DNA of 64,000 nucleotides from Mycobacterium noviomagense (lineage in GTDB: Bacteria; Actinomycetota; Actinomycetes; Mycobacteriales; Mycobacteriaceae): the NCBI RefSeq assembly GCF_010731635.1, contig NZ_AP022583.1, positions 3,720,001 to 3,784,000 of the forward strand, written 5' to 3'. How positions within the stretch are numbered: the first letter of the stretch is position 1; the number at the start of each line of letters is the position of its first letter. This document shows positions 1 to 64,000 of this stretch, in pieces. Both the position numbers and the translations under genes were made by a program. Below the pieces are notes generated by a model, which worked only from the letters and a program-made list of their open reading frames with translations, did no database searches and was not told where the DNA came from.

Positions 1-3000
1 CCGAATCTGAGCTGATTGTTGCTTCGCGTCCGCTGACCTGCAGGTAAAGGCGATGACCGCGGTAGCGCAGCGGGAAGCTGAGCTTTCCAAGCTCTTCGGG
101 CCACAGCGGGTTGAGCACAATGCGGTCGGCGCGGAATTCCACACCAGTGAAGCATCGCTGCAATAGGTCGACACTGCCGGCCATGGCCGCCAAGTGGATA
201 CCCTCAAAGACGGTGCCTCCCTGGATGTCTGCAACGTCGGATAGGAGGACCTGCTGAAAATACTTGAGGGCACGGTCACGGTCGCCGCGGGCCAAGACCC
301 ACGAATGCACGATTGCGCTCAGCGTAGACCCGTGTGAAGTCCGAGAGCGGTAGTAGTCGATGGTTTTCGGGATTTGCGCCGGGGTGAATCGGTAGCCGAG
401 CCGGGCGAACAGTTCCCGAAGCTCGTCGGAGGAAAGCAGGTAGAAAAGCATCAGCGCATCGGCTTGCTTGGATGCTTTGTAATGGTTGACGTTGTCGTTC
501 TCGGCCTCCAGGATGCGGTCCAGACGCTGAATGTTGCCGTAGCGCTGGCGATAGGCATGCCAATCCAGTTCCGCGAGCTGCTCATAGCCCTCGAACTGGC
601 TGATCACACCATCATGAAACGGCACGTACATGCGCCGGCTAACGTCGTCCCACACATCGAGTTCCGGACCGTCGACCCCAAGCCTTTCCAGCAGATCGAG
701 CCGATCCCACAATGGCAACAGTTCGAGTGCTTCCATTGCGCGCACGATCACCCAGACCGCCATGACGTTGGTGTAGGCGTTGTTGTCGATGCCGTCATAG
801 ACACGGCCGGGGTAGCCGGAGTGGAACTCGTCCGGACCGATGACCCCACGGATCACATAACGTCCACGCGCACTGTCGAAGCTGGCCAAACTCACCCAGA
901 AGCGAGCGATCTCGGTCAGCATTTCCGCTCCGTAGTCAACAAGGTAGTCGACGTCGCCGGTCACCTGGTAGTACTGCCAAACGTTGTACGCCACGGCGAT
1001 TCCAACGTGGTGGGCGCGTGCGCTGGGGTCGGGATTCCACCTACCCGATCGCGGGTTCAGGTGAAGTTGCTGACTTTCTTCACGCCCGTCGCTGCCGGAT
1101 TGCCAGGGAAACATGGCGCCGACGTAGCCGGCTTCCGCGGCAGCACGGCGTGCCTGTGGCAGCCGCCGATAGCGGTACTGCAACAAGGATCTGGTCACTG
1201 TCGGCAGGTGCATGTTCAGGGCGGGAAAGACGAACAACTCGTCCCAGAAGATGTGGCCGCGGTAGGCCTCGCCGTGCAGTCCTCGCGCGGGTGCTCCGGC
1301 GTCCAACTCGGCGGTGTTCGGGGACAGGGTTTGCAACAGATGCAGCAGGTGTAGGCGCACGATCCGTAGCTCGTCGGGGTTGTGGCCGATGTGGATGTTG
1401 AATCGTTCCCATAGATGTGCCCATGTCAGCGTGTGGCCGTGCAGAAGCTGGTCGAACCGGCCGAGACGGTGCAGGTGGCGCTCAGCGTCATCCGCCGGTT
1501 CAGAGACCGCTGGGTCACGCCCAGTGACGAGGGTGGCGATCTTTTCCAGCGTCACTGATTGCCCGGCTGTCAGGCCGACCGAGATGTTGTGGCCGATGCG
1601 GGCTGCATCCTGCACTAACCGGTAGCCTGCCTGCGCCAGTGTGCCGTCCCTCCATAGCGTTGTGCGCGACGCGATCGCAATTGGGATCCGGGATTCCACC
1701 GTGCACAGGCCTAAAAGCACTGAGTCACTGGATAGCTCCCGTGCCTGCGTCACCGCGAGATGTTTACCGGATAGCTCGCGGTATCGCTCAACCTGACGGT
1801 TCTCGATGTCGCCGTGTAGGGAAGACCGCAACTCGATTGTGCCGGACCAATTTTCGGCTTTCACCGTGGTCTGCAGGCCGGCGACATGGGGTAGATGCAT
1901 CGCCACGAACCTGCGCTGGGTCACCGCGGTGGTGCGGCCGGTAGCGTCGCGGAACCGGAACTCTCGGCTCAGCACCGCACGGCGCAGATCGAGAGTTTGC
2001 AGATAGGACAATAGCTCGGTGGCATCGATGTCGAACCACGGTCCGCCGTCGATACGAAACGTCAACGGCAGCCAGTTAGGCAGATTCACGAGGCTTTCGT
2101 TGGTGATGGTGTTGCCGCCGACCCGGTCGGTGAGCCGGTTGTAGATGCCGGCAGCGTACGTGCCCGGATAGTGAACGCCGGATGCGGTGGACTCTGGTAC
2201 GCAGCCGCGGGTGGCGAAGCACCCGTTGCCCGCTGTGCACAACGCTTCGCGCAGCGGTTCGTCGCGTGGCTCGTAGCCGCCGAAAGTGATCGACCATGGG
2301 TTGTCGGATTGGTCGCGCTGACCTGCTACTTGCCGAGCCAACTGCGCGATGAATTCCCGGACCGCGTCGGGCCCGTCAAGGGCGAACCGCGCAGCCGACG
2401 GGCGGTCGCCCTCCTCGCTGTGCCGCGCGACGATTCCGATCCCGTCATATCGCACCGCGTCGAAGGCATCTTCGTCGGTGAGATCGTCGCCGATGTATAT
2501 CGGCAATGGCGGATCGGTTTCCCCGATCCGATGCAGTATCCACTGCAGCATCTTGCCCTTGTCCCAGGCGATGTTCGGTTGCAGTTCGATGACTTTGCGT
2601 CCGTTAGTTACCCGAAGGCCCCTGCGTTGTCCAATCGTGTAGACGGTGGCAGTCACTTCGCGGACAGCTTGTGGCATGGCCTTTCGGTAGTGCACGGCAA
2701 TGCCGTATTTCTTCTGCTCGACGCGAACACCGTCGAGTGAAGCGAATTGGCCGCGCAATTCGGTCGCCACATCGTCGAGTGCGCCGACCGCGAATGCGGC
2801 GCTCTCGTTGTGGTGGAAGGTGCCATCGGGAGCTTTCAGCTCGAAACCGTGGCTGCCCGCGTACCAGATGTTCGGCAGCCCGACGCGAGGAATTATGTCA
2901 GCCAAGTCGCGTCCGCTGAGTACGGCCACGTTGCAGTGTGCGGCGAGCGCCTTGAGGACGTCAGCTGCGCCTTCGACCAGGGTGGCGGTGTCGGGATCAT

Positions 3001-3601
3001 CGACGATGACTGACAACGTCCCGTCGAAGTCGAGAAGGACTGCCAGCTGGCGGGTGGCAAGCACCGCGGAGATTTGACCGTATGACTGCAACGCATCGGG
3101 AAGCGCCGACATCCGACGTTGCCCGAAGTGCACTGTGATATCAGCGACTTCGGCCACCACGGTGTCGGCACCATTTCGACGCAGCTTGTCGGCGTGCTCG
3201 AGTCGATCTACACCGACCACCAGGGCGAAGCCGCTCTCACGGGCAGCCCTCGTCCCGGCTTCCGAGGCCTCGATGACGACACAGCGATTCGGGCACACAC
3301 CGAGCCGCATAGCGGCTTCCAGCAAGGCGGTCGAGCCCGGACTTCCGGACCTGTCCGGTTGACGACCGCTGTTGCCGTCGGCAAAAATGGGAAACACGTC
3401 GTCGATTCCTGCGGCAGCCAAAGCCTGTTCGACGGTACGACTCGACGCATACACGCTTGCGCGTAGTCCCGAATCGTGTAGCTGGTGCACCAGCGCAACG
3501 GTCGAATTGATCGCTGAATCGGGGTGCCCCATATCCCGCACCACACGGTCGAGGTCGATAATCACCGCGTCGTAGTAGCGCGGGTCAATGGTCACCGTCA
3601 T
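1..3601 (-). CDS. otsB1: Trehalose-6-phosphate phosphatase / GH65 glycosidase fusion (OtsB1-like, Rv2006 family), partial
   Basis: The frame is open for about 1,200 codons from ATG 3601 to the window edge, so the C-terminus is missing. Three parts follow in order. Residues 1-160 are a HAD-like domain with DLDRVV at 16-21. Residues 185-420 are a trehalose-phosphatase domain with the nucleophile motif DFDGTL at 191-196 and GDDLTDEDAF at 371-380. From about 435 to the edge is a glycoside hydrolase family 65 region (AGNGCFATRG, and GPDEFHSG carrying the likely catalytic Glu). The family is known from M. tuberculosis Rv2006 (about 1,327 aa, DosR regulon). Compared with my memory of Rv2006, the first domain lacks roughly 90 residues corresponding to the helical cap, and its DxDG motif has Arg for Gly, so it is probably non-catalytic. 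T6P dephosphorylation is the likely activity; the GH65 substrate is unknown. It starts 24 nt after the acg-like stop, probably in one operon. Confidence 0.9.
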   Translation of the reverse strand, partial: MTVTIDPRYYDAVIIDLDRVVRDMGHPDSAINSTVALVHQLHDSGLRASVYASSRTVEQALAAAGIDDVFPIFADGNSGRQPDRSGSPGSTALLEAAMRLGVCPNRCVVIEASEAGTRAARESGFALVVGVDRLEHADKLRRNGADTVVAEVADITVHFGQRRMSALPDALQSYGQISAVLATRQLAVLLDFDGTLSVIVDDPDTATLVEGAADVLKALAAHCNVAVLSGRDLADIIPRVGLPNIWYAGSHGFELKAPDGTFHHNESAAFAVGALDDVATELRGQFASLDGVRVEQKKYGIAVHYRKAMPQAVREVTATVYTIGQRRGLRVTNGRKVIELQPNIAWDKGKMLQWILHRIGETDPPLPIYIGDDLTDEDAFDAVRYDGIGIVARHSEEGDRPSAARFALDGPDAVREFIAQLARQVAGQRDQSDNPWSITFGGYEPRDEPLREALCTAGNGCFATRGCVPESTASGVHYPGTYAAGIYNRLTDRVGGNTITNESLVNLPNWLPLTFRIDGGPWFDIDATELLSYLQTLDLRRAVLSREFRFRDATGRTTAVTQRRFVAMHLPHVAGLQTTVKAENWSGTIELRSSLHGDIENRQVERYRELSGKHLAVTQARELSSDSVLLGLCTVESRIPIAIASRTTLWRDGTLAQAGYRLVQDAARIGHNISVGLTAGQSVTLEKIATLVTGRDPAVSEPADDAERHLHRLGRFDQLLHGHTLTWAHLWERFNIHIGHNPDELRIVRLHLLHLLQTLSPNTAELDAGAPARGLHGEAYRGHIFWDELFVFPALNMHLPTVTRSLLQYRYRRLPQARRAAAEAGYVGAMFPWQSGSDGREESQQLHLNPRSGRWNPDPSARAHHVGIAVAYNVWQYYQVTGDVDYLVDYGAEMLTEIARFWVSLASFDSARGRYVIRGVIGPDEFHSGYPGRVYDGIDNNAYTNVMAVWVIVRAMEALELLPLWDRLDLLERLGVDGPELDVWDDVSRRMYVPFHDGVISQFEGYEQLAELDWHAYRQRYGNIQRLDRILEAENDNVNHYKASKQADALMLFYLLSSDELRELFARLGYRFTPAQIPKTIDYYRSRTSHGSTLSAIVHSWVLARGDRDRALKYFQQVLLSDVADIQGGTVFEGIHLAAMAGSVDLLQRCFTGVEFRADRIVLNPLWPEELGKLSFPLRYRGHRLYLQVSGREATISSDS

Positions 3602-3625
3602 GACTACCGCCGGGAATTCGCCTGG

Positions 3626-4606
3626 CTAGCGGATTTCAAGCACATCGCCAAGTGGCCGTCGGGGAGTTGGTGCGGGCAGATCTTCCATGGGTGGCGCTAT
3701 ACCAACGCGGATCAGCACTTGCGGTTCCCCGCGTTCACCGATCAGTCCGCGGACGATATCGCGGCTTTCGTCCAACTCGATCAGGTGGGTTAGCGTGCAG
3801 GTCGCCATGCCGGCCATGGTGCATTCCAGCAGCACGGTGGACAGGGCTTCCCCGCAACGCAAGGTGTCAGCTCGGGTGTCCTCAGCGGTGGACAACACCA
3901 GGATCTTGGACCAATCCACCGCTACTTCCGGCCGACGATCGCTGTAGCCGCGTGCGGGGAAGTCTCGCGACACGTCGACCCGCTGCCTTTCTGAAGTGGA
4001 TGCCAGCGTCTCGGGAGGTACGCCTTCCGAAAGTGCAAACGGCGATGTCCACCATTGGATCTCGGCGTGGTATGACGCGTCGTCGCGGCGCAGCGCCTCG
4101 GTCAGCTGCGATGCGGCGGCCAGTTCCGGTCGCACCTCGTCAGAGAGAACATCGAGCATCGCAACGTTATCGTCGATGCTGCTGCGCAGTACCGGCTCGA
4201 AGGACGTCCAATAGGTAGGTCGGCCAAACGGCAGCCGGTCGGTTCGACGTTTTAGGATTGCCTCCGCGCGCTGGTACTGGGCATCAGTCACGAAATCAAG
4301 TGACTGGAATTCGACCGAAGCCAAATGGTTTGGATCGTCGGGATTGGGGAACCGATCGATACTGGACTGCCAACCCGCTGCGATCATCGCAATTCGAAGG
4401 TGATCAAGTACTGCCCCGCAACTGATGATCGCTTCTCGTCCGGAACGGTCGGCGCTGCGTACCCAACGCCGCCGGTCGACGAACAGATGCAACACTGCGC
4501 CCTCGGAAACCCACCGCCAGGGCTGACTGTTGTGTATCGACGGCGCACGGCACGCCAGAAGTACCGCGCTCTTGACCACCTCGATATCCATCATTGTTCG
4601 GCGCAT
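3626..4606 (-). CDS. acg: Acg-family flavoprotein (nitroreductase-like, Rv2032/Rv3131 family)
   Basis: This 326-residue protein carries the family hallmark ACRAPSIHNSQPWRW at residues 18-32 and a C-terminal nitroreductase-type segment (CTLTHLIELDESRDIVR, then RVGIAPP). Family knowledge: Acg proteins have two pseudo-symmetric nitroreductase domains, bind FMN under a lid and lack classical nitroreductase activity. They belong to the DosR hypoxia regulon, and a flavin storage role has been proposed. ATG 4606 follows GGGGAG at close spacing; the ATG pair at 4594/4591 is an alternative start. It is the first gene of a leftward pair with the trehalose-phosphatase fusion and is divergent from the Rv2004c-like gene. 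The two DosR-like palindromes in the shared spacer probably drive both directions. Confidence 0.88.
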   Translation of the reverse strand: MRRTMMDIEVVKSAVLLACRAPSIHNSQPWRWVSEGAVLHLFVDRRRWVRSADRSGREAIISCGAVLDHLRIAMIAAGWQSSIDRFPNPDDPNHLASVEFQSLDFVTDAQYQRAEAILKRRTDRLPFGRPTYWTSFEPVLRSSIDDNVAMLDVLSDEVRPELAAASQLTEALRRDDASYHAEIQWWTSPFALSEGVPPETLASTSERQRVDVSRDFPARGYSDRRPEVAVDWSKILVLSTAEDTRADTLRCGEALSTVLLECTMAGMATCTLTHLIELDESRDIVRGLIGERGEPQVLIRVGIAPPMEDLPAPTPRRPLGDVLEIR

Positions 4607-4664
4607 ATCACTCCCCGGGTGTCGGCCCTGAGATTGACCCTAGCGACGACAGAGTGTGCCGCTA

Positions 4665-4678
4665 GAGCCATTGGTCCC
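4665..4678. promoter_or_regulatory. DosR-like box 1
   Basis: GAGCCATTGGTCCC matches the DosR core GGGACTWWAGTCCC at 10 of 14 positions. It lies 58 bp upstream of the acg-like ATG in the divergent spacer. The match was made by eye and no score was computed. Confidence 0.5.
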
Positions 4679-4711
4679 ACCGAAGACTGTCTTTGGTACG
4701 GGTCGTGGTGT

Positions 4712-4725
4712 AGGACCTTCGGCTC
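4712..4725. promoter_or_regulatory. DosR-like box 2
   Basis: AGGACCTTCGGCTC matches the DosR core at 9 of 14 positions. It ends 20 bp before GTG 4746. This position supports starting the Rv2004c-like gene at 4746, because an in-frame ATG at 4656 would place both boxes inside the coding region. Confidence 0.5.
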
Positions 4726-4745
4726 TGACAGGAGTGACTTTCACC

Positions 4746-6305
4746 GTGGCGACTGTGGCCATCCGCCGCTACACCGAGTGCGCTTCACCGGCGCAAAATT
4801 ATCGCGTGCAGAAACCGTCGGCGATTGCCGGTCAGACCACGGGATTGTCGGAGGCGCTAGGCCGATACGCCGAGGTCCGTGAAACCCACACGGGTGTCGT
4901 TGTGCTCGTCGGCGACAAGGCCTTCAAGGCGAAGAAACCGATTGCTACCGAATTCTTGGATTTCACGACCACCGCCAGGCGAAAACGAGCCTGCAGACGA
5001 GAAGTCAAACTCAACCGACGGCTGGCACCAGACAGTTACCTCGGAGTCGCGTACTTGAGCGACCCCACCGGCGGGCCAGCCGAACCGCTTGTCGTGATGC
5101 GCCGCTACCCCGACTCATGCCGGCTGTCCACGCTAATCAAACACGGCACAACGGCGCAAAACCAACTAAATCGAATCGCGGAAGTGTTGGCACAGTTTCA
5201 CGGTAGAACTCACCGGAGAAGGGCCATGTACTCGCAGGCCAAGCTCGACGCCATAAGCGCGCGTTGGCAACAAAACCTTGCCGAACTTGATCCTTACAAG
5301 GGGATCGCCGCACCCGCCGGACTGATCGCTGAAGTCAAAAAGCTAGCTCGGAAATACGTCGCCGGCCGGGCAACTCTGTTCACGGAGCGCATCCTCGACC
5401 AACGGATCGTCGACGGGCACGGCGACCTCCTGGCCGATGACATCTTCTGCATGCCCGGGGGCCCGGTGCTGCTGGATTGCCTGGAGTTCGACGACAAGCT
5501 GCGCTACATCGACCGGATTGACGATGCGGCGTTTTTGGCGATGGATTTAGAGTTCCTCGGGCGGAAAGACCTCGCCGACCACTTCCTTGATACGTATAGT
5601 CACATAGCCGACGACGACGCCCCAGCCTCGCTCAAGCACTTCTACATCGCTTACCGCGCGGTGGTGCGAGCCAAGGTCGACTGTGTGCGTTTCGCGCAGG
5701 GAAGCCCCGATGCGTCAGTTGACGCATCGCATCACCTATCGCTTGCGGCCGAGCACCTGTCGGCGGGCGCCGTTCGGCTCGTTCTGGTCGGCGGCGCGCC
5801 GGGCACCGGCAAGACCACTCTGGCCCATTCGCTCGCTGACCGCGTTGGGGCAGAGGTCATCTCGACGGATGACGTGCGACGCGAGATGCAACGACATGGG
5901 ACGATCCAGGGCGAGGTCGGCATCCTAGACGCCGGCCTGTATCAGCCCGGCCAGGTCACTGCGGTGTACGAGGAGATCATTCGTCGCGCACACTCGTTGC
6001 TGAGTAGCGGCCGGTCGGTCATCCTCGACGGCAGTTGGCGAGATCCTCGCCACCGTCGGCTGGCCCACGCACTCGCCGACCAGACGGCATCAACACTGCT
6101 CGAAATCGTCTGCTGGACATCGCTTGACACCGCCATCAAGCGAGTCCAGCGCAGGGAGCCAGGTACCTCAGACGCTACCCCGAAGATCGCCCGAGACCTC
6201 GCCGTCCGCGACGGCGCTTGGGCCACCGCTCACCCCATCGACACCAGCCAAGCGCTAGAGGACTGCACCGACCAGGCTGCAAAGCTCTGGCTCAGCGCGC
6301 GTTGA
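4746..6305 (+). CDS. Rv2004c-like protein: APH-like domain fused to P-loop kinase domain
   Basis: The 519-residue product begins at GTG 4746, preceded by AGGAG and a DosR-like box. The N-terminal half looks like an aminoglycoside-phosphotransferase fold: THTGVVVLVGDKAFKAKKP near the start, then DGHGDLLADDIF and LLDCLEFDD as the likely catalytic and Mg regions. The C-terminal half is an AAA_33-type kinase with the Walker A motif GGAPGTGKTT and downstream STDDVRREM. It matches M. tuberculosis Rv2004c, a DosR-regulon protein whose substrate is not known. As in M. tuberculosis, it sits beside acg, otsB1 and USP genes. An in-frame ATG at 4656 would add 30 residues but would swallow the regulatory spacer. 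Confidence 0.85.
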   Translation: MATVAIRRYTECASPAQNYRVQKPSAIAGQTTGLSEALGRYAEVRETHTGVVVLVGDKAFKAKKPIATEFLDFTTTARRKRACRREVKLNRRLAPDSYLGVAYLSDPTGGPAEPLVVMRRYPDSCRLSTLIKHGTTAQNQLNRIAEVLAQFHGRTHRRRAMYSQAKLDAISARWQQNLAELDPYKGIAAPAGLIAEVKKLARKYVAGRATLFTERILDQRIVDGHGDLLADDIFCMPGGPVLLDCLEFDDKLRYIDRIDDAAFLAMDLEFLGRKDLADHFLDTYSHIADDDAPASLKHFYIAYRAVVRAKVDCVRFAQGSPDASVDASHHLSLAAEHLSAGAVRLVLVGGAPGTGKTTLAHSLADRVGAEVISTDDVRREMQRHGTIQGEVGILDAGLYQPGQVTAVYEEIIRRAHSLLSSGRSVILDGSWRDPRHRRLAHALADQTASTLLEIVCWTSLDTAIKRVQRREPGTSDATPKIARDLAVRDGAWATAHPIDTSQALEDCTDQAAKLWLSAR

Positions 6306-6336
6306 GCGTTGCTTCCCGGCAGAAGAAGCTCACCCG

Positions 6337-6480
6337 TCAGCTGCGAACTACCAGTACCGAACACCCGATGGGGTGAGCAGCGATTGGCTGGTGGGCCGAC
6401 AAACTGAGCGAGTTCGCTTGCCTCGCCGCCCACAACGGCAGATGACGCCCGGAGTATGGTGCGAATGGGCGGGTAGAGGT
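6337..6480 (-). pseudogene. Remnant of a universal stress protein C-terminus
   Basis: On the minus strand about 45 codons resemble a USP C-terminus: AVVGGEASELAQFVGPP in one frame, then IGCSVLVVRS and a stop at 6337-6339 in another. The same ending, ELARIVGPPNRS...IGCSVLVVRR, occurs in the frameshifted USP copy ending at 8091, so the two are paralogous. No start or N-terminal USP domain is visible upstream. The 6306-6892 stretch otherwise shows no gene I can support. A short frame ending near 6683 (GRTRIFMEGYVTDG) may be another remnant, but I cannot place it. Confidence 0.6.
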
Positions 6481-6892
6481 TCCGGCTCGGTGGGGTGATG
6501 CTACGCGGTGGCGCCGGCAGTTTCGGTGGTTCCCGTATCAGGGTGCGGGGCGTGGCTCCGGTGAGAACTTGCCTTCCCAAACGAGTCCGCAGACGCGGAG
6601 AATCACTTGCACGTCGGTGGGATGCAGCTGGGCCGCACCAGGATCTTCATGGAGGGCTATGTCACCGACGGGACCCGTCTCTGAACCGTTCAGGCCTGGC
6701 ATCGACGGAGGGCGGCGCGTGTACGGCAGCTCCGCGGATTAGGTGATCCGCCGTTTACCAGATGCCACCGGTCACATTTGGTGGCCGAGAAGTGTCGATA
6801 GTCGTGAGGGTGTGGCAGCGGAACGGGCTGTCCTCGGCGATGCCGCACCCGCAGCTCGGCAGCGCACCGTCACCGAAATGGAGGCTCAGCCG

Positions 6893-7516
6893 ATGGGCAC
6901 TTTCGTATCACATCGTCATGCAAGATCTTATCTGCGATCGGCGGACTGTCGGGTTGCTCTGACGGCCTGGCTGCTGTCTATCGCCCGGCTCGGCTATGCT
7001 CAGTGGCTGTTTGGCCATATCTACGAAGCTGTCGTGAAGATGCCAGAACGGCTCGCCCTCGAAACCGTTAAGGCAGATGCTCGCCTCAACGGCGGCACGA
7101 CATCCGTTCTCGGTCCCGGCAGTCCAGTCCGCTACTACACTCCTGTTGCACCAGCCATACTGGCAAGCACGTCTGTCGCGGTGGCCACTTGCTGGGCGTT
7201 GCAAAGCGCCAGGCGATGGCTGATCGTCACAGCCGGCTGCTTGCTCTCGGGGCTGGCTCTTACCGCCTTCCTCGTCCGAGCGGTCAACCTGAAGGTGATG
7301 TTCGTTGCTAAGGCGCCACCACCGGCCGAGCGAGACGCCCGCATCCGAGTCTGGTATCGCCTCAACATTGTGCGGATCGCTGCCGTCGGCGCAGCTTTGT
7401 TCGCCGCTGATCGTGCGAGTCAGGAAATCGCAAAATATCTTGGGGTACAGGTGATCACCGCTAATGAAAAGTCGCAGAGCTTCAGGGAAATCACCAGTTC
7501 GAGCTGTGCAACTTAA
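6893..7516 (+). CDS. DUF1772-like membrane protein
   Basis: The 207-residue protein has about four hydrophobic segments: residues 20-40, 90-105, 115-135 and 165-180. Charged Arg/Asp-rich stretches separate them. Layout and length resemble DUF1772/anthrone-oxygenase-like membrane proteins, but the assignment is by appearance only. ATG 6893 was chosen because GGAGG at 6880-6884 gives good spacing. In-frame upstream starts (6743, 6878) would add a polar, poorly supported extension. Its C-terminus overlaps an upstream extension of the next frame. Neighbours are stress-protein genes and remnants, which suggests an accessory envelope role. Confidence 0.6.
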   Translation: MGTFVSHRHARSYLRSADCRVALTAWLLSIARLGYAQWLFGHIYEAVVKMPERLALETVKADARLNGGTTSVLGPGSPVRYYTPVAPAILASTSVAVATCWALQSARRWLIVTAGCLLSGLALTAFLVRAVNLKVMFVAKAPPPAERDARIRVWYRLNIVRIAAVGAALFAADRASQEIAKYLGVQVITANEKSQSFREITSSSCAT

Positions 7517-7598
7517 CGGGGCGAGGCCCCCCACTGTTCGGTTACCGTCTGTTTGGGAAGATGGAGGTAGGACAATTAGCAGCTCAGAGCAGTCCCAA

Positions 7599-8051
7599 AT
7601 GCGCACGCGCATGTTCGCCCGAACGCTGGGCCCCTTCTTCGCGATCGTTCCCACGACTGTCGCGGTCCGCAGCTCGTATATGCAGACACTGTTTACCGAG
7701 TTCAAGGCCAACCCCATGTGGCCGTGGCTATATGGGGCCATTCTTCTGATGTTTGGCCTCGTCATTATTGCGTCTCACCAGTACTGGCGCACCCCCGCAG
7801 CGGTCATCGTGTCGGTGGTGGGCTGGATTATGGCGGCGCGTGGGGTGATTCTGCTGGCCGTTCCCCAGGCCTACAACGCAGCAGGCAACGCCGTCTATAG
7901 TTCGGGTGCGACTGCGGGGATTTGGGTGGTGGGCATCGGCTTGGGTCTGGCCGGGTTGTACCTGACTTACGTCGGCTGGAAGCCCGCGCCACCTGCGCCC
8001 GAAGCCAGGATCAGCGCAACCGACGATCGCTGGCAGGCCACGGGTGAATAA
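7599..8051 (+). CDS. Small integral membrane protein, unrecognised
   Basis: About 150 residues from ATG 7599 (MRTRMFARTLGPFF). Four hydrophobic stretches are visible: near residues 8-20, 46-62 (WLYGAILLMFGLVIIA), 68-88 and 107-125. A short charged tail follows. ATG 7611 is an alternative start. It lies 83 bp after the DUF1772-like gene on the same strand and ends 40 bp before the stop of a frameshifted USP gene on the other strand. I see no motif that gives a function. Confidence 0.6.
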   Translation: MRTRMFARTLGPFFAIVPTTVAVRSSYMQTLFTEFKANPMWPWLYGAILLMFGLVIIASHQYWRTPAAVIVSVVGWIMAARGVILLAVPQAYNAAGNAVYSSGATAGIWVVGIGLGLAGLYLTYVGWKPAPPAPEARISATDDRWQATGE

Positions 8052-8090
8052 ACGCGTCCACGCAGTGCTTCCTTCTCCCGCAGAGGACGC

Positions 8091-8906
8091 TTACCATCGC
8101 CTCCGGACTACCAGTACTGAACACCCGATAGCGCCGAGCAACGAGCGGTTGGGCGGGCCGACAATCCGGGCGAGCTCGCTTGACTCAGCGCTGCCTACAA
8201 CGGCCAGCTGAACTGGTTCCTCAACACCGGCTAAGAACTTGGCAGCGCCCGCTCGTGCGGCGGCAGGTCGGACATGCATCTCAGGGTAACGATTCACCCA
8301 GGCGCCGAGACGGCGATACATTTGCCGGTACGGTGTTTCTCCCAAGCCCCAGCGCCACTCCCAATGCCAATATGGGGGCATTGCGCAGGTGCGCTTCTCG
8401 AAAGCCGTGCTCGTCGTTGTCGGATGAATCTCCGACGACAACTGCAATCCAACCGTCATCTAACACTGCCGCGTGTTGGCCGGTGCGGATCACCGCTACG
8501 GGGCAGCAGGCTTTTTGGGACAGCGCAGCAGCTGTCGATCCAAGGACGTCTCGGCGAGATGTCCGATTCCAACGGACCCGACGCAAATCATTTCTGCATC
8601 ATGCGTTTCGTCGATTAGGGCTTTGTCGGGCGAACCAGGGACAACAGCTGTTTCTATGGTGATGGATCTTCCCCGGTCACGAACAGCGGCGGCCGCGGCG
8701 CGCAGCGCAGTCTCGGCGTATTCCAAGTCAATATCAACGATTTCGGTGCATGAGGCCGCATGACCGTTGTGACCGGCAGCCCAGCAGATGCAATGGAACC
8801 CCGCGGTCGTGGCCTCGACGACGGCCCATTTGGCCGTATTGATCGCCGCGATTGAACCGCCGATCCCGACCACAATCGACGGTGTTACCAGTGGTGCTTG
8901 GCCCAT
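8091..8906 (-). pseudogene. Universal stress protein (tandem USP), two frameshifts
   Basis: The gene starts well: AGGAGG lies 6 bp before ATG 8906 (MGQAPLVTPSIVVGIGGS). The N-terminal USP domain then breaks near 8542. There GHLAETSL must change frame to continue as GSTAAALSQKACCPVAVIRT, consistent with one lost G in TTGGATCG. A second shift near 8340 is needed to go from NAPILALGVALG to GETPYRQMYRRLGAWVNRYPEMH and on to the normal ending IGCSVLVVRRRW. Joined, the pieces give about 270 residues, a tandem USP of the Rv2005c/Rv2623 type. The ATP-site residue in VVGIDGS is also changed (VVGIGGS). Sequencing error could explain one shift but is less likely for two plus a changed motif. Confidence 0.8.
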
Positions 8907-8983
8907 AGCACCTCCTTGATTAGAGACCGAGGACGATCGGTCGTTCACTTCAGAAGGTAGTGGGATGCTTCGGACGTTCCGTA

Positions 8984-8997
8984 GGGCCGTTCGGCCT
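8984..8997. promoter_or_regulatory. DosR-like box 3
   Basis: GGGCCGTTCGGCCT matches the DosR core at 9 of 14 positions and is itself a near palindrome. It sits 78 bp upstream of the frameshifted USP start at 8906 in the spacer shared with the intact USP gene at 9148. Confidence 0.4.
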
Positions 8998-9078
8998 CGA
9001 TTCGCTGTGTGATGGGCTCCCGTCATCAATCAGCGCCAGAGAAGTTGGCGCGGCAAGGGCCCTACGACCGCAGGATTG

Positions 9079-9092
9079 AGGACTAATGCCTC
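9079..9092. promoter_or_regulatory. DosR-like box 4
   Basis: AGGACTAATGCCTC matches the DosR core at 10 of 14 positions. It lies 55 bp upstream of ATG 9148 of the intact tandem USP gene, a usual distance for DosR activation. Confidence 0.5.
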
Positions 9093-9147
9093 ACGACTGG
9101 CAACTCGTCCCCGGCCTAGCCTTCAGTTGTTGACGGAAGGAAGCGAA

Positions 9148-10038
9148 ATGTCGGCAGGGACCAAGAAATATGGCATCGTCGTCGGCGTCGATGGCTCAAG
9201 CGCATCGCATAGCGCCGTCTGTTGGGCGGCGCGTGACGCGGCCATGCGCCACATTCACTTGACCCTGGCCCATGTGGTGAGCCCCATTATCGCAGGGTGG
9301 TCACCGGTGCCGTTGCCGGCGGGAATTGCGGCATGGCAGGAAAACGAGGCGCGCAGAATCCTTGACCAGGCAGTGAAGATCGCTCAGGACACGACAACGA
9401 ACGACCGGGCGATCCCAATCAAGACCGAAATAATTTACGCGGAAACCATCCCGACGCTCGTCGAACTGTCAGAGGCTGCTGAGTTGATCGCGGTCGGCAG
9501 GTACGGACACGGAAAAATAGCACGCGGTTTGCTTGGTTCAGTCAGTTCCAGCCTTGTGCGGCGGGCGCATTGTCCGGTCGCGATCCTTCACGACGAAGAT
9601 GCATCGACGCCGCACCTTACACAAGCCCCGGTGTTGCTGGGAACCGATGGCTCGCCTGCCTCGAAGCAGGCTACGGCGATCGCCTTCGACGAAGCGTCGC
9701 GTCGCAGTGTCGACTTGGTTGCAGTGCATGCATGGAGTGACACCGAAATTTTCGAGCTCCCAGGCTTGGACTGGTCGGCGGTAAAAGCGGAAGAAGAGCG
9801 GAGTCTGGCCGAGGCACTGGCGGGTTGGCAAGAACGCTATCCCGATGTGACCGTGCACCGGCTACTCGTTTGTGACCGACCGGCTCGCGCATTAGTGGAA
9901 AAGTCCCAATCCGCTCAACTTGTCGTCCTCGGCAATCGCGGACGGGGTGGCTTCACCGGCGCGCTCTTGGGTTCGGTCAGCAACGCTGTCGTTCAAGCTG
10001 TCCGGGTGCCGGTAATTGTTGCGCGCCCGTCTTCCTAG
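9148..10038 (+). CDS. Tandem universal stress protein (Rv2623-like)
   Basis: The 296-residue protein contains two USP domains, about residues 8-150 and 160-295. Both keep the ATP-binding signature: VGRYGHGKIARGLLGSVSSSLVRRAHCPVAIL in the first and LGNRGRGGFTGALLGSVSNAVVQAVRVPVIV in the second. It closely resembles M. tuberculosis Rv2623 (TB31.7), a DosR-regulon ATP-binding protein that restrains growth; that function is inferred from the family. ATG 9148 follows a GGAAGGAAG ribosome-binding site, so the 24-residue upstream extension was rejected. DosR-like box 4 lies 55 bp upstream. It converges with the next USP gene, leaving 22 bp between the stops. Confidence 0.92.
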   Translation: MSAGTKKYGIVVGVDGSSASHSAVCWAARDAAMRHIHLTLAHVVSPIIAGWSPVPLPAGIAAWQENEARRILDQAVKIAQDTTTNDRAIPIKTEIIYAETIPTLVELSEAAELIAVGRYGHGKIARGLLGSVSSSLVRRAHCPVAILHDEDASTPHLTQAPVLLGTDGSPASKQATAIAFDEASRRSVDLVAVHAWSDTEIFELPGLDWSAVKAEEERSLAEALAGWQERYPDVTVHRLLVCDRPARALVEKSQSAQLVVLGNRGRGGFTGALLGSVSNAVVQAVRVPVIVARPSS

Positions 10039-10060
10039 ACATCTGGCGCTGCTGAGGCAT

Positions 10061-10918
10061 TCAGAAGTGCTGACCGCGGACGACGAGAACCGAGAAGTTC
10101 GCATCGTGCAACGTCTTCGACCTGGTGAGTTCAACCAGCTGCGCTACTTCATCACGGTTCTCGGCGCCCAAAACCACTGACTCAATTGACCCTTCGTGTT
10201 GTTCCACGTAATGGACGGACCGTTCGGTGTGCACAAAACACGTGTCGATGCCAGGATAGCGCCGAGTCCAGTTGACCAGATGCTCATCCAGTACGGCCAG
10301 CGCGCACCGACTTTGAATGCTAGTCGGATTGAACCGCATATCCGTCGAGCTGTCCCGATCCGTCATCACCACGCGCAGGCCAAGCTCTCGGAGAAGAGCT
10401 TCTTCCATGGCTTGCTGCAGGACTTCGTATTCGTCAGTGGAGTTGTGCAGGAGTACCACTAACCAGCCGCGCCGCGGTCGTACCGCAAACTCGGTGGCGG
10501 GAACGACAGCCACCGAGCAGTGCGCCGAGGTAGCCATGTTCGCCGCCAACGAATCAGACGGCCCGTGGGGTGCGGCCTTCGGGGACCCGACACACAGCAG
10601 GGCTGCGGACCGAGACGCCTCGGTCAAGGTGGTACCAGGATCGCCTTCCACGGTTTCCAATTGGATTCTGACCGATTCGTGTGTTGCTTTCACTGCCGCG
10701 TGCGCGTCTTGCAAGGCGGCTTGCGCTACCGAGAACTGGGCTTTGACGACGCTCGGCGTGAATGCCCGATTGCGATCGACGACGTAGAGCAACTCCAAGG
10801 CGGCATGGTGGCGAAGAGCCTCGTCAGCGCCCCACTGAGCTGCTGCCACCGCGGCCGGCGAGCCGTCGATTCCTACCACAACCGACTTCGGGGCGTAATC
10901 GGCAATCACATTGTTCAC
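10061..10918 (-). CDS. Universal stress protein, divergent tandem USP
   Basis: The 285-residue protein begins with a clear USP start (KSVVVGIDGSPAAVAAAQWGADEA). It ends in a second domain whose terminus SKTLHDANFSVLVVRG is typical. The first-domain ATP loop is degenerate (CVGSPKAAPHGPSDSLAANMATSAHCSVAVV lacks the G-x2-G-x9-G pattern), so nucleotide binding may be reduced or lost. It lies 64 bp downstream of the DUF1876 gene on the same strand with no terminator visible, so the two probably share a transcript. DosR control would then come from the boxes near 11.4 kb. Confidence 0.85.
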   Translation of the reverse strand: MNNVIADYAPKSVVVGIDGSPAAVAAAQWGADEALRHHAALELLYVVDRNRAFTPSVVKAQFSVAQAALQDAHAAVKATHESVRIQLETVEGDPGTTLTEASRSAALLCVGSPKAAPHGPSDSLAANMATSAHCSVAVVPATEFAVRPRRGWLVVLLHNSTDEYEVLQQAMEEALLRELGLRVVMTDRDSSTDMRFNPTSIQSRCALAVLDEHLVNWTRRYPGIDTCFVHTERSVHYVEQHEGSIESVVLGAENRDEVAQLVELTRSKTLHDANFSVLVVRGQHF

Positions 10919-10982
10919 CTTATTTTCTCATCCGACGAGGCGCTCGCTGCAGGGATGCTCAGTTGCTCCGGCCAATCGCCGC

Positions 10983-11267
10983 TCAGTGCACAAGCACCAC
11001 CGGTTCGTGGGTGGACGCGTGAATATCGGATGCTTTGGCGGCGAACAACTCATCTGCCAAGTTCGATAATGCGCGGGCGACGGCCAGTTCGTCGCCGATC
11101 TCGGGGATGTTGGGGTCACTGGGATTGACACGAGCGATACCAAGTCCGGTGAGGCGCTTGCCGCGCCAGCGTAGCCCGGCCCTGGCGCGGGTGCGCTGGC
11201 GATGCTCATCGATCGTAACCTCGACCGTCCAGTTCTTGGTGTGAGATGTCGAGTCGCTGTGTTGCAT
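10983..11267 (-). CDS. DUF1876 dormancy protein (Rv1738-like)
   Basis: The 94-residue protein shows the DUF1876 pattern: NWTVEVTIDEHRQRTRARAG, then GLGIARVNPSDPNIPEIGDELAVARALSNLADEL. It aligns by eye with M. tuberculosis Rv1738, one of the most hypoxia-induced DosR genes. The Rv1738 structure resembles ribosome hibernation factors, so a role in translational shutdown is a family-level inference. It is first in a leftward operon with the divergent USP gene. Two DosR-like palindromes lie 137 and 202 bp upstream, shared with the toroid-PEP synthase operon. Confidence 0.88.
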   Translation of the reverse strand: MQHSDSTSHTKNWTVEVTIDEHRQRTRARAGLRWRGKRLTGLGIARVNPSDPNIPEIGDELAVARALSNLADELFAAKASDIHASTHEPVVLVH

Positions 11268-11403
11268 CTGCCGGCCTCCGGAGTAGTCGCGACGCGGTCC
11301 GGAGTGCGTAACCCGGAACCGTTGCGAATTGCATTCGCCGATTCACGTCTCGATGATGCGTGCCCACGTCGCGGCCGATCAGAGGATCAAGTCACGACCT
11401 GTA

Positions 11404-11417
11404 TGGCCAAAAGTCAC
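11404..11417. promoter_or_regulatory. DosR-like box 5
   Basis: TGGCCAAAAGTCAC matches the DosR core at 10 of 14 positions. It sits in the 260-bp spacer between the divergent DUF1876 gene and the toroid protein gene. Confidence 0.45.
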
Positions 11418-11468
11418 AATGTCGCGGAAAGCTCGCACGCCAACTGTTACCAATTAGGCCATCCGTTA

Positions 11469-11482
11469 AGGCCTTTCGACCC
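11469..11482. promoter_or_regulatory. DosR-like box 6
   Basis: AGGCCTTTCGACCC matches the DosR core at 10 of 14 positions. It ends 45 bp before ATG 11528, well placed to drive the toroid-PEP synthase pair. Confidence 0.5.
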
Positions 11483-11527
11483 TACTGCACGAGGTGGCCT
11501 TGCAGTTTTGTGGCGGTGGAGGTGGTG

Positions 11528-12436
11528 ATGACTAACGCCGAAGCGCTGCTGATGGATCACCGCGACGGGACGCGATCGGACCGGCTGGATTGGGCGGCGG
11601 TCGGGTGGTACGTGCTGGGGCGGCGCACCCTTGAAGGCGGCTATAGCTTTTACCGCACACCAGAGTGGGCGGTGGAGGAGCCTAACGCGCCGGACACGTT
11701 GGCAGCCCTGGAGTCGCTCAGACTTCTAGGTATCGACATTCCCGCGCCTGCGCAGACCGGCGACTGGCTGCGATGCCTGCAGGAAGACGACGGCGGCTAC
11801 CCCACGTTGACCATCGGCTGGGCAACCCTTCGCTCGCTCTATGTGCTCGCCGTTGAGCCGGTCTGCTCGTCCGAGCGCTGGCTGCGGGGCTGGGTGCATG
11901 TGCTCGGTAGCCGAGGGCGATCCCGCGACTGGCGCGCCGCCATCGTCGACGCGTCGCACGTGCTTGAGCTGCTACATCTGCGGCACGGCACGCTGAGCGG
12001 ACCGGAGCACGCCAGCATGACCGCGCTCCTGCATACGGCCGGCGCGCCCAACGAGGGGTGGGCGCGCCCCGGTGCGGATCTCGAGACGACGGCGACCGCA
12101 GTGCGGCTAGCCCAACTGCTGAACCAGCGCTGGCATCCCGATCCCCAGCTGACGTCCTTTGTGTCTCGGTGTGAGGATCAGCAGCTCGGCTTTGGGCTGG
12201 CGCCCAACTCACGAGCGACGTCCGTTGGGGCGCTGTGGGGCGGGCTCGTGATTAGCCGGGTGCTCGGTCAGCGCGTGCGTTACCCAGATGCTGTCGGCCA
12301 GCAGCTTGCATTGCTGCAGCGCCCAGATGGCGGTTTGGGCGCGCGCCACCACGCGATTTCGACACTGCAAGCCACCTGGCGGGGGCTCCAGGCCGCACGG
12401 TTGCTCGACGGGCCGGAAGAGAAGGGACCATCATGA
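11528..12436 (+). CDS. Alpha/alpha-toroid (terpene cyclase / prenyltransferase-like) protein
   Basis: The 302-residue protein has repeated helical-hairpin signatures of the squalene cyclase/prenyltransferase toroid fold. The clearest are LRCLQEDDGGYPTLTIGWA near residues 76-94 and LALLQRPDGGLGARHHAI near 260-278. I see no DxDD acid motif of class II cyclases and no zinc-site pattern of protein prenyltransferases, so the reaction is unknown. ATG 11528 was chosen for GGAGG at 11518-11522; a longer frame from 11360 would cover both DosR-like boxes. The stop overlaps the start of the PEP synthase gene (ATGA at 12433-12436), implying translational coupling and stoichiometric expression. I know of no described pairing of this fold with PEP synthase. 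Confidence 0.75.
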   Translation: MTNAEALLMDHRDGTRSDRLDWAAVGWYVLGRRTLEGGYSFYRTPEWAVEEPNAPDTLAALESLRLLGIDIPAPAQTGDWLRCLQEDDGGYPTLTIGWATLRSLYVLAVEPVCSSERWLRGWVHVLGSRGRSRDWRAAIVDASHVLELLHLRHGTLSGPEHASMTALLHTAGAPNEGWARPGADLETTATAVRLAQLLNQRWHPDPQLTSFVSRCEDQQLGFGLAPNSRATSVGALWGGLVISRVLGQRVRYPDAVGQQLALLQRPDGGLGARHHAISTLQATWRGLQAARLLDGPEEKGPS

Positions 12437-14820
12437 ACGATCCAAAGTACGTACGGTTTTTCGAAGAGTTCGGCATCGAGGATGTCCCGCTCGTCGGCGG
12501 TAAGAACGCCTCGCTCGGTGAGATGTATCGCAAGCTGTCGAGCGAGGGAGTGCTCATACCGAACGGGTTCGCAATCACCGCTGACGCCTACCGCCACGCG
12601 CTTGAATCGGCGGGAGCCTGGGAGCGCCTGCGCGCCACCCTCGACGGGCTCGATCCAAGTGACGTAACCGACCTGGCACGCCGGGGCAAGCGCGCACGGG
12701 AGGTGGTATACGGTGCCGCACTGCCCGAAGACGTCACCGCAGAAGTCCTCGCCGGCTATCGGCGGCTGCAGGAGGAGTACGGGGAGGAAGTGAGCCTGGC
12801 GGTCCGCAGTTCGGCGACAGCGGAGGACCTACCCACAGCGAGCTTCGCCGGTCAGCAGGACACCTATCTGAACATCCGAGGTGAGGAAAGCCTGCTCGAT
12901 GCGTGCCAGCGCTGCTTCGCGAGCCTGTTCACCGACCGGGCCATCCACTACCGCATCGACAATGGGTTCGACCACTTCCGCGTTGCGCTGTCGATCGGTG
13001 TGCAGAAGATGGTGCGCTCAGACCTCGCTTCGGCGGGTGTGATGTTCTCGCTCGACACCGAATCGGGTTTCCGCGACGTCGTATTCATCTCCGGGGCCTA
13101 CGGCCTCGGGGAGAACGTTGTACAGGGCGCCGTCGACCCGGACGAATTCTATGTCCACAAACCGACTTTCGCGGCGGGTCACCGTGCCGTGCTGCGCCGC
13201 CTGCTGGGAGACAAGGCGGTAAAGATGGTCTTCGTCGAGGGCGAGACCAAACACACCACACGCAATATCCCCACACCGAAGGCCGATCGAGGGCACTTCT
13301 GTCTCAGTGACGATGATGTCCTCCAACTTGCTGACTACGCCATCAAGATCGAGCGCCACTACGGCCGGCCGATGGACATGGAGTGGGCGAAAGACGGTAG
13401 CGACGGGCGGATTTACGTCGTGCAGGCCCGGCCGGAGACCGTGGCCTCCCAGCGCCGGGTGAGCGTGCTGGAGAGCTACGTGCTCGCCGGAGCTGGCGAT
13501 GTGCTCGTCGAGGGCCGTGCGGTGGGCGAGAAAATCACGTCAGGCAACGCCCATCTGATCGAAAATCTCACCCACCTCGAGGAATTCAGGCCCGGCGAGG
13601 TGCTGGTGGCCGATACCACCACCCCGGACTGGGAACCGGTGATGAAAATCGCGGCCGCGCTCGTCACGAATCGCGGTGGGCGCACGTGCCATGCGGCAAT
13701 CGTTGCCCGCGAGCTCGGAATTCCCGCCGTGGTGGGTTCGGGCAATGCGACCACTCGGCTCACCGACGGCCAGACCGTCACCGTATCGTGCGCGGAAGGT
13801 GACACCGGGCGCGTCTATCGCGGAGAAGTTCCGTTTTCGGTCGAGTGCACGCAAATGACAGATCTGCCACGGCCGGCCACCCAAATCATGGTCAACCTGG
13901 GAAATCCTGACCTGGCGTTTAAGACCTCGTTTCTGCCGAATGACGGCGTGGGCCTGGCCCGCATGGAGTTCATCATCAGCGAATCGATCAAGTGCCACCC
14001 ACTCGCTCTCCTGCATCCCGACCGGGTCACCAACCCCGAGATACGCGTGCAGCTGGCACATCTCACCCACGGTTACCCCGACGGGGCAAGCTTCTTCGTG
14101 CAGCGGCTCTCCGAGGGGATCGGCACCATCGCCGCGGCCTTCTGGCCCAAACCTGTCGTGGTGCGGATGTCCGACTTCAAGACCAACGAGTACGCCAGTC
14201 TCATCGGCGGCTCGGACTTCGAACCGCGCGAGAACAATCCGATGCTCGGCTTCCGGGGAGCGTCCCGGTACGCCCATCCGGCCTATGCCGAGGGCTTCGC
14301 GCTGGAATGTGCTGCGATGAAGCGGGTGCGCGAGGAGATGGGGCTAACCAACGTCGTGCTGATGCTGCCATTCGTCCGCCGAGTCGCGGAGGCCGAGCTG
14401 GTGCTGGACCGGATGTCCGAACTCGGCCTGCGCCGCGGGGAGAACGGCCTGAAGATCTATGCAATGTGTGAGATTCCGAATAACGTTGTGTTGATTGACA
14501 AGTTCTCCAAGCACTTCGACGGCTTTTCCATTGGCTCCAACGATCTGACTCAGCTCACTCTGGGTGTAGATCGGGACAGTGAGATCGTCGCTTTCGACTT
14601 CGACGAGCGCGACGACGGAGTCAAGGAGATGATCCGATTGGCAGTCGACGGGTGCCGCCGCAACGGCCTTCATTCCGGGCTGTGTGGCCAGGCACCTTCG
14701 GATTATCCGGATATGGCCAAGTTCCTCGTCGAGATCGGCATCGACTCGATGAGCCTCAATCCGGACACTGTGCTCAAGACGCTAAAGCAGGTGCTGGAAC
14801 TAGAGCGACACCATCGGTAG
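12433..14820 (+). CDS. ppsA: Phosphoenolpyruvate synthase (pyruvate, water dikinase)
   Basis: The 795-residue enzyme makes PEP from pyruvate with ATP giving AMP and Pi, feeding gluconeogenesis. It has the normal three-part layout. The ATP-grasp domain spans about 10-335, with VGGKNASLGEM near 21-31 and VRSSATAEDLPTASFAGQQD at 124-143. The swivelling phosphohistidine domain has GGRTCHAAIVARELGIPAVVG, with the phosphoryl His at 420. The C-terminal PEP/pyruvate TIM barrel has SIGSNDLTQLTLGVDRDS and the catalytic Cys in GLCGQAPSD, about residue 751. All key residues are intact. It is coupled by a 4-base overlap to the toroid gene and so is probably under the same DosR-like control. That would place PEP formation within the hypoxia response, which is not its setting in M. 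tuberculosis as I know it. Confidence 0.93.
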   Translation: MNDPKYVRFFEEFGIEDVPLVGGKNASLGEMYRKLSSEGVLIPNGFAITADAYRHALESAGAWERLRATLDGLDPSDVTDLARRGKRAREVVYGAALPEDVTAEVLAGYRRLQEEYGEEVSLAVRSSATAEDLPTASFAGQQDTYLNIRGEESLLDACQRCFASLFTDRAIHYRIDNGFDHFRVALSIGVQKMVRSDLASAGVMFSLDTESGFRDVVFISGAYGLGENVVQGAVDPDEFYVHKPTFAAGHRAVLRRLLGDKAVKMVFVEGETKHTTRNIPTPKADRGHFCLSDDDVLQLADYAIKIERHYGRPMDMEWAKDGSDGRIYVVQARPETVASQRRVSVLESYVLAGAGDVLVEGRAVGEKITSGNAHLIENLTHLEEFRPGEVLVADTTTPDWEPVMKIAAALVTNRGGRTCHAAIVARELGIPAVVGSGNATTRLTDGQTVTVSCAEGDTGRVYRGEVPFSVECTQMTDLPRPATQIMVNLGNPDLAFKTSFLPNDGVGLARMEFIISESIKCHPLALLHPDRVTNPEIRVQLAHLTHGYPDGASFFVQRLSEGIGTIAAAFWPKPVVVRMSDFKTNEYASLIGGSDFEPRENNPMLGFRGASRYAHPAYAEGFALECAAMKRVREEMGLTNVVLMLPFVRRVAEAELVLDRMSELGLRRGENGLKIYAMCEIPNNVVLIDKFSKHFDGFSIGSNDLTQLTLGVDRDSEIVAFDFDERDDGVKEMIRLAVDGCRRNGLHSGLCGQAPSDYPDMAKFLVEIGIDSMSLNPDTVLKTLKQVLELERHHR

Positions 14821-14867
14821 CGATTTGGTGAGGGGCTTGCAGGTTTAGGGCAGATCCGATCTCGCGG

Positions 14868-15317
14868 TCAGTTTTCATTGGCGCGCCCGACAAACGCGTC
14901 GAGTTCAGAGGCGTCGCCGCCGGTGAGCCGGCGGTGCATCGCCCAGGCGATTCGGGCGGCTTGTACTTTCGCGGCTTCAGCGACTGGTCCGCAATACGTT
15001 TGGTCCACGGTGTTGTTCCATGTGGTCAGCCAGCGGACGAAGTGGTGGGCGGACAGTAGAGTTCGGCAGTGGACGGGTCGGTGAGCGTTCAGCGCGCTGC
15101 CGCGGTAGCGGCCGGCGCGAAAGAGCACTGTCTCCCAGAAGTCGCACATCACTGGGATGTGTGAATCCAAGCCCCGCGCCCGTAGCTCGGTGAACGGGTC
15201 GCCGAGGACATCGTCGTTGAGCACTCGACGGTAGAAGCGGCGCAGCAGCGCCTCCACGTCTGCGCGGCTTGCCAAATCCACGACGGTGTCCTCGAGCGGT
15301 CCCCGCACATCAGTCAT
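14868..15317 (-). CDS. Group III truncated haemoglobin
   Basis: The 149-residue globin has the group III (P) pattern: LLRRFYRRVLND at the B/E start, VMCDFWETVLFRAGRYRG, the likely proximal His in SALNAHRPVHC, then HHFVRWLTTWNNTVDQ. Group III globins bind O2 and NO and are tied to redox or NO stress in other bacteria; the function here is inferred. ATG 15317 overlaps the stop of the methyltransferase gene (ATGA), so the cupin, methyltransferase and globin are translated as one unit. M. tuberculosis has only group I and II truncated globins (glbN, glbO), so this is an accessory gene. Confidence 0.85.
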   Translation of the reverse strand: MTDVRGPLEDTVVDLASRADVEALLRRFYRRVLNDDVLGDPFTELRARGLDSHIPVMCDFWETVLFRAGRYRGSALNAHRPVHCRTLLSAHHFVRWLTTWNNTVDQTYCGPVAEAAKVQAARIAWAMHRRLTGGDASELDAFVGRANEN

Positions 15318-16198
15318 GACCGATCACCCTGTCGGGCCTCGACAACGCCCGGCGCGGAGACATGGCTTTGATCCGCGTGTTCCGTTGGCGATTTGCGAGC
15401 GACGATCGCGACGGCGGTCAACCGATCGCGGTGCCGGCGAAAGGTCCGCCGCATCTGAAGAACGCGCCGGCGGGCGTCGCGATGGGTGAGCACGTTCATG
15501 GTGAACCTCAGCGCTCGGAGCAGCCCCTCGTCAGCGATCAAACGTCGCGGCTGCAGCAGCGCCATGGGCGCGGTCGCGACGTGATCGACGACCAACCCGT
15601 GTTCAGCAAGTAGGTCCCGCCATTCGGCGACGGTGAGCGGGCGGGCGTTGACTTTGATTGCGCGGGCCAGGGATTGGCGGACGTCGGTCTTGACGTCATC
15701 GGCGATGGTGTCCGGCGTCAGCGCGAGTTCGTGGATCGCGTAGCGCCCACCCGGTCGCAGCAGCCGGGCTGCCTCGGCGACGATGGCATGCTTGGTCGCC
15801 TTGCCCTGCATGGTCAGCATCGCCTCACCGACCACGACGTCGCTGCTGGCATCGGGCAACCCCGTATCGGCGGCGTCGGCGACCCGGACGTCGCCGCGCC
15901 CGGCGCCACTTTTGTGCACGATGTCGCGAACCAGCGCGGCCGCGTCGGGATCTTGCTCGGCACCGAGATACGAGCGCGGACGCCGCGCAAGGATCTCAAT
16001 TGCGGTGCGGCCCAACCCTGGTGCCAACTCCAGCACATCGGCGTCGGTCACCGCGGCGCGGTCCAATAGCTCGCGGGTGAGCTCCGCACCCCCTGGGCGG
16101 AGCACCCGCTTGCCCAGGCGTGCCAGCAGCCAGTGGCCCGCCGCCGTGTCGTCGCCGCGGTTGGCTTTCGGCAGCGTTGTGCGCCGGATGCCGGGCAT
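15314..16198 (-). CDS. SAM-dependent class I methyltransferase
   Basis: The 294-residue protein contains the SAM-binding motif VLELAPGLGRTAIEIL (residues 52-67), an acidic loop (GAEQDPDAAALV) and the post-motif RLLRPGGRYAIHELAL typical of methyltransferase type 11 domains. The substrate is not evident. ATG 16198 was chosen over an upstream extension to 16495, because it overlaps the stop of the DUF2249-cupin gene (TGATG) and the extension is a low-complexity Arg-rich shadow. It lies between that gene and the globin gene with overlaps at both ends, so it works in the same pathway or stress response. Confidence 0.85.
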   Translation of the reverse strand: MPGIRRTTLPKANRGDDTAAGHWLLARLGKRVLRPGGAELTRELLDRAAVTDADVLELAPGLGRTAIEILARRPRSYLGAEQDPDAAALVRDIVHKSGAGRGDVRVADAADTGLPDASSDVVVGEAMLTMQGKATKHAIVAEAARLLRPGGRYAIHELALTPDTIADDVKTDVRQSLARAIKVNARPLTVAEWRDLLAEHGLVVDHVATAPMALLQPRRLIADEGLLRALRFTMNVLTHRDARRRVLQMRRTFRRHRDRLTAVAIVARKSPTEHADQSHVSAPGVVEARQGDRS

Positions 16199-16794
16199 CA
16201 AACTGCCTGTCGCACAGTGGGTGTCAGCGGCAGGATTTCCCGCTTCTTGTGAACGGTCAGGTAGCGCAACCCGTTCGGGCCGGCGCTGAATTGGCGTCGG
16301 GAACGCTTCGGCAGCCACAGCAGCGCGCCGGGCGCCAGCTCGATCTCGCCCTGCTCGGTGGTGAGCCGTCCGCTGCCGGCCAGCACATGAATCAGGACGT
16401 CGACGTCGGCTCCGGCGTGCGCGTCGATGCCGCCGCCCGGCGCCAGCGCGATGACGTTCGAATCCAGGTCGCGCTCGCCGACTTCCAGTTTCCACACCGC
16501 TCCGGTGTGGTCGGGCTCGGCGGCCAACTCTGCGGTGTTGGCCAGAACCCGGGGCAGTGGGGTAGTGGCCAGTTTGGTGATCCGGATATGCCAGACGGCA
16601 GGGCCCTTCTCGAGGTACTCCCAGCCGTAGCTGCCCGCGTGGTCGGCCTCGAACTCTTGGCGCAGATGCTTGGGGTCGTGGTTGTTGACTAGCACGAACG
16701 ACTCGCCGACGGCCAGCTTGGCGTAGGTGGCGAAAATCGTCGGGTGCTTGTCGGGCTTACGCAGCTGCCGGACGTCAAGTTCCTTGTCGGCCAT
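16198..16794 (-). CDS. DUF2249 domain - cupin fusion protein
   Basis: The 198-residue protein joins an N-terminal DUF2249 domain (ELDVRQLRKPDKHPTIFATY, NNHDPKHLRQEFEADHAGSYGWEYLEKGPAVWHIRITKL) to a C-terminal cupin barrel. The cupin has GGGIDAHAGADVDVLIHVLAGSGRL, then APGALLWLPKRSRRQF as its second box. DUF2249 proteins often occur beside NO-response, denitrification and hemerythrin genes, so NO or redox stress is the likely context. The start MADKELDVRQ (ATG 16794) was preferred because longer starts run across the operator into the divergent gene. It leads the leftward operon; the TTTACA-N10-TGTAAA palindrome lies 26-47 bp upstream. Confidence 0.82.
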   Translation of the reverse strand: MADKELDVRQLRKPDKHPTIFATYAKLAVGESFVLVNNHDPKHLRQEFEADHAGSYGWEYLEKGPAVWHIRITKLATTPLPRVLANTAELAAEPDHTGAVWKLEVGERDLDSNVIALAPGGGIDAHAGADVDVLIHVLAGSGRLTTEQGEIELAPGALLWLPKRSRRQFSAGPNGLRYLTVHKKREILPLTPTVRQAV

Positions 16795-16819
16795 GGAGTT
16801 TGCATACCTCGCACTAGTT

Positions 16820-16841
16820 TTTACAACACAGCTTGTGTAAA
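16820..16841. promoter_or_regulatory. Palindromic operator TTTACA-N10-TGTAAA
   Basis: Perfect 6-bp arms TTTACA and TGTAAA flank a 10-bp core that contains an inner ACACA-GCT-TGTGT near-palindrome. It fills most of the 56-bp spacer between the divergent DUF2249-cupin and ferredoxin genes and ends 9 bp before the fdxA ATG. A dimeric regulator bound here could control both operons. The winged-helix regulator encoded second in the rightward operon is the obvious candidate. Confidence 0.7.
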
Positions 16842-16850
16842 CTCTAGCGC

Positions 16851-17207
16851 ATGACGTACGTAATCGGGAAGCCATGTGTCGATGTGATGGACCGCTCATG
16901 CGTGGACGAGTGCCCTGTCGACTGCATCTACGAAGGCGGGCGGGCGCTGTACATCCATCCCGACGAATGCGTGGACTGCGGAGCCTGCGAGCCCGTCTGC
17001 CCGGTCGAGGCGATTTACTACGAGGACGACCTTCCAGACGAACTGCAGCCCTATCTTGCGGACAACGCGGCGTTCTTCACCGAAGTCCTGCCGGGCCGCG
17101 ACCAGCCGCTCGGCTCACCCGGTGGAGCCGCCAAGGTAGGCCCACTCGGCATCGACACCCCGCTGGTGGCTCGCCTGCCCAGAGCAGAAGACTCCGAGGG
17201 AGAGTGA
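16851..17207 (+). CDS. fdxA: 7Fe-8S ferredoxin FdxA
   Basis: The 118-residue ferredoxin begins MTYVIGKPCVDVMDRSCVDECPVDC and continues with CVDCGACEPVCPVEAIYYEDDLP. Its cysteine set fits one 3Fe-4S and one 4Fe-4S cluster. The C-terminus (NAAFFTEVLPGR, GSPGGAAKVGPLGIDTPLV) matches M. tuberculosis FdxA, Rv2007c, a DosR-regulon low-potential electron carrier. It is first in the rightward operon, and its stop overlaps the GTG of the regulator gene (GTGA). In M. tuberculosis fdxA sits next to otsB1; here it has a different neighbourhood. Confidence 0.93.
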   Translation: MTYVIGKPCVDVMDRSCVDECPVDCIYEGGRALYIHPDECVDCGACEPVCPVEAIYYEDDLPDELQPYLADNAAFFTEVLPGRDQPLGSPGGAAKVGPLGIDTPLVARLPRAEDSEGE

Positions 17208-17878
17208 GCATCGCCAGGCCAGCCGGGGAGTCCGCCGATCGCCGCCGCGCCGTGCTGCAGGTGCTGAAGGCGGCGAAGGCTCCGATGAGCATCGTCGCGA
17301 TCGCCGAGCAACTCGAGGTGCACCCCAACACGGTCCGCTTCCATCTGGACGGCCTGGTCCGTGACGGTCGTGTCGAACGCGTTGCACCAGACCACCGAAG
17401 GCCGGGGCGGCCTCCGCTGATGTTCCGGGCCGTCCGGCAGATGGATCGCGGCGGCGAGCGCCGCTATGAGTTGCTGGCCGAGATCCTCACCCTGGGTTTC
17501 GGCGACGACGAGCGCGATCCCAGCGCCAAGGCGCTGGCTGCTGGTCGCGCGTGGGGCCAGCGGCTGGAGTCGAATTCGGCTGGCACGGGCAGTGCGGGGA
17601 CGCAGGAATCGATCGACCACCTGGTCGGTCTGCTCGATGAGCTCGGCTTTGCACCTGAGCACCGCCAGTCCGACGGTCAACACCAGATCGGCCTGCGCCA
17701 CTGCCCGTTTCTCGAACTGGCCGAAGCCCGACGCAGCGTGGTCTGCCCGATACACCTCGGAATCATGCAAGGAGCAATGGAAACCGTGGACGCGCCGGTG
17801 ACCGTGGACCGGCTGGACGCCTTCGTCGAACCCGACCTGTGCGTGGCCCACCTCAGTCTCGACGGGGCGGCCAAGTGA
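17204..17878 (+). CDS. Winged-helix regulator with C-x13-C motif (probable Fe-S or redox sensor)
   Basis: The 224-residue protein has an N-terminal ArsR/MarR-like winged helix (APMSIVAIAEQLEVHPNTVRFHLDGLVRDGRVERV, then RPGRPPLMFR). Its C-terminal domain contains HCPFLELAEARRSVVCPIHLG and a third Cys (EPDLC) 31 residues later. Cysteine-bearing regulators of this layout, such as SufR, hold Fe-S clusters; cluster binding here is inference. GTG 17204 overlaps the fdxA stop and its own stop overlaps the next GTG. It probably binds the TTTACA-N10-TGTAAA site upstream of fdxA. A regulator with the same Cys spacing, now split by an IS element, lies at the far end of the cluster. Confidence 0.8.
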   Translation: MSIARPAGESADRRRAVLQVLKAAKAPMSIVAIAEQLEVHPNTVRFHLDGLVRDGRVERVAPDHRRPGRPPLMFRAVRQMDRGGERRYELLAEILTLGFGDDERDPSAKALAAGRAWGQRLESNSAGTGSAGTQESIDHLVGLLDELGFAPEHRQSDGQHQIGLRHCPFLELAEARRSVVCPIHLGIMQGAMETVDAPVTVDRLDAFVEPDLCVAHLSLDGAAK

Positions 17879-18300
17879 GCGTCGGGTCGGCGATCGCCGT
17901 CGGCGTCGCGTTTGTGTGGCTCGGCATGGTGCTGGCCATCTCGTTTCTGGAAGCGCCGCTCAAATTCCGGGCGCCCAACGTGACGACGCAGATCGGGCTC
18001 GGCATCGGCCGGCTGGTCTTCCGGGCACTCAACGCCGTCGAAGTGGTTTTCGCGATCGTCACGTTGGCCGTGGTCGTCGTGAGCCGGCCGCCGCTCGGGG
18101 TGATCGTGGCGTTCGTGGTCGCGTGGGCAACGCTGGTAGCGCAACTGGGCGCGGTGCGGCCCTTCCTGAACCGGCGATCGGACAAGGTGCTGGCCGGCCT
18201 CGACGCGCCCCGGTCTCGCGGTCATTACGCCTATGTCGGTTTGGAGGTGGTCAAGGTGATCGCATTGGTGACGGCGGGCGGTCTTCTACTATCCAGCTGA
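17875..18300 (+). CDS. Four-segment membrane protein
   Basis: The 141-residue protein has hydrophobic stretches near residues 3-24, 50-68, 72-95 and 118-138. There is a conserved-looking polar loop after the first segment (LEAPLKFRAPNVTTQIGLGIGRLVF). I do not recognise the family with confidence. GTG 17875 overlaps the regulator stop (GTGA). Its position suggests a membrane component of the same stress response, perhaps handling a redox ligand or transport step; no residue proves this. Confidence 0.75.
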   Translation: MSVGSAIAVGVAFVWLGMVLAISFLEAPLKFRAPNVTTQIGLGIGRLVFRALNAVEVVFAIVTLAVVVVSRPPLGVIVAFVVAWATLVAQLGAVRPFLNRRSDKVLAGLDAPRSRGHYAYVGLEVVKVIALVTAGGLLLSS

Positions 18301-18335
18301 GGCCCAGATCACCGACCCCTCGACCGAAGGACATC

Positions 18336-18680
18336 ATGGAGACCATTTCGCTGACCAACCTCGCTGCCGAAAAGCTGGCCGAGGCGCGCGAGACGAAAAG
18401 TGGGCGAGCCGCCCATACCCTTCACGGCGGGCACACCCATGAACTGCGGCAGACCGTGATGGCGTTGCTTGCCGGACGTGAGCTGGCTGAGCACGACAGC
18501 CCCGGCCAGGCGTCACTGCAGGTGCTGCAGGGCCATGTGCACCTGACCGCGGGCGACGACTCGTGGGAGGGCACGGCCGGCGACTACGTCGTGATCCCGC
18601 CGCAGCGGCATTCCCTGCAGGCCATCGAGGACTCGGTGATCATGCTGACCGTCTTCAAGAGCCTTTCTTCGGCGACATAG
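18336..18680 (+). CDS. Single-domain cupin protein
   Basis: The 114-residue protein begins METISLTNLAAEKLAEARE. It has a cupin barrel: HGGHTHELRQTVMALLAGRELAEHDSPGQASLQVLQGHVHLTAGDDSWEG, then AGDYVVIPPQRHSLQA. Two His-rich boxes suggest a bound metal. Small cupins of this kind are often induced by NO or oxidative stress, but no reaction can be assigned. It follows the membrane protein by 35 bp and precedes the nitronate monooxygenase by 3 bp, so it is in the same operon. It is the second cupin of the module. Confidence 0.85.
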   Translation: METISLTNLAAEKLAEARETKSGRAAHTLHGGHTHELRQTVMALLAGRELAEHDSPGQASLQVLQGHVHLTAGDDSWEGTAGDYVVIPPQRHSLQAIEDSVIMLTVFKSLSSAT

Positions 18681-18683
18681 CGG

Positions 18684-19625
18684 GTGCTCTCGACACCGTG
18701 GTCGCGCGGCTTCGGCCTGCGGGTACCGATCGTCAACGCGCCGATGGGTGGTGCGGCCGGTGGCCGGCTCGCTGCCGCCGTGAGTGCGGCCGGTGGCTTG
18801 GGCATGCTAGGGATGGGCAGTACCGGGTCCACGAAGCTGCTCCACGCCGAGTTGCCGCACGTGCGAGGCACTTTCGGAATTGGCTTGGTGCACTGGGTAA
18901 TTCGCAACGAACCTGGGCTGCTCGACGCTGCGCTTGCTGCCCGGCCGGCGCTGCTGTCGGTCAGCTTCGCCGACGAATGGTCGTGGGTTGAGCGCGCCCA
19001 TTATGCGGGAGTCGCAACTGCCACACAGGTATACGACAGTCTTGGCGCTGTCCGGGCGCAAGACGCCGGTGTCGATGTCCTGGTGGCGCGGGGAGCAGAA
19101 GGCGGCGGCCACGGAGAGGCCAAGATCGCCACGCTGCCGCTGCTCGACGCCGTCTTGACCGTCGTCTCGGTGCCGGTGCTGGCGGCCGGTGGAATTGCGT
19201 CACCGCGAAGCCTCGCCGCCGTATTGGCTGCCGGTGCCAGCGGAGCGTGGTTGGGAACATGCTTGACGGCCTGCTCGGAGGCGCTGACCACCGACGGTGC
19301 CCGCCAGGCCCTCATCGCTGCGCGCGAGACCGACACCACGACCACCCGGGTATTCGATGTCGGCCGCGGATTGCCCTGGCCGGACCGGTTCCCGTCGCGC
19401 GTACTGGCCAACGACTTCGTTGCGCGGTGGGCGGGCCGGGAGGATGAGCTGGCCGCCGATCCCGACGCGCGCGCCGAGCTGGCCGCCGCGACCGCGGCCG
19501 ACGACCCGCGAATCGCTCCGGTCGACGCCGGTCAGGGCGTCGGGATGGTCACGTCGGTGGAACCGGCGGGCGTTGTCATCGAGCGGCTGTGCGCTGGTGC
19601 GGAACGCCTGCTGGCGCAGTGGTAG
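18684..19625 (+). CDS. Nitronate monooxygenase (2-nitropropane dioxygenase-like)
   Basis: The 313-residue flavoprotein has the NMO barrel pattern: VPIVNAPMGGAAGGRLAAAVSAAGGLGMLGMG, then DVLVARGAEGGGHGE for the FMN phosphate region and VPVLAAGGIASPRSLAAVLAAGASGAWLGT. The enzyme oxidises toxic alkyl nitronates using FMN and O2. Its presence beside a group III globin, a DUF2249 protein and a ferredoxin supports a nitro or NO stress theme. GTG 18684 is 4 bases after the cupin stop. The gene converges with the IS-split regulator, leaving 4 bp. Confidence 0.87.
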   Translation: MLSTPWSRGFGLRVPIVNAPMGGAAGGRLAAAVSAAGGLGMLGMGSTGSTKLLHAELPHVRGTFGIGLVHWVIRNEPGLLDAALAARPALLSVSFADEWSWVERAHYAGVATATQVYDSLGAVRAQDAGVDVLVARGAEGGGHGEAKIATLPLLDAVLTVVSVPVLAAGGIASPRSLAAVLAAGASGAWLGTCLTACSEALTTDGARQALIAARETDTTTTRVFDVGRGLPWPDRFPSRVLANDFVARWAGREDELAADPDARAELAAATAADDPRIAPVDAGQGVGMVTSVEPAGVVIERLCAGAERLLAQW

Positions 19626-19816
19626 ACGGTTACTTTGACGATTTGCGGCCTGCGGTGAGCACCACGCAACAGCCCGGAGGGCGCGGATCCAGCCGCGCGT
19701 GCGGGCGATGCGGCCGCAGCGCATCGGCGATGCCGCTGATCAACGCGTGGTTCATCGTGCAGGCAAGCTCGCGCTGCTCCTCGGCCAGCGCGTGAAACGG
19801 GCAGTTGGCGAGATAC

Positions 19817-19820
19817 ACCT
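19817..19820. repeat. Target-site duplication ACCT, left copy
   Basis: ACCT directly abuts the left end of the IS element and is repeated at 21057-21060. Deleting one copy with the element restores the host reading frame. Confidence 0.9.
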
Positions 19821-19860
19821 TGGCCTGACCCCGGTTGGTTGGTCCACGGTGTGTGAGAGT
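19821..19860 (+). repeat. IS left inverted repeat
   Basis: About 40 bp from TGGCCTGACC to GTGTGAGAGT. It pairs imperfectly with 21018-21056, with matches concentrated in GACCCC, TTGGTCCA and GTGAGAGT. Confidence 0.88.
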
Positions 19861-19900
19861 CTGGCGGCCCAGGTTTTGGGCAGGAAGGCTCGACAAGATC

Positions 19901-20182
19901 ATGGCGACAAGAAAGCGGCACACTCCCGAGCAGATTGTGCGCAAGCTGATGACGGCCGATCGGCTGTTGGCCGAGGGCAAGGACACCGCGGCGGTGTGCC
20001 GCGACCTGGGTGTCTCCGAGGCCACGTATCACCGCTGGCGCAATCAATTCGGCGGGCTCAAGGCTGAGGACGCCAAGCGGCTCAAGGACCTCGAACGCGA
20101 GAACACCACCCTCAAACGGCTGCTGGCCGACGCCGAATTGGAGAAGGCCGCACTCAAGGAGATCGCCAAGGGAAACTTCTAG
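19901..20182 (+). CDS. IS3-family transposase OrfA
   Basis: The 93-residue protein has the OrfA helix-turn-helix (RKRHTPEQIVRKLMTADRLL, then VCRDLGVSEATYHRWRNQFGG). A leucine-zipper-like tail follows (AKRLKDLERENTTLKRLLADAELEKAALKEIAKGN). It recognises the element ends and partners OrfB. The last codons contain the slippery heptamer GGGAAAC, after which a -1 shift joins the OrfB frame. Confidence 0.93.
   Translation: MATRKRHTPEQIVRKLMTADRLLAEGKDTAAVCRDLGVSEATYHRWRNQFGGLKAEDAKRLKDLERENTTLKRLLADAELEKAALKEIAKGNF
20170..20176 (+). other. -1 programmed frameshift site GGGAAAC
   Basis: G GGA AAC is in the correct phase at the end of orfA, two codons before its TAG. Slipping back one base continues as LLGPERRRAAVDHLQHVLGVSERF, the expected OrfB N-terminus, giving the OrfAB fusion transposase. 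Confidence 0.8.
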
Positions 20183-21014
20183 GCCCGGAACGCCGGCGGG
20201 CGGCCGTTGACCATCTCCAGCACGTGCTGGGAGTCAGTGAGCGCTTCGCCTGCCGCGTGGCCGGGCAACACCGCTCCACTCAACGACACGAACCAGCGTC
20301 GACCACGCCGGCTGATCCGGATGCCGCGTTGCGGGCCTGGATGCGCGCTTGGGCCAAGGAGCATCCGCGCCGGGGCTTTCGGCCCGCCTACCACGATGCG
20401 CGCGACGAAGGCTGGCCGGTCAATCACAAGAAATTCCAACGCCTGTGGCGCGAGGAGGGCTGCGGGTGCCGCAGCGGCGACGCCGCAAACGCCACGGCAC
20501 CTCAACGGCCCCGCAAGTCAGCGCAGATGCGCCCGATCAGGTGTGGGCCGCCGATTTCCAGTTCGACGTCACCACCGACGGGCGCCCAATCAAGACCGTG
20601 TCGATCATCGACGAACACACCCGCGAATGCCTCGGCGACATGGTCGAACGCAACATCACCGGCGAAGACCTGATCTGCGAGCTCGAACGGATCGCCGCCC
20701 ACCGAGGCACCTATCCGGCAGTCCTGCGCTGCGACAACGGACCCGAATTCGCCTGCGCGGCAATGGCTAACTGGGCCGCAAACCACATCGGCCTGTACTT
20801 CATCCCACCCGGCGAACCATGGCGCAACGGCTACGTCGAATCCTTCCACTCCCGGATCCGCGACGAATGCCTCAACATCAACAGCTTCTGGTCACTGGCG
20901 CATGCCCGCGTGGTCATCAGCGACTGGAAACACGAATACAACCACCACCGGCGCCACTCCGCCCTCGGCTACCAACCCCCGGCTCGCTACGCTGCCAGCT
21001 GTACCCACCGATGA
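20176..21014 (+). pseudogene. IS3-family transposase OrfB, one-base frameshift
   Basis: The first part (LGVSERFACRVAGQHRS ... NHKKFQRLWREEG) is in the -1 frame relative to orfA. At about 20458 it must lose phase to continue as LRVPQRRRRKRHGTSTAPQVSADAPDQVWAADFQFD, consistent with one G lost from a GGGG run. The second part carries the rve integrase core with DDE residues: Asp in WAADFQFD, Asp in RCDNGPEF and Glu in NGYVESFHSRIRDECLN. The ending HRRHSALGYQPPARYAA is typical. Unless the missing G is a sequencing error, the element cannot move without a helper. Confidence 0.85.
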
Positions 21015-21017
21015 ACG

Positions 21018-21056
21018 ACTCTCACCCAACATGGACCAATCCATGGGGTCCGGTCA
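21018..21056 (-). repeat. IS right inverted repeat
   Basis: Read on the minus strand this starts TGACCGGACCCC and ends GGGTGAGAGT, pairing with 19821-19860. Confidence 0.88.
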
Positions 21057-21060
21057 ACCT
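21057..21060. repeat. Target-site duplication ACCT, right copy
   Basis: The second copy of ACCT abuts the right IS end. Confidence 0.9.
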
Positions 21061-21623
21061 CACCGGCGCCATACCGCGGCTCGTAGCCGTGTTCGCGCAG
21101 TATCGCCACAGCCACCTCGAGCGCTGACTTCGCGTTGGCGGGTGCGCGCCCGCGGTCGGTTACGGCGGACGTTCCGATGCCGCGGCCGAAGTCCCGAGCA
21201 ACCTGATTGAGCACGTCCACGACCGACGCACCGCTGGCTGCCGACTGGGCGATGGCCTTGGCCATCAGGCGGCCGGCCAACTCGTAGTCGCGCGGGGGAA
21301 GGCTGACCGCGATATCCCGGTCGGCTCGCCGATACAGCTTCGACGGGCGTCCCGCACCCGGCCCGGACCGTCCCGTCAGCCGCACATAGTCGCATTCCAG
21401 CAGCGCCTCGTCCTGCAGCCGGTCGAGGTGGAACTTCGCCTGGTGGCGTGCGACGCCTACCGCGTCGGCCGCTTGGTCACGGCTCACCGGTTCCGGTTGC
21501 GAGCAGACGAACCGGTAGAGCTGGTGGCGCACCGGGTCGGCGAGGGCGCCGATCCCGGCGGCATCGCGTTGCAAGGGGTCCCGCGAGGAATCCATCACCG
21601 TCCATTTCTAACAGACAAAACCC

Positions 21624-21652
21624 TTGACGATACATTCAGGTGAAGTTCTAAC
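21624..21652 (+). promoter_or_regulatory. Sigma-A-like promoter of the DoxX-like pseudogene
   Basis: TTGACG, a 17-bp spacer and TCTAAC form a plausible -35/-10 pair 36 bp before the TTG start with AAGGAGG. It lies in the 90-bp spacer shared with the divergent split regulator. Confidence 0.45.
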
Positions 21653-21687
21653 GTTCAATTTACGATCTCTTAGAAGGAGGAGCCGCC

Positions 21688-22054
21688 TTGAGTACCGCTC
21701 GCATAACCGCCCCCACCTCTGCTGCTGCCGGTCAGTTGAAAGATCCATCGTTTCAGGCGTACGCGGATCGACGGCATCGTCCCGGGCAACGCCGACCAGT
21801 GCATGTACGTCGTCGGTGTCAGCGAAATCGCCGCCGGTGTGCTGGTCGCGATCGCTCCGCGCATCGGCGCATGGGTGGTGGCGGCATGGCTGGCCGGCAT
21901 CATCGTCGACCTGCTCACCCTTTCCGGTTTCTACGACATCGCGCTGCGTGACTTCGGTCTGCTGGTCTCCGCCGTCGCACTCGCGCGGCTGGCTGAAGGT
22001 GTGCACCGTGCCCGCACTGAGCGGACGGGGGAACCGCTTAAGTCTTCGGGTTAG
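21688..22054 (+). pseudogene. DoxX-like membrane protein with internal deletion
   Basis: The start TTG 21688 has a strong AAGGAGG site and reads STARITAPTSAAAGQLKDPSFQAY. The next codons change frame, and the remaining homology (RIDGIVPGNADQCMYVVGVSEIAAGVLVAIAPRIGAWVVAAWLAGIIVDLLTLSGFYDIALRDFGLLVSAVALARLAEG) is found from about 21769 in another frame. Related proteins have a first transmembrane segment of roughly 30-40 residues between FQAY and the IVPG region, and it is missing here. So an internal deletion removed TM1 and shifted the frame. The other membrane segments are intact in sequence but would not be translated from the normal start. It was divergent from the split regulator, so both halves of this unit are broken. 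Confidence 0.8.
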
Positions 22055-23639
22055 CCAGTCGCGTCGGCTCTTTGCGCCCGCGCAACACCGTGTCCTCACC
22101 GAGCTCCCAGCAGCACTGTTCTTTTGCATCGCTGGCTTCTACCGTCGGCGCCGAGGCCAGCACGCGCTGCGGGGTCGACTTGGCCAACTCACACAGTCGG
22201 GCGGCTTCGTTGACCGGATCGCCGATGACGGTGTATTCGAACCGTTCGTACGCACCGACGTTGCCGGCCACCACGGTTCCTGCGGCCACGCCGATGCCGG
22301 CCGGGCATTCGGGCACTTCCTCGCTGAGTCGCTTCGCGATCGCACGTGCGGCCCCAAGAGCATCGGTCTCCGGGGAACGAGCCCGCACAGGCGCGCCGAA
22401 AATCGCCAGCAGCGCGTCGCCTTCGAACTTGTTCACCAGTCCCTTGCGGGCGTTGACCTCGTCGACGATGACCGTGAAGAACCGGTTGAGCAGCTCCACC
22501 ACCTCGGCCGGGGGCCGGTCCGACACCAGTTCAGTGGATCCCATGATATCGACGAAAAGGACTGCGACATGGCGCTCTTCGCCACCCAACTCGATTTGCT
22601 GCTCTTCGGCAGCGGCGGCGACATCGCGTCCGACGTGGCGACCGAACAGGTCGCGGATGCGTTCACGCTGGCGCAGTCCCTCGACCATGGCGTTGAAGCC
22701 CCGCTGCAGTTCGCCGAGTTCGGTGCCGTCGAAGACCTGCAACTTACAGTCCAGGTCGCCGCCCTCCACGCGCTCCAGCGCCGCACGAACCACCCGCACC
22801 GCGGTGGCCGTCAGCCACGCGGCGACCAGTATCAAGAAGAACCCGAACACGAACGCCGCAACCGCCAAAAGCAAGACGGCGAAGCCGAACTGGGCCAGCG
22901 TTATGTTGCGCATAGACAGGGTGACCACCGCGGCCAGCGCGATGCCGATCACCGGCACGCCAGATCCCAACAGCCACGACGCCACAGTGCGGCCCATGAC
23001 GCCCGGCGCCAGCCGTCGTGGTGGCCGTCCGGCTTCCAGGGCTTGAGCGGCCACCGGCCGCAACGCGAATTCCGCTGCGAAGTAACAGCTTGCCGACACG
23101 ACAATGCCGCTGAAGCTGATGCCAAAGAGGAACTTCGGGATGTAGTCGGTGTTGACCCGGCCGTACAGCGTCGCGAACAGGACGGTGCCGATCGTCCACA
23201 GCACAACGGGAATGACGGTCAGCCGCCACGGCGCCAGGAAGGTGTTGCGCTGATCGTCAGCAGTCGGAGGCTGTTCCTCGATGGCCCAGCGCAGATCACC
23301 GATGATGCGTTTGGTAGCCCAAACCCACCCGACCACGATCGCTGCGGCGATATAGCTGGGTGCGATCACCAGAGAAATCCGGCGCACCGGGGCCGCGAAC
23401 ACGTCTGGCTCCGGGATGGCTACGGTGACCAGCAGCAGCACCACGCCGATCCCAATCAGGTTCGCGCACACCACAAATACGGTCAAAAGCACCTGGAGGC
23501 GCACCCGTCGGCGTTGTTGGCTCTCCGATGGGCTGCCCAAAATCCAAGAACCGTAGGGTCTTTCGGACAGGTGGCCGCTTTGGCGGGTGACAATCTCCAG
23601 GACGCGGCCCAACCGCTGCGCGAGCGTCTTACGCGTCAC
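22038..23639 (-). CDS. Membrane-bound class III adenylyl cyclase with HAMP domain
   Basis: The 533-residue protein has six hydrophobic segments in residues 45-300, a HAMP linker (TATAVRVVRAALERVEGGDLDCKLQVFDGTELGELQRGFNAMVEGL) and a C-terminal cyclase domain. Catalytic residues are present: metal Asp in VLFVDIMGST and FEGDALLAIFG, substrate Lys in NKFEGD, and Asn/Arg in GDPVNEAARL. It matches the M. tuberculosis Rv1318c-Rv1320c family that makes cAMP at the membrane. GTG 23639 was chosen; TTG 23642 is one codon earlier. It follows the large membrane protein by 28 bp and may share its transcript. Its end overlaps the DoxX-like pseudogene by 17 bp. Confidence 0.9.
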   Translation of the reverse strand: MTRKTLAQRLGRVLEIVTRQSGHLSERPYGSWILGSPSESQQRRRVRLQVLLTVFVVCANLIGIGVVLLLVTVAIPEPDVFAAPVRRISLVIAPSYIAAAIVVGWVWATKRIIGDLRWAIEEQPPTADDQRNTFLAPWRLTVIPVVLWTIGTVLFATLYGRVNTDYIPKFLFGISFSGIVVSASCYFAAEFALRPVAAQALEAGRPPRRLAPGVMGRTVASWLLGSGVPVIGIALAAVVTLSMRNITLAQFGFAVLLLAVAAFVFGFFLILVAAWLTATAVRVVRAALERVEGGDLDCKLQVFDGTELGELQRGFNAMVEGLRQRERIRDLFGRHVGRDVAAAAEEQQIELGGEERHVAVLFVDIMGSTELVSDRPPAEVVELLNRFFTVIVDEVNARKGLVNKFEGDALLAIFGAPVRARSPETDALGAARAIAKRLSEEVPECPAGIGVAAGTVVAGNVGAYERFEYTVIGDPVNEAARLCELAKSTPQRVLASAPTVEASDAKEQCCWELGEDTVLRGRKEPTRLANPKT

Positions 23640-23667
23640 CAAAACGACATCTCATGAGAATCAGCAA

Positions 23668-25512
23668 TCAGTTCGACAGTACATCGACCTGGTCCGGCCG
23701 GGTGGGTGCGCTCTCGGTGGCGTTGATCCGGCCGGCGCCCCAGGTAAGTGCGGAGATGACGATCAGGGTGAAGGTGAGCACGACGATGCTGCCGGCGGTG
23801 AACAACCAGGCGGGCACGTTGGGGTCGCGTTCGCGCTGCAGGATGCTGACCTCGAGCACGAAGGGGCGGGTGCTAGACGCTTGGGCGGGAATCTCCGGCG
23901 CGGGAATCGCGTCGTCGGCAGGCGCCCAGATCGGTACCCCGGTCATGGTCCTGCCGTCCTGGACACGCAGCACGGTTTTCCACGAGCCCCACACCGGAAC
24001 AGGCTGCGTCGACACATAGTGCCCCGGTCCGGTCTGCTTGAGCCGATCGATCACCAGCCCGCGATGATGCTCCATCCGGCCCTGCCAGGACAGAATCGAC
24101 ACCCATTCTGGATCGCCGCTCATCATGTTGCGGGGATTCAGCCGCACGTCGGCCGATACCAGCCGCTGCCCGGGCGGGCTCGGCAAGTCGGTCAAACTGA
24201 TCGTGGCGGTGTCTCGACTCGGCACCCGGATGTGCAGTCCGTTCGCCACGCCGGCGCCGATCACCAGCACCGTGGCCGCCACGACACCGATACCGATCGC
24301 GCGGCCGGGCAGGCGCTGACCGGTGAGCACCATGGCGAACAGCGCCCCGCAGATGCCGGTCAGCACCGCCGTCGGCACCGCCATCGCCAGGGCTTCGCCC
24401 CACATGCTCACCGGCCACGGGTAGTGGTACACCGCGTCGATCCACAGCGACTCCAGCCACAGCCCGACGGTGCCCACCCCGAGGCCGGCGATCGCGCCGA
24501 ACAGGATTGGACGCCGGAAAAACGACGTGAGAGCCAGTAACTCCACCACCACCGCCGGGCCCAGATACAGCGCGAACCAGCTGGTGGGCGCCCCGAACTT
24601 GGGTGCCACCAGCCCGAAGATCGGACCGACAAGCAAGGCGACGGCGCCCCGCAATGCGGCCGCCAACAGGGCCGCGGCGATCGCCGCCCCGCGGCCCATC
24701 GTGATGCGGGCGGCGACCAGGGCCAGCGCTGCTGCCCCGGCGATCATCATGGGCTGCAGCACCAGCCGGAACTGCTCGACGCCGAAGTCGTATTCAATCT
24801 GATAGACCGACAACCCGATCAGCAATCCGGCGAAGGACATGTACCGCCAGAACTTGATCGCTTTCCCGTCGGCTGGCGCGTCGTCGGGCCTGGTTCGCCG
24901 AGCTTCGTACTCCAGCAGGAGCAACGCGAAGAGCGAAAAGCAGGCACCGCCGATCATCATTAAATGGGTTGGGCCCCAAAGAGTTACGTCTTGACCGAAG
25001 ATGCGGTGCCAGATGTCGTCGAGCGGGAAACCGCTCAGCGCGTAGAGCCCGCAGCCGGCGACAAGCAGTCCGCCGACAGGCGCGTACCAGGTGCGCGTGA
25101 TGCGCACGGCGGCCGGGCCGGGCTTTTCGAACGGCACCACGATCGCCAACACGCCTGCCAGGAAAATGCCGAACAACCCGATGACGATGAAGTAGTGCGC
25201 GGGGTTGGCCAGGGGGCCGGGATCACGGCCATTGCCGATGTGCCAGCTGACATCCCAGATAAATCCGAACAGCGCGCAGATGATGGAGCTGACGAACACC
25301 AGAATCTGCACAGCGGCCCACGGCGGTCGTTTGAACCAGCGGCTGAACGCGTCGGTGATGCGGGTCAGCCAGCTGATCCGATGATTGCGGTGCGCGTAAC
25401 CGATCCACAACATCGCCGCGGCGACCACCATGGCGGCGATCGACAGACCGATGACCTGAGCCAGTCCGGCGCCGCGCGCGGGCGCTTCGGCGGCGATTGA
25501 CAACGCCATCAT
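23668..25512 (-). CDS. Polytopic membrane protein with paired histidine motifs, unknown function
   Basis: The 614-residue protein begins MMALSIAAEAPARGAG after GGGAGGC (ATG 25512). About 12 hydrophobic segments run to residue 450, then an extracytoplasmic domain of about 100 residues (HIRVPSRDTATISL ... MTGVPIWAPADD) and a final membrane segment near 580. Two motifs look alike and sit at segment edges: FIWDVSWHIGNGRDPGPLANPAHYFIVIG and PLDDIWHRIFGQDVTLWGPTHLMMIGG. Each pairs WH with a second His about 12-16 residues on, suggesting metal or haem binding. I do not recognise the family. It is divergent from the TetR-type gene, whose operator-like palindrome lies in the spacer. Confidence 0.75.
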   Translation of the reverse strand: MMALSIAAEAPARGAGLAQVIGLSIAAMVVAAAMLWIGYAHRNHRISWLTRITDAFSRWFKRPPWAAVQILVFVSSIICALFGFIWDVSWHIGNGRDPGPLANPAHYFIVIGLFGIFLAGVLAIVVPFEKPGPAAVRITRTWYAPVGGLLVAGCGLYALSGFPLDDIWHRIFGQDVTLWGPTHLMMIGGACFSLFALLLLEYEARRTRPDDAPADGKAIKFWRYMSFAGLLIGLSVYQIEYDFGVEQFRLVLQPMMIAGAAALALVAARITMGRGAAIAAALLAAALRGAVALLVGPIFGLVAPKFGAPTSWFALYLGPAVVVELLALTSFFRRPILFGAIAGLGVGTVGLWLESLWIDAVYHYPWPVSMWGEALAMAVPTAVLTGICGALFAMVLTGQRLPGRAIGIGVVAATVLVIGAGVANGLHIRVPSRDTATISLTDLPSPPGQRLVSADVRLNPRNMMSGDPEWVSILSWQGRMEHHRGLVIDRLKQTGPGHYVSTQPVPVWGSWKTVLRVQDGRTMTGVPIWAPADDAIPAPEIPAQASSTRPFVLEVSILQRERDPNVPAWLFTAGSIVVLTFTLIVISALTWGAGRINATESAPTRPDQVDVLSN

Positions 25513-25569
25513 TTGCCTCCCGTATGGCGAGCCGGTGAACGTGGTCAGCGGTAACCTTACGGAGTAATG

Positions 25570-25588
25570 AGTCACCGGTCTAGTGACT
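25570..25588. promoter_or_regulatory. Palindromic operator AGTCAC-N7-GTGACT
   Basis: Perfect 6-bp arms lie in the spacer between the divergent membrane protein (start 25512) and TetR-type regulator genes. It is probably the autoregulatory site of the regulator. If so, the regulator starts at GTG 25622 and not at GTG 25583, which lies inside the palindrome. Confidence 0.6.
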
Positions 25589-25621
25589 TTTGAAACGTGT
25601 TTGCAAAGTAGGTCTATATCT

Positions 25622-26425
25622 GTGTCACGCCGTAGGTATCGCCAGCCCGTGCCGGCCGACGTCATCCAGGCCACGCTCGCGTCGGCCGAGCGTCTCGGCA
25701 GAGACGTCGCCGACGTGCCGATTGCCGTGATCGCGCATGCGCTCGGGGTGTCGCGCAGCACGCTGCTGCGCCAGCTCGGCGGTTCTCGGCGAGCACTGGA
25801 CAACGCGGTGCGCGACTTCGGCGTGGATCCCGGCGGCCGGCCCCCAGTACGGCAGCGCGCCGTCGAGGCCGCGGCCGCACTCATCAGTTCCCGGGGAGTG
25901 AGTGCCGCGACGTTCGAGGCGGTAGCGGCACAGGCCGACTGCTCGGTGCACAGTCTGTACGCCGTTTTCGGAGGACGTGACGCGTTGCTGGACGCCGTCT
26001 ACGAGCGCTACATCCCGAGTCTTGATCTCGACGACGTCATCTCGGGAGACTCGTCCGATCTGAACGACAGGGTGCGCCGGGTCTACCGCTCGCTGGCAGC
26101 GGTCTATCTTCGCGAACCGCGGGTGCTGTCGGCGGTGCTCGCCGAAGCACTGGCCCGCCCAGCGGGATCGGCTGGACAAGTCCTGGTTGAACACGGTGCG
26201 CTGCGCAGGCTGGCCGATCTGGGCCGGTGGCTCGACGACGAGGTCGCCGCCGGTCGCATTCGCGATCTGCCCCGCACGCTGCTTGTGCAACAGCTGATCA
26301 GTCCGATCTCGGTGCACTGCATGATGCGCCCAGGGCTGACCAACGTGCCGCAGGTCGCGTTGCCCGCTGTCGAGGAATGCTGCGACATCTTCGCCGATGC
26401 TTTCGTTCGCGCCGTCGCACCGTGA
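25622..26425 (+). CDS. TetR-type regulator with two HTH-like segments
   Basis: The 267-residue protein is longer than the usual 190-220 residues. It contains two successive HTH-like stretches: ATLASAERLGRDVADVPIAVIAHALGVSRSTLLRQLGGSRRALDNAV (about 15-61) and AVEAAAALISSRGVSAATFEAVAAQADCSVHSLYAVFGGRDALLDAVYERY (about 82-132). The second is the canonical TetR N-terminal domain; the first may be a duplicated or degenerate copy. A helical ligand-binding domain follows. It is divergent from the large membrane protein and probably represses it and itself through the AGTCAC-N7-GTGACT site. Confidence 0.8.
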   Translation: MSRRRYRQPVPADVIQATLASAERLGRDVADVPIAVIAHALGVSRSTLLRQLGGSRRALDNAVRDFGVDPGGRPPVRQRAVEAAAALISSRGVSAATFEAVAAQADCSVHSLYAVFGGRDALLDAVYERYIPSLDLDDVISGDSSDLNDRVRRVYRSLAAVYLREPRVLSAVLAEALARPAGSAGQVLVEHGALRRLADLGRWLDDEVAAGRIRDLPRTLLVQQLISPISVHCMMRPGLTNVPQVALPAVEECCDIFADAFVRAVAP

Positions 26426-26442
26426 GCGGGCTCGACCGCTCG

Positions 26443-26940
26443 TCACACCGCACGCAGGTACCGTTTGGCGATCACCCGCTGGCCCACCGCCAGCAATGGC
26501 TTGAGGGCTCTGCCCCACTGCGTCGCCGGCCGGGAGAACGACGACACCTCGGCGAACACCGCAGCGGTCACCGGGTCGTAGCGCACGGCGAACCGCTCCT
26601 CGCCCGACTCGGGATGCCCGGGCAGCGTGCCGTATGCGAATCCGCGCAGGTTCGGTTCCTCGATCACGTACACAACCCGGCACGGCGCGGACAGTAAAGC
26701 GAGCTTGACGACGACCACGGCGCCGACCGTGACCACGTCGCTGCTGGCTTGCACCCGCAGACCAGCACCGCGCTGCATCCCCCAATGCATGACAGCGTCG
26801 GCGGCCTGCTCGAACCGCTGTTGGCCGGCGCCGATGTGGCTGACGAATCCGAGGTGGTCGTATCCCGGGGGAATGGGGCCCGCCGTCGCGCCCACTTCGG
26901 GGTAGGTGAACGGCAGGCCGGCCAGCGCTTGCAAGTCCAC
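26443..26940 (-). CDS. DUF1990 family protein
   Basis: The protein shows the DUF1990 pattern: LPFTYPEVGATAGPIPPGYDHLGF near the start, FEQAADAVMHWGMQRGAGLRV, VYVIEEPNLRGFAYGTLPGHPESGEERFAVRY, then FSRPATQWGRALKPLLAVGQRVIAKRYL. The function of the family is not established. GTG 26940 gives 165 residues and leaves a 58-bp spacer to the divergent aldo/keto reductase. A longer start at GTG 27048 would overlap that gene by 50 bp. Confidence 0.75.
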   Translation of the reverse strand: MDLQALAGLPFTYPEVGATAGPIPPGYDHLGFVSHIGAGQQRFEQAADAVMHWGMQRGAGLRVQASSDVVTVGAVVVVKLALLSAPCRVVYVIEEPNLRGFAYGTLPGHPESGEERFAVRYDPVTAAVFAEVSSFSRPATQWGRALKPLLAVGQRVIAKRYLRAV

Positions 26941-26998
26941 GTCGCTAGCTTGCCATGCCGCGCTGGCGGTCAAACGGCGGAGGCGTACGGTCGGCCAG

Positions 26999-27880
26999 GT
27001 GAGTACAGAAACCTCGAAAAACCCGGCGGCAGCATCCGGCACGCTCACTTTGGGCGATGAGTTAACCGTCAACCGGCTCGGTTTCGGCGCGATGCGCCTC
27101 ACTGGTCCCGGCGTGTGGGGCCCGCCCGCCGACCGCGACGAATGCATCCGCGTACTGCGTCGCGCCGTGGAGCTCGGCGTCAACTTCATCGACACCGCCG
27201 ACTCCTACGGCCCTTACTTTTCCGAGGAGATCATCCGCGAGGCGCTGCACCCCTACGACGGTCTCGTCATCGCCACCAAGGCCGGCCTGCTGCGCACCGG
27301 CCCCGACGAGTGGATCCCGATGGGATTTCCGGCTTACCTGCGCCAGGAATGTGAGATGAGCTTGCGACGGCTCGGCGTGGAAACCATCGACCTGTTCCAG
27401 CTGCACCGCATCGACGACAAGTTTCCGCTCGAAGACCAGATCGTGGAGCTGAACAAGCTGCAGACGGAAGGCAAGATCCGTCATGTCGGCCTGTCGGAGG
27501 TCACCGTCGACCAACTGGCGGCCGCGCAACAGGTCATGCCGATCGTGTCGGTGCAGAACATGTACAACCTCACCGCCCGCGCCGCCGAACCGGTCCTGGA
27601 GGAGGCGACCAACCAGGGAATCGCCTTCATCCCGTGGTTCCCGCTGGCCGCTGGACCGCTGGCCGCACCCGACGGCCCGCTGGCGCGGATGGCGGGCGAG
27701 CATGACGCGACGCCCGCGCAGATGGCGTTGGCCTGGCTGCTGCACCGCTCGCCGGTGATGCTGCCGATTCCGGGGACGTCGAGTGTGGCGCACCTGGAGG
27801 AGAACGTCCGCGCCGCCGAAATCTCGCTGAGCGAAGAGGAAGTCGAGTTTTTGGGCGCGATCGGCGAGCAGAACGCGTAA
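26999..27880 (+). CDS. Aldo/keto reductase
   Basis: The 293-residue NADPH-dependent reductase has GAMRLTGPGVWG, the catalytic DTADSYGP (Asp/Tyr), the catalytic Lys in VIATKAGL, His in IDLFQLHRID, and the cofactor motif LPIPGTSSVAHLEENV. These are all the AKR tetrad positions. The start was set at GTG 26999 (STETSKNPAAASG). The substrate is unknown. It is followed 17 bp later by a hotdog-fold thioesterase on the same strand, so they may be cotranscribed. Confidence 0.88.
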   Translation: MSTETSKNPAAASGTLTLGDELTVNRLGFGAMRLTGPGVWGPPADRDECIRVLRRAVELGVNFIDTADSYGPYFSEEIIREALHPYDGLVIATKAGLLRTGPDEWIPMGFPAYLRQECEMSLRRLGVETIDLFQLHRIDDKFPLEDQIVELNKLQTEGKIRHVGLSEVTVDQLAAAQQVMPIVSVQNMYNLTARAAEPVLEEATNQGIAFIPWFPLAAGPLAAPDGPLARMAGEHDATPAQMALAWLLHRSPVMLPIPGTSSVAHLEENVRAAEISLSEEEVEFLGAIGEQNA

Positions 27881-27897
27881 CGAAATACGGTGTCCTG

Positions 27898-28509
27898 GTG
27901 GCACGCCATCCCGGCGGCGGATTCAACCCGCCTGAACCGACGACCAAGGGCGGGCCCGACTACGGCCGGTTCATCGACGCCGTGCGCGCGCTGCAAGATC
28001 ATGCCCGCGCGGTCGACGCACCCGACGAAGTGATCACCGAGGCCGCGGATCTGATCGAGAAGGTGTCCGAACTGCTGGCCCCGTTCGACACCGACGAATG
28101 GCAATCGACATCGGGCCGCCGGATGGATCTGCCCAACCGCGGCAACGTGTTGGCGGTCCCGCTGTCGATGAGCAAGACCGACGACGGAAGGCTGCACGGC
28201 TGGGCCCGGTTTCGCCGATTCCACTTGGGACGCAACGGCGCGGTGCACGGTGGAGCCCTCGGCTTGTTGTTCGACTCGGTGCTGGGTATGACGTCGGCGG
28301 TGCTCACCGGCGGTCCCTATCAGCGCACTGCCTACCTGCACATCGATTACCGCAACATCGTGCCGATCGAGAAGCAGCTGCAGGTCGACGCCGGAATCGA
28401 TCGTGTGGACGGCCGCAAGATCTTTGTGTCGGGCAACCTGCGCGACGGCGACACATTACTCACCGAAGCGCAGGCATTGTTCGTCTTGTTGAGGCCCGGC
28501 CAGCCGTGA
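27898..28509 (+). CDS. Hotdog-fold thioesterase (PaaI-like)
   Basis: The 203-residue protein has a hotdog domain in its second half: FRRFHLGRNGAVHGGALGLLFDSVLG holds the NGAVHGG active-site motif, then YLHIDYRNIVPIEKQLQVDAGI and LLTEAQALFVLL. It probably cleaves an acyl-CoA or related thioester; the acyl group is unknown. GTG 27898 begins 17 bp after the aldo/keto reductase stop. thrS follows 81 bp later, so this gene marks the left edge of the conserved core block. Confidence 0.83.
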   Translation: MARHPGGGFNPPEPTTKGGPDYGRFIDAVRALQDHARAVDAPDEVITEAADLIEKVSELLAPFDTDEWQSTSGRRMDLPNRGNVLAVPLSMSKTDDGRLHGWARFRRFHLGRNGAVHGGALGLLFDSVLGMTSAVLTGGPYQRTAYLHIDYRNIVPIEKQLQVDAGIDRVDGRKIFVSGNLRDGDTLLTEAQALFVLLRPGQP

Positions 28510-28590
28510 GGCTGGAGCCGTCGCTGCCGGCCGCCCCGATAGCATGGTCGCTACCGTTGCGACACCCCTAAAACCTCTGGAGAACACGCC

Positions 28591-30654
28591 GTGAGCGCCC
28601 CTGCACAGCCCGCCCCGGGAGCCGATGGCGCCTCTATCCGGGTTCCGGCTGGGACCAGTGCAGCCGCCGCGGTCCGAGACGCGGGGCTGCCGAGCCGCGG
28701 TGCGCCCGACGCAATCGTGGTGGTGCGCGACGCCGACGGCAAGCTGCGCGACTTGAGCTGGGTGCCCGGCGAGGACGCCGACGTCGTCCCGATAGCGGCC
28801 AACACCGACGAAGGGCGCAGCGTCATCCGGCACTCGTGTGCGCACGTGCTGGCCCAGGCCGTGCAAGACATGTTCCCGCAAGCCAAACTCGGTATCGGGC
28901 CGCCGATCACCGACGGCTTCTACTACGACTTCGACGTGCCGGAGCCGTTCACCCCGGAAGACCTCGAGGCGCTGGAAAAGCGGATGCGCCAGATCGTCAA
29001 GGAAGGGCAGCTGTTTTCCCGGCGCGTGTACCGATCCAAAGAAGAAGCCCGCGCCGAACTAGCCGGCGAGCCGTACAAGCTGGAACTCGTCGACGACAAG
29101 TCGGGCGACCCGGCGGTGATGGAAGTGGGCGGCGACGAGCTGACCGCCTATGACAACCTCAATCCTCGTACCCGGGAACAGGTTTGGAGCGACCTGTGTC
29201 GCGGCCCGCACATTCCCACCACCCGGTACATCCCCGCGTTCAAGCTCACCCGCAGCTCGGCCGCCTACTGGCGCGGCGATCAAAGCAACCCCAGCCTGCA
29301 ACGCATCTACGGCACGGCGTGGGAATCGCAGGAGGCGCTCGACCGTCACCTGCAGCTCATCGAGGAGGCCCAACGCCGCGACCACCGCAAGCTGGGCGCC
29401 GAGCTGGACCTGTTCAGCTTCCCCGACGAAATCGGTTCGGGCCTCGTGGTTTTCCACCCCAAGGGGGGCATCATCCGGCGCGAGCTGGAGGAGTATTCGC
29501 GGCGCAAACACATCGAGGCGGGCTACGAATTCGTCAACACCCCGCACATCACCAAGGCCCAGCTGTTCCACACCTCAGGTCACCTGGACTGGTACGCCGA
29601 CGGCATGTTCCCGCCCATGCAGCTCGACGCGGAATACAACGACGACGGCAGCCTGCGCAAGCCCGGTCAGGACTACTACCTCAAGCCGATGAACTGCCCG
29701 ATGCACTGCCTGATCTACCGGTCGCGCGGGCGGTCCTATCGCGAACTTCCGTTGCGGCTCTTCGAATTCGGCACCGTGTACCGCTACGAGAAGTCAGGGG
29801 TCGTGCACGGGTTGACCAGGGCGCGCGGGTTCACCATGGACGACGCGCACATCTTTTGTACCCGCGAGCAGCTGCGCGCCGAGCTGGCGTCGCTGTTGCG
29901 GTTTGTGCTCGACCTGCTCGGTGACTATGGGCTAGAAGACTTTTACCTGGAGCTGTCGACGAAGGACCCGGAGAAGTTCGTCGGCTCTGAGGAAGTCTGG
30001 GACGAAGCCACCGCCACGCTGGCCGAGGTGGCCCGGGAGTCGGAGCTGCAGCTGGTGCCGGACCCGGGCGGGGCGGCGTTCTACGGCCCGAAAATCTCGG
30101 TGCAGGCCCGCGACGCGCTGGGCCGCAGTTGGCAGATGTCGACCATCCAGCTGGACTTCAACTTTCCGGAGCGTTTCGAGCTGGAGTACACCGCCGCCGA
30201 CGGCACCCGGCAGCGGCCGGTGATGATCCACCGTGCGTTGTTCGGGTCGATCGAGCGGTTCTTCGGAATCCTCACCGAGCACTACGCCGGCGCGTTCCCG
30301 GCTTGGCTGGCGCCGGTGCAGGTAGTGGGCATCCCGGTGGCCGACCACCATGTGCCCTACTTGGAAGACGTTGCCGCGCAACTGAAGGCGCACGGAGTGC
30401 GGGTCGAGCTCGACACCAGCGATGACCGGATGGCCAAGAAGATCGTCCACCACACCAACCAGAAGGCGCCGTTCATGTTGCTGGCGGGCGACCGCGACAT
30501 CGAGGCCGGCGCGGTGAGCTTCCGGTTCGGTGACCGCACCCAGATCAACGGCGTGTCCCGCGACGAGGCCGTCGCCGCGATCGTTGAATGGATCGCCAGC
30601 CGCGAGAACGCTTCTCCCACAGCTGATCTGGTGAAAGTGGGCGGCCGTGAGTGA
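28591..30654 (+). CDS. thrS: Threonyl-tRNA synthetase
   Basis: The 687-residue class II synthetase charges tRNA-Thr. In order: a TGS-like N-terminus ([20 protein letters not shown]), the editing/SAD region ([35 protein letters not shown]), and the catalytic core with zinc ligands in [30 protein letters not shown] and motif 3 in [20 protein letters not shown]. The anticodon domain is [24 protein letters not shown]. Length and motifs are normal. GTG 28591 follows CTGGAGAA. Its stop overlaps the GTG of the HIT gene. Confidence 0.97.
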
Positions 30655-31219
30655 TGAGGAGCGCACGGCTGCTGAGGAACGCATGATCGTCGACCGGGGC
30701 GTCGGCGAGGCCGACCATCTGCAGCGACTGTGGACCCCCTACCGGATGAGCTACCTGGCCGAGGCGCCGCTGCGGCGCGACAATTCCAGCGCGGCCCAGC
30801 CGTTCACCGACATCCCCCAGCTCCCCGACGAAGACGGGCTGGTGGTGGCGCGCGGCGAACTGGTCTACGCGGTGTTGAACCTCTACCCGTACAACCCCGG
30901 CCATTTGATGGTGGTGCCGTATCGACAGGTATCCGAACTGGAGGATCTCACCGAGCAGGAAAGCGCTGAACTGATGGCCTTCATCCAGAAGGCGATTCGC
31001 GTCATCAAGGGGGTGTCGCGGCCGCACGGCTTCAACGTCGGCGTGAACCTCGGGACGTCGGCGGGCGGGTCGCTGGCCGAGCACCTGCACGTGCACGTGG
31101 TCCCGCGCTGGGGCGGCGACGCGAACTTCATCACGATCATCGGCGACTCCAAGGTCATCCCGCAGCTGTTGCGCGACACCCGCCGGCTGCTGGCCACCGA
31201 GTGGGCGAAACAACCGTGA
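30647..31219 (+). CDS. HIT-family AP4A phosphorylase (Rv2613c-like)
   Basis: The 190-residue protein has the HIT signature [17 protein letters not shown] (H-x-H-x-H) with the central catalytic His, and [17 protein letters not shown]. The M. tuberculosis orthologue Rv2613c phosphorolyses diadenosine tetraphosphate. GTG 30647 overlaps the end of thrS by 8 bases and its stop overlaps the pgsA start, so the genes are translated together. Confidence 0.92.
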
Positions 31220-31881
31220 GCAAACTGCTGTCCCGGGAAGGCGTCGCACGCGTCACCACACCGCTGGCGCGGGCAATGCTGCGGGCCGGCCTCACCGCGG
31301 ACAGCGTCACGATCATGGCCACCGCAGCGGCGGTGCTGGCCGCGCTGACGCTGTTTCCGACCGGCCGGCTGTTCGTCGGCACACTCGTGATCTGGTTCTT
31401 CGTCATGTTCGACATGCTCGACGGGGCGATGGCCCGGGAAAGCGGCGGCGGCAGCCGCTTCGGCGCGGTGCTGGACGCCACCTGCGACCGCATCAGCGAC
31501 GGCGCGGTGTTCTGCGGGCTGTTGTGGTGGGCGGCGTTCGGTATGCGGAGCCCGTCGCTGGTGGTGGCCACGATGATCTGCCTGGTGACCTCCCAGGTGA
31601 TCTCCTACATCAAGGCCCGCGCCGAAGCCAGCGGGCTGCGCGGTGACGGCGGCTTCATCGAACGACCCGAGCGGCTGATCATTGTGCTCGTCGGTGCCGG
31701 CCTGTCGGATCTGCCTGTGTTCCCGCTGCATTGGGCCCTGCCGGTGGCGATGTGGGTGCTGGCGGTGGCCAGCATGATCACCTGCGCCCAGCGGCTGCAC
31801 ACCGTGCGGCACTCCGCTGGCGCAGCGGAACCCTTTGGCGCGCCGGACGAGCACGGGAAGCCGGAAAAGAGCGAACCGTGA
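31216..31881 (+). CDS. pgsA1: Phosphatidylinositol phosphate synthase
   Basis: The 221-residue CDP-alcohol phosphotransferase carries DMLDGAMARESGGGSRFGAVLDATCDRISDG, the D-G-x2-A-R-x8-G-x3-D-x3-D motif. About six membrane helices surround it. In mycobacteria this enzyme (Rv2612c) joins CDP-diacylglycerol with inositol phosphate, the first step to PI, PIMs and lipoarabinomannan. GTG 31216 (SKLLSREGV) overlaps the HIT stop (GTGA). The downstream acyltransferase and PimA act on its product in turn, so the operon follows pathway order. Confidence 0.95.
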   Translation: MSKLLSREGVARVTTPLARAMLRAGLTADSVTIMATAAAVLAALTLFPTGRLFVGTLVIWFFVMFDMLDGAMARESGGGSRFGAVLDATCDRISDGAVFCGLLWWAAFGMRSPSLVVATMICLVTSQVISYIKARAEASGLRGDGGFIERPERLIIVLVGAGLSDLPVFPLHWALPVAMWVLAVASMITCAQRLHTVRHSAGAAEPFGAPDEHGKPEKSEP

Positions 31882-32828
31882 TCTCGCTCCCGGCGGGTCT
31901 GAGAGTGCCTGACGTCAGCCGCTTGCCGCTGGGTGGCCGGATGAAGGACCTGGGATATGCGGCGGGCTGGGGGCTGGTGCGCGCCATGCCGGAACTGGCC
32001 GCCCGTAACGTCTTCGACGCCGGTGCGCTGGTTGCGGCCCGCAACGGCGGGCCGGAGCAGCTGCGCAAGAACCTGGCCCGCGTTATCGGGGTGCCCCCGG
32101 CCGACGTGCCCGGTACGCTAATGCGTGCCTCGCTGGCCTCCTACGCCCGGTACTGGCGGGAGGTGTTTCGGTTGCCGACGATGGACCACCGCACGCTGGC
32201 CGGCCAACTTCACGAATTGGTCGGCGGCCAGGAGCATCTGTGTGCCGCGCTGGCTGCCGGCCGCGGAGCGGTGCTCGCCCTGCCGCACAGCGGGAACTGG
32301 GATATGGCCGGGGTGTGGCTGGCGCAGACCCACGGCACCTTCACCACCGTCGCCGAGCGGCTCAAACCCGAGTCGCTGTACCGGCGGTTCATCGACTACC
32401 GCGAAGGCCTCGGCTTCGAGGTGCTGCCCTTGTCCGGCGGCCGGCGCCCGCCATTCGAGCTGCTCTGTGAACGGCTGGCCGACAACAGGGTGGTGTGCCT
32501 GATGGCCGAGCGCGACCTCACCCGCACCGGGGTCCAGGTGGATTTCTTCGGCGAACCGACCCGGATGCCGGCGGGCCCGGCCAAGCTCGCGATCGAGACC
32601 GGTGCGGCCCTGCTGCCAGTGCACTGCTGGTTCGAACGCGACGGCTGGGGTTTCCACATATATCCGGCGCTGGATTGCACCGGCGGCGACGTCAACCTCA
32701 TCACCCAGGCGCTGGCCGACCGGTTCGCGGACAACATCGCCGCCCACCCCGCCGACTGGCACATGCTGCAGCCGCAGTGGCTGGCCGACCTGTCCGACGA
32801 GCGTCGGGCCAGTTTGGGGGCGGCCTGA
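31878..32828 (+). CDS. patA: Phosphatidylinositol mannoside acyltransferase PatA
   Basis: The 316-residue protein has the acyltransferase H-x4-D motif in LPHSGNWDMAG and a conserved MAERDLTRTGVQVDFFGEPTRMPAGPAKLA block of the lauroyl-acyltransferase-like family. The orthologue Rv2611c acylates the 6-position of mannose on PIM1/PIM2 at the inner membrane face. GTG 31878 overlaps the pgsA stop (GTGA) and its TGA overlaps the pimA ATG. Confidence 0.94.
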   Translation: MISLPAGLRVPDVSRLPLGGRMKDLGYAAGWGLVRAMPELAARNVFDAGALVAARNGGPEQLRKNLARVIGVPPADVPGTLMRASLASYARYWREVFRLPTMDHRTLAGQLHELVGGQEHLCAALAAGRGAVLALPHSGNWDMAGVWLAQTHGTFTTVAERLKPESLYRRFIDYREGLGFEVLPLSGGRRPPFELLCERLADNRVVCLMAERDLTRTGVQVDFFGEPTRMPAGPAKLAIETGAALLPVHCWFERDGWGFHIYPALDCTGGDVNLITQALADRFADNIAAHPADWHMLQPQWLADLSDERRASLGAA

Positions 32829-33952
32829 TGCGGATCGGCATGGTTTGCCCGTACTCGTTCGACGTTCCCGGCGGGGTGCAGTCGCATGTGTTGCAGTTGG
32901 CCGAGGTGATGCGCGCCCGCGGGCACATGGTGAGCGTGCTGGCACCGTCGTCATCGCACGTCAAGCTGCCCGACTACGTGATCTCGGCGGGCAGGGCGGT
33001 GCCGATTCCGTACAACGGGTCGGTGGCCCGGCTGCAGTTCAGTCCGGCGGTACACCGCAGGGTCAGGCGCTGGCTGACGGACGGCAACTTCGACGTGCTG
33101 CACTTGCATGAGCCCAACGCGCCCAGCCTGTCGATGTGGGCGCTGCGAGTCGCCGAGGGCCCGATCGTGGCGACGTTTCACACCTCGACCACCAAGTCGC
33201 TGACGCTGTCGGTGTTCCAAGGGGTGCTGCGGCCCTGGCATGAAAAGATCGTGGGCCGCATCGCGGTGTCTGATCTGGCGCGGCGCTGGCAGATGGAAGC
33301 CCTCGGCTCTGACGCGGTGGAGATTCCCAACGGTGTCGACGTGGCGTCCTTCGCGTCGGCGCCGCGGCTCGACGGGTATCCGCGGGCCGGCAAGACCGTG
33401 CTGTTCTTGGGCCGCTACGACGAGCCCCGCAAGGGCATGAGCGTGCTGCTCGGCGCACTGCCGATGCTGGTGCAGCAGTTCCCGGACGTGCAGCTGCTAG
33501 TCGTCGGCCGCGGCGACGAAGATGAATTACGCAGCCAGGCAGGCGAATTCGCCGGATACCTGCGTTTCCTGGGTCAGGTCGACGATGCCGACAAGGCGTC
33601 GGCGTTGCGCAGCGCCGACGTCTACTGCGCGCCCAACACCGGCGGTGAGAGCTTCGGCATCGTCTTGGTCGAAGCGATGGCCGCCGGCACCGCGGTGGTG
33701 GCCAGTGACCTGCACGCGTTCCGAAGGGTGCTGCGCGATGGCGAGGCCGGCTGCCTGGTGCCGGTCGACGATCCGGGCGCGCTGGCCGACGCGCTGGCCC
33801 AGGTGCTGCACAACGATGTCTTGCGGGAACGCTACGTCGCGGCCGGCGCAGAGGCGGTGCGCCGGTACGACTGGTCGGTGGTGGCCAACCAGATCATGCG
33901 GGTCTACGAGACGGTCGCCGGCTCGGGCACAAAGGTGCAGGTGGCCAGCTGA
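32828..33952 (+). CDS. pimA: Phosphatidylinositol alpha-mannosyltransferase PimA
   Basis: The 374-residue GT4 glycosyltransferase begins MRIGMVCPYSFDVPGGVQSHVLQLAE. It has the donor-binding C-terminal Rossmann domain (LFLGRYDEPRKGMSVLLGAL) and the E-x7-E motif in NTGGESFGIVLVEAMAAGTAVVASD. It transfers the first mannose from GDP-mannose to PI. ATG 32828 overlaps the patA stop (TGATG). Confidence 0.96.
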   Translation: MRIGMVCPYSFDVPGGVQSHVLQLAEVMRARGHMVSVLAPSSSHVKLPDYVISAGRAVPIPYNGSVARLQFSPAVHRRVRRWLTDGNFDVLHLHEPNAPSLSMWALRVAEGPIVATFHTSTTKSLTLSVFQGVLRPWHEKIVGRIAVSDLARRWQMEALGSDAVEIPNGVDVASFASAPRLDGYPRAGKTVLFLGRYDEPRKGMSVLLGALPMLVQQFPDVQLLVVGRGDEDELRSQAGEFAGYLRFLGQVDDADKASALRSADVYCAPNTGGESFGIVLVEAMAAGTAVVASDLHAFRRVLRDGEAGCLVPVDDPGALADALAQVLHNDVLRERYVAAGAEAVRRYDWSVVANQIMRVYETVAGSGTKVQVAS

Positions 33953-34986
33953 TGGTCTGGCTCGCTGTGGCGATCGCCGTGCTGGTCGCGGTGCTGGTGC
34001 TGTTCGCGGGGTGGGTGTACCAGACGGCCAACCGGCTCGACCGCTTGCACGTGCGCTATGACCTGTCCTGGCAGGCGCTGGATGCGGCGTTGGCCCGCCG
34101 CGCGGTGGTGGCCCGCGCGATCGCGGTCGACGCGTACGGCGGTGCGGCCGAAGGTAAGCGGTTGGCGGCGCTGGCCGATGCCGCCGAACGTGCGCCCCGG
34201 CATGCACGGGAGGCGTGCGAAAACGAGCTCTCGGCCGCGCTGGCGATGGTCGACCCGGCCACACTGCCGTCTGCGCTGGTCGCCGAGCTCGCCGACGCGG
34301 AAGCGCGGGTGCTGTTGGCCCGCCGCTTCCACAACGACGCTGTCCGGGACACGTTGGCGTTGCGTGAGCGGGCCATGGTCCGGCTGCTGCGACTGGGTGG
34401 AACTGCGCCGCTGCCAACGTATTTCGAAATCGCCGAGCGCTCCCACCCGATCGGTCATGCCGCCTATGGCGTGTCCAGCCAGCGCACGTCGGCGCGGGTC
34501 GTCTTGCTCGACGAGGACGGCGCGGTGTTGCTGTTATGCGGATCAGACCCGGCGATCACCGACGGCAGCGCGCCGAGGTGGTGGTTCACCGTGGGCGGCC
34601 AGGTGCGGCCGGGCGAGCAGTTGGCGCAGGCCGCCGCACGGGAACTGGCCGAGGAGACTGGGCTGCGGGCAGACCCGGCCGAGATGATCGGACCGATCTG
34701 GCGGCGCGACGCGGTGTTCGACTTCAACGGCTCGGTGATCGACAGCCAGGAGTTCTTCTTCGTCTACCGCACCCGCCGATTCGAGCCCGCCATCGCCAGC
34801 CGGACCGAATTAGAGCGGCGCTACATCCATTGTGCGCGCTGGTGTAGCGCCGCGGATATCGCCGAGCTGGCCGGTGCCGGTGAGACCGTCTACCCGCTGC
34901 AGCTCTCCGAGCTGTTGGCCGATGCCAACGCGCTGGCCGACCGCCGGGCAGCGCAACCGCGGCCTGCGCTGCAGTCCATTCGCTGA
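33952..34986 (+). CDS. Membrane-anchored Nudix hydrolase (Rv2609c-like)
   Basis: The 344-residue protein has one N-terminal membrane segment (VWLAVAIAVLVAVLVLFAGWVY, residues 2-23), a helical LemA-like region to about 150, then a Nudix domain. The Nudix box is GGQVRPGEQLAQAAARELAEETGL, with the REL-EE metal-binding glutamates. The substrate is not known. It overlaps pimA by one base (TGATG) and closes the PIM operon; a strong hairpin follows 17 bp after the stop. Confidence 0.87.
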   Translation: MVWLAVAIAVLVAVLVLFAGWVYQTANRLDRLHVRYDLSWQALDAALARRAVVARAIAVDAYGGAAEGKRLAALADAAERAPRHAREACENELSAALAMVDPATLPSALVAELADAEARVLLARRFHNDAVRDTLALRERAMVRLLRLGGTAPLPTYFEIAERSHPIGHAAYGVSSQRTSARVVLLDEDGAVLLLCGSDPAITDGSAPRWWFTVGGQVRPGEQLAQAAARELAEETGLRADPAEMIGPIWRRDAVFDFNGSVIDSQEFFFVYRTRRFEPAIASRTELERRYIHCARWCSAADIAELAGAGETVYPLQLSELLADANALADRRAAQPRPALQSIR

Positions 34987-35003
34987 GGATTGTTTACGCG
35001 ACC

Positions 35004-35051
35004 AGACGCAAAAGCCCCTCTTCGCTCGGCGTGTCGGGGGCTTTTGCGTCT
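35004..35051 (+). terminator. Hairpin terminator after the PIM operon
   Basis: A 15-bp perfect stem, AGACGCAAAAGCCCC pairing with GGGGCTTTTGCGTCT, encloses an 18-base loop. No U-tract follows, which is common in mycobacteria. It separates the Nudix gene from pdxS. Confidence 0.75.
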
Positions 35052-35115
35052 GCTCGCGGGTGGGTGGACACCCGCCACTAGACTGGCTTAGTAACCAGCT
35101 AAAGGAGAATTCGCA

Positions 35116-36027
35116 GTGGATACCGCCGGTTCGTCGAACGGCCGCGGGCAGACCGGAACGGCGCGGGTCAAGCGCGGTATGGCCGAGATGCTCAAGGGCG
35201 GCGTCATCATGGACGTCGTCACCCCCGAGCAGGCCCGCATCGCCGAAGGCGCCGGCGCCGTGGCGGTGATGGCGCTGGAACGGGTTCCCGCCGACATCCG
35301 CGCCCAAGGCGGCGTATCGCGGATGAGCGACCCCGACATGATCGAAAGCATCATGGCCGCGGTCACCATCCCGGTGATGGCCAAAGCCCGCATCGGCCAC
35401 TTCGTCGAGGCCCAGATTCTGCAGAGCCTGGGTGTGGACTACGTCGACGAATCCGAGGTGCTCACCCCCGCCGACTACACCCACCACATCGACAAGTGGA
35501 AGTTCACCGTCCCGTTCGTCTGCGGCGCGACCAACCTCGGCGAAGCGCTGCGGCGTATCACCGAGGGCGCGGCGATGATCCGCTCCAAAGGCGAAGCCGG
35601 CACCGGCGACGTCTCCAACGCGACCACGCACATGCGGGCGATCACCGGCGAGATTCGGCGGTTGGGCTCGCTGTCCGACGACGAGTTGTACACCGCCGCA
35701 AAGGAATTGCAAGCCCCTTATGACCTCGTGGTGGAGGTGGCCCGCGCAGGCAAACTCCCCGTCACACTGTTCACCGCGGGCGGCATCGCCACCCCCGCCG
35801 ACGCGGCGATGATGATGCAACTCGGCGCCGAGGGGGTGTTCGTGGGTTCGGGCATCTTCAAATCCGGCGATCCCGCGCAGCGCGCCGCGGCCATCGTCAA
35901 AGCGACCACGTTCTACGACGATCCTGACGTGTTGGCCCGGGTGTCGCGGGGGCTCGGCGAGCCGATGGTCGGCATCAACGTGGAAGAGATCGCCGCGCCG
36001 CATCGCCTGGCCGAACGCGGCTGGTAA
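35116..36027 (+). CDS. pdxS: Pyridoxal 5'-phosphate synthase subunit PdxS
   Basis: The 303-residue TIM-barrel subunit condenses ribose 5-phosphate, glyceraldehyde 3-phosphate and ammonia to PLP. Signature segments are [46 protein letters not shown], the imine-forming Lys in [14 protein letters not shown], and the phosphate loop [31 protein letters not shown] 35116 follows AAAGGAG. It works with PdxT, encoded 0.85 kb downstream across tesB2 on the same strand. Confidence 0.97.
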
Positions 36028-36036
36028 GAACGTTTC

Positions 36037-36876
36037 GTGTCGATCGAGCAGATCCTCGATCTCGAGCAACTCGAGGTCAACATCTATCGCGGCAGCGTGT
36101 TCAGCCCCGAATCGGGCAACTGGCAGCGCACCTTCGGCGGGCATGTCGCCGGCCAGTCGCTGGTGTCGGCCGTGCGCACCGTCGATTCGCGCTACCTCGT
36201 GCACTCCCTGCACGGTTACTTCCTGCGGCCCGGAGATGCCAAGGCGCACACGGTTTTTCTCGTCGAACGCATTCGTGACGGCGGCTCGTTTTGCACCCGG
36301 CGGGTCAATGCGATTCAGCATGGGGAAACCATCTTTTCCATGTCGGCGTCGTTTCAGACCGATCAGAGTGGCATCGAGCATCAGGACGTGATGCCGTCGG
36401 CGCCGCCACCGGACGACCTGCCCGGGCTGCGGTCGATGAAAGTGTTCGACGACGCCGGCTTTCGCCAGTTCGACGAGTGGGACGTGCGGATCGTGCCGCA
36501 GGACAAGCTGGAACGCCTACCGGGACTGGCCTCCCAGCAGCAGGTGTGGTTTCGGCACCGCGATCCGCTGCCCGACGACCCGGTGCTGCACATCTGCGCG
36601 CTGGCCTATATGAGTGATCTCACACTGCTCGGATCGGCTCAGGTGATCCACTTCGAAGAGCGGGCGCATCTGCAGGTTGCCTCGCTGGACCACGCGATGT
36701 GGTTCATGCGGGCGTTCCGGGCCGACGAATGGCTGCTATATGACCAGTCCTCGCCGTCGGCGTGCGGCGGGCGGTCGCTGACGCAGGGCAAGATCTTCAA
36801 CCAGTACGGCGAGATGGTCGCGGCGGTGATGCAGGAGGGCTTGACCCGCTACAAGCGCGACTTTTCTTCGCCGTGA
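36037..36876 (+). CDS. tesB2: Acyl-CoA thioesterase II
   Basis: The 279-residue protein has the double-hotdog TesB layout: [17 protein letters not shown] with [34 protein letters not shown] in the first half, and [38 protein letters not shown] in the second, with the usual Asp/Gln active-site positions. It hydrolyses medium to long acyl-CoAs. GTG 36037 is 9 bp after pdxS and its stop overlaps pdxT. M. tuberculosis has the same order (Rv2606c-Rv2604c), so insertion of a thioesterase in the PLP operon is conserved. Confidence 0.93.
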
Positions 36877-37469
36877 GCTCGCCGCGGGTCGGCGTCCTGG
36901 CGCTGCAGGGGGATACCAGGGAACACCTTGCGGCGCTGCGTGAGGCGGGCGTCGATGCGATACCGGTGCGTCGTCGCGACGAGCTGGAGTCGGTGGACGG
37001 GCTCGTCATCCCCGGTGGGGAGTCCACCACGATGAGCCACCTACTGCGTGACCTGGACCTGCTGGAGCCCTTGCGGGCCCGGTTGGCCGACGGGTTGCCG
37101 GCGTACGGGGCTTGCGCGGGGATGATCCTGCTGGCCAGCGAGATTCTCGACGCGGGCGCAGGTGGCCGGGAAGCAGTTCCGTTGTGTGCCATCGATATGA
37201 CGGTGCGCCGCAACGCTTTTGGTCGTCAGGTCGACTCGTTTGAAGGCGATCTGCAGTTCGTGGGTCTCGACGACCCCGTGCACGCGGTGTTCATCCGCGC
37301 GCCGTGGGTGGAGCGGACCGGTGCCGACGTGCAGGTGCTGGCGGAGGCCGCCGGTCATACCGTCGCGGTGCGCCAAGGCCCGATGCTGGCCACCGCGTTT
37401 CACCCGGAGATGACCGGCGATTGCCGCATCCACCGGATGTTCGTCGACATCGTCAAGGGACAGGTCTGA
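36873..37469 (+). CDS. pdxT: PLP synthase glutaminase subunit PdxT
   Basis: The 198-residue class I glutaminase has [23 protein letters not shown], the nucleophile Cys in [12 protein letters not shown] and the His/Glu pair in [11 protein letters not shown]. It supplies ammonia to PdxS. GTG 36873 overlaps the tesB2 stop (GTGA). Confidence 0.95.
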
Positions 37470-37532
37470 CCCCACTGGCGCCTCCTGTCACTCCAGTCAC
37501 CGAGGAGATGGGTGGCGCGTTGCCCACCTCTT

Positions 37533-37558
37533 AGCGATTAGCCCAGCTAATAATCGCT
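37533..37558. promoter_or_regulatory. Inverted repeat with ATTAGC-CCA-GCTAAT core
   Basis: The core ATTAGC-CCA-GCTAAT (37537-37551) is nested in longer arms AGCGATTAGC and GCTAATAATCGCT. It lies in the 215-bp spacer between pdxT and yebC, which holds no gene I can support. It could be a weak terminator or an operator. The half-sites recur at 45233-45245. Confidence 0.45.
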
Positions 37559-37684
37559 ATGAGGCGGGCACATGGGTATACGCCAGCCGCCCTACCCGCG
37601 CCGGGAATCCTGGAGATTAAGGCGCCGGCCGTCCACGTAGACTCGTCTGGCGAACTTTGGGAGCAAAAGAAGAGGTAGTAGCGG

Positions 37685-38437
37685 ATGAGCGGCCACTCCA
37701 AATGGGCCACCACCAAGCACAAGAAGGCCGTCATCGACGCCCGGCGCGGGAAGAACTTCGCCCGGCTGATCAAGAACATCGAGGTAGCGGCCCGCGTCGG
37801 CGGCGGTGACCCGGCCGGTAACCCGACGCTCTACGACGCCATCCAGAAGGCGAAGAAGAGCTCGGTGCCCAACGACAACATCGAGCGGGCCCGCAAACGC
37901 GGCGCCGGCGAGGAAGCCGGCGGCGCCGATTACCAGACCATCACCTACGAGGGTTACGGCCCCAACGGGGTGGCGGTGCTCATCGAATGCCTGACCGACA
38001 ACCGCAACCGCGCTGCCAGCGAGGTGCGAGTCGCCATGACCCGCAACGGCGGCACCATGGCCGACCCCGGCTCGGTGGCGTACCTGTTCTCCCGCAAGGG
38101 CGTCGTCACGCTGGAGAAGGACGGCTTGACCGAGGACGACGTATTGGCAGCCGTGCTGGACGCCGGCGCGGAGGACGTCAACGACCTCGGCGACAGCTTC
38201 GAGATCATCTCCGAGCCCGGTGACCTGGTGGCGGTGCGCACCGCGCTGCAGCAAGCCGGCATCGACTACGACTCCGCCGAAGCCGGATTCCAGCCGTCGG
38301 TGACCGTTCCGCTCGACGCCGAGGGCGCGCGCAAGGTGATGAAACTCGTCGACGCGCTCGAAGACAGCGACGACGTGCAGAACGTCTACACCAACGCCGA
38401 CATCCCCGACGAGATCCTGGCCCAGATCGAGGAGTGA
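37685..38437 (+). CDS. yebC: YebC/PmpR-family protein
   Basis: The 250-residue protein begins [37 protein letters not shown] and contains [51 protein letters not shown]. These are the three-domain YebC hallmarks. YebC proteins act as transcriptional regulators or, by recent work on the family, help ribosomes at difficult motifs. The neighbourhood next to ruvCAB is widely conserved. An RBS-like AGAGG lies 9 bp before ATG 37685. Confidence 0.94.
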
Positions 38438-38572
38438 GGGCGGGGTTCGGCCGTCTCTTCCAGATCGACGTTTGGCAGGCCGCTACTCGCTCTTCTGCAA
38501 AATGTGGATTTCGCTGCATGCGGCGCGCGCTGTGTCGCTGCCCGAGGATGTCGGCCCCGGCCGCTAGTGTTA

Positions 38573-38588
38573 TCGAACAGCCGTTCGG
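38573..38588 (+). promoter_or_regulatory. LexA (SOS) box of ruvCAB
   Basis: TCGAAC-AGCC-GTTCGG matches the mycobacterial SOS box TCGAAC-N4-GTTCGA at 11 of 12 defined positions. It lies 17 bp upstream of the ruvC GTG. ruvCAB is a known LexA target in M. tuberculosis, so DNA-damage induction is expected. Confidence 0.8.
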
Positions 38589-38605
38589 CGTCGAGGGAGC
38601 ATGCG

Positions 38606-39160
38606 GTGCGCGTAATGGGAGTCGACCCCGGCCTGACCCGCTGCGGTCTGTCGGTCGTGGAGGGCGGGCTGGGCAGGCAAGTGATCGCCGTGGACGTCGA
38701 CGTCGTGCGCACACCCGCTGACGAGGCGCTGCCGCGGCGGCTGCTCACCATCAGCGACACGGTCGAGCACTGGCTGGACACCCATCACCCTGACGTCATC
38801 GCGATCGAGCGGGTGTTCTCCCAACAGAACGTGTCGACCGTGATGGGCACCGCGCAGGCCGGGGGGGTGATCGCATTGGCGGCGGCCAAACGCGGGATCG
38901 ACGTGCATTTCCACACGCCCAGCGAAGTCAAGGCCGCGGTCACCGGCAACGGCGGCGCAGGTAAGGATCAAGTCACCACCATGGTCACGAAAATCCTTGC
39001 GCTGCAAGCTAAACCGACGCCGCCGGATGCCGCCGACGCGCTGGCGCTGGCGATCTGTCATTGCTGGCGCGCGCCGATGATCGCCCGGATGGCAGCGGCC
39101 GAGGCCAAGGCGGCCGAGCAGCGCAAGAAGTTCGCCGCGAAAGTGAAGGCCGCCCGATGA
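38606..39160 (+). CDS. ruvC: Holliday junction resolvase RuvC
   Basis: The 184-residue RNase H-fold nuclease has [17 protein letters not shown] (first Asp), [23 protein letters not shown] (Glu) and [14 protein letters not shown] (paired Asp). It cuts Holliday junctions symmetrically with RuvAB. GTG 38606 was chosen because it follows GAGGGAG and the SOS box; a longer frame from 38504 would swallow the box. Its stop overlaps ruvA (ATGA). Confidence 0.96.
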
Positions 39161-39744
39161 TCGCGTCGGTCCGCGGTGAGGTGCTCGAGGTGGCGCTGGA
39201 CCACGCCGTGATCGAGGCAGCGGGGGTCGGCTACCGGGTCAACGCGACACCGTCGACGCTGGCGACCCTGCGGCGCGGCACGGAAGCCCGGCTGATCACC
39301 GCGATGATCGTGCGCGAGGATTCGATGACGCTCTACGGCTTCCCCGACATCGAGACCCGCGACCTGTTCTTGACGCTGTTGGGCGTCTCCGGGGTTGGGC
39401 CGAAGATCGCGCTGGCCACGCTGGCGGTCTACGACGCCGCGGCGCTGCGCCAGGCCCTGGCCGACGGCGATGTCACTGCGTTGACCCGGGTGCCGGGCAT
39501 CGGCAAGCGCGGCGCCGAAAGAATGGTGCTCGAACTGCGCGACAAGATCGGCGCCGCCGCGGCGCCGAGTTCGTCGGTCAACGGTCATGCCGTGCGCGGA
39601 CCCGTAGTCGAGGCGTTGGTCGGGCTCGGGTTTGCGGTCAAGCAAGCAGAGGAAGCCACCAACGCGGTGCTGGCCACCGACGACGGCGCCACCACGGCCA
39701 GCGCGCTGCGCGCCGCCCTGTCGTTGTTGGGGAAGAACAAGTGA
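39157..39744 (+). CDS. ruvA: Holliday junction DNA helicase subunit RuvA
   Basis: The 195-residue protein has the N-terminal OB fold ([28 protein letters not shown]), two HhH motifs ([16 protein letters not shown] and [18 protein letters not shown]) and a C-terminal RuvB-contacting domain ([18 protein letters not shown]). It overlaps ruvC and ruvB by four bases each. Confidence 0.97.
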
Positions 39745-40805
39745 GCCGGTTCAGCGAGTTTCCCGACGAGCCCGGCGAACGAGACGTGACGCCGACGCTG
39801 ACCGTCGGCGAGGGCGACGTCGACGCCAGCCTGCGGCCGCGTTCGCTGCGGGAGTTCATCGGCCAGCCGCGGGTGTGCGAACAGCTGCAGCTGGTCATCG
39901 AGGGCGCCAAGAACCGCGGCGGCACGCCGGACCACATCCTGCTGTCCGGGCCGCCCGGGCTGGGCAAGACGTCGCTGGCGATGATCATCGCCGCCGAGCT
40001 CGGGTCGTCGCTTCGGGTCACATCCGGGCCGGCGCTGGAACGGGCCGGCGATCTGGCGGCGATGCTGTCCAACCTCGTCGAGCACGACGTGCTGTTCATC
40101 GACGAGATCCACCGCATCGCCCGGCCCGCCGAAGAGATGCTCTACCTCGCGATGGAGGATTTCCGGGTCGACGTCGTTGTGGGCAAAGGCCCTGGCGCAA
40201 CGTCGATTCCGTTGGAGGTGGCACCGTTCACCCTGGTCGGTGCGACCACCCGCTCCGGCGCGCTGACCGGCCCGCTGCGTGACCGCTTCGGCTTCACCGC
40301 CCACATGGACTTCTACGAGCCGGCCGAGCTGGAACAGGTGCTGGCGCGTTCGGCGGGAATCTTGGGCATCGAGCTCGGCGCCGACGCCGCCGCGGAGATC
40401 GCCCGCCGCTCGCGCGGCACTCCGCGGATCGCCAACCGGCTGCTGCGCCGCGTGCGTGACTACGCCGAGGTGCGCGCTGACGGCGTCATCACCCGGGACG
40501 TCGCCAAATCGGCGCTGGAGGTCTACGACGTCGACGAACTCGGCTTGGACCGGCTGGACCGAGCCGTGCTGTCGGCGCTGACCCGCAGCTTCGGCGGCGG
40601 TCCGGTCGGGGTGTCGACGCTGGCGGTCGCGGTCGGGGAGGAGGCCGCCACGGTGGAGGAGGTGTGCGAGCCGTTTTTGGTGCGGGCCGGCATGATCGCG
40701 CGCACTCCCCGGGGCCGGGTGGCCACCCCACTGGCGTGGACTCATCTCGGGATGACGCCGCCCGTAGGAGTCTCGGGTCTCGGCCAGCCCGGCCTCTTCG
40801 ACTAG
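39741..40805 (+). CDS. ruvB: Holliday junction branch migration ATPase RuvB
   Basis: The 354-residue AAA+ motor has Walker [10 protein letters not shown], Walker B FIDEIHR, sensor 1 in [19 protein letters not shown] and the C-terminal winged helix ([38 protein letters not shown]). GTG 39741 overlaps the ruvA stop. It drives branch migration as a hexamer on RuvA-bound junctions. Confidence 0.98.
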
Positions 40806-40899
40806 CACGCTTTTTAGCCGGTTACGCCGCCACTGATGCGGGTACCCAGCCAGTTGTTGTACGCCGGTACAGCCGGTATCCGCTGGTTGAGGAGACACG

Positions 40900-41577
40900 A
40901 TGAGAGGCTCACGCAGAGTTGAACGACTCGACGGTCTGCAAATGCCCCGCACCCGCGGTGCGGTAACGGGGTTGCTCCTGGTCCTCCTGGGCGCATGGGG
41001 CGCATTGATCCCGTTTGTCGGGCCGTTTTTCGATTGGGCCTACACGCCGGACAAGGCGTGGGCATGGACCGCGGCGCGTGGCTGGCTGGAAGTTTTCCCA
41101 GGAGTCACCACCGTCGTAGGCGGACTGTTGCTGATCGGTTCGGGAAACCGCGCCACCGCGATGTTCGGGGGCTGGCTCGCCGTCTTCGCCGGGGGCTGGT
41201 TCGTGATCGGCGGCACCTTGTCCTCGGTATTGCGGATCGGCGACATCGGCCACCCGGTGGCCGCCACCGACCTCAAGCGAGCGCTGCTGGAAATCACCTA
41301 CTTCTCCGGACTCGGTGCACTGATCGTCTTCCTGGGCGGAGCGGCGTTGGCCCGCCTGTCGGTCCGATTGGCGCGTGACGTCGAGCCCGCAGCGGCGGCC
41401 GCGACCGACGACGTGCCGGCAATGGAACCGGCGCCGGAGTACGGAGCCGCTCCCGCAGTCTCGCCGGACGCGATGACCCAGGTGCGCGGCGATCAGTACG
41501 CGGCACCGGCCGAAGAGCCGCGGGAGAGCAAAGGCAGCTTCTTCCGCCGCCGACGCCATGTCGGCGCTGGCCGCTAA
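40900..41577 (+). CDS. Four-TM membrane protein with acidic C-terminal tail
   Basis: The 225-residue protein has four hydrophobic segments near residues 22-42, 68-85, 90-110 and 130-150, with a short N-terminal charged leader. From about 160 a proline/alanine/glutamate-rich tail (EPAAAAATDDVPAMEPAPEYGAAP) ends in FFRRRRHVGAGR. I recognise no functional motif. ATG 40900 follows GGAGACACG. It lies 94 bp after ruvB, and a strong bidirectional hairpin ends the transcript. Confidence 0.78.
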   Translation: MRGSRRVERLDGLQMPRTRGAVTGLLLVLLGAWGALIPFVGPFFDWAYTPDKAWAWTAARGWLEVFPGVTTVVGGLLLIGSGNRATAMFGGWLAVFAGGWFVIGGTLSSVLRIGDIGHPVAATDLKRALLEITYFSGLGALIVFLGGAALARLSVRLARDVEPAAAAATDDVPAMEPAPEYGAAPAVSPDAMTQVRGDQYAAPAEEPRESKGSFFRRRRHVGAGR

Positions 41578-41589
41578 CCCAGCGCCGCC

Positions 41590-41637
41590 AGACGCGAAAG
41601 CCCCCATTTCATCGCGGAAATGGGGGCTCTCGCGTCT
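41590..41637. terminator. Bidirectional hairpin terminator
   Basis: A 21-bp stem (AGACGCGAAAGCCCCCATTTC with one mismatch) encloses ATCGCG between the converging membrane protein and CAR genes. Its outer arm AGACGCGAAAGCCCC is nearly the same as the arm of the 35004-35051 terminator. Confidence 0.8.
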
Positions 41638-41642
41638 TCTCG

Positions 41643-44600
41643 TCAGAGCAAACCGAGCAGTTGTAGATCGGTGATGTACTTGACGATGACCTCCCGCGTC
41701 ACGTGCGGAATGTCTTTGTCCGGGCCGATTTTCGCCTCTTGCACCGCTGCCCGGAACCGGTCGGTCGGGGCCATCGATCCGCGGATCGGCTTTTCCGGCT
41801 TCTGGTAGTTGTGCAGCAGGGGCAGCAGCGAGTACTGGCGTTGCCGCTCCGGCAGGGCACGTATCGCGGTCTCGAACCGCTGCACCCAGTCGGCGTAGTC
41901 GTCGATGCGTCGGATCGGGTAACCGGCCTCGATCAGCCAGTCGACGTACTCGTCGAGCCCGATGCCGTCGTCGTGCGGGTTCATCACGTGATAGGTCTGG
42001 AAGCCATCGACGTTCTGAGCCCCCAGCGTCGAGATCGCCTCGGCGATGAACTCGACGGGCAACCCGTCGTAGTGGGCCCGCTGCCGGTTGCCGTCCGCGT
42101 CCAACTCGTAGAACGAACCGGGCGCGATTCCAGTGGCCACCAGGCTCAGCATCAGCCGGGTGAACATGTCCGGCAGGTTGAGCTGGCCGGCATACGTGGT
42201 ATCGGCCAGGATCATGTCGCAGCGGAACACCGCGACCGGCAGGCCGCACAGGTCGTTGGCCTCGCGTAGCAGCACCTCACCGGCCCACTTGCTGTTGCCG
42301 TAGCCGTTGGCGTAGCTGTCGTTGATATTGCGGGTCGCACTGATCACCCGGATGTCGGCGTCCTCGGTGAACGTGCCCGGTTTGATCTGGTCGCCCACCC
42401 CGATGGTCGACACGTAGGTGTACGGCTTGATCTTCGTGGTCAGCGCCAGCCGGATCAGCTCGGCGGTGCCCAGCGCGTTGGGGCCGAACAGCTGGCTGTA
42501 GGGCAGCACGTGGTTGACCAGCGCGGCGGGGTCGACGATCAAGTCGACTGTCTCGGCCAGGCGCTGCCAGGTCTGCCGATCTAAGCCGAGGTCGGGTTCG
42601 CCCTTGTCGCCGGCGACGACCTCGAGGTGGTCGGCTGCCAGCTCGCGATAGTGGGCGAGCAGCTTCGGGTCGCCGCTGTCGAACGTCTTGTCCAACCGCG
42701 TCCGCGCGGTTGCGTCGTCCTTAGCCCGCACCAGCGCGATCACCTTGCCGTCGACCAGGTCCATGCGTTCCAGCCACTCCAGCGCCAGGTAGCGGCCCAG
42801 GAAGCCGGTCGCGCCGGTCAACAGTACGGTGCGCACCTCGGCGCTCGGGCCGGGCAGGTTCGGGGCGTCGGCCAGCGTCTTGGCGTCGAGGAACTTGTCG
42901 AGCGTCAGGTCACGAGCGTGCACCTCGACCGCGTCGCGGCCGTGCACCGAGGCGAACGTCGGCCGCTTGGAGCCTTGCCGTTCGGCCTCGATGTAGTCCG
43001 CGATCTCCTGCAAGTCGCTGGCCGGGCTGACGATCACACCGACTGGCACGTCGATGTCGTAGATCTCTCGTAACAGGTTGGCGAACGTCAACGCAGACAA
43101 CGAGTCACCGCCTAATTCGGTGAAGTGCGCGTCGGGCCGCACGTCGGTGGTTGCCGTGCCCAGCATGGCGGCCGCGGCCCGGCTGACGGTGTCCAGCACC
43201 GGCCGCTGCACGCCGTTGCGGCGCAGTTCGGCCAGCTCGTTGGCCTGGCCTTCGGCCAGCTCGGCGTAAAGCTGCTCGAGCCGTTCGCCGTAGTGCTGCT
43301 TGAGCTTCGGCCACGCCAGCTTGCGGATTCCGGTCAGCAGACCGTTCTCGAGGCTGAACGGTGTGGTCTCGATGATGAAGTCGCGCGGCACCTCGTAGGA
43401 CTGCAGGCCGGCCTCTTTCGCGACGTTCTGCAGCGAGTCGGCGATCATCGGCTTAAGCGTCTCGACGTCGTAGCGCGCGAGCGCGTCCTCGGTCGGCACG
43501 ACCACCGCCAAAAGGTACGGCTGTGAGCTGTTGCCGTAGACGTAGATCTGGCGCACGAGGGGGCTGGTGTCGAACACCGCCTCCAGCTTCGCCAGCGTGA
43601 CGAACTCGCCCTGCGCGAGTTTCAGCACGTTGTTGCGGCGGTCGACATACATCAGCCGATCGGGCGCCACCTCGGCGAAGACGTCGCCGGTCCGGTAGTA
43701 GCCGTCGGCGTCGAACACCTCGGCGGTGATGTCGGGGCGTTTGTAATAGCCGGGGAACATGTTCTCGGTCTTGAGCAGCAATTCGCCGCGCGGATACGGC
43801 CGGTCGGTGCTGAAGTAACCCAGCTCGGGGACGTCGACGAGCTTGTAGTCGATCACCGGCGGACGCTGCACCTGGCCGTCCAACAACACCATCCCGGCCT
43901 CGGTGGAGCCGAAGCCGTCCATCAAAGGCGCTTCGAGCAGCGATTCGACCCATTTCCGCAACTCCGGGGAGGTGGGTGCCGAACCGGTCATCGCGAAGAT
44001 GAACCGGCCGCCGAGAAGCTCTTGGCGCATGTCGCGCAGCACTTGCGACTCGACCGTTTCGCGGTCAGCTCCCGCGGCTATCCGCCGGTCCACCTCGCTG
44101 CGGAATTCGCCGTACAACATCTCCCAGATGCGCGGCACGAAGTTGAGCTCGGTGGGCCGCACCAGGCGCAAGTCTTCGAGCAGCGTCGACAGATCGCTCT
44201 TGGCGGCGAAGTAGGCGACGCCGCCGTTGCCCAGCGTGCCGTAGAGGATGCCCCGTCCCATGACGTGGCTCATCGGGAGGAAGTTGACGGTGATCGACGC
44301 GGCACACGGCCCGAACCAGTTGCGGGTCGACCTGTTCCACATCTTGGCGACGTTGCTCTGCGGGTACATCGCGCCCTTGGGCGCGCCGGTGCTGCCGGAG
44401 GTGTAGATCAGCAACGCAAGCGGGTCGTCGTGGTTTTCGGGGTCGGACTCGAAGACCGGCGCGGCCGGCAGCGCTGCGCCGCGTTCGCGGACCTCGTTGA
44501 GTGTCTGGATCGTGATGCCGAGGTCGGCGAGCCGCTCATGCGCGCTCTGCAGCGCCTCGCGGTTGCCGTCGAGCTCGCCGCGGTAATCGAACACCACCAG

Positions 44601-45164
44601 CCGTCCGGGCTTGTGGCCGGCTTCGGCGGCGGCGAGGAGCAAGTCGACAGCATCGGAAAGGTAGTCGACGCTTGCCGCAAACAGGGTGGGCTCGGTTTCG
44701 GTAACGATCGGCTGCAGCTGGGTGAGCGCGGCGCTGGTTTGCAGGGGCACCGACACCGCGCCGACCAGTCCCAGCGCGATGTCGATCGTCGTGTAGTCGA
44801 CGCTGCTGAAGCCCAGCACGCACACCCGATCACCGCGGGCCACCAGGCCGTCGCTCAGGGCACGGGACAGCGTGTCGACCCGCTCGCGGAGCTCGCCGTA
44901 GGTGATGGTGTCGAACCAGGGCTGCAGCCGGGCGGACGTACGCCCGCTCTGTGGGTCCTTGACCAGCTCGTAGGCGCGTTGCGCGAGCGCGGGCCGGTCG
45001 GAGTAACCCTCCAGCACGACGCGGACGACCTGCGGGAACCGCAGTCTGGCCTGCGCGATAGCGGCGCTTACGGACGGGTTCGGTCGGGCGGCGGCGAACT
45101 GCGGGTCGTTGGCCGACAACTCGGCGACACGACGCTCCAGGAGTTCTCGGGAATCATTCGACAT
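41643..45164 (-). CDS. car: Carboxylic acid reductase (FadD9-like)
   Basis: The 1,173-residue enzyme reduces carboxylic acids to aldehydes with ATP and NADPH. The adenylation domain (about 1-640) has [19 protein letters not shown] and [15 protein letters not shown]. The carrier domain (about 655-735) has the phosphopantetheine Ser in [16 protein letters not shown]. The reductase domain (about 760-1173) has [21 protein letters not shown] and the Y-x3-K motif in [10 protein letters not shown]. It matches the mycobacterial CARs (Rv2590, FadD9). ATG 45164 ([13 protein letters not shown]) was preferred to a start seven codons earlier. It is downstream of gabT on the same strand, opposite to the surrounding block, as in M. 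tuberculosis. Confidence 0.96.
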
Positions 45165-45232
45165 AACGAACCTCACAACAATCACTTGGTAAGTCTGGAT
45201 GTGGTGCGACGCTGCACCTGATGGAAACTACG

Positions 45233-45245
45233 TTAGCATAGCTAA
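45233..45245. promoter_or_regulatory. Palindrome TTAGC-ATA-GCTAA upstream of CAR
   Basis: Perfect 5-bp arms with a 3-bp centre lie 69 bp upstream of the CAR start, in a 280-bp spacer otherwise without a supported gene. It may be an operator. The same half-sites occur at 37537-37551. Confidence 0.45.
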
Positions 45246-45444
45246 TGATATTCCGGACTATTCGACTCGTGCGTTGTGACATCAGCGACAGGTACTGCGG
45301 CAGCCAGTGAGCGCATGGCGGCTGCCGGTAACCTGATGCCGAAGTGGCGCTGCAGCTGGCCGACCAGCACGGCCCCGACACTTGTCCGGCAGCGCAACCC
45401 GATATACCCATCCACGCCGATGAGAAACATTACGGGTTAGCGCG

Positions 45445-46785
45445 CTACAGCTTTGGAAGTACCTCCATGAGCACGTCGAGTCCCTCGGTCAGCAGCTTGT
45501 CGCTGATGGTCAGCGGAGGCAGCAGCCGGATGACGTTGTCGAAGGTGCCCGCGGTCAACACGATTACCCCGGCGGCGTGTGCGGCGGCGGCCAGCGCGCT
45601 GGTCAGCTCGGGGTCGGGCTCAGTGGAGCCGGGTTTCACCAGCTCGACGGCGATCATGGCGCCGCGGCCGCGGACATCGGCGATCCGTTCGTCGTCACGC
45701 TGCAACGCCCGCAGTCGGTCCGTGATCAGCTCGCCGATGTGCCTCGCCCGCTCGACCAGCCCGTCGGCCTCGATCGTCGCGATGCTGGCCAGCGCCGCCG
45801 CGCAGCACACCGGGTTGCCGCCGAACGTGCCGCCCAGGCCGCCCGGTTGGGCGGTGTCCATGATCTGGGCGCGTCCGGTCACCGCCGAAAGGGGCAATCC
45901 ACCGGCGATCGCTTTGGCGGTGCAGATCAGGTCGGGCCGGATGCTTTCGTGCTCGCAGGCGAACATCGCGCCGGTACGCGCGAAACCGGTTTGGATCTCG
46001 TCGGCGATGAACACCACGTCGTTCTGCCGGCACCATTCGAGCAGGCTAGGCAGGAATCCGGGAGCGGGGACGATGAAGCCGCCTTCGCCCTGGATCGGTT
46101 CGATGAGCACCGCGGCGACGTTGTCGACGCCGACTTGCTGGTCGATGACGCGAATAGCCCGCTGGGCGGCCAGCTCACCGTCGGTGGCCAGCTTCTCGTC
46201 GAGCAGGCGGTCGCGAAACGGGTAGGACAGCGGCGCCCGGTAGATCTCCGGCGCGAACGGCCCGAAACCGCTCTTGTACGGCATCGATTTGGCGGTCAGG
46301 GCCATCGCCAGGTTGGTGCGGCCGTGGTAGGCGTGGTCGAACGCTACCACGGCGGGTTTGCGGGTATGGCAACGCGCGATCTTGATGGCGTTTTCCACCG
46401 CCTCAGCGCCAGAGTTGAACAGCACCGAGCGCTTGTCACCCGAGCCCGGCGTCAACCGGTTGAGTTGTTCGGCGAGCGCGATGTAGTTCTCGTACGGGGT
46501 CACCATGAAGCAGGTGTGGGTGAACTCTGCGACTTGGGCGCGGACGGCGTCGACGACGCGCGGCGCGGCGTTGCCGATCGTGGTGACCGCGATGCCCGAC
46601 CCGAGGTCGATCAGCCGGTTGCCGTCGACGTCTTCGACGATCCCGCCGCCGGCGCGCACGGCGTACACCGGCATGGTGCTGCGGACACCGCTTGGCACCG
46701 CGGCGGCGCGACGCTTGGTCAGTTCCAGCGAGGCCGGGCCCGGGATTTCGGTGACGAGATGGCGACTCTGGTCGAGAGCGGGCAC
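45445..46785 (-). CDS. gabT: 4-aminobutyrate aminotransferase
   Basis: The 446-residue class III PLP aminotransferase converts GABA and 2-oxoglutarate to succinate semialdehyde and glutamate. Visible are LFNSGAEAVENAIKIAR, AFDHAYHGRTNLAM, the Asp in VFIADEIQTGFARTG, the PLP Lys in ICTAKAIAGGLPLSAVTGR, and GGTFGGNPVCCAAAL. Its neighbour CAR could reduce an acid from this pathway, but that link is only positional. Confidence 0.94.
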   Translation of the reverse strand: MPALDQSRHLVTEIPGPASLELTKRRAAAVPSGVRSTMPVYAVRAGGGIVEDVDGNRLIDLGSGIAVTTIGNAAPRVVDAVRAQVAEFTHTCFMVTPYENYIALAEQLNRLTPGSGDKRSVLFNSGAEAVENAIKIARCHTRKPAVVAFDHAYHGRTNLAMALTAKSMPYKSGFGPFAPEIYRAPLSYPFRDRLLDEKLATDGELAAQRAIRVIDQQVGVDNVAAVLIEPIQGEGGFIVPAPGFLPSLLEWCRQNDVVFIADEIQTGFARTGAMFACEHESIRPDLICTAKAIAGGLPLSAVTGRAQIMDTAQPGGLGGTFGGNPVCCAAALASIATIEADGLVERARHIGELITDRLRALQRDDERIADVRGRGAMIAVELVKPGSTEPDPELTSALAAAAHAAGVIVLTAGTFDNVIRLLPPLTISDKLLTEGLDVLMEVLPKL

Positions 46786-46873
46786 GTCGGTCTCCTCACG
46801 GCAGTCCGGGTCGCGGGTGGTGATTCGAGCCTATCGGTGCGGCGTTGCCCGCTTTCGGTGGAATGCTGTCGAT

Positions 46874-47476
46874 ATGGTCGCCGGGTCATCGCTGGTTAGA
46901 CGCTATTCGCCGCCCGGTGGGGGATGGCTCGTTGCCGGGTATATCGGCATCGCCGGCTTTTTCGCGGGCGAAGCAGTGCTCCGAAAGCCCGGCGCTGCAG
47001 CGAGTTTGGAGACCTCGAGCGCCGACCGGGGAACTACACGCTTGATTGTCAGCGCGTATGTCCTGGCCACCCAGCTGCCGCTTGTCCTGCAGCGAGTCCG
47101 CGTGCTGAGGCTCCCGGGTGTGACCGGCCCGATCGGATTGGCGTTGCAGGCAGCTGGGATAGCCCTACGAGGGTGGTCGATGCACACGCTCGGCGCCTTC
47201 TACACGCGGACGCTGCGAACCGAAGACCACCAACATGTCGTCGACACGGGCGCCTACCGGTTTGTCCGACACCCGGGATACGCGGGCTCACTGATGACGT
47301 GGGCAGGATTCGGTCTCGCCTCACGCAACATTCCGGTGATCGTTCTAGTGGCTGCCTTGCTGGGTCGCGCCTACCATCGCCGCATCGTCGCGGAGGAAGA
47401 GCTGCTCCAGCGAGATCTGCCGGGCTATGCCGAGTACTGCCGCAGTACCAAGAGGCTTGTCCCGCTTGTGTGGTGA
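46874..47476 (+). CDS. Isoprenylcysteine carboxyl methyltransferase-like membrane protein
   Basis: The 200-residue protein has about four or five membrane helices. A C-terminal ICMT/PEMT core contains LGAFYTRTLRTEDHQHVVDTGAYRFVRHPGYAGSLMTWAG, then EEELLQRDLPGYAEYCRSTKRLVPLVW. The RHPxY and EE motifs bind SAM in this superfamily. The lipid or protein substrate is unknown. ATG 46874 was chosen because a longer frame would run back into gabT on the other strand. Confidence 0.85.
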   Translation: MVAGSSLVRRYSPPGGGWLVAGYIGIAGFFAGEAVLRKPGAAASLETSSADRGTTRLIVSAYVLATQLPLVLQRVRVLRLPGVTGPIGLALQAAGIALRGWSMHTLGAFYTRTLRTEDHQHVVDTGAYRFVRHPGYAGSLMTWAGFGLASRNIPVIVLVAALLGRAYHRRIVAEEELLQRDLPGYAEYCRSTKRLVPLVW

Positions 47477-47491
47477 CCGGCAGCGGATTCG

Positions 47492-48175
47492 CTACGCTCC
47501 AGGCGTACCGAACGGCGGACCGTCGATCGAGTCGACGGTCGCAAAGGCGGGGAGCGGCGCCCGGTTGAGCCGGCGCAGTTGACGGACCGGATAACCCAGC
47601 GCGATGACTGCCGCCAGCGTCAGCGGGTCGCGGGCTCCCAGCAATGACTTCACCTCGTCTTCGGCGCGAATCAGGATGGTGGTGATGACACCGCCCAGCC
47701 CCTCGTCGCGTGCGGCAAGCAGGATGCTCCAGGTGAACGGGTAGATCGAGGCGCCTCCGGCGAACGAATATCGGGCCGCGTCGCGGTCCATGGCAGCCAG
47801 CAACGACAGGTCGACGAACACTGCCAGCAGTACCGGAGCCTCGTCGAACCGCTCGGCGAAGTCGCCTGTGTCGCTGTCGGCTTTCACGGCCGCCAGGGCC
47901 TGCTTTTCGGCCTCGCGGTCGTTGGTCGGTGCCCACGGCCGCAGTCCGGCGGCGGCTATCGCCATGTACTCGCGCATTCCCTGCACATAGAGGTCGCGCA
48001 GGCGGCGCCGCGTGGCGCGATCCTTGACGACCACCACCCGCCAGGCTTGCGCATTTCCGCCGCTCGGCGCGAAGCGTGCGGTGTCCAGCACACGGGCCAG
48101 CACGGCGTCGTCGACGGCTTGGTCCCGGAAGGCGCGGATCGCGCCGGTGGTTCGCAGCGCCTCGGTGAGTTCCAT
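47492..48175 (-). CDS. Nitroreductase family protein
   Basis: The 227-residue flavoprotein begins MELTEALRTTGAIRAFRDQAVDDAVLARVLDTARFAPSGGNAQAWRVVVVKD, the FMN-binding nitroreductase N-terminus. It ends ARDPLTLAAVIALGYPVRQLRRLNRAPL. It probably uses FMN and NAD(P)H on an unknown acceptor. It starts 4 bp after the amidohydrolase gene on the same strand, so they are cotranscribed. Confidence 0.88.
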   Translation of the reverse strand: MELTEALRTTGAIRAFRDQAVDDAVLARVLDTARFAPSGGNAQAWRVVVVKDRATRRRLRDLYVQGMREYMAIAAAGLRPWAPTNDREAEKQALAAVKADSDTGDFAERFDEAPVLLAVFVDLSLLAAMDRDAARYSFAGGASIYPFTWSILLAARDEGLGGVITTILIRAEDEVKSLLGARDPLTLAAVIALGYPVRQLRRLNRAPLPAFATVDSIDGPPFGTPGA

Positions 48176-48179
48176 CGGG

Positions 48180-49319
48180 TTACCGACCCAGCAGCGCGTC
48201 GACGTTGTCGTGGAACAGGCCGGGCATCGCCGCCTCGTCGCAGCCCATCCGCCGATAGTCGTCGAGTGGTGTCGCGGTGCCCTCGGAGTGCGGATAGTCG
48301 CTGCAGAACATGAACACGTCGCCGGTCTTGTCGGTCAGCTGCTTGGGGTCCTCGTAGGAGAAGGACGACACCCGGACGTAGTCGAGGAAGTATTCGCTCG
48401 GTCGCCGCGACAGCTGTGCCACCGGCCGGCCGTTGAGCCGGGTGGTGAAATCCGATGCGCCGTCGAGCATCAGCAGAAACGACGGCACCCAGGCCGAGCT
48501 CAGCTCGACGACGCCGAAGCGCAGCCCGGGATGGCGATCGAACACGCCGTGCAGAATCAGGTCGGTCAACGCCAGCGCCGGAGGCACCCACAAGAACACC
48601 GCCTCGGTCGCCGTGGCCAAGTCGTCCGTCGGGTCTTCCGGGTACCAGCAGTCGTCGAATACTCGTATCTGGTCGGCGACGTGGAAGACCGGTGTGACGC
48701 CATGGTCGACGAACGCCGACCACATCGGGTCGTGGTCGGGGTGCGACAGCGCCCGGCCGTCCACTGGCCCGGCGCCGATCATGGCCAGCCGGACATCGGC
48801 GGAGGCCAGTGCGTCCAGCTCGGTCTGCAGCCAGTCTGGGTCGCGCAGCGTGAGATGAGCCACCGGATGCAGGCGCCCTCGGCCCTCGGCCTGCACCACC
48901 GCACACCAGCGGTTCCATGCCGTCATGTTCGCGGTCAGGGCGGGAAGCGACGACGAGAGGCGCCGCTCCCACAACAGGCCGAAATTGGGGAAGAGGACCG
49001 CCTCGTCAAGACCCACGTCGTCGAGCCAGGCGATGCGAGCCGCGGGCAGCCAGTAAGAGTCGGGCAACGCCTCGTCGTAGCGGTAGGACGCCGGCTCGCC
49101 GGACCGTTGCCGGTTGCGGTGCTCCCCGCACGAGGCGGTGTTGCCGGGAAGGTGGACGTCGGCCAGAGCGAGGTGAGCGCCGCGCCAGCTCAGCCAGGTG
49201 TAGCCGAGTTCGTCGTCGACCAGGCTCAGCGCCTCCTCGCGGGCGGCCGGATCCATATGGTCGGCCCAGAGCGAACGGCTCTCGTAGAGGTGCTGGTCCG
49301 AGTCCACGATGCGGGTCAT
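48180..49319 (-). CDS. Amidohydrolase-2 family protein
   Basis: The 379-residue TIM-barrel hydrolase begins MTRIVDSDQHLYESRSLWADHM, with the D-x-H metal motif. It has PVFHVADQIRVF, HPGLRFGVVELSSAWVPSFLLMLD and the C-terminal Asp in FMFCSDYPHSEGT. Related proteins act as decarboxylases or hydrolases on cyclic or aromatic acids. The start at 49319 was preferred to an unconserved 24-residue extension. It pairs with the nitroreductase gene downstream. Confidence 0.87.
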   Translation of the reverse strand: MTRIVDSDQHLYESRSLWADHMDPAAREEALSLVDDELGYTWLSWRGAHLALADVHLPGNTASCGEHRNRQRSGEPASYRYDEALPDSYWLPAARIAWLDDVGLDEAVLFPNFGLLWERRLSSSLPALTANMTAWNRWCAVVQAEGRGRLHPVAHLTLRDPDWLQTELDALASADVRLAMIGAGPVDGRALSHPDHDPMWSAFVDHGVTPVFHVADQIRVFDDCWYPEDPTDDLATATEAVFLWVPPALALTDLILHGVFDRHPGLRFGVVELSSAWVPSFLLMLDGASDFTTRLNGRPVAQLSRRPSEYFLDYVRVSSFSYEDPKQLTDKTGDVFMFCSDYPHSEGTATPLDDYRRMGCDEAAMPGLFHDNVDALLGR

Positions 49320-49422
49320 ATCGCCCGTTGTCTCACTGTCGCAGCGCCGCGTCAAGGCCATCGGATCGGTAGCTAAGGCCCGCAATGGCACACTGGGGAC
49401 TTACCAAGCCGGGGAGATGCTC

Positions 49423-49461
49423 ATGTTCGACGCCCTGGCCCTCAACCAATACGAAAGATAG
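49423..49461 (+). CDS. Possible 12-codon leader ORF upstream of yajC
   Basis: MFDALALNQYER starts at ATG 49423 after GGGGAG (49411-49416) at six-base spacing; ATG 49417 would add two residues but leaves no spacing. Its TAG ends 8 bp before the yajC ATG, which itself has only a weak ribosome-binding site. This could couple yajC translation to passage of ribosomes through the leader. It is small and may be chance. Confidence 0.3.
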   Translation: MFDALALNQYER

Positions 49462-49469
49462 TTGCTGTC

Positions 49470-49796
49470 ATGGACCTGTTCGTCTTCCTGCCGCTGATCA
49501 TTCTGCTGGCCGGATTCATGTTCTTCGCGTCGCGGCGCCAGAAGCGTGCGATGCAAGCCACCATCGACCTGCACGAGTCGCTGCGCATCGGTGACCGCGT
49601 GCACACCACATCCGGGTTGCAAGCGACCATCACCGGCATCACCGACGACACAGTGGACCTCGAGATCGCCCCGGGCGTGGTGACGACCTGGATGAAGCTG
49701 GCCATCCGGGACCGTATCGAACCGGAGACCTCCGATGCCGAGGCCGCCGCCGTCGAGCAGGACACGCCCGACCGCGAGCGGCTGACCAACGACTGA
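49470..49796 (+). CDS. yajC: Preprotein translocase subunit YajC
   Basis: The 108-residue protein has one N-terminal membrane helix (MDLFVFLPLIILLAGFMFFASRRQKRAMQ) and a cytoplasmic domain (SLRIGDRVHTTSGLQATITGITDDTVDLEIAPGVVTTWMKLAIRDRI). It associates with SecD-SecF. It lies 81 bp upstream of secD. Confidence 0.95.
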   Translation: MDLFVFLPLIILLAGFMFFASRRQKRAMQATIDLHESLRIGDRVHTTSGLQATITGITDDTVDLEIAPGVVTTWMKLAIRDRIEPETSDAEAAAVEQDTPDRERLTND

Positions 49797-49877
49797 GCTC
49801 GGCCCACCGGCACGTACTCTTTGCGGGGTGCAGTGACCACCGCGGGAGCGGATCGCGCGAGAGTGTGAGGAGAGAAC

Positions 49878-51653
49878 GTGGCATCGCCTTCGGCGCCGGT
49901 GCATCCTGCCCGCTATCTGTCGGTATTCCTGGTCCTGCTGGTCGGCGTCTACCTGCCGGTGTTCCTGACGGGGAACAAACGGGCTGAACCCAAACTCGGC
50001 ATCGACCTGCAAGGCGGTACCCGGGTCACGCTGACGGCGCGGACCCCGGACGGCTCACGCCCGACCCGCCAAGCGTTGTCGCAGGCCCAGCAGATCATCG
50101 GTGCCCGGGTCAACGGCCTGGGTGTGTCCGGTTCGGAAGTCATCGTCGACGGCGACAATTTGGTCATCACGGTCCCCGGGAATAACGGCAACGAGGCCCG
50201 CAATCTCGGTCAGACCGCGCGGCTCTATATCCGGCCGGTGATCAACGCGATCCCGGCGGAAACCGCACCGCCGCCGGATCAGCAGCCACTTCCCGCACCT
50301 GGGCCGGCGGGCACCCAGCCCGGTCAGCCCGGCGAAGCGCCACCGCCGCCTGGCCAGCCCGGCGAAGCGCCACCGGAAGCCCCACCTGGTCAGCCCGGCG
50401 AAGCGCCGCCGCCCGGCGGACAGCCGGCACCGCAGCCACGGCCGTACCCGCAGGAGCCGACGCCCAGCCCGCCACCCACTCCAGCAGCACCCAGTGCCGC
50501 ACCGTCGGCGCCCGCCGCAAAACCGGCCCCTCCGGACCCGCGCAAGGACCTCGCCGAGCGCATCCGCAACGAGCAGGACTTGCGGCAGAGCACCGACCCA
50601 GGCGTGCAGTTTTGGGCGATGAGGTATGAGAGCCTCCACTGCGGCGAAGACGACATCCTGGCCGGCAATGACGACCCCAAGCTGCCGTTGGTGACTTGCG
50701 ACAAGGACCACAAGATGGCGTATCTGCTGGCGCCGTCGATCATCAGCGGTGACCAGATCCAAAACGCCAGCTACGGTCTGGACCAGCACAGCGGCGGCTA
50801 CGTCGTCGACCTGCAATTCAAGAGCGGCGCGGCCAACACCTGGGCGGACTTCACCGCAGCCCACGTCGGCACCCAAACGGCGTTCACGTTGGACTCGCAG
50901 GTGGTCAGCGCGCCGCAGATCCGCGAAGCGATCCCGGGCGGCCGAACGCAGATCACCGGGAACTTCACCCAAGGCCAGGCCCGGGAACTGGCCAACGTGC
51001 TCAAATACGGCTCGTTGCCGCTGTCATTCGAATCGTCGGAAGCCGAAACCGTCTCGGCCACACTTGGTTTGACGTCGCTGCGCGCGGGCCTCATCGCGGG
51101 CGCGATCGGGCTGGCGCTGGTGCTGGTGTACTCGCTGCTGTACTACCGGGCTTTAGGCGTGCTCACCGCACTATCGCTCGCCGCTTCGGGCGCAATGGTT
51201 TTCGCGATCCTGGTGTTGCTGGGCCGATATATCAACTACACGCTGGACTTGGCCGGCATCGCGGGTCTGATCATCGGTATCGGCACCACCGCCGACTCGT
51301 TCGTGGTGTTCTTCGAACGCATCAAAGACGAGATCCGTGAAGGTCGTTCGTTCCGCTCGGCGGTGCCTCGCGGTTGGGCGCGGGCCCGCAAGACGATCCT
51401 GTCGGGTAATGCGGTCACCTTCCTGGCCGCCGCCGTGCTGTACTTCCTGGCCATCGGACAGGTCAAGGGGTTCGCGTTCACGTTGGGGCTCACGACCATC
51501 CTTGACACCGTCGTAGTGTTCCTGGTGACCTGGCCGCTGGTGTATCTGGCGTCCAAGTCGGCAACGCTGGCCAAGCCGAAGTTCAACGGCCTGGGCGCGG
51601 TTCAGCAGGTCGCACGCGAGCGCCGCGCCGTTGCCCAGGTAGGACGGGGATAG
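49878..51653 (+). CDS. secD: Protein translocase subunit SecD
   Basis: The 591-residue protein uses the proton motive force to help Sec export. It has TM1 ([22 protein letters not shown]), the D1 motif [13 protein letters not shown], a large outer domain, then five C-terminal helices with [28 protein letters not shown] and [26 protein letters not shown] proline-rich insertion (about residues 132-215) with tandem GQPGEAPP units splits the outer P1 domain and makes the protein longer than most SecD. GTG 49878 follows GAGGAGAG. Confidence 0.96.
50322..50407 (+). repeat. Three copies of a 20-bp repeat in secD
   Basis: GGYCAGCCCGGCGAAGCGCC occurs at 50322, 50352 and 50388 (30 and 36 bp apart), encoding GQPGEAP units in the proline-rich linker. 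Such repeats can change in number by slippage. Confidence 0.85.
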
Positions 51654-51657
51654 CGAG

Positions 51658-52938
51658 ATGGCTTCGAAGTCGAACACCACAAGTGGCGCAAGGGAACTCA
51701 CTAAATCCACCGGAGCCGCACTGGACGTCAGCGACGAAACCCAGCTGCCGCACCACAATTTCTTCACCCGGCTCTACACCGGCACCGGCGCATTCGAGGT
51801 CGTCGGGCGACGCCGGTTCTGGTATGCGATTAGCGCGACGATCGTCGCGATCGCCATCGCCAGCATCGCGATCCGCTGGTTCACCTTCGGGATAGATTTC
51901 CAGGGCGGCACCAAGGTGTCGTTCCCACGTGGCGGCGTCCAGGTCAGCCAAGTCCAGGACGTCTTCCGTCGCACACTGGGTAGCGAACCGGAGTCGGTGG
52001 TGATCGTGGGCAGCGGCGGCTCGGCCTCGATCCAGATCCGCTCCGAGCACCTCACCAACCAGGAGACCGCGAAGCTAAAAGATGCGCTGTTCAACGCGTT
52101 TCACCCTCGGGGCGCCGACGGTCAGCCCAGCAAGCAGTCCATCAGCGACTCGGCAGTGTCGTCGACGTGGGGCGGCCAAATCACGAAGAAAGCCGTGATC
52201 GCGCTGGTGGTGTTCTTGGTGCTGGTCACCCTCTACATCACCGTGCGCTACGAGCGCTACATGGCGATCTCCGCGCTGGCGGCATTGTTCTTCGACCTCA
52301 CGGTGACGGCCGGGGTGTATTCACTGGTCGGCTTCGAAGTCACCCCCGCCACCGTGATCGGCTGGCTGACCATCCTCGGTTTCTCGCTCTACGACACGGT
52401 CATCGTGTTCGACAAGGTCGAGGAGAACACTCACGGTTTTCAGCACACCACGCGGCGCACCTTCGCCGAGCAAGCCAATCTGGCGGTCAACCAGACCTTC
52501 ATGCGGTCGATCAACACCAGCTTGATCTCGGTGCTGCCGGTGATCGCCTTGCTGGTGGTGGCGGTGTGGCTCCTTGGTGTGGGCACCCTCAAGGACCTGG
52601 CGCTGGTGCAGCTGGTCGGCATCCTCGTCGGCACTTATTCGTCGATCTTCTTCGCAACCCCGCTGCTGGTGACCCTTCGGGAACGCACCGAACTGGTCCG
52701 CGGCCACACCCGCCGCGTGCTGCGTCGCCGCGATCCCTCGCGCGTCAGGGAACCCGAAAAGGCAGGGGCGGCAACCGAATCCGCGGCGGAATCAAGGGGC
52801 GAGGAACCCCAGCAGGAAGTCACCGCAGCTGCGGCCGCTCACAGCAAGCCGGCGCCAAGCAAACCCGCACCGGGCGCACGCCCGGTGCGGCCCACCGGAA
52901 GCCAGCGGCGGCCCACCGGTAAGCGGAACAAGCGATAG
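51658..52938 (+). CDS. secF: Protein translocase subunit SecF
   Basis: The 426-residue partner of SecD has TM1, the motif FGIDFQGGTKVSF, and five C-terminal helices including GWLTILGFSLYDTVIVFDKVEENTHGF and RSINTSLISVLPVIALLVVAV. A basic, alanine/proline-rich cytoplasmic tail follows from about 355 (RRRDPSRVREPEKAGAATES ... GSQRRPTGKRNKR). ATG 51658 is 4 bp after secD. Confidence 0.96.
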   Translation: MASKSNTTSGARELTKSTGAALDVSDETQLPHHNFFTRLYTGTGAFEVVGRRRFWYAISATIVAIAIASIAIRWFTFGIDFQGGTKVSFPRGGVQVSQVQDVFRRTLGSEPESVVIVGSGGSASIQIRSEHLTNQETAKLKDALFNAFHPRGADGQPSKQSISDSAVSSTWGGQITKKAVIALVVFLVLVTLYITVRYERYMAISALAALFFDLTVTAGVYSLVGFEVTPATVIGWLTILGFSLYDTVIVFDKVEENTHGFQHTTRRTFAEQANLAVNQTFMRSINTSLISVLPVIALLVVAVWLLGVGTLKDLALVQLVGILVGTYSSIFFATPLLVTLRERTELVRGHTRRVLRRRDPSRVREPEKAGAATESAAESRGEEPQQEVTAAAAAHSKPAPSKPAPGARPVRPTGSQRRPTGKRNKR

Positions 52939-52943
52939 CCCCG

Positions 52944-54608
52944 ATGGCTTCCTGGTGTCGGCGCGCGGCCACGGTCTCGCTGGCGGCGACACTGGTGGCC
53001 GCGGGCCTGGCGTTGCTGATGGGGTGCGCGGGCAGCGCCGCCGGCCAGATCGACTACGCGGTCGACGGCAGCCTTCTCACCTACAACGCCAACACCGTCA
53101 ACGGTGCCGCGTCGGCCGCAGCGCAGGCGTTCGCCCGCACGCTCACCGGATTCGGCTACCACGGACCCGACGGGCAGGTCGTCGCCGACCACGACTTCGG
53201 GACCGTCTCGGTGGTCGGCGGTGCGCCGCTGGTTTTGGACTACCAGATCGCCGACAACGCCGTTTACTCCGACGGCAGGCCGGTGACCTGCGACGACCTG
53301 GTGCTGGCCTGGGCCGCGCAGTCGGGCCGGTTCCCCGGCTTCGACGCTGCCAACCGCGCCGGCTACATCGACATCGCCAACATCGACTGCCACGCGGGAC
53401 AGAAGAAGGCGCGCGTGTCGTTTGCCCCGGACCGCAATGCCGTCGATTACAGCCAGCTGTTCACCGCGACGTCGCTGATGCCGTCCCACGTGATCGCCGA
53501 CGAGCTGGGCGTCCCAGAAGCTAATGTCACCGCCGCACTCCAGACCAACAACACACCGGTGGTGGACCGCATCGCGCAGGTATGGAACACGACGTGGGAC
53601 CTCAAGCCCGGCCTCGACTTGAAGCACTTCCCCTCGTCGGGACCGTACAAGATCGAGTCGGTGCTGCAGGGCGGCGCGGTGGTGCTGGTCGCCAACGACC
53701 GCTGGTGGGGCACGAAGCCCGTCACCAGGCGGGTCACGGTGTGGCCGCAGGAAGCCGACATCCAAGACCGGATCAACAACAAGTCCCTCGATGTCGTCGA
53801 CGTCGCGGCCGGGTCGTCGGGATCGCTGATCACCCCCGACACCTACCAGCGCACCGACTCGGCGTCGGGCGGCATCCAGCAGTTGATCTTTTCCTCAGTT
53901 GGTCCGCTGTCGCAGACCCGCGCCCGCCGCGCGCTTGCGATGTGTACGCCGCGCGATCTGATCGCACGCGACGCCGCGGTGCCGATTGCCAATGCGAGGC
54001 TGCACACAGCCGCCGACGATGCCCTGGGTCAGGGCGAGAGCGCCACCCCGGCGGCCGTCCCGTTTATGCGCGCCAATCCCGACGCCGCCCGCAACGAGCT
54101 GGGTGGTGCGCCGCTGCCCGTCCGCATCGGCTACCGCGCACCCAACGCGCGGCTGGCCGCCATCGTCGGGACCATCGCCAAAGCCTGCGCGCCGGCGGGC
54201 ATCGCGGTCTCCGACGCCACCTCGCCGGCCACCGGCCCACAGACGCTCAAGGCCGGCCAGATCGACGCCTTGCTCGCCAGCACCGGCGGCGCCACAGGAA
54301 GCGGGTCGACCGGATCGTCGGCGATGGACGGCTACGACCTCTACAGCGGCAACGGCAACAACCTCTCGGGCTACCGCAACAGTCAAGTCGACGGCATCAT
54401 CAGCTCCCAGGCCGTCTCCGCCGACCCGGCAGACCTGGCGCGGCTGCTGGGCGACGGCGCCGCAGTGCTGTGGGCCGACATGCCGACGATGCCGCTGTAT
54501 CGCCAACAGCGCACACTGGTCACCTCGAAAAAGATCTATGCCGTGACCAGCAACCCGACCCGCTGGGGCGCTGGCTGGAACATGGACCGCTGGGTGCTGG
54601 TGCGGTGA
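52944..54608 (+). CDS. Solute-binding lipoprotein, family 5 (Rv2585c-like)
   Basis: The 554-residue protein has a signal peptide with lipobox LMGC (lipidated Cys at 28). A family 5 peptide/nickel-type binding fold follows ([67 protein letters not shown]). No transporter subunits are nearby, so its partner is unknown. The orthologue Rv2585c sits at the same place after secF. ATG 52944 is 5 bp after secF. Confidence 0.9.
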
Positions 54609-55138
54609 CAGTGAACGGGTCCATCGATGATCTGATCGCGTCGCTGACCCGGGAAGTGGCCGACTTCCCTACGCCGGGAACGCAGTTCAAAGACCTCACC
54701 CCGCTGTTCGCCGACCGCCGCGGACTGGCGGCGGTCACCGACGCGCTGGCCGACGCGGTCGCCGGAGCCGACCTGGTGGCCGGCATCGATGCCCGTGGAT
54801 TCCTGGTCGCCGGTGCCGTCGCAACCCGGCTGGGCACCGGCGTGCTGGCCATCCGTAAGGGCGGCAAGCTGCCGCCGCCGGTGCTCGCCGAGCCGTACAA
54901 CCTGGAGTACGGCGCCGCGATCCTGGAGATTCCGGCGAGCGGGATCGAGTTGGCGGGCCGGCGCGTTGTCATCGTCGACGACGTGCTGGCCACTGGCGGC
55001 AGTGTGGGGGCGGCGCAGCGGCTGCTCGAACACGCCGGCGCCGTCGTGACCATGGCGGCGGTGGTGCTCGAGCTGGCTGAGCTCGGCGGCCGTGAACTGC
55101 TGGCGCCGCTGCCGGTACGCAGCTTGCGGCTCGCGTGA
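54605..55138 (+). CDS. apt: Adenine phosphoribosyltransferase
   Basis: The 177-residue enzyme makes AMP from adenine and PRPP. It has [13 protein letters not shown], the substrate segment [22 protein letters not shown], and the PRPP loop [22 protein letters not shown] 54605 overlaps the lipoprotein stop (GTGA); GTG 54611 is an alternative start. rel follows 31 bp downstream, so purine salvage and (p)ppGpp metabolism are cotranscribed. Confidence 0.94.
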
Positions 55139-55169
55139 GCTATATCCTGGGAAATCGGAGGTGACGAAC

Positions 55170-57572
55170 GTGGCGGATGACCAGGGCACCGCGCAAGCGC
55201 TGCAGCAGCCGACCACTCAGCCGCTGCCGGTCGCCGACATCCCGGGGGCCGACGGGGCGGCCGAGCCTCGCCCTGAGACGGGGGCCGAGCCCCGCGGCGA
55301 AACGCTGAAGACGTCCAGCAGCGCGTCGCGGCGGGTGCGGGCACGGCTGGCGCGGCGGATGACCGCGCAGCGCAGCGCCATCAACCCGGTGCTCGAACCG
55401 CTGGTGGCGGTACACCGGCAGGTCTATCCGAAGGCCGACCTGTCGCTGCTGCAGCGGGCCTACGAGGTCGCCGAGCAGCGGCACGCCAGCCAGCTGCGCC
55501 ACTCCGGGGATCCCTACATCACGCATCCGCTGGCCGTCGCCAACATCCTGGCCGAGCTCGGCATGGACACCACGACGCTGGTGGCCGCGCTGCTGCACGA
55601 CACCGTCGAGGACACCGGCTACACGCTGGAGCAATTGACCGAGGACTTCGGCGAGGAGGTCGGCAACCTCGTCGACGGGGTGACCAAGCTGGACCGGGTC
55701 GTGCTGGGCAGCGCCGCCGAAGGCGAGACGATCCGCAAGATGATCATCGCGATGGCCCGCGACCCGCGGGTGCTGGTGATCAAGGTGGCCGACCGGCTGC
55801 ACAACATGCGCACCATGCGCTTCCTGCCGCCGGAGAAGCAGGCCCGCAAGGCCCGCGAAACACTGGAAGTCATTGCGCCGCTTGCGCATCGGCTGGGTAT
55901 GGCCACCGTCAAGTGGGAGCTGGAAGACCTCGCGTTCGCGATCCTGCACCCCAAGAAATACGAGGAGATCGTGCGGCTGGTGGCCGACCGGGCGCCGTCG
56001 CGCGACACCTATCTGGCCAAGGTGCGCGACGAGATCGTCGCCACACTGAAGGCGTCGAAAATCAATGCGACGGTGGAAGGCCGCCCGAAACACTACTGGT
56101 CGATCTACCAGAAGATGATCGTCAAAGGCCGCGACTTCGACGACATCCACGACCTGGTCGGCATCCGTATTCTGTGCGACGAGATCCGCGACTGTTATGC
56201 CGCTGTGGGCGTAGTGCATTCGCTGTGGCAGCCGATGGCGGGCCGGTTCAAGGACTACATCGCCCAGCCGCGTTACGGGGTCTACCAGTCGCTGCACACC
56301 ACGGTGGTCGGGCCGGAGGGCAAGCCGCTGGAGGTGCAGATCCGCACCCGCGATATGCACCGCACCGCCGAATACGGCATCGCCGCGCACTGGCGCTACA
56401 AAGAAGCCAAGGGCCGCAACGGAGTTCCGCATCCGCATGCTGCCGCCGAGATCGACGACATGGCCTGGATGCGCCAGCTGCTCGACTGGCAACGTGAGGC
56501 CGCCGACCCCGGCGAGTTCCTCGAGTCGTTGCGTTATGACCTTGCGGTACAACAGATTTTCGTGTTCACCCCCAAGGGTGACGTGATCACGCTGCCCGCC
56601 GGGTCGACGCCGGTGGACTTCGCCTACGCCGTCCACACCGAAGTAGGGCACCGCTGCATCGGCGCCCGGGTCAACGGCCGGCTGGTTGCGCTGGAACGCA
56701 AGCTGGAAAACGGGGAAGTCGTCGAGATCTTCACGTCGAAGGCGCCCAACGCGGGGCCGTCGCGCGACTGGCAGCAGTTCGTGGTCTCGCCACGCGCCAA
56801 GACCAAGATCCGGCAGTGGTTTGCCAAGGAGCGCCGCGAGGAAGCGCTGGAGGCAGGCAAGGAAGCGATGGCTCGCGAGGTCCGCCGGGGTGGACTTCCG
56901 TTGCAGCGCTTGGTCAATGGCGGGTCCATGGCGGCGGTTGCCAACGAGCTGCACTACGCCGACGTCTCCGCGCTGTACACCGCGATTGGTGAGGGACACG
57001 TGTCGGCCAAGCACGTCGTGCAACGGCTGCTCGCCGAGCTCGGCGGCATCGAGCAGGCCGAGGAGGAGCTTGCCGAGCGGTCGACGCCGGCGACCATGCC
57101 GCGGCGCCAGCGCGCCGACGACACCGGGGTCGCGGTGCCGGGTGCGCCCGGCGTGCTGACCAAGCTGGCCAAGTGCTGTACTCCGGTGCCCGGAGACCAG
57201 ATCATGGGCTTCGTCACCCGCGGCGGCGGGGTCAGTGTGCACCGCACCGACTGCACCAACGCCGCGTCGCTGCGCCAGCAGTCCGAGCGCATCATCGAGG
57301 TGCACTGGGCGCCGTCGCCGTCGTCGGTGTTCCTGGTGGCGATTCAAGTCGAGGCGCTCGACCGGCACCGCCTGCTCTCGGACGTGACCCGCGCGCTGGC
57401 GGACGAAAAGGTGAACATCCTCTCGGCGTCGGTGACCACGTCGAACGACCGGGTTGCCATCAGCCGCTTCACATTTGAGATGGGCGACCCCAAGCACTTG
57501 GGGCACCTGCTCGACGTGGTGCGCAACGTCGAGGGTGTCTACGACGTCTACCGGGTGACGTCGGCCGCCTAG
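55170..57572 (+). CDS. rel: Bifunctional (p)ppGpp synthetase/hydrolase Rel
   Basis: The 800-residue stringent-response enzyme has the HD hydrolase domain ([26 protein letters not shown]), the synthetase domain ([27 protein letters not shown], the EVQIRT segment), TGS ([33 protein letters not shown]), a CC/zinc region ([30 protein letters not shown]) and a C-terminal ACT domain. Both catalytic sites look intact. GTG 55170 was chosen, with GGAGG at 55157-55161; GTG 55161 is three codons earlier. An 833-codon open frame on the other strand is a GC-driven shadow. Confidence 0.97.
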
Positions 57573-57662
57573 CCGTCTCCGCTCCTCGAGATTGCGGTGA
57601 TGGTCGTGATTTTGCCGCGAGATTGACGACCACCAGCGCAATTTCGATTGGTATTGCAGGGC

Positions 57663-58043
57663 TTATCCACTGCGGCGGGCAGTCGATCGCCGCCGCGACG
57701 GCCCCGAGCCCATGTCGGCGACTATCGTGTCCGGCTCACGTTGGCCGCGCAGCTGAATCACACCTTCCGCGTCACTGCCCACCGGTTTCGCTGCGCCTTC
57801 GAGCACTTCCCCGACGACGCGCACCGACCGTGGGAAGGCAGTGTTCGTCAACGCCTTGAACAACGGCACGGCAGCAATGAACACCGCCAGTGGCGGTTCG
57901 ATGAAACCCAGCCCGACCGCGGCGGCGAGGCCGCCGAAAAACCCGACCGATCTGGGCACATCGATCTCGACGTTGCCAACTTGCACTTCCAAGACGTTTT
58001 CCGGAGCACCAAACCGAATCTGTGCCACGCTGTTGGCAGCCAT
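57663..58043 (-). CDS. Conserved hypothetical protein with one hydrophobic segment
   Basis: About 126 residues from ATG 58043 (AANSVAQIRFGAPENVLEVQVGNVEIDVP), preceded by GGGAGGC. A hydrophobic region (VGFFGGLAAAVGLGFIEPPLAVFIAAVPLFKAL, residues 32-64) could cross the membrane once or twice. The remainder is soluble and ends in an Arg/Ser-rich tail. I do not recognise it. It lies between rel and the cyclophilin gene and is read opposite to rel. Confidence 0.6.
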   Translation of the reverse strand: MAANSVAQIRFGAPENVLEVQVGNVEIDVPRSVGFFGGLAAAVGLGFIEPPLAVFIAAVPLFKALTNTAFPRSVRVVGEVLEGAAKPVGSDAEGVIQLRGQREPDTIVADMGSGPSRRRSTARRSG

Positions 58044-58120
58044 CACAGCCTCCCGTCACCGGCGAACCACCGCGTGCGGTGTACCCGGTTTGGGTCGCTG
58101 CTACCAACGCCGAGCGAATC

Positions 58121-59008
58121 TCAGTCCAGCCGCACCGACTTGATCGTCACCTTGGTGACCGGTGGGCCGTCCTGGCCGCCGCCCTCGACTCCGCCCTTTG
58201 CGATCTTGTCCAGGGTGGCCAAGCCGTCGTCTTGGATCTTGCCGAAAACGGTGTATTCCGGCGGCAGTTGGGAGTCCTTGTACACCATAAAGAATTGGCT
58301 GCCGTTGGTGTTCGGTCCGGCGTTGGCCATGGCGAGCGTGCCGCGCGGGTACATCACCGGTTCGTGCAGCGCAGGGTCCTCGGGCTTGTACTGGTCGCTG
58401 GGGTATTCGTTCGCGAATTGGTAGCCCGGCCCTCCGGTGCCGTCACCCTTGGGGTCGCCACACTGCAGCACATTCAGCGTGGGCGATGTCGTCAGCCGGT
58501 GGCACTGGGTGTCGTCAAAGAACTTTTGCTGCGCCAGGCTGACGAAACTGTTGACCGTGCACGGCGACTTCGCGTTGTCGAGTAGCAGGCCGATATTGCC
58601 CTGATCGGTGGCCATGCTGACGCTGACCTGCGCCGGATCGGTCGGCACCTTGCCCGACCGCGGGGGGTTCACCGGCTTGCTAGCCGGGTCCGGCGAAGGC
58701 GGGTACTGGCAGTTGGCGCCCAGGTTGGCCGACGGCGTGAACGACGGCAACGGCGGTACCCCCGGCGCTGCGGGCTGGGCCGGCGTGGTGGTGGCAGAAG
58801 TACCGCTTTTCGCTGACGCGGTCCGGTTGTGGTGCTCGTGGTTGGCGATGAGCAGGGTCGCGACGACCGCTGCGGCCACCACCACCACGGCAAGCGTGCC
58901 ACCGGCCAGGGCATAGGTCCGGCGCCTGCGGGCCTGCTCGGCCTGACGCTCCAGCCGGCGTTCGAGTTTGCGCTTGGCCGCCGCTCGTCGTTGTTCGTTG
59001 CTCGGCAC
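58121..59008 (-). CDS. ppiB: Membrane-anchored peptidyl-prolyl isomerase (cyclophilin)
   Basis: The 295-residue protein has a basic N-terminus (SNEQRRAAAKRKLERRLERQAEQARRRR), a membrane anchor (YALAGGTLAVVVVAAAVVATLLIA, about 33-56) and a Pro/Ala-rich linker. The extracytoplasmic cyclophilin domain has CTVNSFVSLAQQKFFDDTQCHRL, GGPGYQFANEYPS and GTLAMANAGPNTNGSQFFMVYKD. It is the Rv2582 (PpiB) equivalent and probably folds exported proteins. GTG 59008 has GGGAGGGG at 8-base spacing; ATG 59026 is possible. Confidence 0.92.
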   Translation of the reverse strand: MPSNEQRRAAAKRKLERRLERQAEQARRRRTYALAGGTLAVVVVAAAVVATLLIANHEHHNRTASAKSGTSATTTPAQPAAPGVPPLPSFTPSANLGANCQYPPSPDPASKPVNPPRSGKVPTDPAQVSVSMATDQGNIGLLLDNAKSPCTVNSFVSLAQQKFFDDTQCHRLTTSPTLNVLQCGDPKGDGTGGPGYQFANEYPSDQYKPEDPALHEPVMYPRGTLAMANAGPNTNGSQFFMVYKDSQLPPEYTVFGKIQDDGLATLDKIAKGGVEGGGQDGPPVTKVTIKSVRLD

Positions 59009-59119
59009 CGCCGCTACCCCTCCCATCGTCGTTCTCTCGAGTCTCGACAGAGTGTGCCAGCCGATCCTGAACACGGGTCGCACCACCCGTGGGCGGTGCC
59101 GGATGGGAGACTAAGGACC

Positions 59120-59785
59120 GTGTTGATCACCGGATTCCCAGCTGGATTGCTGCAGTGCAACTGCTATGTGGTGGCGCCGAACCCCGGGGCGGACGCCATC
59201 ATCGTCGACCCCGGCCAGTGGGCGATGGGCCGGCTGCGGCGGATCCTCGACGAGAACCGGTTGACCCCGGCGGCCGTCCTGCTCACCCACGGCCACATCG
59301 ACCACATCTGGTCGGCGCAGAAGGTGTCCGACACCTTCGGCTGTCCCGCCTACATCCACCCCGAGGACCGGTTCATGCTGACCGACCCGATCAAGGGCTT
59401 CGGGCCGCGGCTGGGCCAGCTGCTTTTCAGCGCGATGTTCCGCGAGCCCAAGCAGGTCGTCGAACTGGACCGCGACGGCGACAAGATCGACCTGGCCGAC
59501 ATCACCGTCACCGTCGACCACACCCCCGGCCACACCCGCGGATCGGTCAGTTTCCGGGTCGGCGGCGACGGATCCGACATCGTGTTCACTGGAGACACGC
59601 TGTTCGAGCGCTCGGTGGGCCGCACCGACCTGTTCGGCGGCAGCGGCCGCGACCTGCTCTGCTCGATCGTCGACAAGCTGCTGGTGCTCGACGACAACAC
59701 CGTCGTGCTGCCCGGGCACGGTCCCAAGACCACGATCGGCGCCGAGCGCCGGCACAACCCGTTCCTTGAAGGCCTCAGTCCGTGA
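59120..59785 (+). CDS. Metallo-beta-lactamase-fold hydrolase (glyoxalase II-like, Rv2581c)
   Basis: The 221-residue protein has the zinc-binding motif [13 protein letters not shown] (HxHxDH), further His in [11 protein letters not shown], Asp in [16 protein letters not shown] and the final [12 protein letters not shown]. It is annotated in relatives as hydroxyacylglutathione hydrolase. Mycobacteria lack glutathione, so the true thiol may be mycothiol or another thioester. GTG 59120 begins after a 111-bp spacer from the cyclophilin start. Its stop overlaps hisS. Confidence 0.88.
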
Positions 59786-61041
59786 GCCAATTCTCTGCGC
59801 CCAAGGGCGTACCAGACTACGTCCCACCGGATTCGGCGCGGTTCGTCGCGGTCCGCGACGGCCTGCTGGACGCCGCTCGTCGCGCCGGCTACAGCGACAT
59901 CGAGTTGCCGATCTTCGAAGACACCGCGCTGTTCGCCCGCGGGGTCGGCGAGTCCACCGACGTGGTGTCCAAGGAGATGTACACGTTCGACGACCGCGGC
60001 GGCCGGTCGGTGACGCTTCGCCCGGAAGGCACCGCCGGTGTGGTACGTGCGGTGATCGAGCATGGACTCGACCGCGGTGCGCTGCCGGTCAAGCTGTGCT
60101 ACGCGGGCCCGTTTTTCCGCTACGAACGCCCCCAGGCCGGCCGCTACCGCCAGTTGCAGCAGGTCGGCGTGGAGGCGATCGGCGTCGACGATCCCGCATT
60201 GGACGCCGAGGTGATCGCGATCGCCGACGCCGGCTTTCGTTCATTGGGCCTGGCCGACTTCCGGCTCGAAATCACGTCGCTGGGCGACGAGACCAGCCGT
60301 CCCCAGTACCGAGAGTTGTTGCAGGACTTTCTATTTCAGCTCGACCTGGACGAGGAAACCCGCAGGCGCGCCGAGATCAACCCGATGAGGGTGCTCGACG
60401 ACAAGCGCCCGGAGGTTAAGGCGATGACGGCAGATGCGCCGGTGATGCTCGACCATTTGTCCGATGTCGCCAAACAGCACTTCGACACCGTGCTGGCCCA
60501 CCTCGATGCGCTCGGTGTGCCCTACGTCATCAACCCGCGCATGGTGCGCGGGCTGGATTACTACACCAAGACGGCGTTCGAGTTCGTCCATGACGGGCTG
60601 GGCGCGCAATCCGGCATCGGCGGCGGCGGCCGCTACGACGGCCTCATGCGCCAACTCGGCGGAGCTGATCTGTCCGGCATCGGATTCGGCCTGGGAGTCG
60701 ATCGCACGATGCTCGCCTTGCAAGCCGAGGGCAAGACGGTGGGGGAAAGCAGTCGATGCGACGTGTTCGGCGTGCCACTCAGCGATCCGGCCAAGCTGCA
60801 GCTGGCGGTGTTGGCCGGCCAATTGCGGGCCCGGGGGTTGCGGGTCGACCTTGCCTATGGCGATCGCGGCCTCAAGGGCGCGATGCGCGCCGCCGACCGC
60901 TCCGGTGCACGCATCGCGCTGGTCGTCGGCGACCGCGATATCGACGCCGGCACAGTCGGGGTGAAAGACCTGACAACCGGCGAGCAGGTAGACGTAGCGG
61001 CTGATTCCGTTGTGTCCGAGGTGGTTTCGCGGCTGACGTAA
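59782..61041 (+). CDS. hisS: Histidyl-tRNA synthetase
   Basis: The 419-residue class II synthetase has [16 protein letters not shown], motif 2 ([43 protein letters not shown]), the histidine A loop ([16 protein letters not shown], then [17 protein letters not shown]) and motif 3 ([15 protein letters not shown]). The C-terminal anticodon-binding domain is normal. GTG 59782 overlaps the preceding stop (GTGA). A 14-bp palindrome CGTAACTAGTTACG covers its stop codon. Confidence 0.97.
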
Positions 61042-61135
61042 CTAGTTACGCCACACCCGCGTCTCGAGCCACAGCAGTCTCGGCGCTTGGGTCGGGTGGC
61101 CGGTTTTTGTCGGTGGTGGTTGCGATGATGTGGTC

Positions 61136-62375
61136 ATGTCGTCGACCGCATCTGCTGTCGCCGTGGCGCTGAGTCCGTGCGAGCGTCTTGAGGTGTTGTT
61201 TGAGGAGTTGGCGGAGTTGTGCGGTCAGCGCAACGCGATTGATGGGCGCATCGTGGAGATCGTGGCCGAGATCGACCGCGACGAGTTGTGGGGTGCCACC
61301 GGGGTGCGCTCGGTGCCGGCGTTGGTGGCTTGGAAGACCGGTTGCTCGCCGGCCAACGCCCGCACGATCACCACCATCGCGCGCCGGCTGGCGGAGTTTC
61401 CGCGCTGTGCGCAAGGCATGCGGGAGGGCCGGTTGTCGGTCGATCAGGTCGGAGTGATCGCGGAACGCGCGGGTGAGGGATCCGATGAGCATTACGCGCA
61501 GTTGGCCAGCGTTGCCACGGTCACTCAGTTGCGCACCGCGGTCAAGCTGGAACCGCGGACCGAACCCCACCCGTCGCCCGAGCCGGCGCGCGCGATCAGC
61601 AAAACCACCACCGAGCACGGCAGCTGTTATCGGATCACCCTTGGCCACCATGACGCGGCGAAGTTCGACGCCGCGTTGGCGTCGCATCGCGATGCGCTGA
61701 TCGCCGAGTGGAGGGCCGACGGCGTCTCCGATTAGTCACCGCCGTTTCCGACCAGTGCCGAGGCGTTTATGCGTCTGGTCGAGGCGGGCTGGGACACCGA
61801 GACGGCGCGACGCCCCCACGGCCAGCACACCACCGTGGTGGTGCACCTCGACGTCGAGCAGCGCGTGGCGGCCCTGCATGTGGGTCCGCTGCTCTCGGAT
61901 GCCGACCGCCGATACCTGACGTGTGATGCCACCTGTGAGGTGTGGTTCGAACGGCACGGCGAAATGATTGGTGCCGGGCGGGCGACCCGCCTGATTAACC
62001 GGCGGCTTCGCCGTGCGCTGAGGTATCACGACCGCATGTGCGCGGTTCCCGGGTGTGGTGCCACTCGTGGTCTGCATGCCCATCACATCCGGCACTGGGA
62101 AGACGGCGGCCCCACGGAGTTGGCCAACCTGGTGCTGTTTGTTGTGCCCGTATCATTACCGGTTGCACCATCGTGGCGTCATCACCATCACCGGACCCGC
62201 AGACGCTTTGATCGTCACCGATGCCACCGGCCGCCCGCTAAGCCCGGGATCGCTGGCGCGCCCACCCACAACTTCGCCGCCCGCGGTGCCGCCCTGTCCG
62301 GGACCGACCGGCGAGCGCGCCGACTGGTGGTGGTATGACCCCTTCCAACCCCAACCACCACCGCCAACCAACTAG
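61136..62375 (+). pseudogene. REP13E12-family DUF222/HNH protein, nonsense plus frameshift
   Basis: The N-terminal DUF222 part (CERLEVLFEELAELCGQRNAIDGRIVEIVAEIDRDELWGATGVRSVPALVAWKTG ... REGRLSVDQVGVIAERA) reads to GVSD and hits TAG at 61733-61735. In the same frame it continues as SPPFPTSAEAFMRLVEAGWDTETARRPHG through LINRRLRRALRYHDRMCAVPGCGATRGLHAHHIRHWEDGGPTELANL, the HNH region. A 4-base insertion in GTGCTGTTTGTTGTGCCC near 62138 then shifts the frame, and the expected CPYHYRLHHRGVITITGPADALIV ending is found one frame over, to 62375. So two separate lesions break an otherwise full gene. These proteins form a repeated family in M. tuberculosis and can serve as prophage insertion sites. 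Confidence 0.87.
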
Positions 62376-62588
62376 CGGGGCTGGGAAGCTCAAACACACT
62401 GGAGAAACAAAGGATTCGTTCACACTACCCGGCTGCCTACCGCGTCGCGGGCACATCGGGGCCGACGAAATCCACACCGCCGCCGCCCCGGGGTGTTTCT
62501 AACCCCGAGCAAGTTGTCGCTCGTAGCCGGGCACATCGACACATCCTTCTTCTTGAGAAGCGTGAGATTCGCTGAAGGGGAAGACCAA

Positions 62589-64000
62589 TTAGCCGCCGCG
62601 CGGTCTGGTCAGGGTGAACTGGTCGACGACGGCCAGCGCGCCAGCGGGCCCGTGCACTGCATAGTGAGTGGCTTTGATTGAGGTCTCGCCGCCCGGCTGA
62701 CCGGGATCGACTTCGAAAGCGGCGAAGCCGTACGGGTTGTCGCGGTCGCGGAATGCCGACCACGGCGCGTCCTCGGTCAGATAGATGGGCGCCTTGCGGC
62801 CGATCGAAGGATCGAATCCGCCGACCCCGGTCACCACACGGCACCGCGGCCGGTCGAAGAACAGCTTGTTGGACGGCGACGACGTTCCGCCGCCGCCGAT
62901 GACGACGTGCACCGTTCCCTTGGTGGTGTCGAAGACGTCGGCGCGAGTGTCGACCGGTATCGGCGTGCGGGTGTCGGCGCCCGACACTCCGCGAATCGGA
63001 TGGGAGCGCTCGTAGTGGTGTTCGTGGCCGCACAGCACCAGGTCAACCTGGTAGCGGTCGAACAATGGCAGCCATTCCTCGCGGATGCCCAGGTCGGCGC
63101 CGTTGGTGCGGTCGGTGGTCGAGATCGCCGTCTGATGCATACAGACGACGATCCAGTCGATCGCCGGGTCGCGGCGCGCATCTGCGAGTTCGCTTTCCAG
63201 CCAGCGCTTTTGGCCACCGCCCGAGTAGCCGTGGATGTAGAAGTTGCCGCCGTCCTGGAAGCAGACGTCGTCGTTGTTCAGGCTGATCACCCGCACCGAC
63301 CCGGCGGTGAACGAGTACCACAGTCCGTGGAATTGACCGTCCGACCCGGAATCGGGCAATGCGAAGTATGTCTGATAGGCCGCGTAACCGACTGGCCCGT
63401 TGCCGAGCTCGTTTTCGTGGTTGCCCGCCGCCGGCATCCACGGCCGATACCGCGCCGAGCGGGTGTTGTTCTCGAACCAGTCCGACCACGTGCGAATCCG
63501 GTCGCGGGCCAGGTTGGCATAGCACAAGTCGCCGTTGACGAGGTTGAACAGCGGGCCGATGCGTTCGACGGCGGTAGTCATATCCCCGGCGGCCGGTGAC
63601 CCGAGGTTGTCGCTGGCATACCTGCTGCCGACTATCCTGCCCAGTGTCGGCGTGGCCTGGTCACCGAAGCTGGTGAAACTCAACGGCTTTCGCCCTAACG
63701 GTGCGGTGCGCACAGTTCCCAGCTCGGGATTGGTGCCGTCGTGCACGGCGGCGTAGACGTAGTCGGTGTTCGGTGTGAGCTTGTCCAGTACGGCGTGGTT
63801 GACGCGAACCTCGGTGCCGGACTTGGCGTCGCGGTAGGTGCGCGTTTGCGCCGGCACCGAATGCCCGAAACCGGATCCGGGCACGCCGAGCATGACCCGC
63901 GGATTGCGTACCGCGTCGGTGGTGTGCCACGACACCACCACTTCGGTGGACGCGTTCTTGCCGAATTGCAGATGCAGGCCGCCGACCGGCGGGGCGCCGT
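62589..64000 (-). CDS. Purple acid phosphatase-like metallophosphoesterase (Rv2577-like), partial
   Basis: The frame is open to the right edge, so the N-terminus, probably with a signal peptide, is missing; about 470 residues remain. A fibronectin-like N-terminal domain (STEVVVSWHTTDAVRNPRVMLGVPG) is followed by the phosphatase core. Metal motifs are present: SFGDQATP, VNGDLCYANL (GDxxY), AAGNHENE, VCMHQTAIS and LCGHEHHYERSHP. The Tyr of GDxxY suggests a purple Fe(III)-tyrosinate type. It is probably exported and hydrolyses phosphomonoesters. The spacer 62376-62588 shows nothing I can support. Confidence 0.9.
   Translation of the reverse strand, partial: GAPPVGGLHLQFGKNASTEVVVSWHTTDAVRNPRVMLGVPGSGFGHSVPAQTRTYRDAKSGTEVRVNHAVLDKLTPNTDYVYAAVHDGTNPELGTVRTAPLGRKPLSFTSFGDQATPTLGRIVGSRYASDNLGSPAAGDMTTAVERIGPLFNLVNGDLCYANLARDRIRTWSDWFENNTRSARYRPWMPAAGNHENELGNGPVGYAAYQTYFALPDSGSDGQFHGLWYSFTAGSVRVISLNNDDVCFQDGGNFYIHGYSGGGQKRWLESELADARRDPAIDWIVVCMHQTAISTTDRTNGADLGIREEWLPLFDRYQVDLVLCGHEHHYERSHPIRGVSGADTRTPIPVDTRADVFDTTKGTVHVVIGGGGTSSPSNKLFFDRPRCRVVTGVGGFDPSIGRKAPIYLTEDAPWSAFRDRDNPYGFAAFEVDPGQPGGETSIKATHYAVHGPAGALAVVDQFTLTRPRGG

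Follow-up and report, generated by a model that had tools for sequence, protein, structure and literature searches.

A recurrent divergent module of Mycobacterium noviomagense as a candidate nitric oxide stress divergon with an ArnR-like regulator

Results

Eight genes form two divergent operons, separated by 56 bp (spacer 16795–16850), in the window, the 64,000-nucleotide stretch of Mycobacterium noviomagense DNA analysed here. A broken second regulator of the same superfamily lies to their right.

14868–15317, minus strand: glb3, group III truncated haemoglobin, at the end of the leftward operon (AlphaFold model matched to PDB 2ig3)
15314–16201, minus strand: SAM-dependent methyltransferase (Methyltransf_11, E 1.1e-10)
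16198–16794, minus strand: DUF2249-cupin protein, first gene of the leftward operon (DUF2249, E 9.7e-27)
16851–17207, plus strand: fdxA, actinobacterial FdxA ferredoxin (NF045480, 178.4 bits)
17204–17878, plus strand: ArnR/SufR-type winged-helix regulator with Cys167, Cys181, Cys213 and His184 (HTH_20, E 2.3e-09; invariant residues)
17875–18300, plus strand: four-helix membrane protein of no named family (AlphaFold model)
18336–18680, plus strand: small cupin (Cupin_2, E 6e-06)
18684–19625, plus strand: nitronate monooxygenase-family flavoprotein (NMO, E 2.3e-35)
19630–19829, minus strand: 3' piece of regX with its CPF..C part, beyond an insertion sequence (translation)
21049–21598, minus strand: 5' piece of regX, the second regulator (HTH_20)

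A reading-frame check confirmed the gene order, coordinates and spacer given in an earlier note on this DNA, as well as its statement that most joins overlap by 1–4 bases: four of six do. The overlap is 4 bp between globin and methyltransferase, fdxA and regulator, and regulator and membrane protein. Methyltransferase and DUF2249-cupin genes share 1 or 4 bp depending on the start codon, ATG at 16198 and TTG at 16201 being equally likely. Gaps of 35 bp and 3 bp separate the membrane protein from the cupin and the cupin from the nitronate monooxygenase. regX, split by the insertion sequence, was read as two separate pieces; in some relatives it accompanies the module, 11 of the best 80 of 528 carrying it close by.

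A predicted operator ties the parts of the module together. Within the spacer, a near-palindromic site overlaps what is probably the promoter of fdxA, for which a leaderless start is predicted.

16818–16843, no strand: predicted operator TTTTTACAACACAGCTTGTGTAAACT, a near-palindrome that overlaps the likely rightward -10 element
16838–16843, plus strand: likely -10 element TAAACT with a putative promoter role, 7 nt upstream of the fdxA ATG

The palindrome in the window is TTTTTACAA-N6-TTGTGTAAACT, and the consensus of spacer operators is TTTYTACAA-N6/7-TTGTRTAAACT. In a spacer set restricted to loci where both flanking starts matched, the same 7-nt distance to fdxA recurs in 20 of the 21 spacers of fdxA type whose right arm is exact.

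The site is highly specific. With up to 3 mismatches it occurs once in the 4.78-Mb genome, plus its own reverse reading, and the control gave 0. Across 200 whole genomes the exact core was found at 16 places in 15 genomes (control 0). Each of the 16 precedes genes of the module or an operon containing the regulator or the membrane protein, and the genes behind them include the globin, a hemerythrin and an additional cytochrome aa3 subunit I; with such specificity, the proposed regulon can be sought by sequence alone in other actinobacterial genomes. A query with a 7-base spacer returned 0 matches (its control 10) because the window site has a 6-base spacer.

Operator and regulator occur together. 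Among the best 80 of 528 relatives, the site lies anywhere in the stretch at 50 of 55 loci with the regulator versus 8 of 25 without it, and in 0/80 of the same loci reversed. Upstream of the DUF2249-cupin gene, allowing at most 5 mismatches in 20, it is present in 42 of the 46 loci where a divergent regulator lies no more than 1.5 kb away (2/46 in the best of 10 shuffles) and in 17 of the remaining 34 (shuffles 1/34). The unbiased count is that of the 200-genome search; our 95-site set of relatives was drawn from loci picked for DUF2249 or globin and includes doubly fetched genomes, at least L023/L121, L024/L119, L026/L136, L028/L137, L032/L185 and L038/L194.

The eight genes form a real unit with a predicted stress role, common to many relatives in varying make-up. 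We counted families within 6 kb of the DUF2249-cupin gene in the best 80 of 528 relatives, using identity thresholds chosen in this analysis; some of these loci end at contig edges. The regulator was present in 56, fdxA in 40, the cupin in 36, the membrane protein in 35, the methyltransferase in 17 and the globin in 2. The recurrent unit is DUF2249-cupin divergent from fdxA–regulator–four-helix membrane protein, and methyltransferase and group III globin are facultative. These counts reject the trio of DUF2249-cupin, methyltransferase and globin as a conserved core. A mycobacterial module is likewise not supported: relatives occur in many Actinomycetota, one of them on a conjugative plasmid. 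The claim that all eight genes are one regulated unit gains support from the predicted operator and from the arrangement's recurrence in relatives, which shows that it is not due to chance. A description of the set was not found in the open-licence literature searched, in line with the note's view that it is undescribed.

The same counts bear on a catabolic or detoxifying role. A cluster acting on nitroalkanes or another small molecule, with the compound sensed by the regulator, would give a place to the nitronate monooxygenase and the two cupins, and flavin-dependent hydroxylases lie near some distant relatives. We consider this most improbable: the nitronate monooxygenase occurs in just 15 of the 80 loci, all 15 in Mycobacteriaceae, whereas the constant parts are the regulator, ferredoxin, DUF2249-cupin and membrane protein.

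The regulator has nearly the cysteine layout of ArnR. Its N-terminal winged helix-turn-helix, the only part with solved-structure matches, is followed by three cysteines, C-x13-C-x31-C, and a CxxH histidine. All 25 aligned regulators (A2, chosen sequences) share the three cysteines and His184 without exception, and C-x13-C occurs in 86 of 88 regulators counted, L190 being counted once. "Cys-motif regulator", the earlier label, was right about C-x13-C and too generic. ArnR, the NO-sensing repressor of hmp and nar in Corynebacterium, has Cys179, Cys193 and Cys223 together with a conserved His; with its [4Fe-4S] cluster it occupies the hmp promoter, from which NO detaches it (PMC12343034). The C. 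glutamicum ArnR regulon (hmp, narKGHJI) resembles the module in the winged-helix N-terminus, three C-terminal cysteines, C-x13-C spacing and nearby conserved His of its regulator, and in having a globin-type target. The second cysteine interval is x29 in ArnR versus x31 here, placing the last cysteine two residues further on. ArnR targets flavohaemoglobin and nitrate reductase, whereas the targets here would be FdxA, DUF2249-cupin, nitronate monooxygenase and group III globin, and the regulator, unlike ArnR, sits inside its own divergon. We rejected ArnR proper, with hmp and narKGHJI as targets, because the genome's only such operator fronts this module; the protein is better described as an ArnR-like relative.

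A nar-linked relative departs from the pattern. L190, whose gene has narHJI close by in a genome of 2.67 Mb, shares 34% identity (65/190) with the window regulator, which favours the ArnR-like reading. L190 itself has C-x14-C, and its 19.9-kb stretch lacks the predicted operator at up to 5 mismatches; we count both against the ArnR-like reading.

Such a cysteine triplet is also compatible with Fe-S sensing of the SufR type. The regulator could gauge iron-sulfur status, responding to iron starvation or oxidative cluster loss by supplying spare electron carriers and metal enzymes, with NO as one trigger of several. SufR belongs to the same superfamily: the regulator shares 50/162 identities with a SufR that adjoins a SufB-like sequence (read by eye), and it matches TIGR02702 (SufR_cyano) weakly. 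The cited part of PMC6034842 reports three cysteines needed for function in M. tuberculosis SufR (Rv1460), and FdxA, with aconitase and OsmC in relatives, suits Fe-S or peroxide stress. Yet the TIGR02702 score is 20.5 bits against an NCBIfam cut-off of 178.8 and no suf gene is among the eight, for which reasons we rejected a SufR equivalog. Rv1460 has C-x12-C spacing (same part of PMC6034842), not C-x13-C, and DUF2249, globin and hemerythrin suggest a link with nitrogen oxides. We regard a SufR-like gauge as rather unlikely. A tree with one ArnR-like sequence (L190, counted twice) and one SufR did not split the two (support 0.24). NsrR regulons follow a similar logic, an Fe-S repressor freed by NO with globin targets (PMC12343034). 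NsrR is of the Rrf2 family, whereas the regulator here is HTH_20 and the Pfam matches of the locus include no Rrf2, so we rejected an NsrR regulon.

The globin is predicted to be a group III truncated haemoglobin. It matches no Pfam globin profile, and the best PDB match of its AlphaFold model (pLDDT 89.8) is 2ig3, the Campylobacter group III truncated haemoglobin (Foldseek E 1.4e-3, TM 0.70/0.81; sequence alone, a weak E 0.31). The modelled truncated fold supports the group III label first given to it, and PLSDB records label its relatives likewise. His92, which we take to be the proximal haem ligand, is nearly invariant in A3 (25 of 28 non-redundant sequences). Group III globins are not known to have an established function or electron donor.

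The globin is recruited in different ways across the genus. We compared 30 globin loci, retrieved for the 46 genomes that had a match. Nine have the operator within 1.5 kb upstream, the window globin is linked to it through overlapping genes, and ten have the globin directly after another regulator of the same family. The other ten have neither operator nor adjacent same-family regulator, which counts against the ArnR-like reading.

Could the globin instead belong to the DosR hypoxia/NO dormancy regulon, the locus being a local fusion of two stress clusters? The window's left neighbours are of dormancy type: an Acg-family FMN protein (3626–4606) and universal stress proteins (9076–10038 and 10061–10918). 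According to the cited part of PMC11876180, the same kind of globin in M. avium, MAV_4008, is DosR-dependent and listed beside a universal stress gene, and NO induces three further genes of the regulon; the DosR dependence counts against an ArnR-like divergon. The locus, unlike the M. avium regulon, lacks a DosR-box signal: a coarse consensus scan found 2 boxes in the window versus 2.27 expected, and across the 30 globin loci no match clearly better than in one shuffle per locus. On that coarse result we rejected DosR control of this locus. The 4-bp overlap of globin and methyltransferase also speaks against a fusion, as does the globin's place under the predicted operator in other genomes, and we judge it quite improbable.

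DUF2249 relatives occur in a nitrogen-oxide setting. The DUF2249 match spans residues 5–74 of the DUF2249-cupin; the C-terminal half gives weak cupin matches and the only solved-structure matches, to cupin-like or uncharacterised chains. Alignment A1 of this protein holds 19 chosen sequences; a further alignment, A4, holds 31 of 38 non-redundant sequences. Over residues 5–79 (75 residues) the DUF2249-cupin is 51% identical to the DUF2249 of Thermus plasmids, which adjoins nitrate reductase and a protoglobin. The domain occurs in denitrification settings in Thermus (DrpA/DrpB) and haloarchaea (cited parts of PMC11218638 and PMC6282519), and all four haloarchaeal DUF2249 genes are up under denitrification (PMC11218638, cited part). 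Here, unlike in Thermus and haloarchaea, the domain shares a protein with a cupin, and its partners in Actinomycetota are FdxA and an Fe-S-type regulator. FdxA scores above the FdxA_Actino cut-off of 125, and the small cupin slightly below that of Cupin_2 (26.3 versus 27.2 bits). The membrane protein, modelled as four long helices (pLDDT 93.6), has no Pfam match above cut-off and no PDB match with E <= 0.001.

Discussion

We propose that the module is probably a self-regulated local stress divergon, derepressed by NO through an ArnR-like regulator. The proposal draws on sequence: the gene set, the operator and its pairing with the regulator, the cysteine pattern, the predicted globin fold and recurrence. 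A regulator dimer, probably with a [4Fe-4S] cluster on Cys167, Cys181, Cys213 and perhaps His184, would occupy the spacer palindrome. Because the site overlaps the likely -10 of the predicted leaderless fdxA promoter, both divergent operons would be blocked. NO would nitrosylate the cluster and release the dimer, and both operons would be expressed. The group III globin might then handle NO as an NO-binding, oxidising or reducing haem with FdxA as electron source, and the flavoprotein might oxidise nitronates or nitro compounds. Accessory roles in sensing, repair or the respiratory chain may fall to DUF2249-cupin, methyltransferase and membrane protein. That an Fe-S repressor acts on this operator is very likely; that NO is its main signal is reasonably probable. 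The theme of NO and Fe-S stress, already suggested in the earlier note, remains the best fit.

Further observations count against the ArnR-like divergon. The exact core is present in 8 of 11 genomes of the order with a near full-length DUF2249-cupin match, and the operator before OsmC in relatives is weaker (2–3 mismatches). A Rhodococcus plasmid (L216) carries the regulator divergent from fdxA–ctaD–unknown–globin and lacks the operator at up to 4 mismatches. Flavohaemoglobin, NO reductase and nitrite reductase were absent from 20 neighbour proteins scanned, a small part of the neighbours, which fall in 176 unlabelled clusters, most of them outside the scan.

Tentatively, the module could belong to an NO-response regulon of Actinomycetota that is so far undescribed, is present on both chromosomes and plasmids, and has an ArnR-like repressor acting through an operator of its own. 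Such a regulon might combine NO removal (group III globin, hemerythrin) with replacement of machinery sensitive to NO (ferredoxin, cytochrome aa3 subunit I, and the aconitase and pyruvate dehydrogenase encoded nearby), couple FdxA to the group III globin and make DUF2249-cupin a new NO-handling or oxidase-repair protein. If so, some mycobacteria own a further NO switch beside DosR and SufR, and the partner set gives testable roles to DUF2249, the family-less membrane protein and group III globins.

Other placements of the operator also speak for the proposed divergon. G088 has two sites on separate contigs: one separates globin from membrane protein and the other fdxA–regulator from ctaD, so that its globin would be regulated in trans. 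In G154 a hemerythrin gene (E 2.4e-14) begins 12 bp after the site, with a small ferredoxin, the regulator and the membrane protein next in line. A Nocardioides conjugative plasmid carries DUF2249 divergent from fdxA–regulator–aceE–membrane protein–cupin, with ctaD near and an operator with 0 mismatches in the spacer. Some modules have additional aconitase and pyruvate dehydrogenase E1 genes close by. On a Streptomyces plasmid, DUF2249 divergent from fdxA lies 4–5 kb from an Rrf2 regulator and a group III globin.

A divergent core of the module recurs in related genomes. The eight-gene arrangement described in the earlier note was confirmed from the sequence of the window, part of a 4.78-Mb single-contig genome. 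Pfam and NCBIfam profiles confirmed the DUF2249 protein with its cupin half, the methyltransferase, an actinobacterial FdxA, the HTH_20 regulator, the small cupin and a nitronate monooxygenase (NMO)-family protein. The globin found no match in the Pfam profile search. Its structure model most resembled Campylobacter group III truncated haemoglobin, and Rhodococcus plasmid relatives, 61–63% identical, are annotated as group III truncated hemoglobin. The membrane protein was confidently modeled as four helices, and the model had no significant match in the PDB. Among named relatives, the regulator is nearest to an M. heckeshornense protein (83% identical).

DUF2249-cupin matches occurred in 37 of 200 genomes of the order and 44 of 148 of the genus, counts that include many weak matches resembling other DUF2249 proteins. 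Around the good matches, DUF2249-cupin recurrently diverges from fdxA-regulator-membrane protein; mycobacterial cores continue with cupin, then NMO. We counted parts within 6 kb of DUF2249-cupin in the best 80 of 528 loci, scoring every missing part as a miss, including those lost at contig ends. The regulator was present at 56 loci, fdxA at 40, cupin at 36, membrane protein at 35, methyltransferase at 17, NMO at 15, an extra cytochrome aa3 subunit I gene (ctaD) at 11, the second regulator gene regX at 11 and globin at 2. A divergent fdxA or regulator lay within 700 bp at 46 of these loci. The 21 Mycobacteriaceae loci among the 80 carried regulator, fdxA and membrane protein 18 times each, cupin 16, NMO 15, methyltransferase 14 and globin 2. 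The proposed conserved trio of DUF2249-cupin, methyltransferase and globin thus did not hold. Hosts among the 80 include Nocardia, Saccharopolyspora, Pseudonocardia, Nonomuraea, Gordonia and Brevibacterium.

A shared operator marks the module. Aligning spacers yielded the site TAGTTTYTACAA-N6/7-TTGTRTAAACTCTAG, present in 35 of 36 spacers, with a degenerate right arm in five and two sites in one. The M. noviomagense genome contains it once at up to three mismatches, its own reverse reading aside. Searching 200 whole genomes for the core in its exact form, TACAA-N6/7-TTGTRTAAACT, gave 16 places in 15 genomes (control, 0). Eleven adjoin DUF2249, two precede fdxA-regulator, one separates fdxA-regulator from ctaD and another lies between globin and membrane protein. 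At the remaining place (genome G154, locus L203), the core precedes a hemerythrin gene by 12 bp; next come a small ferredoxin, the regulator and the membrane protein, in a stretch with neither DUF2249 nor fdxA. Of the 11 genomes where DUF2249-cupin matched over nearly its full length, three lacked the exact core. An extra ctaD diverges from fdxA across the operator at L028, L096, L097, L135, L140, L143 and L211.

The regulator is predicted to bind this operator, chiefly because their presence is correlated. Among the best 80 of 528 loci, 50 of 55 with the regulator had a site within the stretch, versus 8 of 25 without the regulator; reversed sequences of the same loci had none (0 of 80). Of the 21 spacers whose right arm is exact, 20 place that arm's TAAACT, likely a −10 element, 7 nt before the fdxA ATG. 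fdxA would then be leaderless, and the operator a blocking site.

The regulator resembles known Fe-S repressors. All 25 aligned regulators, four of them from regC, another regulator gene of the family, share Cys167, Cys181, Cys213 and His184, and C-x13-C occurs in 86 of 88 (exceptions, x12 and x14); the C..CxxH pattern is missing from 15 regX proteins. PMC12343034 describes C. glutamicum ArnR as a [4Fe-4S]-binding repressor of hmp and nar that releases DNA upon nitrosylation, with Cys179, Cys193, Cys223 and a conserved His. For SufR Rv1460, PMC6034842 gives C203, C216 and C244. The regulator tree does not separate ArnR from SufR as the nearer relative. In a 2.67-Mb genome, a regulator near narHJI (Pfam), called ArnR-like from this gene setting (L190), is 34% identical to the window's and has C-x14-C, unlike the C-x13-C of the window's regulator.

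The group III globin is a variable, non-fixed member. At nine of 30 genus globin loci, the operator lies no more than 1.5 kb upstream, with 0–1 mismatch, and the window globin is connected to it through two overlapping joins. At ten others, globin directly follows regC, eight with the palindrome TATTATT-N4-AATAATA at 0–1 mismatch, which differs from the module operator. regC and this palindrome form a candidate second regulator/operator pair of the family for group III globin. Together, 20 of 30 loci are tied to the regulator family or its operator. The other ten have neither the operator nor an adjoining regC; five have a nitroreductase neighbor, two a universal-stress neighbor, and one (L046) a regC-like gene slightly further away. 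By its coordinates, the G209 globin belongs to the rightward operon, immediately following the membrane protein. G088 has globin on one contig and fdxA-regulator-ctaD on another, each with the operator. Among the regC-globin loci with the palindrome (L081–L086, L090, L094), several have a divergent nitroreductase.

Versions of the module also reside on plasmids. Nocardioides pNOCA01, typed as conjugative, carries DUF2249 divergent from fdxA-regulator-aceE-membrane protein-cupin (aceE, pyruvate dehydrogenase E1), with ctaD nearby and the operator at 0 mismatch; its regulator and membrane protein are 52% and 57% identical to the window's. On Rhodococcus pRZP2, a regulator 37% identical to the window's diverges from fdxA-ctaD-unknown-group III globin, and a search for the module operator found none. 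A Streptomyces plasmid (L214) has fdxA divergent from DUF2249, with an Rrf2-family regulator and group III truncated hemoglobin 4–5 kb away and no operator of the module kind.

The gene set fits a regulon that would clear NO and replace NO-sensitive enzymes. PMC11218638 and PMC6282519 set DUF2249 in nitrate respiration or denitrification, and the former links it with hemerythrin-like proteins and heme-copper oxidases, matching the extra hemerythrin and ctaD genes here. Thermus plasmid DUF2249 relatives adjoin nitrate reductase and protoglobin. OsmC with a weak operator, aconitase or pyruvate dehydrogenase E1 lies near some modules, and PMC7697965 reports that purified chimeric mycobacterial bcc-aa3 oxidase metabolizes NO. 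The hemerythrin gene preceded by the operator speaks for the NO reading; operator-less pRZP2 and the C-x14-C of L190 speak against it. By kind, we predict that the module is a variant among NO-responsive Fe-S repressor regulons. Among the open-licence papers that the literature searches listed, none describes the gene set or the operator in its title or abstract opening, in keeping with the earlier view of an undescribed set.

Directly left of the globin (3626–14820) lie dormancy-type genes for an Acg-family FMN protein, universal stress proteins and phosphoenolpyruvate synthase. An IS3-type element at 19830–21048, with HTH_Tnp_1 and rve domains and 32-nt imperfect terminal repeats, interrupts regX, leaving pieces on either side; in relatives, regX is a single open frame (representative, 240 aa).
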